DNA of 64,000 nt from Riptortus pedestris (Eukaryota > Arthropoda > Insecta > Hemiptera > Alydidae), in contig CM032230.1 in assembly GCA_019009955.1 (NCBI GenBank), forward strand, positions 122,805,001 through 122,869,000. Reading direction: 5' to 3'. Below are positions 1-64,000 of this stretch, piece after piece (the first letter of the stretch is position 1; every line of letters starts with the position of its first letter). The notes below the pieces were generated by a model that saw only the letters and a list, made by a program, of their open reading frames with translations, was not told the DNA's origin and did no database searches. The position numbers were made by a program, and so were the translations under genes.

Positions 1-3000
1 TCACTTTCAGGAGAACCTATCTTTCACCATGCATAACCATTTGGCTGATGACTATTTTGCACTTTTTCTTTCCTGGGGAGTAATTTGTAGAGCATAGAAA
101 TATCTGGTCCTAGTAACCATTCTGATTCATACTTTCTAAAATGAGCTCTCAAAATTTGATACGACCACCAACTCTTCCTCCCACCCAGTCTGCCAAGAAA
201 TTCTCACGCATTTGGCATTTTCTATAATTCAAAGGCCTAGATCACTGTCAACACCTATAATATATATAATAAATCTACAATTTTTGAACTTAAATTTTAT
301 TTCCCTTCTTATATATGGTTGATTCCCCCACTCCTTCATACATTATAAATCAGCTGATAAACCTCCTCTATAACCATGCCATCTTCACATTCATTATCAA
401 ACCAAGTAATACATTTCTTCACGGTATGATGATCCCATATCACACATACCATCTATTTCAACACTTTCTCAACCTCCCCTATCTATATTTTGTATAAAGT
501 TCATGCTGCTATCAAAGTCCTTGTAAATACATTTTACAGTTTTGTCTGAAAACTTGTCAGATCCAAAAAAGAACAGCTTTGTTTCGCTTGATGTTTTTCC
601 ATCTGGTGTTTCTTTGGAAATACCCTTTTGGGGAAACATAGTGGTCATGAACTTCATTTCACTATGTACAAAGACTCTTATCTCTTAGTTCTTAAACCAT
701 AATCATACACCTATTTACAAAGTTGTCTGCTTGATGGTCTACAGTACTCTGCCCTGAATAATAAATTCACCTAATACCAATTTTGTATTATATTAGATTG
801 TATGCCTTGCCCAGACACACATAAAAGTATTCTTTTTCTTCATTCTCTAATATGGCATGAATACGGACCAATCATTGCTGAATCATTCATTTAATCTAAT
901 TCTGCAGATCTTGCCAATAATACAATAGTTTCCCAATAGTACATGGCACAGACATTTCTTTGTGCCTTGTTCATTGTATATAGGAGATGATCCATCAGAT
1001 GAATTGCATCACGTACCCTTCATCAGATCTCCGACTGAGTCACTAGATGTTCATATTCAAATATGCAGTCCAAATCTTTCATTTGAGTTCCTTCTCTCCC
1101 TCTGTCTGTTGTTATACGTAATCAGTGAGCACTTCAGCCAAACTCCTGACTGCCACTTTCTACAATATAAGGCGTACCTTGGGTGAATTTTAGCCTCCAC
1201 CCAAAGAAATAAAGATACGGGTAATGATCAAACAAACTGCTTCCACTAGGAAATAATAAGACATGTGTGTATGGTCAGGATTACGATAACTTTCAAACAA
1301 AATGTTTATTAAGTTTGAAACTCGGAATATAAGATTTTTTGAAATTTGTAGATCTAAGATCATTGAAAATATAAAATAGTGAAATTCTCCACAATTATTA
1401 GAGATAAAGAGAAGTAGTATAGGATCTTTTTCATCATGAAAACCCTTTAAATTAAGTACTAATATATTTTTTGGTGTGTTGGTGGGATATTTAAGATTTC
1501 TTGTTGACTTCCTTTATAACTCCTAGAAAGCCCCATATGGTAAGAAAATTGCATAAATTGTACTAGTCTCCTAAACTAGGAAATTCAAGTAATGAATTCA
1601 TAGGTTCACTGCGATGTGAGTATTTTATATTGAAACAACAAAATAAACAGATGTTCTAGTGTTAAAATCAAAGAAGTATAATAACTATAAGCTAACAGAA
1701 GTTGCATTTTTTTAGCACCATTACCAGCATTTTTAATTCCCATCAAACAAAGATCCTTATCCCTCAGCCGAATAACACAAATTGAAAACTAAAATCATGT
1801 GATAGAAATTGCAGCAGCAATGAGGTCCGATACAAAATAGGGATTGCTCTGACACCTATTCCAAATCTATAAATATTAATACACTCCCATCATAATAAAA
1901 GCAATCAACATAATATAGTGTTGAAGATTTATTAATACTTGAACACAAAATAACACTCTAATAAAAAATGAATAAAACAGAAAACTAAACATAAATCTAC
2001 AAATTAATAGGTGCCTCATGCATGGAATTTTTCACGAGCCGATAGAGCAAAACAAATAAGGAAAACAAACGAACGGAAACCCGAACCTTAGGATGTCGAT
2101 TCTGTATTGCACAGCACGGAGATCCCATACACCGAACATATCGAAGACAGATTCTTCAGAGAAGTAGATGTTCTGTAAGGAGACATATTTCTTAGTAATA
2201 AACTAAATTAATATAGAATAATTAGCATCTGGGGAAAATTATCTATTGACTACAGAAAAGGTATTTGTTTCTGGGGGATGTAATGTTTATAATTGTAGTA
2301 ACATAATATTTTTGTAGATAAACTTTTTAAAAAATACGATTCAGGAAAAAATAACTCCTTAATTGAATGAAAAACGGGTTGGAATTTCATATTAAAGGAA
2401 TGACTGAATACAAGGGATAATAAATTAATTTCAGAAACTAGCCAATCTCAACCTTGGGGTTCCTTAGAATGTTTTATCTTGAAAATATATACACTGGATA
2501 TAACAAACAACAAATAGATGTCACTAAACTAGAGTCATTATGTCTAGACTCAAGATTACAGGTTTATAGAACTTCACAACCACCAGAACAATAACTTCTG
2601 CCAAAACCCCTGGATTTTGAGAACACTTAAACATTTTCAACTGTTACTAATTTTGTTTTATATAAATAAGCATTTTAGTGTTTTAATAAAAAATAAATTG
2701 CTTGGATATATTTTTTCCTTTACATAATTGATATGAATTTTGCAGTACAATTTTATAATATTACCATAATTATAACTTTAATAGTATAACATACTAAAGA
2801 AAAAAAAGTAATGGGATAAAGACATTGGACGGGAAGTTGATGGTACGCCAACCTGGGAGAATTGAGAAGAATTATCATAAACTCAATCTTTTTGTAGTTC
2901 TAGCTGAAATTTATGTTGGAAAGATAGAACTTGACAGTGATTCCTTAATAGGAAGGTGCCCGAAAGAAAATTCCCAATGGAAATGAATATGACTTGGGCT

Positions 3001-3084
3001 TTCCACTTTCACAGAAAATTTCAACCATACCCTCATGTGTGAGTATGAAAAATAAATCTGATATTGACATTGCATGACTTTGTA
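1..3084. other. AT-rich region without recognised genes
   Basis: No repeat family of this window is visible. Minus-strand frames at 320-660 (KETPDGKTSSETKLFFFGS and, in another frame, WFDNECEDGMVIEEVYQLI) look like decayed coding sequence of unknown origin. A minus-strand exon-like frame lies at 2083-2174. Confidence 0.5.
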
Positions 3085-3400
3085 ATATTAAATTATACAC
3101 AAATCCTTTTGCAGCACTTCATTCAAAATTATTTCATTTGACAGTGGCAAACGATATTTCCGTTCCAATGCATCAGATCAAAAAATCGTAGAATATAATT
3201 CATAGGTCATTTATATAAAATACAAAAAAGGGCTGATGTACCTCTAACAAGTACAGATTTGCAATGGAATTGACAATTTTTTAATTTCGTTCTCCTCTAA
3301 AAAACCTTGCCACTTAGTTTCTTTGAATCAGAAGAAGTGCACAAATAAATGTTAGACCAGTTCTAAATATGAAATTTTAAAATTCTAAGGCCAGTTGTTT
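3085..3400 (-). repeat. Old interspersed repeat, family B
   Basis: On the minus strand AAAATTTCATATTTAGAACT, TTATTTGTGCACTTCTTCTG, then GATGCATTGGAACGGAAATA and GTCAAATGAAATAATTTTGA. The same blocks appear in order at about 60085-60440. No termini or coding capacity recognised. Confidence 0.6.
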
Positions 3401-6400
3401 TGACATGAAAGAATTTTGAGTGAATTAATGCAAAATTGGTACTAAAACACCAATGCACTTGCTAAGTTTAGTAGAAGCTAAAAAATCGCTCTCCACAATG
3501 ATTTAATTCTGCCTCTAGCCAGAAAGCTCTAAAGGCCTACTAAAATAAAAATGATCTCAAGCGCAACTCCACAAGCTAAGCAGATTCTCCTGTGAGCTAG
3601 AATGACAAACCTCCTTTACTATTCTCCATTCCCCCCTTGGATAAAACCTTAAGTAAACAAGACAAGATTTAACTATACAAATGGAAATATTTTTGAATAA
3701 CATTGTAGCACTTCTCTTAACCCCAATTCCTTTGGGCTCGACTTCAGCCATCATTGAAATCAATATTTAAATAATGAGCTTGATAACAATAAAACAAAAC
3801 ATATAGAAAACAGAGCATTAAGAGACACAAATACTATATATACATTTTAAGGCACCTCATTTTTGTCATTCAACAATAACTGGACAAGAAGTCCGTGGAG
3901 TATATTTTTTTTTTTTTCTTGTGAATTGTTTTGCCTAAATTGGTCAACCTTTTATATATATGATAGAATTTGTAATTTTATCTTCTTTAGTTGAATGAAA
4001 GCAAAAAATCCCTTCTCTGCTCTATATGGGAAGAGGAGAGTAGAAAAATAACGTGATAACTTTAATCATTTAATGATAAAGCAAAAGAACTTAACAATTA
4101 AGAAATTAAAACATATCCCCCCCTCTATTATTATCAATAACACAAATTTTGAATGGAATAGTCATGCTTTAAGGACTATCAATACTTAAGTAAGCTCGTT
4201 ATAAATTATATTCATTAATAACTATATTAATCTGAGTTTACTGAATAAAGATTCTATTTAATTTAGTAAAAGTTGCATTTTTCCTAGACTTAAGATTTAA
4301 TTATACCGCTTTAATAAAGATGTTATCAGTCTGCTTCAACAGAAGAGTATGCTTTTATTAATTTACTCCTTAAATGCTTACAATTAAATGGCAAAATGGT
4401 AGTGATTCAATAACAATATACATACTTCGGTGCACATAAAATATTTTCTTTTATCAAAGTACAGAATTTTATGAGGGAAAGAGGGCACTGTTCATAAATT
4501 CACGTATATCTTTATTTAAAATAACTTAATATAATGTAACGGATAACACCAAAGCAATGAAGAAAATCAGACAGACTACACAATTGACAATAGTACATTA
4601 TATGTTGTTATAAAATGATTGGAAATATTTGAATTTGGGTAGCTTAAAAGCTAGGACAAGCTGAGATGAGAATGACATCACCCTCCAAGGTTATAATAGA
4701 AGGCTTCAACCCAACCTCATTCATAATAAATCACTGACCCTTAATTGCAGTTAATAAAGCTGCAAATAATTAATAGTAAGGTAATGTAAATAAGAAGGCA
4801 AGAATAAAAAATCTACTATATTATTCAATAGTATAGTTATGTAAAAGTGATATTTCCAAAAAATAAATTATATTTAATTGGTCTTCAATCCTTTAAAATG
4901 ATGGACTAAATTTTTAAACAAATTTATGTCTAAGAAAATCTGATAGCTTATAAAGATTTTGATATGAAAACTAAGCAAAACCTTGCCCCCAATTAAAATA
5001 AACATTTTATCTTTAAATAAGTACTTATGTCATACAACAATCTAATTCTGGATATCTAAAAACAAAAGTCAAGTTATTTATAACACCCATTATAGAACTG
5101 AAACCGACTAACTGTGACCAGTAAATAAACAAATATTGACAGCAAAAAAAAGGATTATTTCAGAACCAAACACAGTTATAGTGCAGAGCTAATAACAAAT
5201 AGGTTAAAATATAGGTAAGATGACACTTTCAAGATCCAAATAGTAGTTAATTGATAGATAGTAGTTAGTTGATAGATGATCTCGGTGTGCCAAAATCAAT
5301 TAAAGAAATAAAAGACTGTAATCGACTTACAAAACTTGGGGTTCGGCCTTTTTCATTTCGAGACATCTTTCTTGAATCATGGGTATTTCAAAAATCAACC
5401 TATTCAAAAGTAAACAATTAACAACACTATTCATATGTGGACATTGCTCTAAGCATTTATAACTGTAAATATAATTTGGTTAATCCTCACCTTTCCAAGG
5501 AAATTTTAATATTACTTGTTAAAAATCCAGAGAATGGACACTTCAAAGAGTGCATATAGGACACATCAAATCACACCAAACATAGTCAAATATAAAGAAA
5601 TTAAATAGGACAACTGTAATTCCGGATAATAGGACGGTTTCTCAACATAAAAAAGTGTTGAGGGCACAGCAGATGTCAAAGTAACGCGACCACAAACATC
5701 ATAAAACATAAAAAACGAAAATAAATATGAAAATACGTTAGAAACAGAGAGAGCACACACGACACCACAGAACCAATGCACAGAACTCGACCACCTGTGA
5801 AAAGGAGTTTGTTTTCAGTTGTGATCACATCGTGTAAGGAGGGTTTAGCCTACCCACTAGAACCCAGTCACTTTTAAGTTCATATTTTATTAACGACTCA
5901 TTGCCCTTGGACCAAATGTCAAGCACCATTTGGGAAGATTCTATAGGCGGAGCTTCGTCTATATTGATATCAAAAACACAACTTAAAAATAATCTACAAA
6001 TCATTAAAATCATTCTTTTTATCACAAGTGCAAGAAAAATGAGCAAAACAAAATGTACAGATCATGTCAGTGTAGCCTTTTTTTAAAAAATAAATGACCT
6101 AATAGCCGTTTTATAAGCAAGTAAAAGTAATAAAAGTTCATTGAAGCTTTTAGAAAGTTACATGCATTTGAATGATATTTGTTTGAGGGGGGCTTCTCCT
6201 TTACCTTGAACGAGTAATTTCTTTTAACTTTTTTGTTTGTTGAATTCATTATTTAACTCCTTATAAAGGAATTCTAAAACAAAAATACCCATTAGAAATG
6301 CATCTCAAGAAAATACTCCATGTTACTGTTACTTCAAATTTCGAAAATACAAATAGCAGATAGTAAGGTTATGCTAATACATATTTTACACTATCGATAG

Positions 6401-6652
6401 CTGTATATTTCTAATTTCTTTTCATTCGGAAAAAAACGGAATTGTAATAAAATAATTATTTTTTTGAAGACTCAATTAGCATGAGGAAGATTGTGGAAAT
6501 AATATTTTGTTTTTTAGTGTATTTTGATCTAGAATCAACATTTCTTACAGTTTTGTGCTTTCTGTCTCCAAAACCAATACAATATAAGTGAACAATTTAT
6601 CGATGGGTTAGGGACACAATTGGACTTCCTTATACTGACATTAAATTTTAAA
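3401..6652. other. AT-rich region without recognised genes
   Basis: Minus-strand frames at 5860-6046 and 5335-5370 have codon-like character but no family match I trust. Otherwise nothing is seen. Confidence 0.5.
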
Positions 6653-6840
6653 AAGTCCGTCACGCAGGGGCTGCGTTTTTCAGATTTCCCACGTGCGCCA
6701 CATATTTGTATTATCTCAAAACGTAAAAGTTCAATGAGAACAATATTTGGTATTCAAGCTTCAAATTAAGTGCTTCATAACATAATAGAATACTGTTAAT
6801 ATCAGATGAGTAGGAGTGGTGATTTACTGAAGACCAAAAT

Positions 6841-7208
6841 AAGTCCGTCACGCAGGGGTTGCGTAAACTAAGCAGATTTCCCACGTGAAGTTTTACTCTC
6901 ATCTGTTATCCGCCCCGATTTCATAAAAATGCAAATATCTCGGTTAATATTCAAGATAGAGAATAAATGTATATAACAATATTTATAGTAAATTTAATTT
7001 GGAATAAGATTGATTCTATACACTTTTTCGATCCGACGTATAGTAACAGAAATATTTCGAATTTTAGAAAATCCTCCCCTCTAAACTCCCCCTCCCACTA
7101 GTCCGATTTCAGCCATTAACGAACTTGATCTTTCTTTTTACATAAAACGACTAAATATCGAGTTTGGTAACGATCAAACAAAAATTGCGACCGCTAGAGC
7201 GGTAACAG

Positions 7209-7272
<64 letters not shown>

Positions 7273-7396
7273 TTTTGAACGGACCTCATTTTCGTCATCT
7301 ACTAGGTAGGATCGATGGACATTTGAAGAAAAATTTCGAAAATTCCGTCATGAGTACAACCTCAATAGCTGATTTCCCTTAAGGGAAATCTGCTAA
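6841..7396 (-). mobile_element. HLE element nested in another HLE element, no target duplication
   Basis: Complete short copy (556 bp): right end AAGTCCGTCACGCAGGGG, then TAAGCAGATTTCCCACGTG, the CTCCCCCTCCCACTAGTCC block, GCGACCGCTAGAGCGG, a (TA)n tract at 7213-7269, and left end TTCCCTTAAGGGAAATCTGC. Removing it restores the host sequence GACCAAAAT-AACTAAAG, which matches the uninterrupted GACCAATAACTAAA of the copy near 8046. So there is no duplication, and insertion between two T residues (plus orientation) fits. Confidence 0.85.
7213..7269. repeat. (TA)n microsatellite inside HLE
   Basis: Perfect TA dinucleotide run at the conserved internal position of an HLE copy. Equivalent tracts sit at 8344-8401, 15337-15403, 18349-18388, 54708-54741 and 55961-56006. 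Confidence 0.97.
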
Positions 7397-7567
7397 AACT
7401 AAAGAATGCAAATATCTCAGTTAATAATCTAGATAGTGAAAAAATGTACATAACAACATTTATAGAACATTACATTTGCAATAAGGTTGGCTCTATTCAA
7501 TGTTTCCCGAGTAACGATTCACGAGTACGACCTCAATAGCTGATTTACCTTAAGGGAAATCTGCTAA

Positions 7568-7730
7568 AAAGTCCGTTACACAGGGGCTGCGTAAACTAAG
7601 CAGATTTCCCAACATCAATAGTTTTAACAAGAATGGTTCTATAACATTTTTCTATCTGACTCATAATAACAGAAACATTTATAGAATTTTCGAATCCCCA
7701 TATTCCTGATCCGATTTCACTCATTAATTA
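7568..7730 (-). mobile_element. Truncated HLE copy in head-to-tail tandem with the previous one
   Basis: Begins AAAGTCCGTTACACAGGGG directly after the left terminus of the 6653-7567 copy, with no spacer. Continues through TAAGCAGATTTCCC and ATGGTTCTATAACATTTTT and breaks off near CATTAATTA. Confidence 0.72.
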
Positions 7731-7860
7731 CCGTATTTTCTCGCGTAGGACGCGCCCCCGCCTAAGACGCCCACCCAAAAAAATAAGTCTAATTTTTTGG
7801 AAAAAAAATTATTTGTTGTGAACTTCAATTTATTTATTTTCCTTGCAATAAAATTTTAAA
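7731..7860. other. Unassigned fragment with a TIR-like start
   Basis: CCGTATTTTCTCGCGTAGG and GACGCGCC/AAGACGCCC sequence between two HLE copies. It resembles terminal sequences of some DNA transposons, but no second terminus is seen. Confidence 0.3.
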
Positions 7861-8342
7861 AAGTCCGTCTGGAAGGGGCAACGTTAACTAAGCACATTTT
7901 CTACGTGCATTACGTATTTTCATTTATCTCAAAACGTAAAAGTCTAATGAGAACATTATTTGGTATTTAGGCTTCAAATAAAGTGCTTCATAACAGAAGA
8001 GCATATGGTTAATATGAGATGAGTAGGAGTGGGGGTTCAGTGAAGACCAATAACTAAAAAATGCAAATATCTCGGTTAATAATCAAGATAGTGAAAAAAT
8101 GTACATAACAACATTCATAGAACACTACTTTTTTAATAACATTGGTTCTATACAATTTTTCGATCCAACGCATAATAACGGAGATATTAAGACTTTTCGA
8201 AATTCTCCCTCTAACTCCCCCCCTCCCCCTAGTCCGATTTCAGCTGTTTACGATTTCTTTCTTCTTTCTTTTTATACAAATCTATTATAAATCAAGTTTG
8301 GTAGTGACAAGACAAAAATTGCTACCGCTAGAGCTGTAACAG

Positions 8343-8403
<61 letters not shown>

Positions 8404-8534
8404 TATACAATTTTGAATGGACTTCATTTTCATCATCTACTAGATGGGATCGATGGGCATTTGAAGAAAAATTTCGAAAATCGCGTCCCGCGTACGACCT
8501 CAACAGCTGATTTCCCGTAAGGGAAATCCGTTAA
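7861..8534 (-). mobile_element. HLE element, near full length
   Basis: Right terminus AAGTCCGTCTGGAAGGGG, then the CATTATTTGGTATTTAGGC block, GCAAATATCTCGGTTAAT, the pyrimidine-rich CTCCCTCTAACTCC block, CTACCGCTAGAGC, a (TA)n tract at 8344-8401, ATCATCTACTAGATGGGATC, and left terminus TTCCCGTAAGGGAAATCCG. This copy shows the uninterrupted state of the nested-insertion site at 6840. Confidence 0.85.
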
Positions 8535-8574
8535 AATATAAAAATATTTTTAAAAACTGTATTATACATTTAAA

Positions 8575-8625
8575 AAAGCCCGTCACGTAGGGGCTGCTTA
8601 AACTAAGCAGATTTCCCGATTGAGA
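8575..8625 (-). mobile_element. HLE right-end fragment
   Basis: Only the stem-loop terminus (AGCCCGTCACGTAGGGGCTG) and TAAGCAGATTTCCC remain, 40 bp beyond the previous copy in the same orientation. Confidence 0.6.
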
Positions 8626-8784
8626 AATTCATCCCACTTTTAAAAAATATATTTGTTTTATAATGACCAAAGTATTAACACCAATGTACTCAACAATAAA
8701 ACATTATGTAGGCCACCCAAATAAAAGACGATTATTAAATTATAATTAAAAGAAAATCACTTTATTATTTAAAATAGAGTAGAT

Positions 8785-8916
8785 TATTTATTAACGTCCA
8801 CGTTTTGCTACTATGGCTAATTAGGACGGTTAATCCACAAGTTACCATCCTTTTCTAGCCAGGGTGGGACTAAGGATTTATTTAGCGATTCCGTCACTAA
8901 AATAACACTTCTAGAA
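8785..8916 (-). mobile_element. SINE 3' part
   Basis: TTATTTATTAACGTCCACG, GGTTAATCCACAAGTTACC, CTAGCCAGGGTGGGACT, CCGTCACTAAAATAA; the tRNA head is missing. Confidence 0.7.
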
Positions 8917-9331
8917 TTTATTTACGATAAAATGGTTAACTACAGGCCACTCATTATTTACAGATAAAATATTAACTGGTTCAATACCGCTTATCACTAT
9001 TAGCTGTTATAACTATAGACTGTTCATACTTGACTAGGTTATCTTAGTCATTCTGTTTCTTTCGTTATCAGAAAATGAGTGATCATTTTTTAACACCACT
9101 TGGTGATCGTTTACTATTACACCACTTGGACAGCTACCTTGCAGAGTTCCATGTGCAAGGGATGGCCGCTATATACAGCCACTCCGCGACATCGCCCAGT
9201 TTCGGGCTACCTCCATTTTATAATTACATTTTGTCAGTCAAATAAATTCTAGAAGTATTATTTTGAATAAAAGTGTTTGGTTTCTAGAAGATTTCCCTTC
9301 AGAAAAATGTCGAATCGAAACATTGTAGGGT

Positions 9332-9897
9332 ACCAATCTTATTGCGATGGTAATGGTCTATAAATATTGCTATATACATTTATTCTATATCTTGAATAAT
9401 AACCGAGATATTTGCATTTTCAGTTTTCAGCCTTCAGCAAATCCCCACTTCTTCTCATGTTATATAAACAATACTCTGTTATGTACAACAGAGTGAGTAA
9501 TAAACCACATTATTCGAAGCTTAAATACCATAAATTGTTTTCAAGAGACCTTTATTATACGAGATAAATGCAAATATGTTATGGTGACTACGAGAATTTG
9601 TGGACATAAAAATTATTCTGATCCATTATATATTACAGTACTAGATATAGTAAATAGTTTTCAATAATATTAAGATATTATATTCTGATATATTTCAGTA
9701 ATTGTTCTTTCCTCTTCAAAGTTGGGACACCTGTTTGAACTTTTCAGATGCTTCCCGTTTGGAGGTTTCTTATTATCGTTTGTATTTATTCACTTGATGT
9801 TGACGGTGCTATTGTGTTACCAGCATGTAGATTTATCTATTGTTAAATATCATGAGGGAAATCTGCTTAGTTTACGCAGCCCCTGTCTGGCGGGCTT
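9332..9897 (+). mobile_element. HLE element, left-truncated
   Basis: Starts inside the family (CAATCTTATTGCG, ATAACCGAGATATTTGCA), runs through TTTCAGCCTTCAGCAAATCC and a subfamily-specific block (TAGTAAATAGTTTTCAATAA) shared with the copy at 55935-56475, and ends with GGGAAATCTGCT, GCAGCCCCTG and GCGGGCTT. Confidence 0.75.
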
Positions 9898-12800
9898 TTT
9901 ATTGTTCAATTTCACTCCGGTAAAATAAATTCTGCTATGCCTATATGAGAACAATTTATTAATATGGCAGGTTGCTGACCGAATGGAAAATGAAATTACT
10001 GGTAAAAACTAAACAATTGCCTATATCTTTCAATAACCGGTACAAAGTTCCTTTATCCGCCACCGAAGTATTTTTTACTCACTTTTCCTACTAAACTAAT
10101 AGGAAACATCTCATAGTTTTAGTTTTGTATAAATAACTTTTATCAACCTCCGGAAATTAAATAATTTTAATATATTCAAAAACTAATTGAGAAATAACTG
10201 AAGGAACTAATTCGAATTTATAAATATACTATCTTGATTTCTGTGTCTTATTTTCAGAACGAATAAATTGATCGAAGGCGGATGGGCAGTTTGGAATGAA
10301 TAAAGTACATGCATAATTTTTTAATTTGGCATATTTTAGCAGATTTCTCTTAATGGATAGACTACTTCCTGCAAATTTCAATAATCAAATCGTCACCAAG
10401 ATCATAAGACTGTAAGGAAGTGTAGAGGACGGAGGGGAACTTCTCTTTTCATGATTGTTTTGGAAAACTGACTTTTTGGGCCTTCCTCTGTTAGGTTTTT
10501 TTAAAAAAGATTGAACCAAAATGACACAGATAAGGAACAAGTTAAAATGAACATGTAGCGTTTATAATTATAACCAAGAGCTGCCTTCCTCTTATTGCAA
10601 CAGTGTTGCCAATATTATACATATATAAATTCATTACAGGTTTTAATGAAAATATAACACAATTAAAATATTTAATAATTATTAAATATTAACACAACAA
10701 CTTTAATATCCTCTTCCTCTCTGCTTAATAACCTTACCTTTGGGATGTTACCCTTGTAACCTTAGATGAAATCGCTGTTCCCATCAAACTCATATTCTTT
10801 TTCAATCATCTGCCTAAAAGAGAAGACAGGTGGATAATCGTTTTCTTTATCAGTACCCTTTTATTCATCCTCGCTGGCTTCTAACAATTAGCCATATGCT
10901 GGTTGATATACCTATTATTATTGGATATAAGCTTGTTTACTTTTAGCCGGAAATGATGGCCTCTAGATATTCTGGTGGTATTTCTAGTTTTCTTCTATCA
11001 ATGCATCTCCTAATAAACCTCTTTGCACATTTTCTTCCCTTCATACCGCACAAACTTTAAGTCAACTTTATGCCCGAATGTAGTGAAGACTAGGAGAATT
11101 ATTATTCGTAAAGTCATGATTATTTCTTATCATTCCTTCATTTGTATTGTTCGACTAACTAGTTTCAGTATCATTGTGTTTGACCCAGCTAGTCAGATAG
11201 AACAATGTTCGACCAGATGTGATATACGTTTTATGGATGTCACTACATCATACAACCTTATTTTCGTCATCTTGTAGATAGGATCGATGGACATTTGAGA
11301 ACAGCCTCAATAGCTGATTCCCGTTAAGGCAAATCTGCTAAAATCGATTTTCGTGACGACCAAACCTAAAATACGACAGCAAGTACGGTTTTATGTACAT
11401 AAAGTTTTTGAATAAAGCTCATTTTAGAGGGTCGATGGAGTTTTGAAGACATATTTTGAAAATCGTGCCAACCTCAATAGCAAATTTCCACACTGGTTTG
11501 AAGTCACTCGTACAAGCTTAATCAATCAACAGGTGTTGGGAGGTTTCCTAAGGCCACGCATGGAGGAGGAGGACATCCTTCCAGTTAGAAACCAGGGTGG
11601 GCAGGGAATACTAATTGAAAAGTCAAACTCCTCTCTGAAGCCCCGAGTGACCAGTAAGATGAGTCACCGAATGCTCCTGTGTTTACTGTCTTCTTTCAAT
11701 ATTCATGGAGGTCGCCCTGTTAAAAGTGACATCACGCCCCAACTTGGAAATAACTCAATCTATTTAATCTTTTTTTTTTTAAATGTAATATCCTGCCTAT
11801 TACAAATACACATTAGTATTTGATATATTTTTTTCCGGGCTGCATTTTTAACTAAGAGCTAGAAGGGGATTTAGTATGTATAATATATTCCCTAGAGATT
11901 GTAATCACTACCCACACACATAATCCTTGGGCCAAATTCCACAAACTTATTTGAAGGCGAAAGATATTGGTCATCTACATTGAAAGTAATATGTATGAAC
12001 CTAGGCTAAATGCAATATTATACTTTCATTTAAATGTAAATTTTGACCGGATTATTCATTTTGCAGTACTATAATCTTATTTACTATTTTTTATTGTAAA
12101 ACAATTGGGTTGAGGGAACAAGATGAAATAATAAAATAACCAGCTAATACAAACCTTAAACTATATTCCTTTTAGCGGCATAGTTGATTTTTTTTTTTTT
12201 TTTAGTATTCTCTAATTACTGTGAAGGAAAACCTGTTTCAAGCCTGATTTACGCACATGCTCCACCTAAACGAGGAAAGTGTATCCATCTGATCGAGGAA
12301 AGTGCATAAAGCCAGACACAGAACCTTTTCAGTGCATTGGTTATTTAATGGGTTAAGCGCAAAAAATAAGTAGCTTCAAGCAATCATTTGACTCCTTGAA
12401 ATTTGGAAAAAAAGGAAAAAAAAAGTGTTTCTAGATGCAATGGCATTTGTTAGCTCTAACTCACAACTTCAAACCAAACCATGATTAAGAATGTATCTTT
12501 CTTTTTAGATTTAAATGATTTTATGTCTAGCCTATTTTCTAATGTCCATTGGTAGACAGGTTTATACTTTTAACGAACTTGATCTTTAGTCTATATGAAC
12601 TGTTTAAATATCGAATTCGACCTTCCCTAGCTACCATTCCGGACAATTTTATTTATATGAATTCTTTAATAGTCTAAAAACATTATTTTTTTATTTTTAT
12701 TTTATTTTTGGTAGGGAAATGAATAAATTTCACTTTATTTTTCATATATGTGAAAATTCACTATTCCGATTCACTATATTGTGCGAATCTAATTAGCTAG

Positions 12801-13106
12801 AATCTACTATTTCTTGTTTCTTCAATCTAATCTGGTTTGCTGGCTGTTGACTCAGGTATAATACATTTTGATCCAATCAGGAACCCCTTGACTGTACAGT
12901 ACTTTTATCATCCTAATAGAAGGAACCCTGAACATAAGGGAGGGTTTATGATAGAAGGTAAGACCAAATTTTAAGATTTTTGTGACAAGGAAAATGGATA
13001 AAAAATGAGAAATAAGATTTCCTTGAGGGAAACCAAGGCACTACATCCCTTGGGGGTCTGGTGCTTTGCCTCAATCGTATGCAACTGTGATCCTCCGATT
13101 CTAGAC
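9898..13106. other. Mostly unassigned spacer
   Basis: Two HLE left-end scraps (11255-11490) and a GC-richer stretch at 11490-11740 with a 126-codon + frame (11443-11823) that I do not recognise. Poly(T) near 12190. Nothing else. Confidence 0.5.
11255..11341 (-). mobile_element. HLE left-end fragment
   Basis: CTTATTTTCGTCATCTTGTA, GATCGATGGACATTTGAG, then CCTCAATAGCTGATTCCC and AATCTGCTAAA. A second, poorer fragment of the same end follows at about 11405-11490 (GGGTCGATGGAGTTTTGAAG, CCTCAATAGCAAATTTCC). Confidence 0.65.
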
Positions 13107-13675
13107 TTCTAGCCACTTTAGATACTCTATCCTCCGATTCCAGATTCCCAGTTATCCTTCATCCTCCCTCAGATACTCCATTCTCTGATTCCGGATTCCC
13201 AGTAACCATATACCCCCCCCCAGAAGGATCTATCGTCTATAGGATATCCTCCGATTCTGGATTCCCAGTCACCCTAAATTCCCCTTAGATACTCCATCCT
13301 CCGATTCCGGATTCCCAGTCACCCTACATCCTCCGTTAGATACTTCATCCTCCGATTCCGGATTCCCAGTCACCCTAAATTCCCCTTAGATACTCCATCC
13401 TCCGATTCCGAATTCCCAGTCACTCTACATCCTCCGTTAGATACTTCATCCTCCGATTCCGGATTCCCAGTCACCCTAGATCCTCCCTCAGATAATCCAT
13501 CCTCCGATTCCGGATTCCCAGTCATCCTACATCCTCGCTCAGATACTCCATCCTCCGATTCCGGATTCCCAGTCATCCTACATCCTCGCTCAAATACTCC
13601 ATCCTCCGATTCCGGATTCCCAGTCACCCTAGATCTTCTCAGATAATCCATCCTCCGATTCAGGATTTCAGCCAC
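13107..13675. repeat. 51-bp minisatellite, about 12 units
   Basis: Tandem units of 49-51 bp with the core CCGATTCCGGATTCCCAGTC and a variable second half (ACATCCTCCGT, AAATTCCCCTT, AGATCCTCCCTC types). Outer units are more diverged than inner ones. Units at 13267-13367 and 13368-13468 repeat as a two-unit block. The 134-codon open frame on the minus strand (17-residue repeat with TGNPESEDG) follows from the period being a multiple of three; I see no start context or homolog to call it a gene. Confidence 0.93.
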
Positions 13676-15126
13676 CCAAGGTCCTCTCTCTAACCTGTGT
13701 ATCTTCCTTCTTAATAGCACTGATAATATTAGGTTCACTACACAATGCGGATCGAAGTTTGCTCCCAGCTTCAAATATCGTTTTTCTCAGGGCTCTTCTC
13801 TCCCTCAAGGGCTTCCTTGGTTTTTTGGTAGTGAGAGTCCACATATCACTGTCACATATATATTTTTAGAACATTTTTACACCTGCCTTCTTAGAGAGAG
13901 CCTTTTACAGGTGATTCTTGTTTTTACATTTGCTTACACGCTATTACTGTGGCTTGAATCCTGGCCACAAAGTTTCATATAAAAATTTTGAAAATTCGTG
14001 ATAATTATTCTGTGTAGTTCTGTCCATTCCATTTCTTTGACTTTATCTGTAATTCGGTCTTCTAATGTAATTATCTGCATTAGCACTGCCTGTATCAATT
14101 TTGTTTAGTTTTGTTAGTTACTAATTATAACATCTAGTAGTATTCCTCCCATTTGCACGAAATCGACTATGGGGGAGGAAGGCTTAGAGGGGAGCAATAG
14201 TAAAAAGTTGCAAATTGGTCCATACTTATTAGAGAAGAGATACAGATCTTTTTTGGTTTATCTTAATAAATTCTATAAATTATGTTCTTTGGATTTTTCG
14301 TTCCGATGCTTCTGAACGGAAATGACATATTTCACTTCCAAATAAAATGATTTTAAATGAAGTGGAGTTAATCATTTAGTTAATGTAATATAATAGGAAT
14401 ACAATAAAGTCATGTGGTCCCCACATAATATTTTATTTTTTAAAAGACTCATTGGCAGCTAAACTCGATTCATACAGCTCTTTTGAAATTGTTGACATTT
14501 CGCATAAGAATTCAATTGAGTTTTCAATTCAAATGAAGGAAAAAGGCTATCAATTTTCACTGTGAAAGCTCTTGTAGATCAAACCCAGTAACAAGGCAAA
14601 TACGTTTTTTCGGGTTAAAAAAAAACCCAGTTTTTGAAGAAAAGTCAGTAGAGTTTGGTGGGTACATTTGCCGAGAGGAGGCGGGCGACACTGAACTTTC
14701 CTTTAGAGGATGGGGTCAAGTACGTCATCGTCGGATATATGAAAAGACTGCATTCACTTAAGTATGCATCACCTTCTATTCCTAATATGGAAGCCTCTAG
14801 TTTACTTTACAGGTGACTAGCTGAAGAGTTAGGACCTACAGATAGTGATATATTCAAAATAAATAACTTTAATTCATGGATATAATCCCAAATCTTATCC
14901 AATACTTAAATTATATAAATATATGAAATTCTACATACGACATTCTAATAAACGAACTAATATCGGTTCGGATAGAAATGTACATGGTCCGTATAGATCA
15001 GCTGATTATATTCGATATTCAAAATCGATTATACCTAAAATTAAAAAAAAAAAAGTAGTTGTCGACTTAGGGAAAGACAACAATTTTAAAATATCCTACT
15101 ATTAAGGAATGACCATCGAGCCATAG
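13676..15126. other. Unassigned spacer with a family B copy
   Basis: Apart from family B at 14120-14405 and the 43-bp repeat at 15055-15097, nothing recognised. Confidence 0.5.
14120..14405 (+). repeat. Family B repeat copy
   Basis: ATTTGCACGAAATCGACTAT, AATTCTATAAATTATGTTCT, TCGTTCCGATGC, AAATAAAATGATTTTAAATG. Same order as the 60-kb copy. Confidence 0.55.
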
Positions 15127-15333
15127 GAGTACTAGACGGGAGGAAGTAGTTTTTGCCAGACTCAGGATAGGCCACAAATACCTGACACATAGACACTTAA
15201 TGACAAGGACTGATAACCCTGTATGCAAATACTGCAACAAACACTTTACGATAAAACACATACTGACAGACTGCATCCAACGAAAAAACCTTCACATACT
15301 CCACGATATGACAGAACTATTAACTGACAGCAG

Positions 15334-15336
<3 letters not shown>
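15127..15336 (+). pseudogene. LINE ORF2 C-terminal zinc-finger remnant
   Basis: Frame TRREEVVFARLRIGHKYLTH, then MTRTDNPVCKYCNKHFTIKH and ILTDC. RLRIGHxxLTH followed by C-x2-C-x9-H-x4-C is the post-RNase H end of Jockey/I-type non-LTR retrotransposons (family knowledge). It is cut by a (TA)n/HLE fragment right after DSSQ. Confidence 0.8.
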
Positions 15337-15406
<70 letters not shown>

Positions 15407-15532
15407 TTTTGAACGGACCTCATTTTCGTCATCTACTAGGTAGGATCGATAGACATTTAAAAAAAAATTTCGTAAATTCCGTCATGAGTACAACCTCTAA
15501 AGCTGATTTCCCTTGAGGGAAATCTGCTAAAA
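15337..15532 (-). mobile_element. HLE left-half fragment with (TA)n
   Basis: A long (TA)n tract (15337-15403) followed by AGTTTTGAACGGACCTC, TTTTCGTCATCTACTAGGTA, and the left terminus TTCCCTTGAGGGAAATCTGC. It abuts the zinc-finger end of a LINE remnant on its left. Confidence 0.75.
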
Positions 15533-15575
15533 GTAGTTGTCGACTTAGCGATAGACGACAATTTTAAAATATCCT

Positions 15576-16616
15576 TCTTCAGCTCATCCGGCCGCCTATG
15601 ACAGGGCGTAATTCATTTTGTGCATTCTTTAGGTATACCATAATATATCATTTCTTAACATATAACATTTATTAGGGAGAATGGAGGGATCCATTTATTC
15701 CATATGTCATAACTCTATGCAGTCCTAGCAGCACAGATGTTGCCCCTTCTTCGCCTCTATAAGCCAGTGCTGCGTGACTGTTTTCTATGAGAAGTTGCTA
15801 AATCGGAAAGCTGTTGGATATAAAACATCTGGTTCTTGTAAGTATTCCAATTAGTGTTACCAACATAAAAAAAACCTATCTAACTACATAGGTGTTCTTG
15901 TAAAAAGTGGTATTTTGCATTATTAATTATGTCCTAATTAGCACAAAGTGGGCGTTAATAAATAAATAAAATTAATTATGATTTCTTTATTAAATTCCGG
16001 TAGTTAAGGCAAAAATGTATGTTCAACCTTCAAACTTCCAGTTACAAACATAACATTTCGAGAAAGGCGTATCATTTTCAGGATTACATCTCTTTAACGC
16101 TCAGCTCTTATGTATTAATCTATAAAAAAATATTCTTTGTTTAAAAATAAATGGAAGAACTTCATTCATGTGAGAGGAATGTTTTTATTGATTACATGAA
16201 TACTATCAAAAATGTTTAAGAATAAGGCAAAACTATGATGTATAAATATAATCACTCAAAAAATAATTTATGATCAGGTATATTGTGTCTTTAAGAAGGA
16301 GGCAAGCTTTTCAACATTTACAGTGCAACCTTAATAATTTAAGATTAATAGCGAAGAATATCAATAAATTAATAATTTACGTTATATGCAGAATTTTATT
16401 AAGATTAACAAAGTTAATTTATTAAATGTAATTATTAAACAGACAGATGTTTTACAACGTATTAACTGAATATGAGATATTTTTACAATCAATGTAATAT
16501 TTAAGTTGGCTTATAATAATATGTATAGAAATTAGTAAATTGGTCATAGCAAACCAAAAATAATTTTGCCATATCCTATTACGTTTATTTAACATTTAGT
16601 GGAAATAAATTTCATT
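15576..16616. other. Unassigned AT-rich spacer
   Basis: Only a SINE tail fragment (15930-15972) is identified; a GC-richer patch near 15715-15790 is unassigned. Confidence 0.5.
15930..15972 (+). mobile_element. SINE tail fragment
   Basis: GTCCTAATTAGCACAAAGTG then GGCGTTAATAAATAAATAA, matching only the last ~40 bp of the SINE family. Confidence 0.55.
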
Positions 16617-17306
16617 TTAGCAGATTTCCCTTAAGGGAAATCAGCTATTGAGGTCGTACTCATGATGCGAGTTTCGAAAAATTTCTTCAAATGTCCATCG
16701 ATCCTACCCAGGAGATGACGAAAATAAGGTCCGTTCAAAATTATATATATATATATAGATATATTTGTCTGTTAACGCTCTAGCGGTCGCTATTTTTGTT
16801 TGATCTTTACTAAACTCGGAATTTAATCGTTTTATGTAAAAAGGAAGATCAAGTTCGTTAATGGCTGAAATCGGACCAGTGGAAGGGGGGTTATCTCCGT
16901 TATTATGCGTCGGATCGAAAAATTGTATAGAATAAATCTTATTGCAAATTAAATTTACTATAAATATTGTTCTATACATTTATTCTGTATCTTGAATATT
17001 AACCGAGATATTTGCATTTGTATTCTGCGTGTGGTCACCAGTAGGCTATGTTCGGACTTTCCGCCGAGAGCTCTGGCGGCCGTTTCCATAACTATTCGTC
17101 CCTCGTGAATAGATTTAGAGGTTAGGTTAACTGTTTTTTGGGTCTAGAAACTACTGGGTTATAAATAATGTTTTAGGTTTAGAGGTTTCTTACTACTACC
17201 GTTGTTATTATAAGGCCGTTATGTTATTGTTATTAGGCAGATTCTCTATTGTAAAACTTCACGTGGGAAATATACTTAGTTTACGCAGCCCCTGCGTGAC
17301 GGACTT
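16617..17306 (+). mobile_element. HLE element, full length (690 bp)
   Basis: Both termini are intact: TTAGCAGATTTCCCTTAAGG at the left, and the stem-loop GCAGCCCCTGC with GACGGACTT at the right. Internal order: CATCGATCCTACCCAGGAGA, short (TA)n, TTAACGCTCTAGCGGTCGC, GGCTGAAATCGGACC, ATTAACCGAGATATTTGCAT, then a GTGTGGTCACC insert shared only with the 54593 copy. The right subterminal repeat is mutated to GGGAAATATACT. Confidence 0.85.
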
Positions 17307-17929
17307 TTATTCTTTTCATATCAACTTGTATTTATGTCAGGGAATAATTTTTTCGAGGCTTTTATATTATGCCGATCTTTAGCTTAAAATCTTTTTGTAA
17401 GCACTTTTGGTCTGGTAAAATGTTCGACTGAGTCATAAATATATAAATTGATTCTGCCTGCCCTGAAAAAATATTTCCTGTGTAATTAAATGACATAGGT
17501 TAATTATGTTCAATTATTTTTCTTATATACTATCTATTTAATTAAGCAGTGAATCATGATGCAATTGCAAGTTGTTGACACTGACCTGTGTTTCTCAATA
17601 AACATCAGGTAAGACAAACGATTGCCACTTCGGATAAATCAATATTTTGAATGTTATAATGCGGGAACTACAAATAGAGTAGATACAGCTAATAAAGGAA
17701 AAACTTAAAACTTTAATTGATGATATACAAGCAGAAACAATTAAATTACTTAACATATTCGTACATTAAGCTCTTGAATAATGAGAGGTAATTTGAGATG
17801 AAGAGAAAAAAAAAAACGTGTACTCTAATTAAATGAAATATACAAAATAGTTCACATTTCATTTAAAATTCTTTCATTGAATGTGTCATACGATGTGTTT
17901 AGTAATTTGCAATTACATATTTTCACTTT

Positions 17930-18080
17930 CCTCTAAACCCCCTCCCCGTTAGGCGATTTCGATCAAAAGGAGAAGGGGAGTTTAGACGGGAATGAAAAGG
18001 GGGAGTGCAAAATGTTTCAAAAGTCCTAAATATGAAATTTCAACATTCTAAGGCTTGTCATATTTGAAATATGTACAGAA
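17930..18080 (-). repeat. Family B repeat fragment
   Basis: GTTAGGCGATTTCGATCAAA and GTCCTAAATATGAAATTTCA, matching the left half of family B. A shorter piece with the same GCGATTTCGATCAAAAGG lies at about 32115-32165. Confidence 0.5.
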
Positions 18081-18223
18081 GTCAGGCCGATTGGACTAGT
18101 CAAGATGGATTCAGGGAGGATAAAAGGGATAATTCCGTTAAAATCTTAAAAGCAGAATTTTTCGCGATTACAATACTTCCTTGATGGCGTCATTGTCTCA
18201 CGTACTGATATTTGTGCGCGTTT

Positions 18224-18344
18224 TTAGCAGATTTCCCTTTAAGGAAATCAGTTAGTCAGGTCGTACTCATGACGCAAATTTCGAAAAATTCTTCAAATAT
18301 CCATCAATCCTACCCAGGAGATGATGGAAATGAGGCCCCCTCAA

Positions 18345-18394
<50 letters not shown>

Positions 18395-19009
18395 CTTAAC
18401 GCCTTGGCGATCACAATTTTTGCTTGATCATTACCAATTTTAATATTTAAACATTATACAAAAGAAAAGATCAATCAAGACTGTTATATAATCTGCCGAA
18501 TTTTTATTCGAATCTTAACTATTGTTTTTAACAGATCTTTGCCAGACGAGATACATGCAAATACTTTGTGTTAAGATGACATCAGTTCATATTTTACCTT
18601 CTTAACTGAAAAATGTTTATTTATTCTATACCCTACTCGACATTTAAGCGTTTCACTCGCACTGAAGAGCACATCCATTAATGGCTGAAATCGGAATGGT
18701 GGGGGGGGGGCCTTAGAAGGAGGGTTAATTCGAAAACCAAAATATCTCCATTATGGAGTAGGGTCGAAAAATGTACTAGGACAAATCTTTTAAAACTAAT
18801 GCTGTTCTGAAATTTTTGTTCTATATATTTATTAGTAACTCAAGCAAGTTATTCCTACTTTCATGTTTTCAGTCTTCGGTAAATCCCCACTTCTACTCAC
18901 CGGAGTTTTATTTACAAATAGAGAATATGTTGTGAGTTGATTTCAGTAGTGTGACGTGCCGGCAAGTGGGAAATCGGCTTAGTTTACGCAGCCGTTGCGT
19001 GGCGGACTT
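18224..19009 (+). mobile_element. HLE element, full length (786 bp)
   Basis: Left end TTAGCAGATTTCCC, (TA)n at 18349-18388, AACGCCTTGGCGATC, then the second-module block (TAACAGATCTTTGCCAGACG, GGCTGAAATCGG, a G-run, TATGGAGTAGGGTCG) and right end GGGAAATCGGCT, GCAGCCGTTGC, GGCGGACTT. It is the closest relative of the capture element at 24180-25112. Confidence 0.83.
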
Positions 19010-20114
19010 TTTTCACCTCGGACTCACGGGTAAGTCCCAACTTGTTGACTTGTGATTAATAGGAAACCTTAAGGTGAATAAGCAGTGCTTATCCGGTGAC
19101 AATGTGTGGATCAGTGACTAAGCATGTCCTTCTGGAGTTGTTCTATCAGCTGATGTTTATATTTAACAATAGCAAAAAACAAAGAAACTTTATGTGGTAT
19201 GCCACAAAAAATAAATAATAATAAATGAGATATTATATGTAATATCTCATTTATTATTTAATTTATCCTTTTCCTTTAAAAATTTTCCCCAGCAAATGAC
19301 GTAAGTTGCAGGCGCAATCATCTCAATAGGTCTTGGATTGCACAATGCAACTAAATGCATAGACCAGACCCCTGACTAACATTGTAGAATGTTTTTGGAA
19401 TCTGATTCACCCGCTACACCCATGCCAAGTCCGCCATGAACCAAATTGCTGTGTGGGTTATTTATACTTGTTGTATGTTGATTTGACTTTCTTTTTTTCT
19501 TACGTCAGCGTTTGTTTTCTACAAGGTAGTGAGTGCCAAACAATGAGAATAATATAAACAAAATTGTTAATACATAAATAGATCGTTTAATAACATTGTT
19601 GGGAGTCTTTTAGGGTCCAAATGATTTTATATCTTCTCTACGGTCAAATAGTGAGTATTAAATCCAATGATTAACCATAAAATTATTTTTTAAAGTTAGG
19701 TTCAAATGTTCACCTATGAACAAAATCTTTAAATAAATTTTCCATGGACTTAAATTTTAAAAATGCCACAAAAGTCATGAAATTTGATCTATAGCGAAGC
19801 ATCGAAATAACGCATTTAAGTTTTATATTTCATCAGGAAATCTAGATAAAAGTTCTGGGAGTGTTGATTGTTAAGTGGAAGTTTATCTTCAAGAGGCTGT
19901 AAATATAGTCAACACTTCATAAATTTTAGTTTTAATTATGCAGAGTACTGTTGAAGCATCTTCAGTGCTGTGCTTGCCGCTAAAATGGAATGTTACGGTA
20001 GCGTATCTGACTCCAGATCAGAAATTACGCCGGGGTCACCAATTTAGCGTTCTTTTGTTCTGTTAGTAAATAAAAATACTCAAAACACAACACTGTTTTT
20101 ATTTAATTGGAATT
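19010..20114. other. Unassigned spacer with a hairpin and a tRNA pseudogene
   Basis: Contains a 19-bp perfect hairpin (19217-19258) and the tRNA-Trp retropseudogene. No gene is seen. Confidence 0.5.
19987..20041 (+). pseudogene. tRNA-Trp(CCA) retropseudogene with encoded 3' CCA
   Basis: GGTAGCGTATCTGACTCC, then AGATCAGAA, is the D-arm end and anticodon arm (anticodon CCA) of animal tRNA-Trp, and ACGCCGGGGTCA is its 3' end. About 17 nt covering the variable loop and 5' side of the T arm are missing, and the 5' acceptor strand does not pair. The bases after the discriminator A are CCA, which nuclear tRNA genes do not encode. Confidence 0.75.
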
Positions 20115-20830
20115 AAGTGGCATATATATATATATATATTCAAATTTGTAAAAAAAAAAAAAAAAAAAAAGAACTATGACACAGTAAATCTGAAGATTAA
20201 GATCGTTAACTGCTGAAATCGGAAGGTGCGGAAGGGGGGGGGTCCTTAAATGGAAGGAATTTAAAAAAATATCTTCGTCATTATACGTGGGATCCAAAAA
20301 TTGTATAAAACCAATATTAATGACAATTGAATTGCTAATGTATACTATTATATCTGTATTTACTCTATCATGAAAAATAACCAATATACTTGATTTTTAT
20401 TTTGATTTTTTTTTATTTTTTTTTTTTTTTTTTAGTTTTCAGCAATCAGTAAGTACTCCTGCTTAAGTCATATTAACAACAAGCTGTTAAATCATGAGCC
20501 ACTTTATTTGAAGATTAAATACGATACATCGTTTTCAATGACCTTTCACTGTGTGAGGTATATGCAAATATATTGTCTAGTGATGATATCAGCGATTAAA
20601 TTAAGATTTTACGATCTTAGCTCTAAAATTTTTATTTAACCTAAATTATTATTGAACTGTTTTATTCAAAACTAAATATCATATTCGTAGACCAGGGAAG
20701 GGTGTGGTGGGGGGAGGGAGGGTTAAAGACAGAAGGACTTAAAAATTAAAGAATATCTGAGATATAATTAGTCTGATATGAAAAATATTTTTGAACCAAT
20801 CCTGTTAAACTATTGATGTTCTAGTGTGAA
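20115..20830 (+). mobile_element. Degraded HLE element
   Basis: Lacks recognisable termini but keeps internal landmarks: short (TA)n, TGCTGAAATCGG with a G-run, GTGGGATCCAAAAATTGTAT, TTTTCAGCAATCAGTAAG, GAGGTATATGCAAATAT, and a second module with G-rich block near 20700-20725 and TTAGTCTGATATG. Both family modules are present, so it was once a two-module copy. Confidence 0.6.
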
Positions 20831-21109
20831 AAGAAATAACTTTAGCAGAACGGCATTTTGTTGTTAGCGCTGCATAACCAAAAATAAAATGAAAAAACAT
20901 TAGCATTCACAACTTTCTGTTGTTCACAGCTGATTGGATCTGTTGACACGACGACGTCGATTTTGTTATCACGGCAACGGATTCTGGCGCTACAAAATAA
21001 AGAATTTTATAATTGGAGGTAACATACTGTAACTACGGACACGGAAATCATAATTTGCTGACTCTCTTAGCTCTTTACATTCATTAAAAAAACATATGTA
21101 GTTTACATC

Positions 21110-21612
21110 CACTCATCTCGTACATATTACACAAAATCCAGTTGTTAAACAATAGAATAACTATATACTGGTTACCCGGACATACGAACATTAGACAAAG
21201 CACACAAGTAGACGAACTCTCTAAATCAGCTATTCAAAAAATAACTTACGACGGCATATATTGTGCACACCAAGATATTGAAGCCCAAGCAAAACATATG
21301 ATACTCAATTCATGGCAGAAATCGTAGTTTGCCACAACTGACAACAAACTTCGAGAACTGAAATATATACTTCGGATTCAAAAAGACCTACCATACACTT
21401 TGACTGAATTACTACATGACCGTAGCCAGTATAGATCGCGTATAACACTACTTGAGACAATACATTTTCAAAAAATTATAATGTAGGACAATACTGAAAA
21501 TATTTGCAGAAATGAGCATACTTGCGTAAATATGATAAACTGATGATAACGTTTTAACTGATATGTCGCTCAATCATGCGATTACTGTAAGAATAAATAA
21601 ATAATATAAATA
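21110..21612 (+). pseudogene. LINE 3' end: RNase H end, C-terminus and tail
   Basis: RITIYWLPGHTNIRQSTQVD then ELSKSAIQK is the final RNase H motif (WLPGH, D-E-L). After an in-frame TAG (21325-21327) the frame continues NKLRELKYILRIQKD and LTELLHDRSQYRSRI to a stop near 21487. LTELLHDRSQY resembles MTELLTDSSQY of the 15.3-kb remnant, so both are probably one family; here the zinc-finger stretch between them is deleted. Ends in a TAAATAAATAATATAAAT tail. Confidence 0.75.
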
Positions 21613-22175
21613 GAGTTGTAGATTCTATAAGTAACGCTCTGTCAGGGACTCCCAATTGTTGGTAAATTTGATTTATTCATTTTAAGATAATGCTACCGGA
21701 GGCATATGGAAATAGTTAAGAATAAAAGATTAGATAAAAAGATCAAATTTAAATATCTATGAAGAAAGATTATGTATGTAGCAAGAGACAAGGAAAAGAA
21801 GCAGGTCGAATGAGAGGTTATAAAAATGACCTGGAGGAACTGACGAGCTATTTTAACAAGCATAAGTGTATTCTGAATGCCTCATGCATATAGAATGTAT
21901 ATATTCATGTAATATATGAATTTCTAACACCGTATTAAATAGTCAAGGCGTATGACTAGTCTTCAAGCTGTTTCGTATCATCCGTATCATGTTAATGGTA
22001 GCTATAAATAACTTCAACTAATTAAACAGTTTTAATTTTAACCCTGAAAATCACCCTTTCATCGTTATTCATTTTTTAGTTGTGAGTTTCTGCAGGACTG
22101 TATGCTTCAAAATTAATTAATTATGCTGAAGGAATATTCCAACTTGTGAACTACCTGAGAATCACAGAATATATA

Positions 22176-23076
22176 AAGTCCGTCACGCAGGGTCTGCGTA
22201 AACTAAGCAGATTTCCCAAGTGCTGGTATAACCCACTTTTGACCTCATCTCACCACTTATTCTCTATTTATATGTCAAAAATCCATGAGTAGAAGGAGGA
22301 GGGGGTTACGGAAGTCAGAAAATAAGTACGAATAACTGGCTTAATACTCGAGTTACCAAAATATGTATTAAACGACAATTGTAAAACATTAGTAGTTTAA
22401 CAAGATTGGTTCTATAACATTTTATGATCCGGCTCGTAATAACAGAGAAATTTTGAATTTTCTAATTCCCCCACTCTAAACTTCCACCATTCCAGGTCCA
22501 ATTTCAACCAATAACGAATATGATCTTTTGTGTTGACTGAAACGACTAAATATCGAGCAAGCTATAGGCCAAATAAATTATTGTTAATATGACATGAATA
22601 GTAGTGGGGGTTTAATGATGGAGGAAAAATAAAATATGAAATATCTCGGTTAATATTCAGTTTAGGGAAAACATGTATGTAACAACATTTATAGAATATT
22701 ACATTTGCAATAAGATTGACTCTATAAAATTTTTGATCCAACGCATAATAACGGAGATACTTGATTTTTCAAAATTCCCCTCCTCTTCACCACCGCTCTA
22801 TGGCCCGATTTCGGCCATTAACGAACTTGCTCAATATTTTTGAATAAAACGATTGAATATCTTGTTTGGTAACGATCAAATAAAAATTGCGACCGCTAGA
22901 ACTTTAATTTATTTATAATTATTTAATTTAAGTTAATTTATTTATTTAGTTATAATTTTGAGCAGACCTCATTTTCGTCATCTCCTGGGAAGATGACGAA
23001 AATGAGGACATTTTTCCGAAATTCGCGTCACGAGAAACACCTCAATAACAGATTTTCCTTAAAGGAAATCTGCTAA
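22176..23076 (-). mobile_element. HLE element, two-module full-length copy (901 bp)
   Basis: Right terminus AAGTCCGTCACGCAGGGTC and TAAGCAGATTTCCC; the first module (GGTTCTATAACATTTTATG, CCGGCTCGTAATAACAGAG) and the second (ATATCTCGGTTAATATTC, CGCATAATAACGGAGATA, CCGATTTCGGCCATTAACG, GCGACCGCTAGAAC) follow in series; left terminus TTTCCTTAAAGGAAATCTGC. The (TA)n tract is replaced by a TTTATTTA-rich stretch, and a 17-bp palindrome lies near the left end. Confidence 0.83.
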
Positions 23077-23704
23077 GAATTATATTATTATTAACGGTCT
23101 GAATTGAAGGGGCAAACGATTTTCCAGATGAACTTTTCCTCCTATCGAATCGTGACCTTAACGAAACCACAATGTTTCCTAGCCTTTCAAGAACTTTCTC
23201 ATTTCAGCCTACATTCTAGAAGTTACAGTAAATGATTGGATTTAGCATGTTCTTTGTATACAAGGATTCCAAAATTATTTTGTTGACGGCCATTAAACTC
23301 GCTAAAAAGCCTCCCCCCCCCAAAAAAAAGAAATATGCCGATTAATTAGTTCTGGCAATTTAGTAAATACTGTTAAAAAAACTTTATAGCAATAATTTGT
23401 TTAACTTCTGAGAACCCAAATGCCCTCGGAAGAAACCATTTTTAATTTTGTAGCTGATCTCTAAATAATTGAAGAAAAACTATTTCATGTAGATTAGGTC
23501 CAATTGACAGTGGAACGTTTAAACCAATACGCATACACAATAATACTACCAACTAATGAAAAAGACTTATTAATAAACTAAAAAAAAAATGGCTTCAATC
23601 ACTTCAACCTATTTTAATTTAAAATATAAAGGTTAACATTATATCTGTACTCTTATAAATAGATTGCAATAATTTTTTTAACATTTGATGATTAATTTTA
23701 TTTT

Positions 23705-23924
23705 GGCGGGTCAGGTTAGCCATTGAGTATGGGGTTGGTCTAAATCTCACTTGGTAAACCTGGAGTCGTAAGTTCGGTTCTCACCTGAGCAGTAGGAATT
23801 TATTTATTACGAACTCATTATATAAAATACTTAGTCCCACCCTGGCAAGAAAAGGGCGACGTCCTGTAAATAACTCGTTCCGAGTAGCCTTAGTAGCATA
23901 AAGTGGACATAAATAAATATCATT
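23705..23924 (+). mobile_element. tRNA-derived SINE
   Basis: Head GGCGGGTCAGGTTAGCC, B box AAGTTCGGTTCTCACC, body CTTAGTCCCACCCTGGC, tail AGTGGACATAAATAAATA. Confidence 0.82.
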
Positions 23925-24318
23925 ACATACAGATACTCACGCTCAAACTCGATCTACTATCACTCTCTCTTCAGCCGGCACCCGATTAACCGTTATTGAA
24001 GTAATTTGTATGACATAATCAGCCATGGGACACCATATGGGGAATCATAGCGGGAGTCACGAACCGTGCAAGCAGTGCCATCAAACCTTGGCATGATAGT
24101 TCAACGACATGATAATATCTTAACATGATGGTAGCCTCCTTCATACCTATTTCATTTCTTCACCATGTTTTCGTGTCGTGCGTTGAGCCACTCAGGAAGA
24201 TCAAGTATTCAGGTTGTACGCAGTGCACGATTTTATAATCATTTTCTCAAGTGCCCATCGATTCTATCTATTAGACGATTAAAATAATGTTTGGTCAAAT
24301 TGATTATGTGCGCGCGCA

Positions 24319-24535
24319 TACAGTTGAGCATTCTTCAGCAGCTCTTTTAAACTGAAAAACAAAAAAAAGTGATATGAATTGCTTTGTTCTATTAAAATAA
24401 AAAATGGTACAAAATAGCTTCAGAAGCAATTATAGAACACTTTCTAATGTCTTTCTTAGTGAGATTCACAATCTACCTCTTTGACAAATCTGATTTCCTC
24501 TTCCATTATCAATACGCACACGAATACCCCCCCCC
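24319..24535 (-). pseudogene. Inverted duplicate of glycogen synthase intron 3 end and exon 4 start
   Basis: Read on the minus strand this stretch matches about 43988-44209 with roughly six substitutions and two small indels over about 200 bp. It includes the GTGTGCGTATTGATAATGG start, the pyrimidine tract, the CAG acceptor and the first ~33 nt of exon 4 ([11 protein letters not shown]), which are identical. It breaks off inside exon 4 after CTCAACTGTA, and at the other end inside the microsatellite. It cannot make enzyme; it is a fragment. Confidence 0.9.
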
Positions 24536-24538
24536 CCC

Positions 24539-24611
<73 letters not shown>
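24527..24611 (+). repeat. Compound microsatellite C14 (CA)15 (TA)20
   Basis: Perfect compound repeat at the junction between the captured gene fragment and the right part of the HLE element. The C-run and CA part correspond to the G-run and (TG)n of glycogen synthase intron 3; the TA part corresponds to the usual internal tract of HLE elements. Confidence 0.95.
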
Positions 24612-24616
<5 letters not shown>

Positions 24617-25574
24617 CCTGTATATGGGCGTTAATATTTTTTTTCAACAGATCTCTTAACAGACTAGACGAGATACATGCAAACACGTTATGTGATGTCG
24701 TCACCAATTAAGACTTTTTTTCTTGATTGGAAAGCTTTTATTTGATATAACCGTTTTATTCAACACTTACCGTCATATTCGTTAATGCCTGTTTCGTGGG
24801 GGGGGGGGGGGTTAGAGGGTAAGGTAATTCCAAAATACAAAATATCTCTATTATTATGAATCGAATTAAAAAATGCTATAAAACAATTGTTATTGACGCT
24901 CTACAATGGTTGTCATATTAATTTTTTTTTGTAACTCAAATATTAAATAGTTATTCCTAATTTCTTCTTTTCAGCATTCAGTTAACCCTTACTTCCACTC
25001 ATGGGATTTTTAGATAGTAATAGAGAATATAAGCCAAGATGATATTAATAGTTTGTCATACCATCACATGGGAAATCTGCTTCCTTTACGCAGCCTCTCA
25101 GTGTCGGACTCTTTTTTTTTTTTTTTTTAATTCTTATCGTTTCTCCGGGATAAAAGAGAACCAACGGCGCTAAAGTCTTGCAAAGATGCAAGACATTTGC
25201 TACAATCTCAAATTATTTTTCGCGATGAATCGATATTTAGACGTTTCATGCAAACAAAAGATAAAGTTCCTCAATGACTGAAATCGGAAGAAGAGGTTTT
25301 CTTTTAGTCATTGAAAAAATAAGTAGAATGTCCATATAATGAATAAAATAAAATGTATCTCTGTAGCATTGAAAATGCCCAGGAGTGCTTATAGATTGTT
25401 GAAAAAATAAATATAGTTATTGTGCAACCTGGAGATCTTTTAATATCCATTATTTAAAATTTTTGGAATTTATTTACATTTTCATTAGAGATGATGGGTA
25501 TGACATAGATGAAGGTGGGCCTCTAATTAAGAAGAACAGTTCTTTCTTCGGAGAACTTATTTACATTTTTCAGA

Positions 25575-25800
25575 ACTAAATAGATTTCCCACGTGCTAGA
25601 ATATGATCTCATTTTACTGTTTATTCTCTATTTTTCACGTAGTAAGAAGCCTATGAAAACAAAATTAAAATGTAATCTTGATTTGAGATATTGATTGACT
25701 GAGGTACTTAAAATGAAAACCAGGTGAGTAGAAGGGGGTTTACTAAAGGGGAGGGGGGAACAAATAATTCCGTTAATATTAAAGAAAAAAAAACATGTGT
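25575..25800 (-). mobile_element. Degraded HLE right-half fragment
   Basis: CTAAATAGATTTCCCACGTG (subterminal repeat), TTTACTGTTTATTCTCTATT, then GTGAGTAGAAGGGGGTTTAC and AATTCCGTTAATATTAA, matching the right module of minus-strand copies. Confidence 0.55.
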
Positions 25801-25827
25801 AAAACAATAGATGATGAAATAGTTATT

Positions 25828-25953
25828 TATTATACAAGTGACGAAAGTAGATCATTTTACAACTCGAGTGAAACGTTTACCCACACGAGCGAAGCGAGTG
25901 TGGTAATTTCACGAGAGTTGTAAATTCTACTTTCGTCACGAGTGTAATATTAA
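25828..25953. repeat. Interrupted palindrome (foldback)
   Basis: GTGACGAAAGTAGA, TTTACAACTC and CCCACACGAGC on the left are mirrored by GAGTGTGG, GAGTTGTAAA and TCTACTTTCGTCACGA on the right; total about 125 bp. Possibly the end of a foldback-type element. Confidence 0.7.
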
Positions 25954-25954
25954 A

Positions 25955-26417
25955 TTTTTTCTGTAATCGTGTAATACATGATCAGATCTAACCAGAATAT
26001 GAACAAAACTAGGATGTTGTGAAGATTATGGTATGTTGTTGGTAGGTTATAAGCATGGTTGTGAAAGGTTATAAGCATAGTTATAAAACAACTAGTGATG
26101 ATTGTGAAGTAGTGCAGTTATAAACAAGTGCAGGTTATAAACAAGGAAGGTAATTATTATTATATTTAAATTTTAAAATATATTGATTATTTCCACCAAT
26201 AATTCATTCACGTTTCAATTTATTTTGTTAAAATAAATTCTTACAATGTTAAGAAACATTTAAAAGCATTTAATTTCAAACTTCAAATTATTTTTTAATT
26301 TATATTTATTACTAATTAAGAAGGCAATTCACTTTCTTCACTCTATTGCAAAATGTTTCACTTTCTTCACTCATTTCAGTTTAGTAATGTTACCATTATT
26401 CAACGATTACAGAAAAA
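25955..26417. mobile_element. Possible MITE with 14-bp inverted termini
   Basis: TTTTTCTGTAATCG at 25956-25969 and its inverse complement CGATTACAGAAAAA at 26404-26417. The inside is AT-rich with short tandem GGTTATAAGCA/GGTTATAAACA repeats and no coding potential. The target duplication is unclear. Confidence 0.4.
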
Positions 26418-26529
26418 TGAAATTATCAACAAGATAGGTTATATAAATAACGGATATATTACAAATTTTTAGGTTTACCTCCTCCACTACCTACTATAGT
26501 GTTTAGTTTTGTGAAACGGTTGTTATTAT

Positions 26530-26726
26530 AATTATTATTTATTAACGTCCACTTTTTTGCAACTCAGGCTAATTGGGACGGGTTATCTACAGGTGACCCT
26601 TTTCTAGCCAGGGTGGGACTTAGGATGTTATTTAATGAATTTCGTCACTAAATAATTTCCTATGCCCAGGCAAGAATCGAACTCGCCACTCTAGGATTAC
26701 CATGTGAAATTAAAGGCAACGCCTTA
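26530..26726 (-). mobile_element. tRNA-derived SINE, 5'-truncated
   Basis: Tail (TTATTATTTATTAACGTCCA), CTAATTGGGACGGGTTATC, CTAGCCAGGGTGGGACT, B-box complement AGAATCGAACTCGCC. Stops before the A-box end of the tRNA head. Confidence 0.82.
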
Positions 26727-26764
26727 ATAAAAATAATTGGTTTAATAAAAATAATCAAGATTAA

Positions 26765-27080
26765 AAAGTAAAAACATATTTGCGTGTATCTCACTTGGTA
26801 AAAATTTAATCAACAAAATATTTTGTATTTAAGCTTGGGGGATTAGCCATGTGACCTAAGGCGTTGGTGCAATCTCATATGCAAGGCCTGGGTAGTGGCG
26901 AGTTATATTCCCGCCTGGGCAAAAGGAATTTATTTAGTGGAGAACTCAATAAAATCCTTAGTCTTGCTCTAGTTAGAAAAGGGTGGTAACCTGTAGATAG
27001 TCCTTCTCAATTAACCGAGTAACACAAAGCGGACGTAAATAAATAACATTTAAGCTTTGAATACAATGTTTCGAAAATTC
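26765..27080 (-). mobile_element. Degraded HLE fragment split by a SINE
   Basis: GCGTGTATCTCACTTGG and AAATATTTTGTATTTAAGCT on one side, TGAATACAATG on the other. They rejoin across the SINE (26837-27047) once one copy of its ATTTAAGCTT duplication is removed. Compare TTGGTATTTAAACTTTGAAT in the copy at 35830-36396. Confidence 0.6.
26837..27047 (+). mobile_element. tRNA-derived SINE with 10-bp target duplication
   Basis: tRNA-like head GGGGATTAGCCATGTGACC with a B-box-like GAGTTATATTCCC, body TAGTCTTGCTCTAG, GGTGGTAACCTGTAG, and tail GGACGTAAATAAATAAC. It is flanked by direct repeats ATTTAAGCTT at 26827-26836 and 27048-27057, lying inside an HLE fragment. The target duplication shows retrotransposition. 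Confidence 0.85.
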
Positions 27081-27123
27081 ACAATGTCTTGTCTATTATG
27101 AGTGCGATCAAAGAAATGTTATA

Positions 27124-28025
27124 CAGTCGAACTCGTTTATAACGAGAACTCAGATTTACCGAGGGAAGCGAGAATATTTGGTTGGATCAATGTTAAGTCT
27201 ATGGAAAAGAAGTCGCTTGTAACGAGCAAGACCCGGTTTTAGCGAGCAATATTTTTTTGTCTTGAAATCTTTTTTCTCATCTTTCTAGTCTTTCTGTCTT
27301 ATCTGAGAGTTTTCAAGACAGTCAATCCACTGACGAAGAAGTGGATGACAATTTCATACAAAATACAAATTTGGAAATGACCAAAGAAGAACTTCAAAAC
27401 TATGTATCCAACTACATACGACGAACTGATGACTTCAGATGTACCGACAACGGAAGATATTGTAGCTGACGTGGTACTATTGAATTCGGCGGAAAAACAT
27501 GACGAAAGCGATAAGGACACTGATGAATACGAAAAAAAGTGAACCAACCCCAACTTGTTCTACAATGATGGAGTTCGCTGAAAAAATGCAGTCCTTTTTT
27601 GAAGCGAGGGATGTCAGTGATGATGTTTTCCGGGCGATGAGTCTTCTCCGAAAAACAATAGCACAGGAAAGACACAGGGAATGAGTTCAAAGTAAGCTAA
27701 CAAAGTATTTTAAGAATGTAGATCAATGACAAGAATAAATGTTTTGGTAAAAATCTTTTCTTTTATTTTTCTTTCTGTTTATTGTTTCTTTCATTTAAGG
27801 CTGTAGCGCAACTTTATCATTAAAATGCCATTAAATTATGAAAAGTATTTAATTAAATTGATTAAAGTAAGTATTAATTAAATTTTAAGTAAACTCAATC
27901 ATTTGACCTCGCAAGCCACCCCTTCTGGTTGCACACCTGCCTTAAGGACCCGTTTATTAAGAGTAATCGGATTTAACGAGTAAATGTTACAGTCCCTTTG
28001 TGCTCGGTGTAAACGAGTTCGACTG
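27124..28025 (+). mobile_element. pogo/Tigger-like DNA transposon, internally deleted (902 bp)
   Basis: Termini CAGTCGAACTCGTTTA (left) and its exact inverse complement TAAACGAGTTCGACTG (right, 28010-28025), flanked by TA on both sides (27122-27123, 28026-28027), as expected for Tc1/mariner/pogo elements. Internal TTAACGAG/GCGAGC motifs repeat near both ends. The inside holds only the C-terminal part of a transposase; no DDE domain or DNA-binding domain is seen. It sits inside an HLE copy. Confidence 0.87.
27315..27684 (+). pseudogene. pogo-type transposase C-terminal remnant
   Basis: An acidic segment (YDELMTSDVPTTEDIVADVV, then DESDKDTDEYEKK) is followed, after one frameshift near 27537, by a helical tail (PTPTCSTMMEFAEKMQSFFE, RAMSLLRKTIAQERHRE). 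This layout, acidic linker then short helical C-terminus, is typical of pogo/Tigger (CENP-B-related) transposases. The catalytic region is absent, so it is non-functional. Confidence 0.65.
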
Positions 28026-28220
28026 TATAACGAATCCACACATTTTTTCTTAGTTCAAATATTAAGCGACTTATTCATAGTTTTTTTTTCTTTTTACAGT
28101 TAGCCCCCACAACTACCCATCGGATTTTTACATAGAAATAGACAATAGATGGTGAGATGAGATCCTATTCCCTCGCGTGGGAAATCTGCTTAGTTTACGC
28201 AACACTCGTGTGGTGGAATT

Positions 28221-29628
28221 TTATATTTTTATAAGGCGTAGAGAGACGGCTTGATGAGTATAAAAGCTGCCCCATAGTTTCTAGAGAATCAGATAAAAAG
28301 TAGGAGAGGTACACATGGCTACTCTAGCGTATATGGAGCTTTCCGAGCGGTGAGCCCCAGGGCCAGCGACCATAACAAGGAGAGTACAACAATAGAGACT
28401 ACACTGGATTATATTGGCATTGCTTCCACTTTCGTCCCATCCTGGAGGTCTAAATAGAACTCAGCCAAGGACGGTCGTGCCAGTGTCAATAACACTTCCT
28501 TAAAAAGATTGGAATTCAAAGGCGCAAATCTAATTGCTATAATCTAATACAATTACTCTTTTCCCCGCTGGCTTGAATTATCGCTAACTGCTTGTCAATG
28601 GAACAGGACTGTAGGGACACTGACCTTGTAGCCTGCATGCACACATTGTGCCGAATGAGTCAGCTAGCTCGGAGGGATGGCTCTCTAAGAATTCTGACTT
28701 GGAGTGAAATTTTCAACTTTCTCCCTGATGACTTTATTGTTGGATAGTATGATGCAGAAGGCAATGAGCAACTATTGCATGTCTCTGTGACATGTATTGG
28801 CTACAAAACGATTTATATACAGAGGCTATCTAAGTCAGCAATCCATTTAAGCACTTACTCGTTAATTTTCGAAAACATTTCAGTAACGTGTTCTTCTGCA
28901 CAATAATGGTTATTTTATTATTGTCTTTTTCAACACAATAATGGATATCATGATTATGAATTAGGATTAGGATTAATATGATTTGTGCAATCCACGACTA
29001 GGTTATTGTGCCCTTTATTGTAGTATAATGCTGTTTACAAGTCCCTGTTTTTCTATGTCTTAAATAATATCAACTAATATATTGTTAATACTTCTCTTGT
29101 CATATCCTAAAGGCATTAAATTTACTAATTTTCTATACAATTGTTTCTTAACGAAATCTATAAATACATTTTTATTTATTTATATTTACTTAAAGATGTA
29201 TGCTAGTAACGCGAGTTACGTTGTACCTATTTTACACTTCCTACTACTGGGTTAATATTTTTAACTGCCTTTATATTTGCCCAATTATTAATAATTATTG
29301 TTCATTTTTTAATAATAATATGGTAATATACCAACTTCTCCTATATAATAATAGCATATACACTTTTTTCATTATATATTATATTACATAAACATATATT
29401 TTCTCCCTTACAAGTACATATTTTCAACTGGCATTATAATTAGCCAATATTACAATTAAATGACTTTTACTTTTAATGTATGTACTTTTTTCTGTTTTTT
29501 TTTTTTTATTATAAATTATATGGTCTAAGCGTTGAGAAAAAAAATACATGCACAGGAGACGGGAATTATTGTGCATATCAAATTCTTTTATTATGAGAAT
29601 ATCCCGAGCAACGACGGGTACCTTAGCT

Positions 29629-29686
<58 letters not shown>

Positions 29687-29932
29687 TGAGTGTGTGTGTG
29701 TGAGTATAAAACTCTTAAAGAATGGAAACAAGGCTTATCTTTTTGTTCTGTTAAAAGGTTTGTGTGATTTTCTATTTAAATTCGGCGGGGATACGTTTCT
29801 TTTACGTTTTAGGCCATTTTAAGAACCATGGCATTGAAAATCTCGTCCGTCTGTTTGTTACACAATCACTCAACTGCTGGGATTCGTCCAATAGATATTC
29901 CACGCTTCATGCTCAAAACTATAAGTTTTTAT
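28221..29932. other. Unassigned GC-richer segment, then AT-rich spacer
   Basis: 28230-28810 is markedly richer in GC than its surroundings, starts near GAGTATAAAAGCTGCCCC and has broken frames; it looks like an unclassified repeat or decayed gene. 28860-29530 is very AT-rich; a (TA)n tract follows. Confidence 0.45.
29635..29682. repeat. (TA)n microsatellite
   Basis: TA run preceded by TGTGTG and followed by CATATATGAGTGTGTGTG; flanking sequence does not match the HLE family. Confidence 0.95.
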
Positions 29933-30161
29933 GGGGCTCAGGTTAGCCATGTTAGCTAAAGCGTTGCCTTCAATCTCAAATGGTAAACCTAGAGTGGCGA
30001 GTTCGATTCTAGCCCTGGGCAATAGGAATATATTTAGTGGCGGAATTCTTTAAATAAAATCCTGAGTCACCCTGGCTAGAAAAGGGTGGTAACCTGCAGA
30101 TAGCCCGTCCCTATTAGCCTTAGTTGCAAAATGTGGACGTTAATAAATAATAATAATAATA
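29933..30161 (+). mobile_element. tRNA-derived SINE, full length
   Basis: Best copy to read the family from: head GGGGCTCAGGTTAGCCATG with A-box-like region, B box GAGTTCGATTCTAGCC, GGCTAGAAAAGGGTGGTAAC, CTATTAGCCTTAGTTGC, tail ACGTTAATAAATAATAATAA. About 230 bp; Pol III transcription is expected from the tRNA head. Confidence 0.85.
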
Positions 30162-30439
30162 AACTTTGACTAATTGGAATGGATTATTTAGTACTTCCGC
30201 CATCCAATACTTATATTTCGCTAGGATACCATTATTATATGAATTCGTTTCCCGATAACACCAATTCTAATCATAAATTTGTGTAAATCTCGGGTAAAAC
30301 AAACGAATGGCAGCACTTTTACTGTTTATGCTACAAGGAATTTGTGATATTGGTGAATACGACGAGATGATTTTGTGTATCTGATATTTATATTTCACGG
30401 GAAGCCATTTCTATTTATCAAGGACGGGTAACACGGCTA

Positions 30440-30549
30440 CTATATTTATAATTTTGAACGTATCTCATTTTCGTCAACCCCTAGGTAGGATCAATGGACA
30501 TTTAAAGACTTTTACGAAAATCATGAGTACAATGTGGGAAATCTGCTAG
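30440..30549 (-). mobile_element. HLE left-end fragment
   Basis: TTTTGAACGTATCTCATTTT, CGTCAACCCCTAGGTAGG, AATGGACATTTAAAGAC, ending TGTGGGAAATCTGCTAG. The inner palindrome of the left terminus has been lost. Confidence 0.65.
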
Positions 30550-31130
30550 AAACATTGTTCAGCATTCCCGCTACAAGAATGCAGGGAATGGTAGGAGCTG
30601 GCCATTCAACCTCCCGCCGAACTGTGTGTCAGACCTTGGCCAGTCATGTGTTGGGCCTAAATATTTTCAATCTCCATATTTCACTAAGCGGTCGTAATAC
30701 ACAGTTGCAAAATTCCCAAATCTAACATTCATCTATATAAATGAAACTGCATAGGTACTTGTACTCAGGATTTATAAATTTTCAATGAGGTAAAATGAAT
30801 GAATATTAAATTAGACCCAATGACATGGAAGTCCACGTTTTGAGATAAATGGTTGTTCTTAAGGAGTAACTCTCCTTCTAACAGTGGAATTAAAAAAAAA
30901 TTAAAAAGAAAACAAACATATTAATTTTTTTAATATTTTTGGACAAAGAAATAGTTGGTAAAAAAGAACTTTAAACTGTCTTAGACATGTTTAAATTAAA
31001 TTGTACGAATATAAAAATGTATGATCATATTGGAAACAAATATTCTTCTGTAGACTTATAAAGTAAATAGTCTTGCATAACATTTAATATTTTAGGAACC
31101 TTTTGGAGACACTGGCTAACGTACTCAAAT
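30550..31130. other. Unassigned spacer
   Basis: A short GC-richer patch (30555-30660) then AT-rich DNA; nothing recognised. Confidence 0.45.
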
Positions 31131-31255
31131 TTCAGCAGATTTCCCTCGAGGGAAACCAGCTATTAAGGCTGTACTCCTGACAAAATTTATGAAACATTTC
31201 TTCAAATGTCCATCGATTCTACCTAGGTGATGGCGACAATGAGGCGTTCAATTTT
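31131..31255 (+). mobile_element. HLE left-end fragment
   Basis: CAGCAGATTTCCCTCGAGGG (palindromic left terminus), CCATCGATTCTACCTAGGTG, GCGACAATGAGGCGTTCAA; cut off near a minus-strand SINE. Confidence 0.7.
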
Positions 31256-31267
31256 TAAATTAAATTT

Positions 31268-31488
31268 AAATTATTTATTAACGCACACTTTTTGCCACTA
31301 ACGCTAATTGGGACGGGTTATCTACAGGTTACGACACTTTTCTAGCCAGGGTGGGACTAAAGATTTTATTAAATGAATTACGTCACTAAATAAATTTCTT
31401 TTTCCAGGCGGGAATTGAACTCGCCACTCTAGGTTTACCATGTGAGATTAAAGGCAGCGCTTTAACTCACATGGCTAATCTGAGCCCC
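31268..31488 (-). mobile_element. tRNA-derived SINE, full length
   Basis: Tail TTATTTATTAACGCACAC, GACGGGTTATCTACAGG, B-box complement GGAATTGAACTCGCC, and head complement CACATGGCTAATCTGAGCCC. It abuts the HLE fragment ending near 31255. Confidence 0.85.
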
Positions 31489-32330
31489 ATTCATTTTTTT
31501 TTTGTTTGTACGAAACTAAAGTTGTCCATTCTTAAAAATTGTTGGTACAATGGACCCTCAAAATAAATACTGTTTTTCAATCAGTTCTTAGACGCTTTGC
31601 GGGGAGTAAAATAGACATTTTATGATCCATTAAAACAAAGGCCCGCGGACCATAAATGCACAGTGCATATCAGTTTCTAGAAAAGGTACTCTTTGATAGG
31701 CTAACACCATTTATGGTGTAATTATCTTTCCTGCAAATAATCTATCAAAACAAGCAATCCTCGACTATAATAATTACAACCCTTATTTTAATGTTATAGT
31801 ATATAATTATATTAATTCTCCTAAAAGTTTTGGACAAATGATTTTTGTCAAGAGACTCTTAATCAAATATGAATATCCATTCCATTCTCAAGAACGTAAA
31901 TATTATTAATATTGTAATATCAAGATCAGTTATATGCTTTCAATCCTTCAGTAAGTAATGTTTAATATTCTCTTTCTTCAATTTTCTAATCCAGAGATTT
32001 TTTTGCATGATGATCTGAAAATAAATGGCATTGCGCATTATTTATAGATGTTATCCTGATAAACAACAAGCAGGTCCTTCTGTATCTATGATAGGTAGAA
32101 GTTTACGATTTTTATATTCACCCTTCTCCCCCCCCCTCTTTAGGCGATTTCGATCAAAAGGGCGTATGGTCAACAAGATGGTACAAGGTTTATATATAAC
32201 ATATAAATAGAATATAACATTTCTAAATTCTAATACTAGTCGGTTTTCAGATACGCAAGATGCGTACATACATAAGAACTGACATTGTCCTGGAACTACT
32301 CAAGATGGGTTTGGTGCGAGTCAAAATAGA
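31489..32330. other. Unassigned spacer
   Basis: AT-rich; a short family B fragment at about 32115-32165 is the only recognised item. Confidence 0.45.
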
Positions 32331-32940
32331 AACTTTGTCTGGCAGGGGCTGCGTAAACTAACCAAATTTCCCACACACTTCACCACATATTCTCAATTTC
32401 TATTGAAAAAATGCCATGAGTAAAATGGGGCGGGTTCCTGAAGGCTGAAAACAAGAATGTACGAATCGCGATTGGTTCTATACCATTTTTTAGCAATCCA
32501 ACTCACAATAACGGAGATATTTTTGTATTTCGAATTAGCCCCCCCCCTCTCTAAACCAATTATTTCAGGTCCTATTTCAGCCGATAACATATATGATCTT
32601 CAGAGTTGACTGAATAGGTTAAATATCCAGTAAGATATAGATCAAATAAATATTTTCGAAACAAGAACGTAAAATTTTAACTGATGAAGTCACAACAAAT
32701 TTGCATGTACTTCGCATAATAAAGGTCTCTTGAAAACAGTATTTGGTATTTAAGTTTCGAATAAAGTATTTGATGAAGTAAAAGCTTATTGCCAGTGTGC
32801 CATGAGCAGGAGTCCAAATAAATCCAAATATCTCGGTTAATATTCATATTACAGAAAATATCTATATAACTTATATAAAATTTTGAACGGACCTCACTTT
32901 CGTCATCTGCTTGGTCCGATGGATATTTTTCGAAATCTAT
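32331..32940 (-). mobile_element. HLE element lacking its left terminus
   Basis: Right terminus TTTGTCTGGCAGGGGCTGCG, CATGAGTAAAATGGGGCGGG, CAACTCACAATAACGGAGA, a C-run block, then the first module (CAGTATTTGGTATTTAAG, AATATCTCGGTTAATATTC), TTTTGAACGGACCTCACTTT and CGTCATCTGCTTGGTCC before fading. Confidence 0.75.
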
Positions 32941-33167
32941 TAATAATTCTATTAAATCTGAAAGCCAAAATACTTCCTTTACTTCCTATAAGGATTGAAA
33001 GTCACATAAGCACTGCTCATGGGTCAATACATATATGTCTTAAAATAGATAGACCCCTATTTGATACAGCTGGTCCCCGACCTCAAAGAGAAATATGCGG
33101 GTCGAATGCGGGCATGGTTGCGAACGCACATGGTAAGCTTTGGACATCCCCACCTGGCCATTAACAC

Positions 33168-34065
33168 TCTTAATTCCATCACGCAAAGGTTGCTTAAACT
33201 AACTTCGGACTGCTTAATCTTAAAGGCTGAAATCGGACTGGAGGAAGGGAGGGGTTGGGGGTTAGAGAAAAGGAATTTTGAAAATTCCAAATATCTTAAG
33301 TATTATTCGCCGGATCGAAAAATTGTATAGAACCAATTTTATTTCAAATTTAATTGTCTATAAATGTTGCCATGCACATATGTTCTCTTTCATCAATATT
33401 AACAGTTTTTTTTTTTTACTTTTTAGTTCAGTTGTAGATAGAAGTAGTTTTTCAGCCTTCAGTAAACCCCCTCTCCTATTCATGTCATGTATGTATAAAT
33501 AATAAGCTGTTTTTCGTAAACCAAATTATTCTAAGTGTCACTAATATATCTTTTTTTATTTAAACTGATACTGTGTGAGATACATACAAATATGTAGCGC
33601 GATGACGTCATCATTTAAGTTTTTACGATCATGACTAATAAAGGTTTATTTGATCTACACCATACTCAATATTTAACTGTTTCAGTCAATACTGAAGATC
33701 ATATTTGTTATTGGCTGAAATCGGACCTGGAATACTGGTGGTTTAAAGGGAGAGGGAATAGGAAAATTCAAAATATCTCAGTTATAATGAGTCGTGTCGA
33801 AAAATGTTAGAGAAACAATCTTGTTAAACTACAGATGTTCTGCAATTGTTGTTCTATACATTCTCTCTCAAGTATTCAGGGATTTATTCGCACTTTCTTG
33901 TTTTTAGCCTTCATTCCCCAATCCCCTCCCCCCCCCCTCCCACTACTACTCATTGGTTTTTTTTTTACACAGAAATGGATAATATGTGGTGAGTTTAGAT
34001 CACACGTGTGTTCTACCAGAACGTGGGAAATCTGCTTAGTTTAGCCGCCCCTGCGTGATGGACTT
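33168..34065 (+). mobile_element. HLE two-module right part, preceded by an inverted HLE end
   Basis: 33168-33203 is a minus-strand right terminus (CATCACGCAAAGGTTGC). From about 33215 a plus copy runs: AAAGGCTGAAATCGGAC, CGCCGGATCGAAAAATTGTA, TTTCAGCCTTCAGTAAACCC, GTGAGATACATACAAATATG, then the second module (TTGGCTGAAATCGGACC, ATGAGTCGTGTCGAAAAATG) and right end GTGGGAAATCTGCTTAG with GATGGACTT. The junction suggests rearrangement between opposing copies. Confidence 0.75.
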
Positions 34066-34284
34066 TATATTATTCAGATGAATATGCTCAAATATAAGAA
34101 TGAAGCACTATTAAATTTGGCTTATCCTGAAAACTAATGATTCTATTAAGGAAAAAATAAAGAAACTTATTTCCCCTATTGTGTTCCGACGAGGAATATG
34201 TTGAGTTACTAGTAGTCTGTAAATAAGTTGCAGATATTTTTAATAAAACATATGTGCTGAGATTTTGGGAAACAAATATTCTAA

Positions 34285-34448
34285 GGGGGCTGAGTTGAAG
34301 CGTTGACCTTAATCTCACATGACGAACCTCTAGTGACGGAATTCATTAAATAATATCCTTAGTCCCACCCTGGCAGAAAAGGATGGTAACCTGTAGATAA
34401 CCCGTCCCAATTAGCCTTAGTTGTGAAAAGTTGACGTCAATAAATCAT
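34285..34448 (+). mobile_element. tRNA-derived SINE with internal deletion
   Basis: GGGGGCTGAGTTGAAGCG, CTCTAGTGACGG (the B box region is deleted), TCCCACCCTGGCAG, CCGTCCCAATTAGCC, tail GACGTCAATAAATC. Confidence 0.78.
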
Positions 34449-35829
34449 TTAATTTAAATATTCTAAGAATTAGAGTTAATGAATAATAAAAACGTAAGAT
34501 ATGAATAATCAAACTGTTTATAAAATTCTTTTAGAGCTTCTTTATTTAATGTTTAAGGTGATAAAAAGATGAATTGCTCCTACTGTTTGGTTTTCTGTGT
34601 AATATTATTTAGGGAACATGTTTAACTGTATACTTGAGCCATAAATAAAGGCAGAATGTGTGGGAATCTATAAAGATGAAGCTCATTAAAACAGGATAAG
34701 ATAATTGCTATAATTATAGCTAATTAGTAATTTCCTTATTAGAACTGCAATTCTTCACAAGTGATACTGGTAAAAGACTCTAAATAATTATAATAGAAAA
34801 TATAGAATAGCTGTTTACTACTCACTCGCTTCAATTCCTAAGATTTAAAATTAAAATCAAAATTAATTAAATTGTAAAACAGCATCGGATTTATCCAAAA
34901 TGATGAAATTAAATTTAAATTTGTTTGCAGTCTTTTTTTTTAATGTGAAAGAGGATGGACTAGCGATATTCACTGAAACGTATTCTAGAAAACAAAAAAT
35001 TATTATTTTTTTTAAAAAAATTCTAGTTATCATTAACATCCACATTACGAGATTATGGGCCATTTGGATGAAGGTATAAAATATTTCACTTTTTCTTAAG
35101 AAAGAAAAATATTTCGCTATCTACTTGTTAGAAAAATAATACCTAATATATTCATTAAATAAATGTTAATTTATAATTATTTTTAGTTTATATGTGAATC
35201 AACTGTAGAGAATCCATTCTGAACAGTCAATACATTTGAAATAAAATAATGTATTTTAATTATTTTGTATTCAAAAAAAATATTTCAATTTATTATTGCA
35301 CTTAATATTTCATAATATCGGTATTTCGGTGTTCGCAACTCATTTGCTATGATTAATAGGAGTTTTTGTGTAATGTTTTCTCAATAGTCCCTTTTCAAAA
35401 CAACTTGTTTTTTAAAAACCACGGAAGTTTGGAAATGTTAAATCATGTATATCTAAGTTATTGTGAAAGCATAAATAAGTAACAGGATTTTTTAATCAAA
35501 ATATTTATTAGAATATTTGTTTTGACAAACTTTAATTCTCAGTCCTGCGTAATATCGTATCCCTACTTATGAGAATTTCTCCTAAGATGCTATTATATTT
35601 CAAAATTTAAGTTTTGAAGTTGGGTCCCATCATGTAGTAATGTCATGTCATGCTGTGAGTGGTTACACTCACTATGGAATATTCATAGACATAAAAAAAT
35701 ATTAAAAATGAATCATAAACATTATGGATAAATTAAAATGAATTCTGTAAAATTTCACTTTGAAAAACTATGTAGTTTATGTTTTGACTTAAAAAAAAAA
35801 AAACCTTCACTCCTGTCAGGAGTCATTCA
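34449..35829. other. AT-rich spacer
   Basis: No recognisable feature. Confidence 0.5.
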
Positions 35830-36396
35830 TCAAGCGTTGAAGTCATCTCACAACACATTTGCATGTGTATCTCACAAAGTAAAAATTCAATTATAACAAT
35901 ATTTGGTATTTAAACTTTGAATAAGTGGTTCATGATATAATAGCTTAATGTTAATAAGACATGAGTTAGAGTTTACTGAAAGCTGAAAACTAAAAAATCC
36001 AACTACCTAGGTTTATATTCAAGATAGAGAAAAATGTGTAGAATAACATTTATGAACCATTACATCTGCAATTGGATTGGTTCCATAGAATTTTTTGATC
36101 TGATGTATAATAAAGGAGACATTTTGAATTTTTGAAATTTCCCACACAAATCCTTCACTTCCACAGGTCCGATTTCAGCTATTAACGAACTTAACCTCTA
36201 TTTTTACATTAAACATATAATACCAAGTTGGGTAACGACCAAACAAAACTTCTGACTGCTAGAGGGTTGACAGATAAATAAAGGGTTGAACAGGCCACAT
36301 TTTCGTCATCTCCTGGGTAGGATCAATGGATATTTGAAGAAATTGTTTGAAAACTACAACCTTAATAGACAATTTCCCTAAAGGGTAATCTGCTAA
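35830..36396 (-). mobile_element. HLE element without (TA)n
   Basis: Lacks the stem-loop terminus but has TTGCATGTGTATCTCACA, TTGGTATTTAAACTTTGAAT, GAAAGCTGAAAACTAAAA, AGGTCCGATTTCAGC, CTGACTGCTAGAGGG, CGTCATCTCCTGGGTAGG and left end TTTCCCTAAAGGGTAATCTG. The usual (TA)n position holds only GACAGATAAATAAAGG, so the tract is not needed for recognition of the family. Confidence 0.75.
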
Positions 36397-36399
36397 AAT

Positions 36400-36470
36400 T
36401 GGAAAAGTGAAAGGACACACTGGGGTGGAAGCGAATTGGATTGCAAGATGCCAGACTCTAGTCTATAAAG
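36400..36470 (+). pseudogene. LINE RNase H fragment
   Basis: GKVKGHTGVEANWIARCQT matches the RNase HI end motif (VKGHxGxxxNxxAD) with the final aspartate lost. It lies 4 bp after the left end of the 35830-36396 HLE copy; the 150 bp that follow are degenerate. Confidence 0.6.
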
Positions 36471-38589
36471 TTAGTTACTTTATGACAACTTCATTCAAAA
36501 ATTGATTGAAGAAGATGTTTTGGGAAATTGAGGATGGCAATGGACTGAAATTAAAAAGGAGGACCTCTAAAAGACTTCATTCCAGAATTTAAAATTTGAC
36601 TGGCCAACAAAGTTTTTACACCAAACGTAGAAACGTTCACAGACATTCTTTACAACTGAACTTTACTTATTTTACTTACTTTTATTTATTTTTTCATCTG
36701 CAAGAAAGAAATTTAACCTAAAAATCTGAAGCAAAGTAAAATAAGGCCAAAACTAGGGATCATCATAGTGATGTCTAAAACTAATAAATTCTCCCTCCTG
36801 CAGGGTTAGCGGAAAGGCAAAAATAAGAACTACGAGATGTCATTTAATGAGGTTGGTAAATTGAATGCTACAGGTTCACACGAGGAATAACATGATTACA
36901 GGATAGTACTTATATAATTTCAAGGACTCACTTATGTTGACTAATTAACTTGAGCTAAGATTCAACAAGAAAGATTTTAACGCAAATTGGTTACTCCTAA
37001 TTTTACAATTTTCTTAGTGTAAATATTTTGTAGGTGTGCAAGTATTTGAGTGAGGTTGACTTTAAGAGTTTGAAAAGGCTCAATCAACAACCAACACAAA
37101 GCTGGAAAACAAATTTTAGAGTAAGTTATTTTACCATTTACACCCACAGTAAGAGTAAGGAAGAAAAGTATCATGATATTAGAAGAGCACTGAATGGATT
37201 CCTTATAAAAGAAATTCAAACAAAATCAAATATAGAGTGTAATGTGCCCAGCATATATATATATATATACAAAAAATTCAGAAGCTTTTATAAATGAAAG
37301 AAAAATCAACAATAACAATATTAAAGTTTTGACAATTGCTTATTTTCATATTACAAGATAATTATTTCAATAATGGTAACTCACTAAGTAATGAAGAGAA
37401 ATTATTAAATAATCAGTAACTAAATAAACAATTTAATGAAATAACAAGTATATTTAAGAATGTATTTAATGAAATAAAATCATACAGAACACAAAATCCT
37501 AATGAGCCCAATCATAAAGTAACGTCGAATAAAAAAATACTTCAAAAACTCCAAAAATGAACTGTCACACAAACGAATACTGGACTAAGAATACAGAGGA
37601 AAAAAAAACATTGAGGAAGGTTTAAGTGGAGTACTGTTATTACCACAGGTTAATCCTCAGTCTCAACAAGCAAAATCTTGATATTTTTGTGAGTAACTTT
37701 TATACTTTCATATTGATCTAACAAAGCTTATTTTTTGCATTAAATAAATATTACTCTAGCGGCTTAATTCATCTTAGAGAAGTGCGCTGGTTTAAAATAA
37801 CCCAACAGACGCATTTACCGAATTTATCTGTCTTTTTATTAATCTCTTTTATTTTTCTAGTTTTTGTCCAACTAGTTCCCCTTTGTAATCACTAATTGAA
37901 TATTACAATGAACCGGTAGCGGATTAGGCCTTAAATGATGAAAATCATTGACCTTGAATTTTAAAATACACGAGAGGTTTTATAGTAGATTGTTATCAAT
38001 GAACGTATGCCCTTATCACGCAGATAATGTATTGTTTTTTTATTGAAAAGAACCTTGCTGACCTCCAAAAGTTAACCATTTGAAAACTGGATCTCTAACT
38101 GTGTCGTATTTATTATATAGGTAAATGTGTCCACTATATTTAATAATTTAAAATTTTAATAATGTCCCTTACCGGGATATTTTTTAGGAAAATTCATATT
38201 TTCCTTGATTGGGCTCAATTTTAAATTGAATTTCTCTATACTTCTATTATTTTTGAATGGCTTTAGTATTTTTGAATCATATACTTTATAAGCCGAGACA
38301 TTAACATTTCACAGACATCTCTGAAAACACTTTTAAGTTTCCGAAATTTGTTTTTGAAGATTTTTTTACTTTTTACTCACCTGTTACAGGATGCTCTTTT
38401 TGCTTTTCATCTCTCACAATTTTTGTTATATTTGATTGCTATCTCTAATACCACTTCATCAATGCTTTTCTTTTGTAGTTAAGGAGCCTACATTATTTCG
38501 TAATAAATTCCTAGATGTAGCTCTATTCTTTCCAGGATGCTATTTATTCTTATTGCTAACTAATTATTTTTTCCTTTTTTTACGAAGCG
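36471..38589. other. Sequence upstream of the glycogen synthase coding start
   Basis: About 2.1 kb with only a short (TA)n at 37253-37269. No clear promoter is visible. The acceptor-like signal just before the ATG suggests that at least part of this is a 5' UTR intron. Confidence 0.5.
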
Positions 38590-38719
38590 ATGTCGATCAG
38601 TAGGAAGTTTTTTAGAGTCGACAGTGGACATGATTTGTGTGCTGCATTGGACAGAGGTGTTAAAGCTTCTGAAAGCAACAGGTGGTGCTTTGAAGTGGCC
38701 TGGGAAGTAGCTAACAAAG
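38590..38719 (+). CDS. GlyS: Glycogen synthase coding exon 1 (residues 1-43 plus 1 nt)
   Basis: Encodes the N-terminal regulatory leader ([13 protein letters not shown]) and the first strand of the GT-B fold, ending EVAWEVANK. The donor is AAAG|GTAATA, and the split valine codon 44 is completed in exon 2. A branch-point-like TGCTAAC, a long pyrimidine tract and an AG at 38586-38587 directly precede the ATG. The exon may therefore begin at 38588, with most of the 5' UTR in an unseen upstream exon. Confidence 0.93.
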
Positions 38720-41513
38720 GTAATAAATAGCTTTTGATAACAATAACAAATAGTTTCTATTTTAATAAAAATTTTATAAATAGGAATTATAATTGCATTA
38801 TCTGGCTGCTGAAATAATTTTAATGGGTGTAATAATTAAAAATTTTATTTTCAGACTTAGTGTGCTACAACATTGGCATTAAGAATCCACATGTTAATAA
38901 AACTATTTCAGCAATTTCTATTAAAGTCGTGTAGTGAACATGTTAAACTGACAAATGTACTATAGAATTGAATCCAGCTTATTGTCCATTTTTAAATCAG
39001 TGGTGAAATATTTTTTTTTTCTTTTTCTGTTATAAGATTATTGATTTTTTTTTCATATTGTGTGTTGAGAATATATTCCTTATCCCCCCCCCCCAAATCT
39101 ATAATAATTTATATTAACTTTTTTAATCAGATTGACTATTCTACCCCTCCCCCCTCCTGATATTCATATTAAAATTGCTATATGTGACATTATCTCTCCT
39201 GAATTTATTCTGTTTTTTGGAGGTACCTGGGCTCATTGAAATTATTATTGCTGTCAAAGTGAGCTATCGCCTTCTTCGTATTGTCTAGGGCTGTCAATCA
39301 TAAGTTTTGTGATTAATAAATGGCTAAATTTGTATTTATGGTTTAAAGATCTTTATTCATGGCATGCCATGATGATTGTTTCTTAAAAAGTGTAATTTCA
39401 TTGACATTTGGTCAGGGAACTACAAAAAGAGGCATTTTTCTATATGGTAATTTTAAAAATATGAGTTGTCTGGTTTTAATGTTAAAAAATGAAAGGGAGT
39501 GGCTATTTCTCTTCTCCCAATTTCTTTGATAGGAATAATTTTCTGAATAACTCAATAGAATACTATCATAAGTAAAATAACATGATTGGAGTAAGTGAGT
39601 CAAATTATGTCAATGCTTCACCATGTACTGTTTCCCCCCTCGCTTTACATTCCACAGACAACAAGGGGGAGAAAACAGTGCTTATTACACAAAAAAATTG
39701 TTTTTTATTCTGCAAAGGGGGCCTCAGATTAGCCATGTGAGATAAGGTGTGTGTTTTAATCTCATATGGTAAGCCTAGCGTTATGGGTTTGATTCCCACC
39801 TAGGCAGTACAAATTTATCAAGTTACGAACTCATTAAATAAAATCCTTAGTTCCACCCTTGGTTGAAAAGAGTGTAGATAACCCATCTCAATTAGCCATA
39901 GTGGATGTTAATAAATAACATAACTTATTCAACAGATGATCATTACATAGAAGTGTGAAAGTGTGCCCTTCCTTTATTTTCCTTTCTCACATGTCTTACC
40001 TTGTTCTATTGCTGACTTTAGTTCTGGACTCTCCCCTTGTGCCAAGCAACTTTTCTGTCTCCGCTAAAATCTATGGTGAAAAGGAATATACTTTTGTCTC
40101 CAATGTTGTCTTTAGCTGCGGGCATCTTAAATGTTTGCAGATTGCCTAGCATTGTTTATCCATATTCTTTTGAGGTCCTAATTGTTAGGACACAGTGTTC
40201 TCATGATCTTGGTCCTCTTAGACGTACTTAAAACTATAGTTTGAAACATGTTCTCAATGGTTGACTCCTCTTATTTGATATGCTTTCTATTAGAAGTGGG
40301 CTCCTTCTTTCTGTTTCTTAGCATGACATCGCATTGGTGTAATTATAAGTAAGCAGGCGAGATAATTAATTCTTTCTCTTGTTCCTTTGCATCTTCACAT
40401 GGTGCTTTCATTCGGATTAATGATTGGCTATTAGAATCTTCCATTCAATGTGAATTTGCAGATAAGTCATTCATATTTTCCAAGGGAGGTCATATTTGCT
40501 TCATTTTATCAAATTTCCTAAATAGCCACAACCATTATTGCATCAGCAAAGTTCTAATGATCTGGTTACGATTGTTATAGTTTGATAGATAAACCAACAT
40601 TTAATCAAAATCCTTTATTCTTCTTTCTGTTGTGTACTTATGAAGAATTGGTGTTGGTTGGGATCCCCTTTCCCTCTTTATTCATATTTTCTTCTTTGTT
40701 TATATTTTTAACTATCACTATTAATGTAGTTCTATCATAGTTGAGCTTTCCAGTAGAGTATATGCTGCTTGCATTTCTATTGAGGCGAATATGCCTATTC
40801 TCCATAGTGAGGAGGTATAATTTTCATATCACTGGAGAGGAAAGTTGAAAGTAGTATTCTCATAGTTTCTTTTTGATTTAAAAATATTATTATCCCATTT
40901 CTATACTCAGCCAAACTGAACCTGAAACTGTATGTTTCATCTTGTAAACTGTTCATATGTGATGTTGCAATTATATAAATCGATTTCTTCATATATTTAA
41001 TTACATTTCTTTGAAGTATGAAATTGTACTTAATTTCAGTTGGTGGTATTTACACTGTGATTCGATCTAAGGCCTGGATAACTACTGAAGAGTTGGGAGA
41101 TCAGTTTTGTTTGATTGGCCCTTACAAGGAGCAAAGTGCCAGAACTGAAGTTGAAGAAGGGGAGTTTCCTCTAGGCTCTCCTCTTCAGATTGCTGTTCAA
41201 AGGACTAGAGATCTTGGATTCCAGGTATTGGATGTTAATACAGCTATTAACTTGCTTGCTTTGTGTTTTTATTAATTTGCGCAGGAGAAAGAATTTAATT
41301 ACCGCACGGTACTCGAGTTTAAACATTGTAAAAATGGGGAGTTTCCTTTAAGGCTGGACACTGACTGACAAGGGTGAGGAAGTGCGGGCGATGGGTATGG
41401 AGTGACCAGGCATGGACCTTCATAGGCGTGCAGGTCCCGGCGCGTTTGAAGGAGAGCAAGCAGAACAGACCGGAAACTTATGGACCTTACTACATATATT
41501 TATATAGATATAT

Positions 41514-41566
<53 letters not shown>

Positions 41567-43851
41567 TATTCACTAGTGGACAGAAGTGTGACTGTATTTG
41601 TACTTGTGTGAATATGATTTTGAATAAATAAGCAGAAGGCATATTGTAATTATGAATATGTTTATAATTATTAATAAGAATAAAATCATATCCACATATT
41701 GAATGTAATTTTTGTCTTACTCACACCCATAAATATGATTTTGTCTTATTCACAAACATGAAATGATTGTTTGTTCTGTATCCACCATTTTTTCTTGATT
41801 TTCATCCACAATTACCTTTTTTAATGATTTCCAAGACAGGCTTGGTTCCAAATTTTTAAAGATAAATTATTTTCTAAGGCATTTTATTGTCTTTTTTACC
41901 TAAATATTCTAAATGTGCCATTATTGGTAAATTGGGTTCTGTTGATAGACCAATATCCTTCGTCTGATTAAATGATTTTATATGGGAGATAAAAGGATCA
42001 ATCAATGCAAACTCCAAATAAGAAGTCTATATTTATTTTCCCAAAGACCAAAAACGCAAATCATGACCTTCATAGTACAATTTCCAATTAGTGATTTCAC
42101 AAAACGTGTACTAGCTGTAGTTATTTCATCTCTAGATGCTCAGCTTCAATTGATATGAAATTTATATCAGGTATTCAGATCATCAGTAGGTACAATAACA
42201 GAGAGTAAGACTTTGGAAATTAAGAACTTTTTTTTCCTCAATTTAATTTGAGGTACCCACATATTATATATTTAAAAAAAAAGTGCATGCTATATAGTAA
42301 TTATTCTTGCTTCTTTAGGTTCTATGCCATCTGTTTCCAGGTACACTGTGGAACTTGGCTTGTTGAAGGGAACCCACAAGTTATACTCTTTGACATTGGC
42401 TCAGCATCTTGGAAGTTAGATGATTTCAAACAAGAATTATGGGCAAACACTAATGTAGGAGTACCACATCATGATATTGAATCGAATGATGCTGTTCTTC
42501 TCGGATATATGGTCGCCACCTTTTTCGGCGAGGTAAAATTGTACTTATTGGTGTTTATTATTTAAAGTCAACTTATTTATTTGTTTTAAACTATTTTCCC
42601 CAAAATAACTAATATTTAAGAAAAAAAAAAAAAAAAAAAAAAAAAAGCTGCTGTCTCATTTTAGAAGTTATTTTATGTGATGCTATTTGAAAAACTGGTT
42701 TTCATCAATTAAACACTTCACTGATTTAAGAATCACTTTTCCTGTACGTTTTAACAGAATTTGAAGTTTCTAATGAAAGCCGAACTGCAGTATTCCATTC
42801 TTTATCGGGTTTCCAAAATGTATTAGCCAACTGTAAAAAATTCATAAAGGTTTTAAATATTCATACTTCATGGAAATAAATAAACAACACTAATCAGTCA
42901 AAATATAAATCTCCATTCTCCTTACCTTTATCTTCCCTAGAAAATTTAATACAAAGTTCTCCTGTGCCACTCCTGTGTTTTGTGTCTACTCGAAGAAAAA
43001 TTCATATCTTTAAAACTAAACCTTTTCACTCTCATCTTTTAAATATATCTTTTGATCTGATAATCTTCTGAGTTTTGAATAATTATAGATACATTGTAAT
43101 TACTTCTAAATAAGCTGCAGTATTTCCTAAATTGTTTTCTAAAAAAAAAAAAAAAAATTTCTGAAATTCGCCTGGAAGAATATACTCTGTTGGTAGCTTG
43201 CTTACTAAAAGTCTACAATGAAAACGTGTTGCTCATTTCTAGGGCATTAAAAGTTTCTCTAGAGAGGCTTGTATCACATTTGAAGTGCTCCCTCTTCTTC
43301 AGCCAAAGCGGAACCTAGTTTAAATAATCACTTAATATCATTCTTGCTATTATGAGTCATCCAAGTGCTTTGCTTCACTATTGTATCCAACATTAACTTG
43401 TAATGTAAATACTTCATTTTTGGATAGTAAAAAATGTAGACACGATGTTATTAAATTTTACAATGCTATTTAACTTGACTTACAGCCTGGCTCATAAATC
43501 TTCATAGAAATCAGAAATATTATTAATAAAATTTATTAGAGATAACAATCTTCCAGTAAAACTTCCGACCAGCAGTTATTTGTGCATCAAAATAAGAGAA
43601 AAGCGTATTCTTAGAGCTATTAGCAAGTCTTGTTGTCAATGGCCATATTAAAAGAGATGATTAGTTGTAAAGTAATAGCATGTTATTCTCTAACTGGTAT
43701 GGAAAAAAGAAAATATTAAACAAAACATAGCCAAAGCTCTAAGCAAGGAAACAATTTAACCAGACTGTCTTTCTACTGTTGTATTGTTTGCATGTTGTAT
43801 ACATAATTTTTTATGGTTTTATGCCTTTCTATGTTTATATATTTCTAAGGG

Positions 43852-43888
<37 letters not shown>

Positions 43889-46800
43889 TGCGCATGTACG
43901 TGTTTGTGTGTGTGTGCGCATGTTTCTGTGTGTGTGTGCGTGCATGCGTGTGTGTGTGTGCGTGCGTGCATTTGTTTGTGTGTGTGTGTGGGGGGGGGTA
44001 TGCGTGTGCGTATTGATAATGGAGGAGGAAATCAGATTTGTCAAAGAGGTAGTGAGATTGTGAATCTCACTAAAAAAGACTTTAGAAAGTGTTCTATAAT
44101 TGCTTCTGAAGCTATTTTGTACCATTTTTTATTTTAATAGAACAAAGCAATTCATATCACATTTTTTTGTTTACAGTTTAAAAGAGCTGCTGAAGAATGC
44201 TCAACTGTACAACCAAAAATTCTGGTACATTTTCATGAATGGCAAGCAGGAATTGGCCTAATAGCAATAAAAACTAGAAAAATTGAAGTAGCTACCATTT
44301 TTACGACTCATGCAACTCTACTTGGCCGATATTTATGTGCTGGGAAGACAGATTTTTATAACAATTTACCTTATGTATGTTAGCATCTTTAACTTTTGAA
44401 GATTTTAGCATTAGTGTATTTTTATTTATTTTAGGTGAATTTATTTACCTGGTTAATTTAATTACAGTTAAGGTTTGTAACAGGAAATATTTATTTGTTG
44501 TTTATTGTCATATTGTGAATAATAGAGTTGTTAAAAATATCTTTTTGTAGATGTGACCACTTGTTCTAACAAAAAAAGCGAAGTAGTTTATATATATTTT
44601 TTAAACAAGATTATTAATAGTTATAAAGAATCTGTGGTGCTAAAATGAACTGCTTATTTGAGTACTTGCAAATGAACATAATCTGTTTATAATAATGAAA
44701 ATAATTGGTATTAGGGGGAGTTTGAAATTGCTGTCCCTCCTCAATTCCTTCTTAAGTAATAAAATTCGATTTGTTTGTTTATTATTATTTACATCCAATT
44801 AATGCTACTATGGTTAATCGGGACGGGTTATCTACAGGTTACCACTCTTTTCTAACTAGGGTGAGCCCAAGGAGTTTATTTAATGAGTCCGTCACTAAAT
44901 AAATTTCTACTGCCCAGGGCAGGAATCGAACCCGCCACTCTAGGTCTACCACGTGAGATTAAGACCAACGCACTAACGCGCACGGCCAACCTGAACCCCC
45001 AAAAATTTGAATTAATTAAAATAATTAAATTTTTTAATTTATTCCAACGGAGCTTAAAGCTTATATAAGTACAAAATAAGCATTATACTTTTACATAATG
45101 TTTGAAAATGCATTTTAGTTTTTGGCTTTGATATCAATATGCTATAAAGGTTTAATTATTTAAACAAACTAAATTGGAGGCCTCAAGCCAAAACATATAT
45201 TAATAATGGTTATAAAAATGTTTATTTTTTAAAATAAAATATGAAGGGTCTGATAATAAAATATTGTATTTCTTTGTTGTAAAACCCATTATTTATTTAA
45301 CATATATGAACATTATAGTAAATAGTGTTGTTATTAAATGGCCTCAGACATTTTATTCATGTTTTTGGACTAAAGATTTATTTCTTCCAATTGAAGAACT
45401 GTTTCTATCACTTAAATGCCTAATTTAGTCAGAATATTTTTCTTTGTAAATCAAAATAAATGTTCCTAAAATTCTTCATTGTTGCTGGCTTGGTGGTTAT
45501 TCAACATTTCTCTGACTGTTAGACTGTTTATTAAGATTGATTTTTCAGAAATGAAGAATTTCACACTAACGGCAAGGCATTAGCTCTGTGAGTTGTGCGA
45601 ATAATGAAATTTCCGCTGTACTTATTTAAATCAAAGTATTCAGGTTTTAAAGAAATATCTCATTCAAATATGATTTTTTTTATTTTTTAAATTGCTTGTT
45701 TATTATTGGATATCTTATAAATTTTGAGTTTCTCTAACTATAATCTTTTTATTTTATGAAAAGTAGTATAAACTAATTCAGTTTTTTCTTCTCCTAAGGT
45801 ATAATTTTAATGAATTTACTTATGTCCTTTCAGTATGGGAGTGATCATCTTATTTACAAATCCTTCGTAAGTCTTGAATAATCATCAATTTATTTAAAAA
45901 GGTTTTTTTGTTATAAAATTCTTTTGTTTTGAAACTAATTTGAGTGATTTGGCTTTGATTTTTTTCTAGTCCGATAATAATTATTGTTGACTCCTAACCA
46001 TTATGGGTCAAGTAAATCTATTTAATACCTTACTAGCTAATAAGTAAGTTTTACATTAACGTTTTATTTACACCCAAAAAGAAAAAAAAAAACAAATGTT
46101 TTTATTAGCTAATATTGCTAACAGTTTGCCATTACTATATTTACAGTAAGTTGAATTATTAAAAAGAAAATTGAACCCAAGTATTTTTTTTTCTACAGAG
46201 TGGACATTTTTTTTGTTCATCTTGTTTAAGAGTTGTTTTACATTATTTTTCAGTTTAATGTTGATGAAGAAGCTGGTAAAAGACAAATTTATCATAGATA
46301 CTGCATTGAAAGAGCTGCTACACATCTAGCAAATATAGTTACCACTGTGTCTGAAGTTACTGGCCTTGAGGTAAAATTTCAATTGATTGTGTTAAAATGC
46401 CTAATAATTTTTTTAGTAATATTTTCATGTTTTGCCATTAAATCCATTTACGTAGTTTGATATCTTCATTTGAATTCTTATAATTGATTACCTCAAATAA
46501 TTGATTTTTCCACACTTATTAAATCTCTGAATATAGTTTTTGCTCAATTACCTGTTTTGAGTTATAATAGTTACTTGAATATGCTATCATAACATTTCTC
46601 CTTTTTAGGTTGAACATCTTCTTAAGAAAAAACCTGATGTAATTACTCCCAATGGCCTTAATGTTATCAAATTTTCTGCTCTCCATGAGTTTCAAAATTT
46701 GCATGCTATTGCAAAAGAAAAAATTAATGAATTTGTTCGAGGCCACTTTTATGGGTATGTGTTAATATCATGTTTTGTAACTTTTTAATTGTCTTTCTTC

Positions 46801-49800
46801 AAAGATTTTTCAATTTATTTTTTCATTCAAATGATTTCATGTGAAAGTATTGTTGCTTTTATTACAAAATCAGTAATAAACGTTGTTTATTAGAGTTCTT
46901 TTGGATTGCAAAATTAAACACACTCAAGCTTCAGAGTTTTTATCACTGCACAATTTATTTAATAATCCACTACACACTTGGTTAATTATTCTTAACTACT
47001 ACTCACAGTATGCACTGCTAGCCTCACTGTTCTTGTTATTAAACAGTCCAATACTCACTCACGATCACTGAAGTTCACAAAAACACGGCACTGCACTGTC
47101 TTAAACACGGCACTATACTGTTCCTTACAGAGTCACCGCACGGTTCTTCACATAAAAACACTTTACCTCACTGCACTAAGTCACACTGTCCACTAAAGCT
47201 GCACTGAACGCACCGTTGACCACATGAAGAGAGCTGAGAACAAACTAAACTAACTCGGGTTGGGCAGCGTCCCTTATATAGCTTGTCGGTAAACATAAAA
47301 CAGAATGCCCAGAAGGGATTAGACACGTTGCCGAGAACTATCCCGGCAGTAGTAGACACTTCGGGTGCCAATAGTCCTTCATTGGTCGGCTCCTTTCATC
47401 TCCTTCATACTTCGTAAATACGTGATAAACCCTGTTTAATTTTTCAAGTACTTAATTTTTGCAACAGTATATAGAGAATGGGGTGAAGGTGTTAATTGAT
47501 AAGTGTGAAGTAGAATCTTACTTCGGAAAGAATAATTCATTAGATCGTGTGGATCATTGCTGGTATTAGATAGCCTAATTTAGAAGCAAGAGATGGATGA
47601 ATCTTTGATATTTCAGATGATGTTTACCATTTCATTGGAAATGTAACAGAAAAGTTATACACAAGTATTCAGAATCCAAACACTCAGAACAGATTAAACT
47701 GTTGACTTTGAATTTTTAGAAGCTTGAAATATTAGATTTTATTGAGAATTAGATGTAATTCTTTCTGTATTAGTAAGTAATAACACTTTATTGAGCTACA
47801 ACTAAACATGGTGGGTAATATAAATTGATCTCCTGTTGAACTCCTTACTTAGTACTCACAGACTGTCACTAATTTTTACTCTATGGCCCACGACAACACC
47901 TAGGACAAGTCCTATTAATAATTTCATTAATGAATGTTGATAAATAATTTATTGTTTATCATATTTATGTACGTAAAAATGAACTTAATTCCTTATTTGT
48001 TTATATTTTTTTTTCATTTTGTTAATTGTTATTTCAGCCATTATGATTTTGATTTGGATAAAACATTATATTTCTTTACTGCTGGTCGGTATGAATTTAA
48101 CAATAAAGGTGCAGATATTTTTATAGAAAGTTTAGCTAGGCTGAACCATTATTTGAAGGTAAAGATTCCTCATATTGTGCTCCACTGCTAATTGTTTGTG
48201 AGGTGGACAGGTCTTGGGCATGCTAAATTACTAAACTATTATTATTACTACTGGAGTGGTTTGTACTAAAAATGTTTAACTAATCTTTTAATTTATTTCT
48301 TTTTTGCGTATTCCTTCACATGATTGTTACAACTTTGAGCCTTGAAATAATTTCCATTATTGTAATTAATATTTACGATAAAATGATTATCATTGAAATG
48401 TGACTACAATCGAATCTTCATTGAAAAATAAAATGGTGGAAGGTCAAAAAATGAAAAGAAAAAAATACAAACTTCACTTAATTATTTCTCACTCTACATG
48501 TCTCTCGTCTCAAATGATGCCTGTTTAAGAATTGAGGATGCTAAAGGAGAGATTCAATGTTACTATAAATATTTTGGCTCACGACTAATACCAGTTTGTA
48601 AAACTCTTGAAGAGGTGTCATATGGAATATGAACATGTAGCTCTCCTTTTGCCATTTTACATGTCAGTGAATATTAAATGATTATTTTCCATAATTTAAT
48701 CATTTGATAAGAATTAGGACTCCCCCTGAGTAATTCATTAATCAACACTAAATTGTTCTAATTAGTTCATGACCTTACCTGAGGTTATTTAAATATGATT
48801 AAATCAAGGTTATTTACATTCTCTTGACTTACTAACAATGCTTACACTATTAAACTACTACTATTGCTACTATTATTTTTAAGTTATTTAAGTTCTAGTT
48901 GGCTATAGTTCTTTATAAAAAGCATCGTGGTCATATTAAAAAAAGAATAAATAAATTACCATGTGCTGATGCTACAAAGACTATCTAAGGTTATCACCCT
49001 TTTCCAGGGATCTCCCTTCTTAAATTGACCTTGTATAAGCTGTGGATTATCTTTTGATATAATATTCAAATATAAACAAATTTAAGACTTTAGACTTTCC
49101 AATAATTTATTTAAATCTGAAATTGCAATTATAAATAGCTCTTTTTTCAGATTTATAAAATTTTTGTTTGCATAGTTGGTATGTGTTGCTTAATTGTTTC
49201 CATGAACAGGAAGTTCTCAATTCCATGGAAATGAATAAGGGAAGGAAGAGAGTCACAAAGTCATGCCATGGTTTCCTACTATCCAACTATAAAATAATCA
49301 ATATGATTGAAGAGAACTTTCAGAACATTCTAATCAAAGCTAGTGGGGAAAAAGAACTATGATCAAAAGGGATTTTTGGAGCTGAATATTTTAGAAGTTA
49401 TTTTTCCTCCCAGTTCCAGTAATATGTTTGAATATTGAATACTTTTTCAATAGTCAGTATATGTTCTATAGTATGGAATCCTTTTTGCTTGATAGTTATT
49501 CAATATTTGACATTAGTTGTTTGAGCATTTTTGGCTAGATTCTGAGGGTGGCTTTCTATTTATGTACATACTATATAGGAAATACTAACAGGATTGTGAA
49601 GTATGAACATTATTTAAGAGTTTGTGAAGTTTGAATTTAATTTATTAACATTACTAACTTTTTTTATTAACGGTGTGTCACTTGATCTGCTTTAAATTAC
49701 TAATATTAAGGGGGTTCAACATTCTATTACCTGTTTTTTCCAGGTTATAAAAAAATAGCATTTATTTTAATACATTGCTTTAACATATATTGCCTTGGAA

Positions 49801-52800
49801 GAAAGTTTGGTATTTTTACATTTTTTAGTATTTAGTATATTTATATTGGACTTATTTTTATTTAATTTAGCCTTTTTAAAATATGATCTTTAGCCAAATT
49901 AATGGCTGCTACAATGGAAATATTAAAGTGTAACATGGAAATAAATGTTTCCACAATATTATTAATGAAAAAGGGGCTTATTTTTTGCAGATTTCCCTTA
50001 GGGAGCTCACATTTTCCCATACAAAGCTCTAGCAAGTAATTTGCTATACATACATACACAGTTAAAAATCTTTGGTTTACCTTTCTGTCACTGTGAAGTA
50101 AAAAACGGCTTTTCTTTGAATGTTTATTGCATTGAATCTTTGCATTTAAGACTCAGATCTAATATTTTAATACTTAACTGCAGAAATGATATAATAAAAC
50201 AAAACAAATAACAACAAAAAGCTTTCTTGCACAGCAAAGAAAGCAATGTAAACAATCAGTTGACAATCACACTCATTACATGGCATGGAGAGAGACAGGT
50301 CTTAGAAGTACTGTAAAATATTATTTGGAGAGATTGCAGTTTGTAATATTGGAAAAATAACATTGTTCTATATTGGTCGAGTTCATCTGTATTGAATTAT
50401 ACACTGAGCTCATTTCCACCACCTTTGAGGTAGGTTGAGTGGGCATTCGAAGAATAATTTCTCGTAATGAAAGTCTACTTAAAATATTAATAAGGAAATT
50501 ACTACAATTATTTTATGTGTGAGTATATGTTATTATTTAAGATTATCAAAATGTGCATACATTCTCCATATTATATTACATTTTATTTATTGTCTCCAAA
50601 AGATTTTTTCAAAACTAAAAATTTTCATTTAGGATCTTCATTTACTGTGTTACTGTTTCTAGGAGTCACATTCACAAACTACAGTTGTTGCTTTCCTCAT
50701 TTTCCCTGCCAAAACAAATAATTTTAATGTCGAGAGTTTGAGAGGACATGCTGTTACAAAAAGTTTAAGGGATACTCTCAATGAAATCCAAACTAAAATA
50801 GGAAAAAGGCTTTATGAAATTTGTTTAAGGTTTGTCTTTCATTTTTAAAGTTTTTTTTTGTTTGTTTTTGTTTTGTTACATGTGACTCTAATTAAGTATG
50901 TTTTATAAAGTGGTCGGATGCCTGATGAAAAAGAATTATTAACGAAAGAGGATAAGATGAAAATGAAAAGATGTTTGTTTGCCCTTCAGCGCTATGGTCT
51001 CCCTCCAGTTACAACTCACAATGTTGTTGATGACTGGAATGATCCTGTACTTAATGGCGTTCGAAGATGTCAACTTTTCAATACAGTTAATGATAGAGTC
51101 AAAGTAAGAAACATTTTTTGTTTTATTATATTTACATTAAACAATCTTTCTAATAATACCTAAAATAAGTCAATGAGATTATCAAGATTTACTTGATAAA
51201 ATTATGTTGTTAAAACTGGATAAAATTTAAAAAAACAAAAAAAAAATACATAGAATGTTTGATATGGTTCATTTGGGACTGTTTCCTCTAGAATTCCAAA
51301 TTAAATCCAAATTTGTGTGTTTTAGAATTCATGAACTCTTGTTAAATGGAAAAAAATAATATTATAAGTTATTACTATTTCAAAATTTTTATAATTGATA
51401 ATTTTTCTTTATTAATTTTTAGGTAGTATTCCATCCAGAGTTTTTAAGTTCAACGAATCCACTGTTTTCTCTTGATTACGAAGAGTTTGTTAGAGGGTGT
51501 CACTTGGGGGTATTCCCGAGCTACTACGAACCTTGGGGGTATACACCTGCTGAATGCACTGTTATGGGAATTCCATCTATTACAACTAATTTATCAGGTC
51601 AGTTTGTTTTCTAATTTCATCTATTGTCTTATTAGCAGATTTCACATAGATGTAATCCGTAATTGAGGTTTTACTCATGACTCAATTTTCAATTTTTGGG
51701 TATCTTCGAATACCCATTCTTTGTAGGAGATGACAAAAATGAGATTAATTGTTGAAATCGGACCAGGGCAAGGGTGGTTTAAAGGGAGGAAATAAAAAAA
51801 TCCACAATATCTCCATTATTATGTGCCAAATTAAAAACTATTATATAAACAATCTTGTTGCAAGTTTAATTCTCTATAATTGTTATCCTATACATTTTTT
51901 GAATATATTATTATTATTAAGTTATTTGAGTTTTTTTGTTTTCAGCTTTCAGTAAACAATAATAATTATTTATTAACATCCACTTCTTGCACCTAAGGCT
52001 AATTGGAATGGGTTATCAACAGGTTACCACCCTTTTCTAACCAGGGTGGGACTGAGGATTTTATTTAATGAATTCTATTAGTAAAAAATTCCTTTGCCCA
52101 GGCGGGAATCGAACTCGCCACTCTAGGTTTACCATGTGAGATTAAGGTCAAGACACGTGGCTAACCTGAGCCCCAATTACTTCTACTCATCACTCAGTGA
52201 ACAATCACTTCTACTCATCACCCATTAACAATTAGCTAATATATCATGTAATGTCTTATTCCTATCAGAAATACCAAATGTTGTTTGGAGATGCGTGCAA
52301 ATCTGATGTGTGTCATCATTAATTAAGATTTCACATTCCCAATTTGAATATGTTTATTTGCTCAATACCATATTTGATAATTAACCACAACATGTGTTAT
52401 GGTGTTTATTCATCACTAAAGATCATAATCATTAATGGCGTTAATCGTACCTGGGGGAGAGGGTGTTTAGAGGGGACAATTAGAAAGTCCAAAATGACTC
52501 AGTTACTATGAGTCTGACCAAAACATGTTATAGAACTAATATTGTTAAACATTTAATGCTTTACAATTGTCATTCTATAAATGTTTTTTAGGAAATAAAT
52601 TTTTTCCATTTCTACTTCTAAAACTTTAACCTTTAAAGACTAAACATGTCTTGTTCAGCTTATATTTCAATTGCTGATTGCATAGGCCTCTTACTATGGA
52701 AGAAATAGAGTACTGACAGTACTGAACTGATATGAGGTTTTTTCATGCGTGTGGGTAATCTGCTTAGTTTACACAGTTTTTGGGCCAATGTATTGGAACA

Positions 52801-54708
52801 GAGATATCATATATCCTTTCAAATGAAATAGTTCTAAATGAAATCCAGCAACACATATTGTTTATTTAATTTAGTAGCAGTACGAGGAAATCATTTAGTG
52901 TCTTGAAATTTTCTTTTTGAATAGCCTTGTAACTAAATTAATATTTCTTCTTTCATGAACGAAATTTATTCAACAAATGAAATAAATAAATAGATGAGTA
53001 TTGGTGTACTGAATGGACTCTGGCTGAGGATGCATTCTTTTGATGCTTTTATTCAATGTATGTATGGATTTCATCTTCCTAGAACAGAGTAAAAAATGTT
53101 GCCTTGTGTCTCTCGGTCCTTTTCCATGCACTGAAAGCTTAAGAAAAATTATATTAAATAACAAATCTCATGGATAACCTTTAAAAACAAATATCCAAAT
53201 CAAAAGTATAAGCTTCATAGTCATAATTCACTTTAGTGGGTATGAAGGACAACTTGAATGGCAAGCAAAAATGTACATCTAATCCTTTAAAATCTTTGTT
53301 GAGCACTTGGCTTCTTCAGACCTAAAAGGCACCATAAATTTACAATTTATCCATTTAAAGAATAAAAAACCAACAATACTTCAATGGATTTGTGAATATT
53401 TATTCCCGTTATGTTTAATGGGACTTAATGTTGATCAGAAAAAGAGATGAGACAAAATGTTTTATCATTGAAATATAACGCAGAATACGTTTTTCACAGG
53501 TATTACCTTGAAAGAAAATTTAGATATATTGCAGAAGTTATAAATATTTAGAAACAGTCTTAAATTTTACTTTTCCTATTTAAGAGAGGTGTATTTTTCA
53601 CATTTATTTAGTTATTATATGTTCGTAGGTTTTGGATGCTTCATGGAACAACATATATCAGATCCACAATCTTATGGGATTTATATTGTTGATAGAAGGT
53701 TTATGTCAGTTGAGGATTCTATTAAACAGCTTGCACGATATATGTACGACTTTACAAAATTTTCTCGTCGTCAAAGGATTATACAGAGGAATAGAACTGA
53801 AAGGTTGAGTGAATTATTGGATTGGCGGAGTCTTGGTATTGTGAGTAAATTGTATATTTAATTGGTGTTGTTGTAGAAAACGTAACAACTTTATATATAT
53901 GCATATAAAAACAATCCATTTAATTTCCATGACTCTACACCATTAATAAAGTGTAATGGATGCCATATTTTAATGTATTCATGATTATACTAAGATCCTG
54001 AATTAGAAAAAAATCAATAAAATTAACAGTGGGGTTAGTATAATCAGAAACTCTGTATTTATGTTAACTATTTTTGAATTTTAATTTTAAATATTCACTC
54101 AATATTTTTGTAACAGATGTGAATAGTCTAAAGGACGGATGAATTCTTGTTCCTTTGTTTTTTATCTTGATCAAAATTGTTAATTCCTGTTTTATATTAC
54201 CTAAATTCGTAGTTTAATAGTTATTACGTGAAATAAAACCCAAATGCTATGCTTATTTTGAGTTATATATTGTATTACATATATGTTTTATTGTTCAAAA
54301 TTGCTTACATATTCATATTTTGGTTTCAAAACACAGGATAGATCCTAACATAAACACACTTCTTTCTAGGATTTTTTTTTTGTCCCCACCTAGTCAATTC
54401 TCAACAGTTCGTCCAACCTTTTCTGTATTTTTTAGATTAGATTATATAAAATACATTCTAGAATGAAGTGTGTTTACTTAAGGACTTTTCGACCACACTT
54501 GGCATTCTTTGTCAGCTGAACCAAAAAATTCAAATGACTTGATTTGAACATGCTAAGTTTACTCATCTCCACTTGTAGACTTTTAGCAGATTTCCCTTAA
54601 GGGAAATCAGCTATTGAGGTCGTACTCATGACGCGATTTTCGAAAAATTTTCTTCAAATGTCCATCGATCCTACCCAGGAGATGACGAAAATGAGGTCTG
54701 TTCAAAAT

Positions 54709-54742
<34 letters not shown>

Positions 54743-55957
54743 TGTCTGTTAACACTCTAGCGGTTGCAATTTTTGTTTAATCGTTACCAAACTCGGTATT
54801 TAATCGTTCTATGTAAAAAGAAAGATGAAGTTCGTTAATGGCTGAAATCGGACCAGGGGGGATTTTTAAAAATTCGAAATATCTCTGTTACTGTAAGTCG
54901 GATTGAAAAATTGTATAGAACCAATCTTATTACTAATTAAATTTACTATAAATGATGCTATATAAATTTATTCTTTATCTTGAATATTAACCAAGATATT
55001 TGCATTTTTATTAAGCGTGTGTGTAGCTATTGTCGGAAGTTTCCGAAATAGTTTGGCCATTTCCGTAACTGTTCGGCACTCGTGTAACCTAACCTTTCTC
55101 TGTTCTTGTCTTCTAACCTTTTACTTTGTGAGATATATGCAAATACGTTCTGTTGATGCCCCCCTCCATATTCAAGATGGTGTTGTGTTACCGGTATGTA
55201 AATTTCTCTATTGAAAAACTTTACGTGGGAAATCTGCTTAATTTACGGAGCCCCTGCTTGACAGACTTTTTTTGACTGCAGATGGTTAGTTATCCTGAGA
55301 TACTTTATACAATACTATTCACATTACCAGAAACCAATCAATCTTCTTAGATTAATATCTCTTATGAGGAAAGAATTGAGTGTGATTCCTCTGGGCCGAT
55401 ATGTTAAAAGTAATGATATTTGTCAAACATAAGTTTTACGTAACTAAATTGACAAAATTGTAATCTAATTGTATTGAATAACAATTAATATTATTTTTCA
55501 ATATTTTTTCTTTCTAGTATTACAGAGAAGCGAGACAAAAAGCACTTCAGCAAGTCTATGACGGTATTCCATCTTTGGAAGAGGAAGATAAGATGCGAGG
55601 CTTCAAATACCCACGACCTTATTCTGAACCTCCATCTCCTTCAGCAAACACTCCTTATCACTCAGATGATGAAGTAGATGAAGAGAAAGAGGTAAGTAAT
55701 ATTTTTTTTTTTTTGTTGACTCTTTAGTCCCATTAGATATTATTATAATTTACTTATTATACTATCAAATTCACCATGGAAGGCAAAAAGTTGGAAAGTC
55801 AATAAATGTGAGAAGCATACTCACATCTGCGCCTAATTGCCTTGCTGTTTATTATAATTCTTGATAAATATGTTATTTAGATTACTTTTCTCAGTTTTCT
55901 TTCCCCAAAATTCTGTTATATGGATATTTAAAATAAGGTCCGTTCAAAATTCTATAT

Positions 55958-56010
<53 letters not shown>

Positions 56011-57295
56011 CTGTTACCACTCTAGCGGTTGCAATTATTGCTTTATCGTACCAAACTCGATATTTAATCATTTTATGTAAAAAGTAAAGATAAGTTCGTT
56101 AATGGACTACTAAAATTTGATTGATAGAGATAACAATTATTCTGATTCAGTATAATTTACAGTAAAATCTATAGTAAATAGTTTTCAATAAAATTAATAT
56201 GTTATATTCAGATATATTTCACTAATTGTCCTTCTTTCCGGTCATTATTCTATCTATTCAGCACTGCCATGTTGACTACCCTGTTTATTTACAATCCAGA
56301 CATTTTCTGTTGTAGATATTATTAACTTGTAAATTGACTGAAAGATTTCTTTTTACCATTTGCATTTATTCGCTTAACATTCACAGTGGTGTTACCAGTA
56401 TGTAGATTTATCTGTTGTAAACTTTTCCGTAGGAAATTTCCTTAGTTTACGCAGCCCCTGCATAACAAAATTTTTATTTTATAACTGTGTTAAACAGAAT
56501 TTTGTCGAACAAGATGCATTGCTTTAAAAAAAAAAAATAAGTTTTAAATTAATAATAATTTTCTTCTTAGCTTCTAAGGCTTAGGGGAATAATTCATGGA
56601 TGCCTTAGACCAGGTGTGGGCAACCTTTGACATGTTGCGGTCCAAACTTTAGTGCGCACTACATGCACGCAGGTGGTTATATATACGTTCGCAGGCCGCT
56701 TTTAAAAGTAGTGCATTTTAATGTAGTGTTCATAATTTTTAACGATAGACATCAGACATGAAATTATAACAACAATTTAATTATAATACAATTTATTAAA
56801 ATAACAAAATGAAATGAATATAGTACAATCAATGAGTTTGAATTTGGGAAACTAATCCATCGATGTTTGGATTAATTCCACTGATACAAAGACGAAAAGA
56901 ATTTTCCAAATTATCGTCAGTCAGCCTTGTACGATGTTTTGATTTATTAACTTTCTCATTTATAAGTACTGCAAAACACACAAATCTCTCCTCATCTTCC
57001 TCATTTGGATTTAGTAGTGTAATATTTTTGTTTTATTGGGTTTTTCAAAATGTCTTGCTGGCCGGATCAAACCTTACTGTGGGCCAGGGGTTGCCCACAT
57101 ATGCCTTAGACAATTGTTGTCATGTGCTACTAAAAAAAATGTCGTTGAATGCTAATTTTGCAGATGCTATTCAAATACCAATTTTTTTTCCTGATAATTT
57201 TGAATTAATGTATTGTCTTCTTTCTATAATTTCAATCTAGTTTATTTATATTGTTTTCTTTACAGTTAGCTGAATTAGCTGTGAATGGACAATGA
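38590..57295 (+). CDS. GlyS: Glycogen [starch] synthase, complete 13-exon coding region
   Basis: Cytosolic GT3-family retaining glucosyltransferase (EC 2.4.1.11) that extends alpha-1,4-glucan chains from UDP-glucose on glycogenin-primed glycogen. Thirteen exons with GT-AG introns join to 2040 nt, i.e. 679 residues plus TGA; the family is usually about 700-740. Landmarks seen: the KVGGI nucleotide-sugar loop at residues 43-47, HFHEW at 187-191, [14 protein letters not shown] in exon 4, the paired catalytic glutamates E519 and E527 (E-x7-E, in [11 protein letters not shown]), the arginine-rich glucose-6-phosphate helix R588-R600 ([13 protein letters not shown]), and a proline/serine C-tail near 643-661. 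The start is the ATG at 38590, with an in-frame TAA at 38557. Wording such as [14 protein letters not shown] and VTTHNV is closer to Drosophila GlyS than to vertebrate GYS1. Expected control (family knowledge): phosphorylation by GSK3 and CK2, and activation by glucose-6-phosphate. Coding exons: 38590-38719, 41040-41224, 42341-42532, 44177-44374, 46254-46370, 46609-46754, 48038-48158, 50663-50829, 50911-51103, 51423-51597, 53629-53840, 55518-55691, 57266-57295. Confidence 0.96.
38720..41039 (+). other. Glycogen synthase intron 1
   Basis: AT-rich 2.3-kb intron. Apart from a tRNA-derived SINE at 39717-39920 and short C-runs near 39085 and 39147, nothing recognisable is seen. Confidence 0.9.
39717..39920 (+). 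mobile_element. tRNA-derived SINE in glycogen synthase intron 1
   Basis: GGGGGCCTCAGATTAGCC, B box GGTTTGATTCCCACC, AATCCTTAGTTCCACCC, tail GGATGTTAATAAATAAC; sense orientation to the gene. Confidence 0.82.
41040..41224 (+). CDS. GlyS: Glycogen synthase coding exon 2 (residues 44-105)
   Basis: Starts after TTTCAG and completes V44, then [19 protein letters not shown]; the glycine loop after K43 contacts the nucleotide sugar in GT3 enzymes. The rest includes [18 protein letters not shown], a stretch shared with insect glycogen synthases. It ends in phase 0 at TTCCAG|GTATTG. Confidence 0.95.
41225..42340 (+). other. Glycogen synthase intron 2
   Basis: Contains a GC-richer unassigned patch (about 41375-41480) followed directly by a (TA)n tract at 41492-41562. 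The rest is plain AT-rich intron. Confidence 0.9.
41492..41562. repeat. (TA)n microsatellite in intron 2
   Basis: Imperfect then perfect TA run; lies next to an unassigned GC-richer patch and not in an HLE copy. Confidence 0.95.
42341..42532 (+). CDS. GlyS: Glycogen synthase coding exon 3 (residues 106-169)
   Basis: Acceptor TTTCCAG, phase 0. Encodes [20 protein letters not shown] and a run containing [18 protein letters not shown]. This is the N-terminal Rossmann domain; LVEGNP and NDAVL are family signatures. Donor GAG|GTAAAA. Confidence 0.95.
42533..44176 (+). other. Glycogen synthase intron 3
   Basis: Contains poly(A) runs (about 42621-42646 and 43141-43157) and a (TG)n-rich tract at 43853-43996 ending in a G-run. 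The last ~180 bp, from that G-run to the 3' splice site, is the source of the fragment captured at 24319-24535. Confidence 0.9.
43853..43996. repeat. (TG)n-rich tract in intron 3
   Basis: TG run interrupted by CG steps (GTGCGCATG, GTGCGTGCATGCG), ending in a nine-G run. Its distal end is one breakpoint of the fragment duplicated at 24319-24535. Confidence 0.95.
44177..44374 (+). CDS. GlyS: Glycogen synthase coding exon 4 (residues 170-235)
   Basis: Acceptor TTTACAG, phase 0. Begins [22 protein letters not shown]; includes the HFHEW motif and [14 protein letters not shown], both near-invariant in animal glycogen synthases, and ends NNLPY before donor GTATGT. The first ~33 nt and the preceding intron are duplicated in inverted orientation inside a mobile element at 24319-24535. 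Confidence 0.95.
44375..46253 (+). other. Glycogen synthase intron 4
   Basis: 1.9 kb; carries one minus-strand SINE (44780-45000). No other recognisable element. Confidence 0.9.
44780..45000 (-). mobile_element. tRNA-derived SINE in glycogen synthase intron 4
   Basis: Tail TTATTATTATTTACATCC, GGGACGGGTTATCTACAGG, B-box complement GGAATCGAACCCGCC, head complement GGCCAACCTGAACCCCC; antisense to the gene. The B box is the best preserved of the family. Confidence 0.85.
46254..46370 (+). CDS. GlyS: Glycogen synthase coding exon 5 (residues 236-274)
   Basis: Acceptor TTTTTCAG, phase 0. Encodes [17 protein letters not shown], a hallmark stretch of the family, then [21 protein letters not shown]. 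Donor GAG|GTAAAA, phase 0. Confidence 0.95.
46609..46754 (+). CDS. GlyS: Glycogen synthase coding exon 6 (residues 275-322 plus 2 nt)
   Basis: Acceptor TTTTTAG. Encodes [19 protein letters not shown], then [13 protein letters not shown] and VRGHFYG, the interdomain segment with strong identity to human and fly enzymes. Donor TATGG|GTATGT splits the codon of G323. Confidence 0.95.
46885..47450 (-). mobile_element. LTR-like promoter unit (probable solo LTR), antisense in intron 6
   Basis: GC-richer than its surroundings. On the minus strand it has a TATA box (AGCTATATAAGGG, 47271-47283), a downstream start-like region (AGTTAGTTTAGTTTGTTCTC, GTGCGTTCAGTGCAG), then about 325 nt later AATAAA (46954-46959) followed by GTGCAGTG. 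U3-TATA-R-polyA order and ~0.56 kb length fit an LTR. No second LTR, coding region or clear target duplication was found, so ends are approximate and the class is not assigned. Confidence 0.55.
47271..47283 (-). promoter_or_regulatory. TATA box of the intronic LTR-like unit
   Basis: AGCTATATAAGGG on the minus strand, with a GC-rich stretch just downstream; it would drive transcription antisense to glycogen synthase. Confidence 0.5.
48038..48158 (+). CDS. GlyS: Glycogen synthase coding exon 7 (residues 323-363)
   Basis: Acceptor ATTTCAG. Completes G323, then [20 protein letters not shown] and [15 protein letters not shown], the start of the C-terminal Rossmann domain. Donor AAG|GTAAAG, phase 0. 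Confidence 0.95.
48159..50662 (+). other. Glycogen synthase intron 7
   Basis: The longest intron (2.5 kb). Only two scraps of the HLE family are visible: a left-end motif near 49988-50010 and a minus-strand piece at about 50405-50470. Otherwise AT-rich with no recognised content. Confidence 0.88.
50663..50829 (+). CDS. GlyS: Glycogen synthase coding exon 8 (residues 364-418 plus 2 nt)
   Basis: Acceptor GTTTCTAG. Encodes [20 protein letters not shown], then [10 protein letters not shown] and a helix ending GKRLYEICL. The variable ESHSQ replaces the surface-loop sequence of other species. Donor AAG|GTTTGT. Confidence 0.94.
50911..51103 (+). CDS. GlyS: Glycogen synthase coding exon 9 (residues 419-483)
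   Basis: Begins after ATAAAG, completing S419, then [20 protein letters not shown] and [18 protein letters not shown], a diagnostic segment of animal GT3 enzymes. The intron before it is only 81 nt, the shortest of the gene. Donor AAA|GTAAGA. Confidence 0.94.
51423..51597 (+). CDS. GlyS: Glycogen synthase coding exon 10 (residues 484-541 plus 1 nt)
   Basis: Catalytic-core exon: [20 protein letters not shown], then [20 protein letters not shown] with E519 and E527 forming the E-x7-E pair. It ends at NLSG with the glycine codon split by donor TCAG|GTCAGT. Confidence 0.96.
51632..52785 (+). mobile_element. HLE element in glycogen synthase intron 10, carrying a SINE
   Basis: Left end TTAGCAGATTTCACATAG, AATTGAGGTTTTACTCATG, TGTTGAAATCGGACCAGGG; then TTTCAGCTTTCAGTAAAC, a minus-strand SINE (51959-52174), and the continuation TTCTACTCATCAC, TAATGGCGTTAATCGTACC (second module) and right end GGGTAATCTGCTTAGTTTAC. 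Without the SINE it is about 940 bp. It follows exon 10 by 35 bp. Confidence 0.75.
51959..52174 (-). mobile_element. tRNA-derived SINE inside an HLE element (intron 10)
   Basis: Tail ATAATTATTTATTAACATCC, GGTTACCACCCTTTTC, GGGAATCGAACTCGCC, head complement GGCTAACCTGAGCCCC. Interrupts the HLE sequence between TTCAGTAAAC and TTCTACTCATC, so it is younger than that copy. Confidence 0.83.
52786..52935 (+). repeat. Family B repeat fragment in intron 10
   Basis: CCAATGTATTGGAACAGAGA, TTTCAAATGAAATAGTTC and TGTTTATTTAATTTAGTAG, matching the 60280-60400 part of family B; directly follows an HLE copy. Confidence 0.55.
53629..53840 (+). CDS. GlyS: Glycogen synthase coding exon 11 (residues 542-612)
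   Basis: Acceptor TTCGTAG. Encodes [20 protein letters not shown], then the arginine-rich allosteric helix [13 protein letters not shown] (R588, R589, R591, R595, R597, R600) and LLDWRSLGI. In family members these arginines bind glucose-6-phosphate and transmit phosphorylation inhibition. Donor ATT|GTGAGT. Confidence 0.95.
54593..55268 (+). mobile_element. HLE element, full length, in glycogen synthase intron 11
   Basis: Intact left terminus TTAGCAGATTTCCCTTAAGG, GTCCATCGATCCTACCCAGG, (TA)n at 54708-54741, CACTCTAGCGGTTGC, GGCTGAAATCGGACCAGG, the GCGTGTGTGTAGC insert shared with 16617-17306, and right end GTGGGAAATCTGCTTAA, GGAGCCCCTGC, GACAGACTT. It ends about 250 bp before exon 12, in sense orientation with the gene. 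Confidence 0.85.
55518..55691 (+). CDS. GlyS: Glycogen synthase coding exon 12 (residues 613-670), phosphoregulatory tail
   Basis: Acceptor TTTCTAG. Encodes [19 protein letters not shown] and the C-terminal regulatory tail [20 protein letters not shown] followed by an acidic run. S648 and S652 match vertebrate sites 3a and 3b by context; S661 in HSDDE matches the CK2 site. Donor GAG|GTAAGT. Confidence 0.94.
55935..56475 (+). mobile_element. HLE element in glycogen synthase intron 12, left-truncated
   Basis: AGGTCCGTTCAAAATTC, (TA)n at 55961-56006, CACTCTAGCGGTTGC, AGTTCGTTAATGG, then the TAGTAAATAGTTTTCAATAA block also found at 9332-9897, and right end TAGGAAATTTCCTTAG with GCAGCCCCTGC. Confidence 0.72.
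56610..57102 (-). mobile_element. Non-autonomous hAT transposon in glycogen synthase intron 12
   Basis: An 8-bp target duplication GCCTTAGA flanks it (56602-56609 and 57103-57110). Termini CCAGGTGTGGGCAACC and GGTTGCCCACATAT are imperfect inverted repeats of the hAT CAGGGGTGGGCAACC type. It contains the 3' end of a transposase gene on the minus strand. Removing it restores an ordinary intron sequence. Confidence 0.88.
56829..56990 (-). pseudogene. hAT (ZBED/FAM200-like) transposase C-terminal remnant
   Basis: Minus-strand frame with [15 protein letters not shown], then [18 protein letters not shown] and stop (complement at 56829-56831). RxRLTDxxLxxxLR and P-x-I-D-x-LV are the end signature of ZBED5/FAM200-type hAT transposases (family knowledge). 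Everything upstream is missing. Confidence 0.65.
57266..57295 (+). CDS. GlyS: Glycogen synthase coding exon 13 (residues 671-679, stop)
   Basis: Acceptor TTTACAG, phase 0. Encodes LAELAVNGQ and TGA (57293-57295). The short acidic/LxEL ending resembles the ELKELGI-type ending of fly GlyS, which supports it as the true terminal exon despite its size. Confidence 0.88.
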   Translation, partial: LAELAVNGQ

Positions 57296-57657
57296 AATGC
57301 GACTCTACTTGGCTCTCAGTTATTTGTTCCTTTGATGAATTTGAAAATTATCAAGATTTTATTTTTATACTAGCTTTATTTATGAGTACTTTTTTTTTTT
57401 TTTTTGAACATGTCTCATTCGAGATTGAAGTCATATCATAGTTAAAGTGCCATGTAGTTTAATTATGAGACTTAAGAGACTGCCAATTTGATTTACAAAT
57501 ATTTGTATATTTCTCTCTTTAATTATGGCACAAGATACTGACATTAGTTTTACCTAGTTTGCATTAGATTATTGGGTCATGTAAAACATAAATTTGAAAT
57601 TTGAGGATCCTTTTAATTAAGGATAGCTATTTTTATTTTATTATTATTATTTTTTTA

Positions 57658-57663
57658 AATAAA
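57658..57663 (+). promoter_or_regulatory. Candidate polyadenylation signal of glycogen synthase
   Basis: First AATAAA after the stop codon, 363 nt downstream, inside an A-rich run. Another lies at 57905-57910. Which one is used cannot be told from sequence; a longer 3' UTR is possible because the next kilobases contain few repeats. Confidence 0.45.
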
Positions 57664-59969
57664 AAAAATATAAAATTGCCGAACAAATTAGTTGTACATA
57701 TTATTACTCTCTCTCTTAATTTTCATTTTTAAAAATTGTATTACATTATTATTGTAGGGGGGAATCTGAAATTCTCAATTTCACTGTCTAAAAAGATTTG
57801 AACATTAGTTTATTTAAACATTGGCCTATGAAAAAAACATTTAAAAGAATTCTGTTTTCAAAAAAAAAAAACAACCTTTTATTAAAGAAGTCATATTATT
57901 TTAAAATAAAACATAGTTAAAAGAATTATATCATTTTTGCGGAGGGCGATGATGGTAGTAGGTAAAAGTGTACTTTCATACTAAAGGTGCCCAGTTCAAG
58001 GCCAAGGATTGTATACTCTGGATTTTATTTCATAGTGTGTTTACCAGGCTTTGAAGCTGGACTTGTACCCCTCCTCTAGCACCCACTCAGCATTGTGCGG
58101 CAATTGAGTAGTTGCTTTAATAAAACTAGTGATATTTGGTCCCCACTAAAACACAGCAGTAAATGTTTCGAGCTGACTACTTGATTTCCCACAAAGCCTT
58201 GTAGTAGGCCTTCATTGGCAGTTGAGTTAGCAATTTTCATTTTCATATTATATTTGTTTATTTTATCAGGATCAAATTTAAAACTATATAATGGAAAGCT
58301 GATACAGTGCTTGTCAACAGAATTAATTAGTTTATAATGCAAAATGCTATAATTCTTAAGCTCAAATATACACACAGAACATGTTGATTTTATTTTCTTC
58401 TTGAGTTCATATTTTCATTCTTTCATGCTTTGAAGTCCATCATGAAATTCATTCATTAATTAAAGGTAGTTTTTTTTTTGCTTAATATTTTAAACCTTTG
58501 CAATATATATGATGAATTGTAAATTTTTATTGTTTTGCGGGGAGGAGAGGGGTATTGTTCAAAATTTTGGGATACAATTTTAATATAAAAGAAATTCAGC
58601 TCAATATCAAATTATATTGTAAAATGATTTTTTCTTACAACCACTTTTTAACCTTCTCGTCTTAAAAAATGGCTACTGCTATCTAAATTTGAGAGGTCAG
58701 ATCTGCTATTAAGATTAATGATAATTGTATAAATATATCTTTAGTTCATGATTTTAATAGTAGTATTTGTTGAGAAAAAATCATTATTTCTTTCAATTAC
58801 TGAATGCTGGTTTAACTGGATAGAGTTCTTAATTATTTTTTATATTATACAAATCGTTTAAAATTTAAGAACATATTTTGAACAATTATAATAATGTTTC
58901 GATAATTATTGGTATCTCCAATATTACTTATTAGAGGTATTCATGAAATGTGTGCTAAATGCTGTATGTATTACCGTGTTTCCGTGGATTCTGAACTTTA
59001 AGTGACTGAACCGAGTGTTAAAATATTATTTACTTAAGTAAGGTTATCCTTGTTCTATAAAAATGAACAGCTACTAGCAGGATGGTTTAAATCAAGGGAG
59101 CTATAAAGTTTACTACATCCTTACAATTAGCACAGGTGGAATGAGTACCTGTTATTGTTCAGTTATAATGAAGCCAATTCATTACAGTTTACTGATTTCT
59201 CTCTCTTTTTTTTGTTATATATGGTTAAATATGTATTAACTTAAATACAGCTTTATATTTTTTAAAATATACAATATTTATGAAATTATTTCATTGTTAT
59301 ATTTCCTAAGCCCTTTTCTATCAAAGCTACGAAGACTACGTTTGATGTGTTCCGAGTTATTGTAATTTTTGTTTCCATAGCTTGAACATGATGGACATAG
59401 TAATTAAATTGAACTTGCCTCATTTCTAGTTAGTTAACTAAAGTTCAGTCTAGTTACCTACAAGATTTCCCTGGCCTAGAATAGTATTAGAATGGAAACT
59501 AGTGCGTTTATGTGAAAAAATGCATTAATATGTTTTTAAGTTATAATAACAATGAAATTAATCTATTCTATAATAATTCTAGAGGTTGACAGTATTAGAA
59601 CTGATCACTGTATAGAGAGACTCAATTCTTAACTAGCAGGTTTCACAAAAAGGAAGCCTTATTAGAAGTTGTAATTTTTTCTGAGAACACCCTCTTCAGA
59701 TTGTATATCTTTAAACCTACTTATTCCTCCTTTCCAATCCATTTCTTATGAAAAATTAAACTTTTTGAAGAGACTGTTGAAGAGGCAGATCAATAAATTA
59801 TGATTCTCCCCATTGCTTCTTCAGATGCTTATTTTAAACATTTTCACATCATGCTGTATAGACAAGCTTCATGAAGGCTATCTCTAAGTGTCTTAAAAAT
59901 AACTAAATAATGTTTTAAAAAAAGTGACATGGACATGACTTAACTTGAACTATTATTAAATAAAATATA

Positions 59970-60440
59970 CAAATTGTTTTGCTGAACTTCATTTGAATGT
60001 GACCTACAATATCTCCATTCCAATGCATTACATCAAAAAATGTCGTGGAACATAGTTTATAGATATTTTTATGAGGAAAAAAGAAGGCTTAGAATATTGA
60101 AATTTCATATTTAGGACTGTGGTACAGTCTATTTGTGCACCTTCTCTTTTGATTGAAATTGGGTATAGGGAGGGAGGATTTAGGGGGCAAAAAAATTTGT
60201 AAATTTCTCCATACATATTAGAGATACATCATATTTTCGTTTATCATAAAAATATTTATAAATTATGTTCTATGACAATTTTTGCTCCAATGCATTGGAA
60301 CGTAGATTTCATATATCACTTTCAAATGAAATAATTTTAAATAGTGCAACCAACAATTTTGTTTACTTAATTTAATAGGTGTATTAGAAAGTTGTTTAGT
60401 ACTAACATCAGATTTTTTTCTTTTTCTAATCAATACTATT
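59970..60440. repeat. Foldback form of family B downstream of glycogen synthase
   Basis: The left arm (about 59970-60075) and right arm (about 60230-60360) are imperfect inverse complements: CCATTCCAATGCATTACATC against CTCCAATGCATTGGAACG, and GGAACATAGTTTATAGATAT against ATTTATAAATTATGTTCTAT. The loop holds the left half of family B (TTGAAATTTCATATTTAGGA). Confidence 0.65.
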
Positions 60441-63400
60441 TTTTAAATTTTTTTTTATATATTTTTTTTTAAGGAAACTAAATTTATTTGAACCCATGAA
60501 TGATAATAAGTATATCAATATTTGTCCAATAACCATCCCATGCCTCTTAAGAATGATTGTAGGTGAAATTATAGGTATTATTACATTAACTGAATCTCCC
60601 AATTGCCACTTTAGGATATAAAAACTGAATGACTCTATAGTAACTATGCATGTTACATGATATTTGTGGAATCTGATGAAAATGACGAAATGATGTTTTA
60701 TAAAGGTTGGTCAAATGTTTATATTTCCCCTGGAAACCATACCTGTTTAAATCCATCAACAATGGGCATCAAGGCTAGTCATGTATAACAGTAAAAGAGT
60801 TGGAGAATTTAAGATTATTAAATAATAAAAATAGCTTGTTCTAATAAACTACATACCACATGAAAATAAGGATATATAAAAAATGCTCTAAAAAACATAT
60901 ATCATTTATTTAAATATTTATCTAAAATAAGACATGCATTCTTAACATTTCAGAAACAAAAGATATGGTAACGTTCGAACACTCCACAAACTTAATTATA
61001 TTATATGTATTATTTGCAATATATTCAAATACATATATAAAATGGAATGGTTTTCCTTTATTTATTATATGCTTGTAGCAACATTTAAAATTTATATAGG
61101 AAACAACAACAATTTCCGATACTCTACGACATATACAATAACTCTACTTTTTGATTGACACTTTATTTACAACACAAAATATATATTCATTTATATATAT
61201 ATATATTTAAAATTATTGATAAACAATGGTGAATCACAATTCAAAGTGCTTTTTAAACAAAATATTCACAGTGCATATAAATGTATATTGCACAATGGTC
61301 CTTGACCAATTTTTATATTTTATTTTTTCGACATAGTACTACTAAACTATAGATGGTAAATAACATTTATTATATTTACAAGTATTATTCTGAGAATAAA
61401 GTTATAATTTATACTAAAGTACACATTTTAATGAGTGAGTAGTCAGATCAATAAAGGTCTTTTAAGACCCATTAGGTAATCAAAATTGCATTTACAATTT
61501 GCAGATAGTGGAAGATTACACTTTTCCATTTAATACAAACAAGGGCTTATAAAAATGTTGGATACAAAACTATAAAATTATTGCTATTTTGTTTTATCCT
61601 ACTTAAAACAAAAGAAATAAACATTAATTCAAACCCTGTGAATTTGAGCACCATATTATGTGTAGGCCACACAGCTATCACAGAGATTAGGAGGGATTTT
61701 GAAGTTTCACTACTAATTGTGCCACTCTGAAGAAACTAGAGTTTTTCGTATGTGTGTAATTTAAAGTAAATGCAATTTATTGTAGTGTGTCATAAAGATT
61801 TTCTACTAATATACCTAAAATATTAAGTTATTTCATGAGTTTGATTTTTTTTTTTTTTTTTGTAGGAATGGTGTTCTGTAAGGGTACTTAGGAATTATCT
61901 ACTGTACATAAGGGAAACAGTGTCTTTGAAAGTGTTTAGGGCTGCTACATATTGCTAACTTCTGGTGCATGCTAGTTTTATTTAATAATTAAATAGGCTT
62001 GCATGTATGACATATGTTATGTTGGTGTAATACATTTTAACATTATTGCTCTCAGTATTTACATATTTAAATGTTATATAACATCTGCTCCTTTTCTAAT
62101 AGATTAACTGTTTCAAAACCTATGCTTCTGTTTTACTACTGCGTTATACATCTATTTCATTATTAATGACAACAAATTTTACTTTTTACTAATTGAATTT
62201 CAAATGTACACAATCTAATATACTACTCAAACGTTGAGAATAAAAGCTGTTTGTTATATTGCTGCGAATGTATTTGAGAAGAAATATAGCCTTATTTAGA
62301 GATTGTCACTTTTATATTAATCAACTTTATAATGAAAAAGTTGGAAGTACATTCAACTAAGTTAATAAACATATGAATGTAGAAATATTCTCTACACTAG
62401 CAAAATAAGTATAATTTTCATAACAGTACTGATCCATTGAACACTTCAAAAACTATCTACTAGATGAATACAGAGAAGTAGTGAACAAGTCATTATTGAT
62501 CAATTAAAAGTAAATTAGGTAGGATAATTTGAATTACACATTTAAGATTAAAGTGACATTTATGATAGATTTACAGACAACGTTAAGGTCATAAAATGAC
62601 CCCCTTCAAACAGAGCGTCAATGGTATTTTATATATATTCTCTATGCTTCAGCAAAAATATCAAAAGCAATATTAATAATTCAGATTTATTTAAATAAAA
62701 AATCATTTTTATATTATATAACAGTATTCAGCATATTATATGATATTAAACGTTTAAGCAACTATTTGAGAACTACATTTTTAATGTGTTTGTAGCTATT
62801 CATATTTAGAATTTGATTTGAAACTATTTTTCTGTAAATTATTACTTTTGATGTTTACTGATTGCCATTGGATGTTTAGCACGAGGATGGATCAAGATGT
62901 TGCATTGAAGCTGCACCTTATTAACACCTTGAATTTATTGATATTTAATAAGGCCAGTAGCTAAAAAATTGTAAATAATTTATTAAATCATAATAATTAA
63001 TTAAATGAAAATTATTGTACTTTAGAATCGAGACTTGAAATGCAATTGAACTAATGATTTAAATCCAAAACAATATAGTAGGTAACACCTACTAAGTAAA
63101 ATGGTTGACTATTTTCAGTGTGTAATCCGAATCCTATAGCTCTCTATTAAGTATTGATTTTGGTATCTTGTAGGGTCATCATTATGTTGGATACTAAATA
63201 TTTGGGAACTCTCAGCACAAATCTTGGAATAACCAAGCAAAATGCTTTTAAAAAAATGAAAAAAAGATTGCCTCTTGATTATTTGTATCTTGAGATTGTT
63301 TCTCTGTCCTGTTGACACTGACTTTCCGTTTTGATTGGGGAGGGAGGTAAGCATTGAACCAGAAAAAAATAGTGAGTGCAATTCATATTATGTACAAAAA

Positions 63401-64000
63401 TTATATAAAAGTTTCTTTCGAAACAAACAATTTTACTTTGTATAAGACGATGAACATATCAATATAATGATCATTGGATGTTAATTACTATGTTTTGTTT
63501 AGCTTTTTCAACACCATATAGTCCCAATCTTCCTAGTTTAGGCTCATACTGAACTTTTATCATTTGCACCAAAACTTTTGATGGGAATTATGCATTCTAA
63601 TTAATAAAATTAAACAACTTTTAAATAGAAACTTGCCATATTTGTTATTTTTTATTTGGGCTGTCTCCCTAATGAGAATCATTTATTTACTTAACTTCCA
63701 AGCTTAATTATTTATAGTTTAGGGTGAATAGTAGAGGTTTATCATTAGTCAAAATGTTAAGACATCAGGTACAAGGGTTAGTTTTTTTGAAGAAAGAAGG
63801 TGTATTTATTTTTCTATGGGAATAATTTCTGCAAATATTTAAAAAGTTTGTATGTTATGGGATAGATTAAAAAAAAAAAAGAGGAATTATTAACAATTTT
63901 TTTTTTGAGACTGAAATGATAACATGTTGATATATTTCAAAAAAAGATCCATGTATAATTTAGTAGGATCTGACAGTGAATAATAAATAATGCGAACTAA

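Follow-up and report, generated by a model that had tools for sequence, protein, structure and literature searches.

Several described systems bear on how a piece of a gene can come to lie inside a transposable element. Helitrons in insects acquire host fragments with junction overlaps of 2-13 bp, and under the filler-DNA model a break within the element is filled with host DNA (excerpts of PMC6544945). HINE/DINE-1 elements are characterized, in the excerpted descriptions (PMC4067079, PMC7492417), by a pair of subTIRs, a 5' palindrome, an internal microsatellite, core units, a 3' hairpin and T-rich ends. Class 2 templated sequence insertions are short templated patches with a short overlap at the insertion site and with neither target-site duplication nor poly(A); experimental templated insertions measured 73-414 bp, with a median of 191, and patches derived from RNA have been proposed in human cells (excerpts of PMC5110952).

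Here, we describe a locus from the bug Riptortus pedestris that shares features with all of these. It lies in a stretch of 64,000 nucleotides (contig CM032230.1, positions 122,805,001 to 122,869,000), hereafter the window, to which all coordinates refer. A fragment of a glycogen synthase gene interrupts a HINE copy at its internal microsatellite. We consider it probable that the microsatellite of this fossil element broke and that repair closed the gap with a templated patch whose source lies 19.4 kb away, for which known processes suffice. The patch has the short template, short site overlap and lack of target-site duplication and poly(A) of the class 2 insertions, and its length supports templated insertion because it falls inside the experimental range. 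It differs from the class 2 insertions, as far as the excerpts describe them, in having a donor at a distance of no more than 19.4 kb and in inverse orientation, a dinucleotide tract at one edge and an insect host. With the filler-DNA model it shares the break within an element, host DNA as filler and short junction overlaps; it departs from the excerpted account of that model in that the element had probably decayed already and the chimera has left no trace of movement within the window. The features are collected in Table 1.

Table 1. Positions of the insert, its host element, its donor and neighbouring repeats in the window
Feature	Position	Strand	Evidence or remark
Left (5') arm of the apparently decayed HINE copy	24189..24298	+	nhmmer E=3.6e-12; 44/125 off consensus; subTIR 5/12
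Microsatellite-like tract TATGTGCGCGCGCA, position where other copies start (TA)n	24299..24318	+	alignment with 11 copies; junction
Insert, probably templated: inverse copy of the end of synthase (GYS) intron 3 with its acceptor and the adjoining 33 nt of exon 4	24319..24526	-	donor 44209-43999
C15 + (CA)15 tract, longer than the donor's matching G9(TG)7 edge	24527..24570	-	
(TA)21, presumed internal microsatellite of the element	24571..24612	+	
Right (3') part of the HINE copy	24613..25115	+	3' subTIR 12/12; hairpin 4/6 pairs; first core unit start not found
Donor: intron 3 end with (TG)n, CAG acceptor, first 33 nt of glycogen synthase exon 4	43951..44209	+	
Glycogen synthase exon 4, source gene	44177..44374	+	PDB chain matches; exons 1-6 at 38590-46754
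SINE-like repeat copies	26534-26727, 29927-30153, 31266-31490, 44779-45005, 51959-52175, 39718-39902, 23691-23919, 34331-34460, 8783-8913		

A preliminary description of the window, made from the letters alone, had reported that 24319-24535 is the inverse complement of about 43988-44209 with few differences, and alignment bears this out. When 24180-25112 was compared with the window by BLASTN, window 24319-24570 aligned with the inverse complement of 44209-43951 at 91.9% identity over 260 columns (E=4e-104). Outside the simple repeats (24319-24526 against 44209-43999), 6 of 207 aligned bases differ, a distance of 2.9% that is the sum over two lineages; four of the differences are transversions and two are transitions, and there are two indels, one of 1 nt and one of 4 nt. 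The 33 exon bases are identical in the two copies, and the base preceding CAG at the acceptor differs. The unique part 24319-24526, searched alone, matched itself and the donor; the remaining 10 of the 12 best listed matches within the window were 14-23 nt long with E >= 0.036, the best of them 20 nt long with E=0.036. The chimera of element and synthase fragment thus occupies one place within the window, and its insert is inverted relative to the donor.

The donor is, by all appearances, a working gene. Compared with PDB, 44177-44374 matched glycogen synthase chains (best E=1.6e-21). Exons 1-6 join in frame, with AG before exons 2-6 and GT after all six. Among the best 120 of 7993 protein matches, the named top relatives are mostly true bugs, among them Nezara viridula (81% identity), Rhodnius prolixus and Lygus hesperus (both 74-75%); the second-ranked match, from a moth, reaches 65% over 54% of the query. 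The synthase gene had earlier been named as the source of the fragment, and it is, because the 33 bases are coding exon and the exon they belong to matches known glycogen synthase structures. The opposite direction, in which the gene would have received the sequence from the element, is rejected, as these bases are conserved coding sequence.

The host, judged by its sequence features, is a non-autonomous Helentron (HINE) copy whose two arms stand in their usual order and whose internal microsatellite is the site of the insert. The left arm (24189-24298) matches the family's left-arm profile at model positions 15-124 (nhmmer E=3.6e-12), and the right arm (24670-25115) matches the same family in the same orientation (E=8e-69). 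The insert is flanked by the TATGTGCGCGCGCA tract and (TA)21; the array of another copy, at 55930-56012, likewise starts with TATATGTG (array 55925-56012). These matches uphold three further proposals of the preliminary description, namely a rolling-circle-like element (it is of the Helitron class), flanks that are the left and right parts of one element in normal order, and an insert located at the internal microsatellite.

The HINE family has many copies in the window, where profile matches at E<1e-5 cover 13.6% of the sequence. Its consensus runs from TTTT through AGCAGATTTCCC, the palindrome GATTTCCCTTAAGGGAAATC, (TA)n and core units of ~300 bp to GGGAAATCTGCT and the hairpin ACGCAGCCCCTGCGT. 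The features of HINE membership, that is complementary subTIRs, a 3' hairpin and an internal microsatellite, are present in the family, which resembles HINE/DINE-1 in its subTIRs AGCAGATTTCCC and GGGAAATCTGCT, 5' palindrome, internal microsatellite, core units, 3' hairpin and T-rich ends (excerpts of PMC4067079, PMC7492417). The 3' subTIR GGGAAATCTGCT is kept at no fewer than 9 of 12 positions in all 14 other 3' ends; their ACGCAGCCCCTGCGT-like hairpins form between 2 and 6 of the 6 stem pairs, and nine of the 14 form 5 or more. T runs stand at most 5' ends of the copies in the window, and the 3' flanks are T-rich. The copy at 24180 differs from HINE/DINE-1 in being without the 5' subTIR and in carrying foreign DNA at its microsatellite. 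Scans of the window with Rfam at gathering thresholds and with ARAGORN gave no matches.

The insert and its host differ greatly in divergence. In the left arm of the 24180 copy, 44 of 125 bases (35%) depart from the consensus of 11 other copies, against 6 of 207 in the insert (Fisher p=2e-15); the left arms of the other copies depart by 3-26%, which makes this copy the most diverged of the 12. The 12-row alignment left out the partial matches 11343-11255 and 7569-7505 and weaker ones, and these two partial left arms were tested separately for the 5' end and the core. In a five-copy tree, the right arm lies at a distance of 0.375-0.49 from the four others, and its terminal branch of 0.23 (against 0.15-0.44 for the rest, with 0.24 for copy 18548) is about eight times the whole insert-donor distance. 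The 5' subTIR AGCAGATTTCCC, which retains at least 10 of 12 positions in 13/13 other left ends, retains 5 here, and the palindrome is matched at 10/20, against at least 17/20 in 11 of 13 others; it is also poor in copies 30549r (11/20) and 51632 (14/20). As a mobile unit, the copy therefore has no intact 5' end, and its 3' subTIR is intact (12/12), with a hairpin of 4/6 pairs inside the range of the 14 others.

To judge from these comparisons, the element long predates the insert, its arms being some eight-fold or more as diverged. Because of this difference and the loss of the 5' subTIR, the most likely course is that the insert arose in place in an element already decayed. Against this, the divergence of the right arm is ordinary for the family, the 3' subTIR is complete and the hairpin is no poorer than in other copies, so a divergent subfamily or a 5' truncation, instead of age, could account for the 5' decay and for part of the divergence of the left arm.

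At the exon end, the insert begins abruptly, with a short overlap of TA or CATA in simple sequence. Its other edge consists of C15 and (CA)15 followed by (TA)21; the C tract counts 15 bases here and 9 in the donor. CA/TG runs of at least five units occur in none of the seven other long TA arrays of HINE copies, and the donor intron has five. The C15(CA)15 tract likely derives from the donor. Compound TG/TA tracts can also arise without it: a (TA)23 outside HINE copies, at 29635-29680, has (TG)6 adjoining it (29635-29702). The tract at the left junction, TGTGCGCGCGCAT, is similar to pieces of the donor intron and too simple for assignment. For four assumed right edges, the insert edges share no word longer than 4 nt, which leaves no room for a target-site duplication of greater length, and the sequence has no A tail at the insert. 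LINE retroposition is not favoured, given the lack of both marks.

A search of the 148 nt that follow (TA)n in this copy did not find the start of the first core unit (score 22; mean of 200 shuffles 24). Of the 11 other left arms, seven have this start behind a TA/AT-rich microsatellite, as does the copy at 56007, and it is absent in the other four (15532r, 31130, 30549r and 51632) and in both partial left arms. Depending on the copy used as yardstick, 100-265 bp of element sequence are missing. Since four of the 11 other left arms are also without the core start, its absence is weak evidence for a deletion linked to the insert, and the loss may be old and unrelated to it.

The course of events that we favour would be as follows. 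A HINE would have inserted near 24.2-25.1 kb long ago and then decayed. After a long interval, its internal microsatellite would have suffered a double-strand break or fork collapse, leaving a gap that was filled, by synthesis-dependent repair or template switching, with ~220-250 nt copied from intron 3 and exon 4 of the synthase gene; the repair may also have removed ~100-265 bp of the element. As for polarity, we infer that it was the right end of the break whose TG/CA-like 3' strand invaded the (TG)n of the donor. Synthesis would then have followed the sense strand of the gene up to exon 4, before the new strand returned to the element and was joined to the left end through an overlap of 2-4 nt (TA/CATA). 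The C and CA tracts would afterwards have grown by slippage.

The preliminary description had read the locus as a recent capture by the element. Of this reading, a gene-derived insert at the microsatellite is supported, and capture by an active rolling-circle element is not. Such a capture, in which an active HINE took up the fragment as in the filler-DNA model and the chimera then transposed to this place, would agree with the gain of host fragments by insect Helitrons with 2-13 bp overlaps (excerpts of PMC6544945), with the internal position of the insert between arms in order and with the intact 3' subTIR. It needs, however, that the copy be of the insert's age or younger and that its parent had a functional 5' end, whereas divergence in the arms far exceeds that of the insert and no 5' subTIR is left; within the window, moreover, a single chimera is seen, 19.4 kb from the donor. 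Capture with transposition expects an insert at least as old as the arrival of the element, which is contrary to what the arms indicate, barring membership of the copy in a divergent subfamily that was not sampled. On the grounds of relative age and of the missing 5' end we reject it as the main reading, and we regard it as quite improbable. It is more improbable still that the fragment belongs to a dispersed repeat with another copy in intron 3: the long (TG)n there would suit a repeat, but 33 of the bases code for part of exon 4, and within the window the unique part has no more than two matching places. An assembly or haplotype artefact, for which the microsatellites at one junction might speak, we hold to be extremely improbable, as 6 base differences and 2 indels between the copies are not expected of a simple misjoin of one sequence.

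The template of the patch may have been DNA or pre-mRNA, and we lean towards DNA. Reverse transcription of synthase pre-mRNA at the break, as in a class 2 templated insertion, is unlikely in our view, but it has points in its favour: the donor is inside a gene, patches from RNA have been proposed for human cells (excerpts of PMC5110952), and the unspliced intron in the insert is permitted for a nuclear pre-mRNA. A DNA template suits better the short distance to a donor in cis and the junction that has (TG)n at its edge, although that closeness is partly an ascertainment effect because one window was read. The lack of an A tail and of a target-site duplication does not separate the two templates, since class 2 insertions are also without both.

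If a repair patch is indeed what this locus holds, it suggests that a rolling-circle element is not necessarily the captor of a gene fragment that it contains, and that the age of an insert, set against the age and state of the element's ends, offers a way to tell capture from later repair. It is a single case, modest and explicable. A wider idea, which we think rather doubtful, is that fossil HINEs with microsatellites are break-prone traps that keep gathering templated gene patches after their death; if true, some of the 'captured genes' reported in Helitron-like elements would be post-mortem repair scars and not products of transposition. The loss of the core start at the microsatellite in 4/11 other left arms would fit recurrent breakage, and other readings of it exist. 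The antisense geometry pointed out earlier holds, in that plus-strand transcription across the insert would yield RNA antisense to the synthase gene; regulation of that gene by antisense or small RNA would be a conjecture.

Some further observations concern the other repeats of the window. Among the HINE copies, 18222-19013 and 24189-25115 both have a shortened first core unit, a hint of a shared subfamily. The left arms 15338-15532, 31130-31251 and 30453-30549 stop at or near the microsatellite with no core beyond, as if broken there, and the second of these is followed, at 31254, by a SINE-like repeat. This second dispersed repeat is ~100-230 bp long, with copies 68-87% alike, and is possibly a tRNA-derived SINE; two copies carry a word that we take to be a tRNA-type B-box (39786, 44922). 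The copies at 39718 and 44779 lie within synthase introns, and the one at 51959 probably does too. Two opposed SINE-like copies form a long inverted repeat at 26529-27052. Finally, 13246-13667 is a minisatellite of ~8 copies of a 51-bp (101-bp) unit, with long open frames on both strands.
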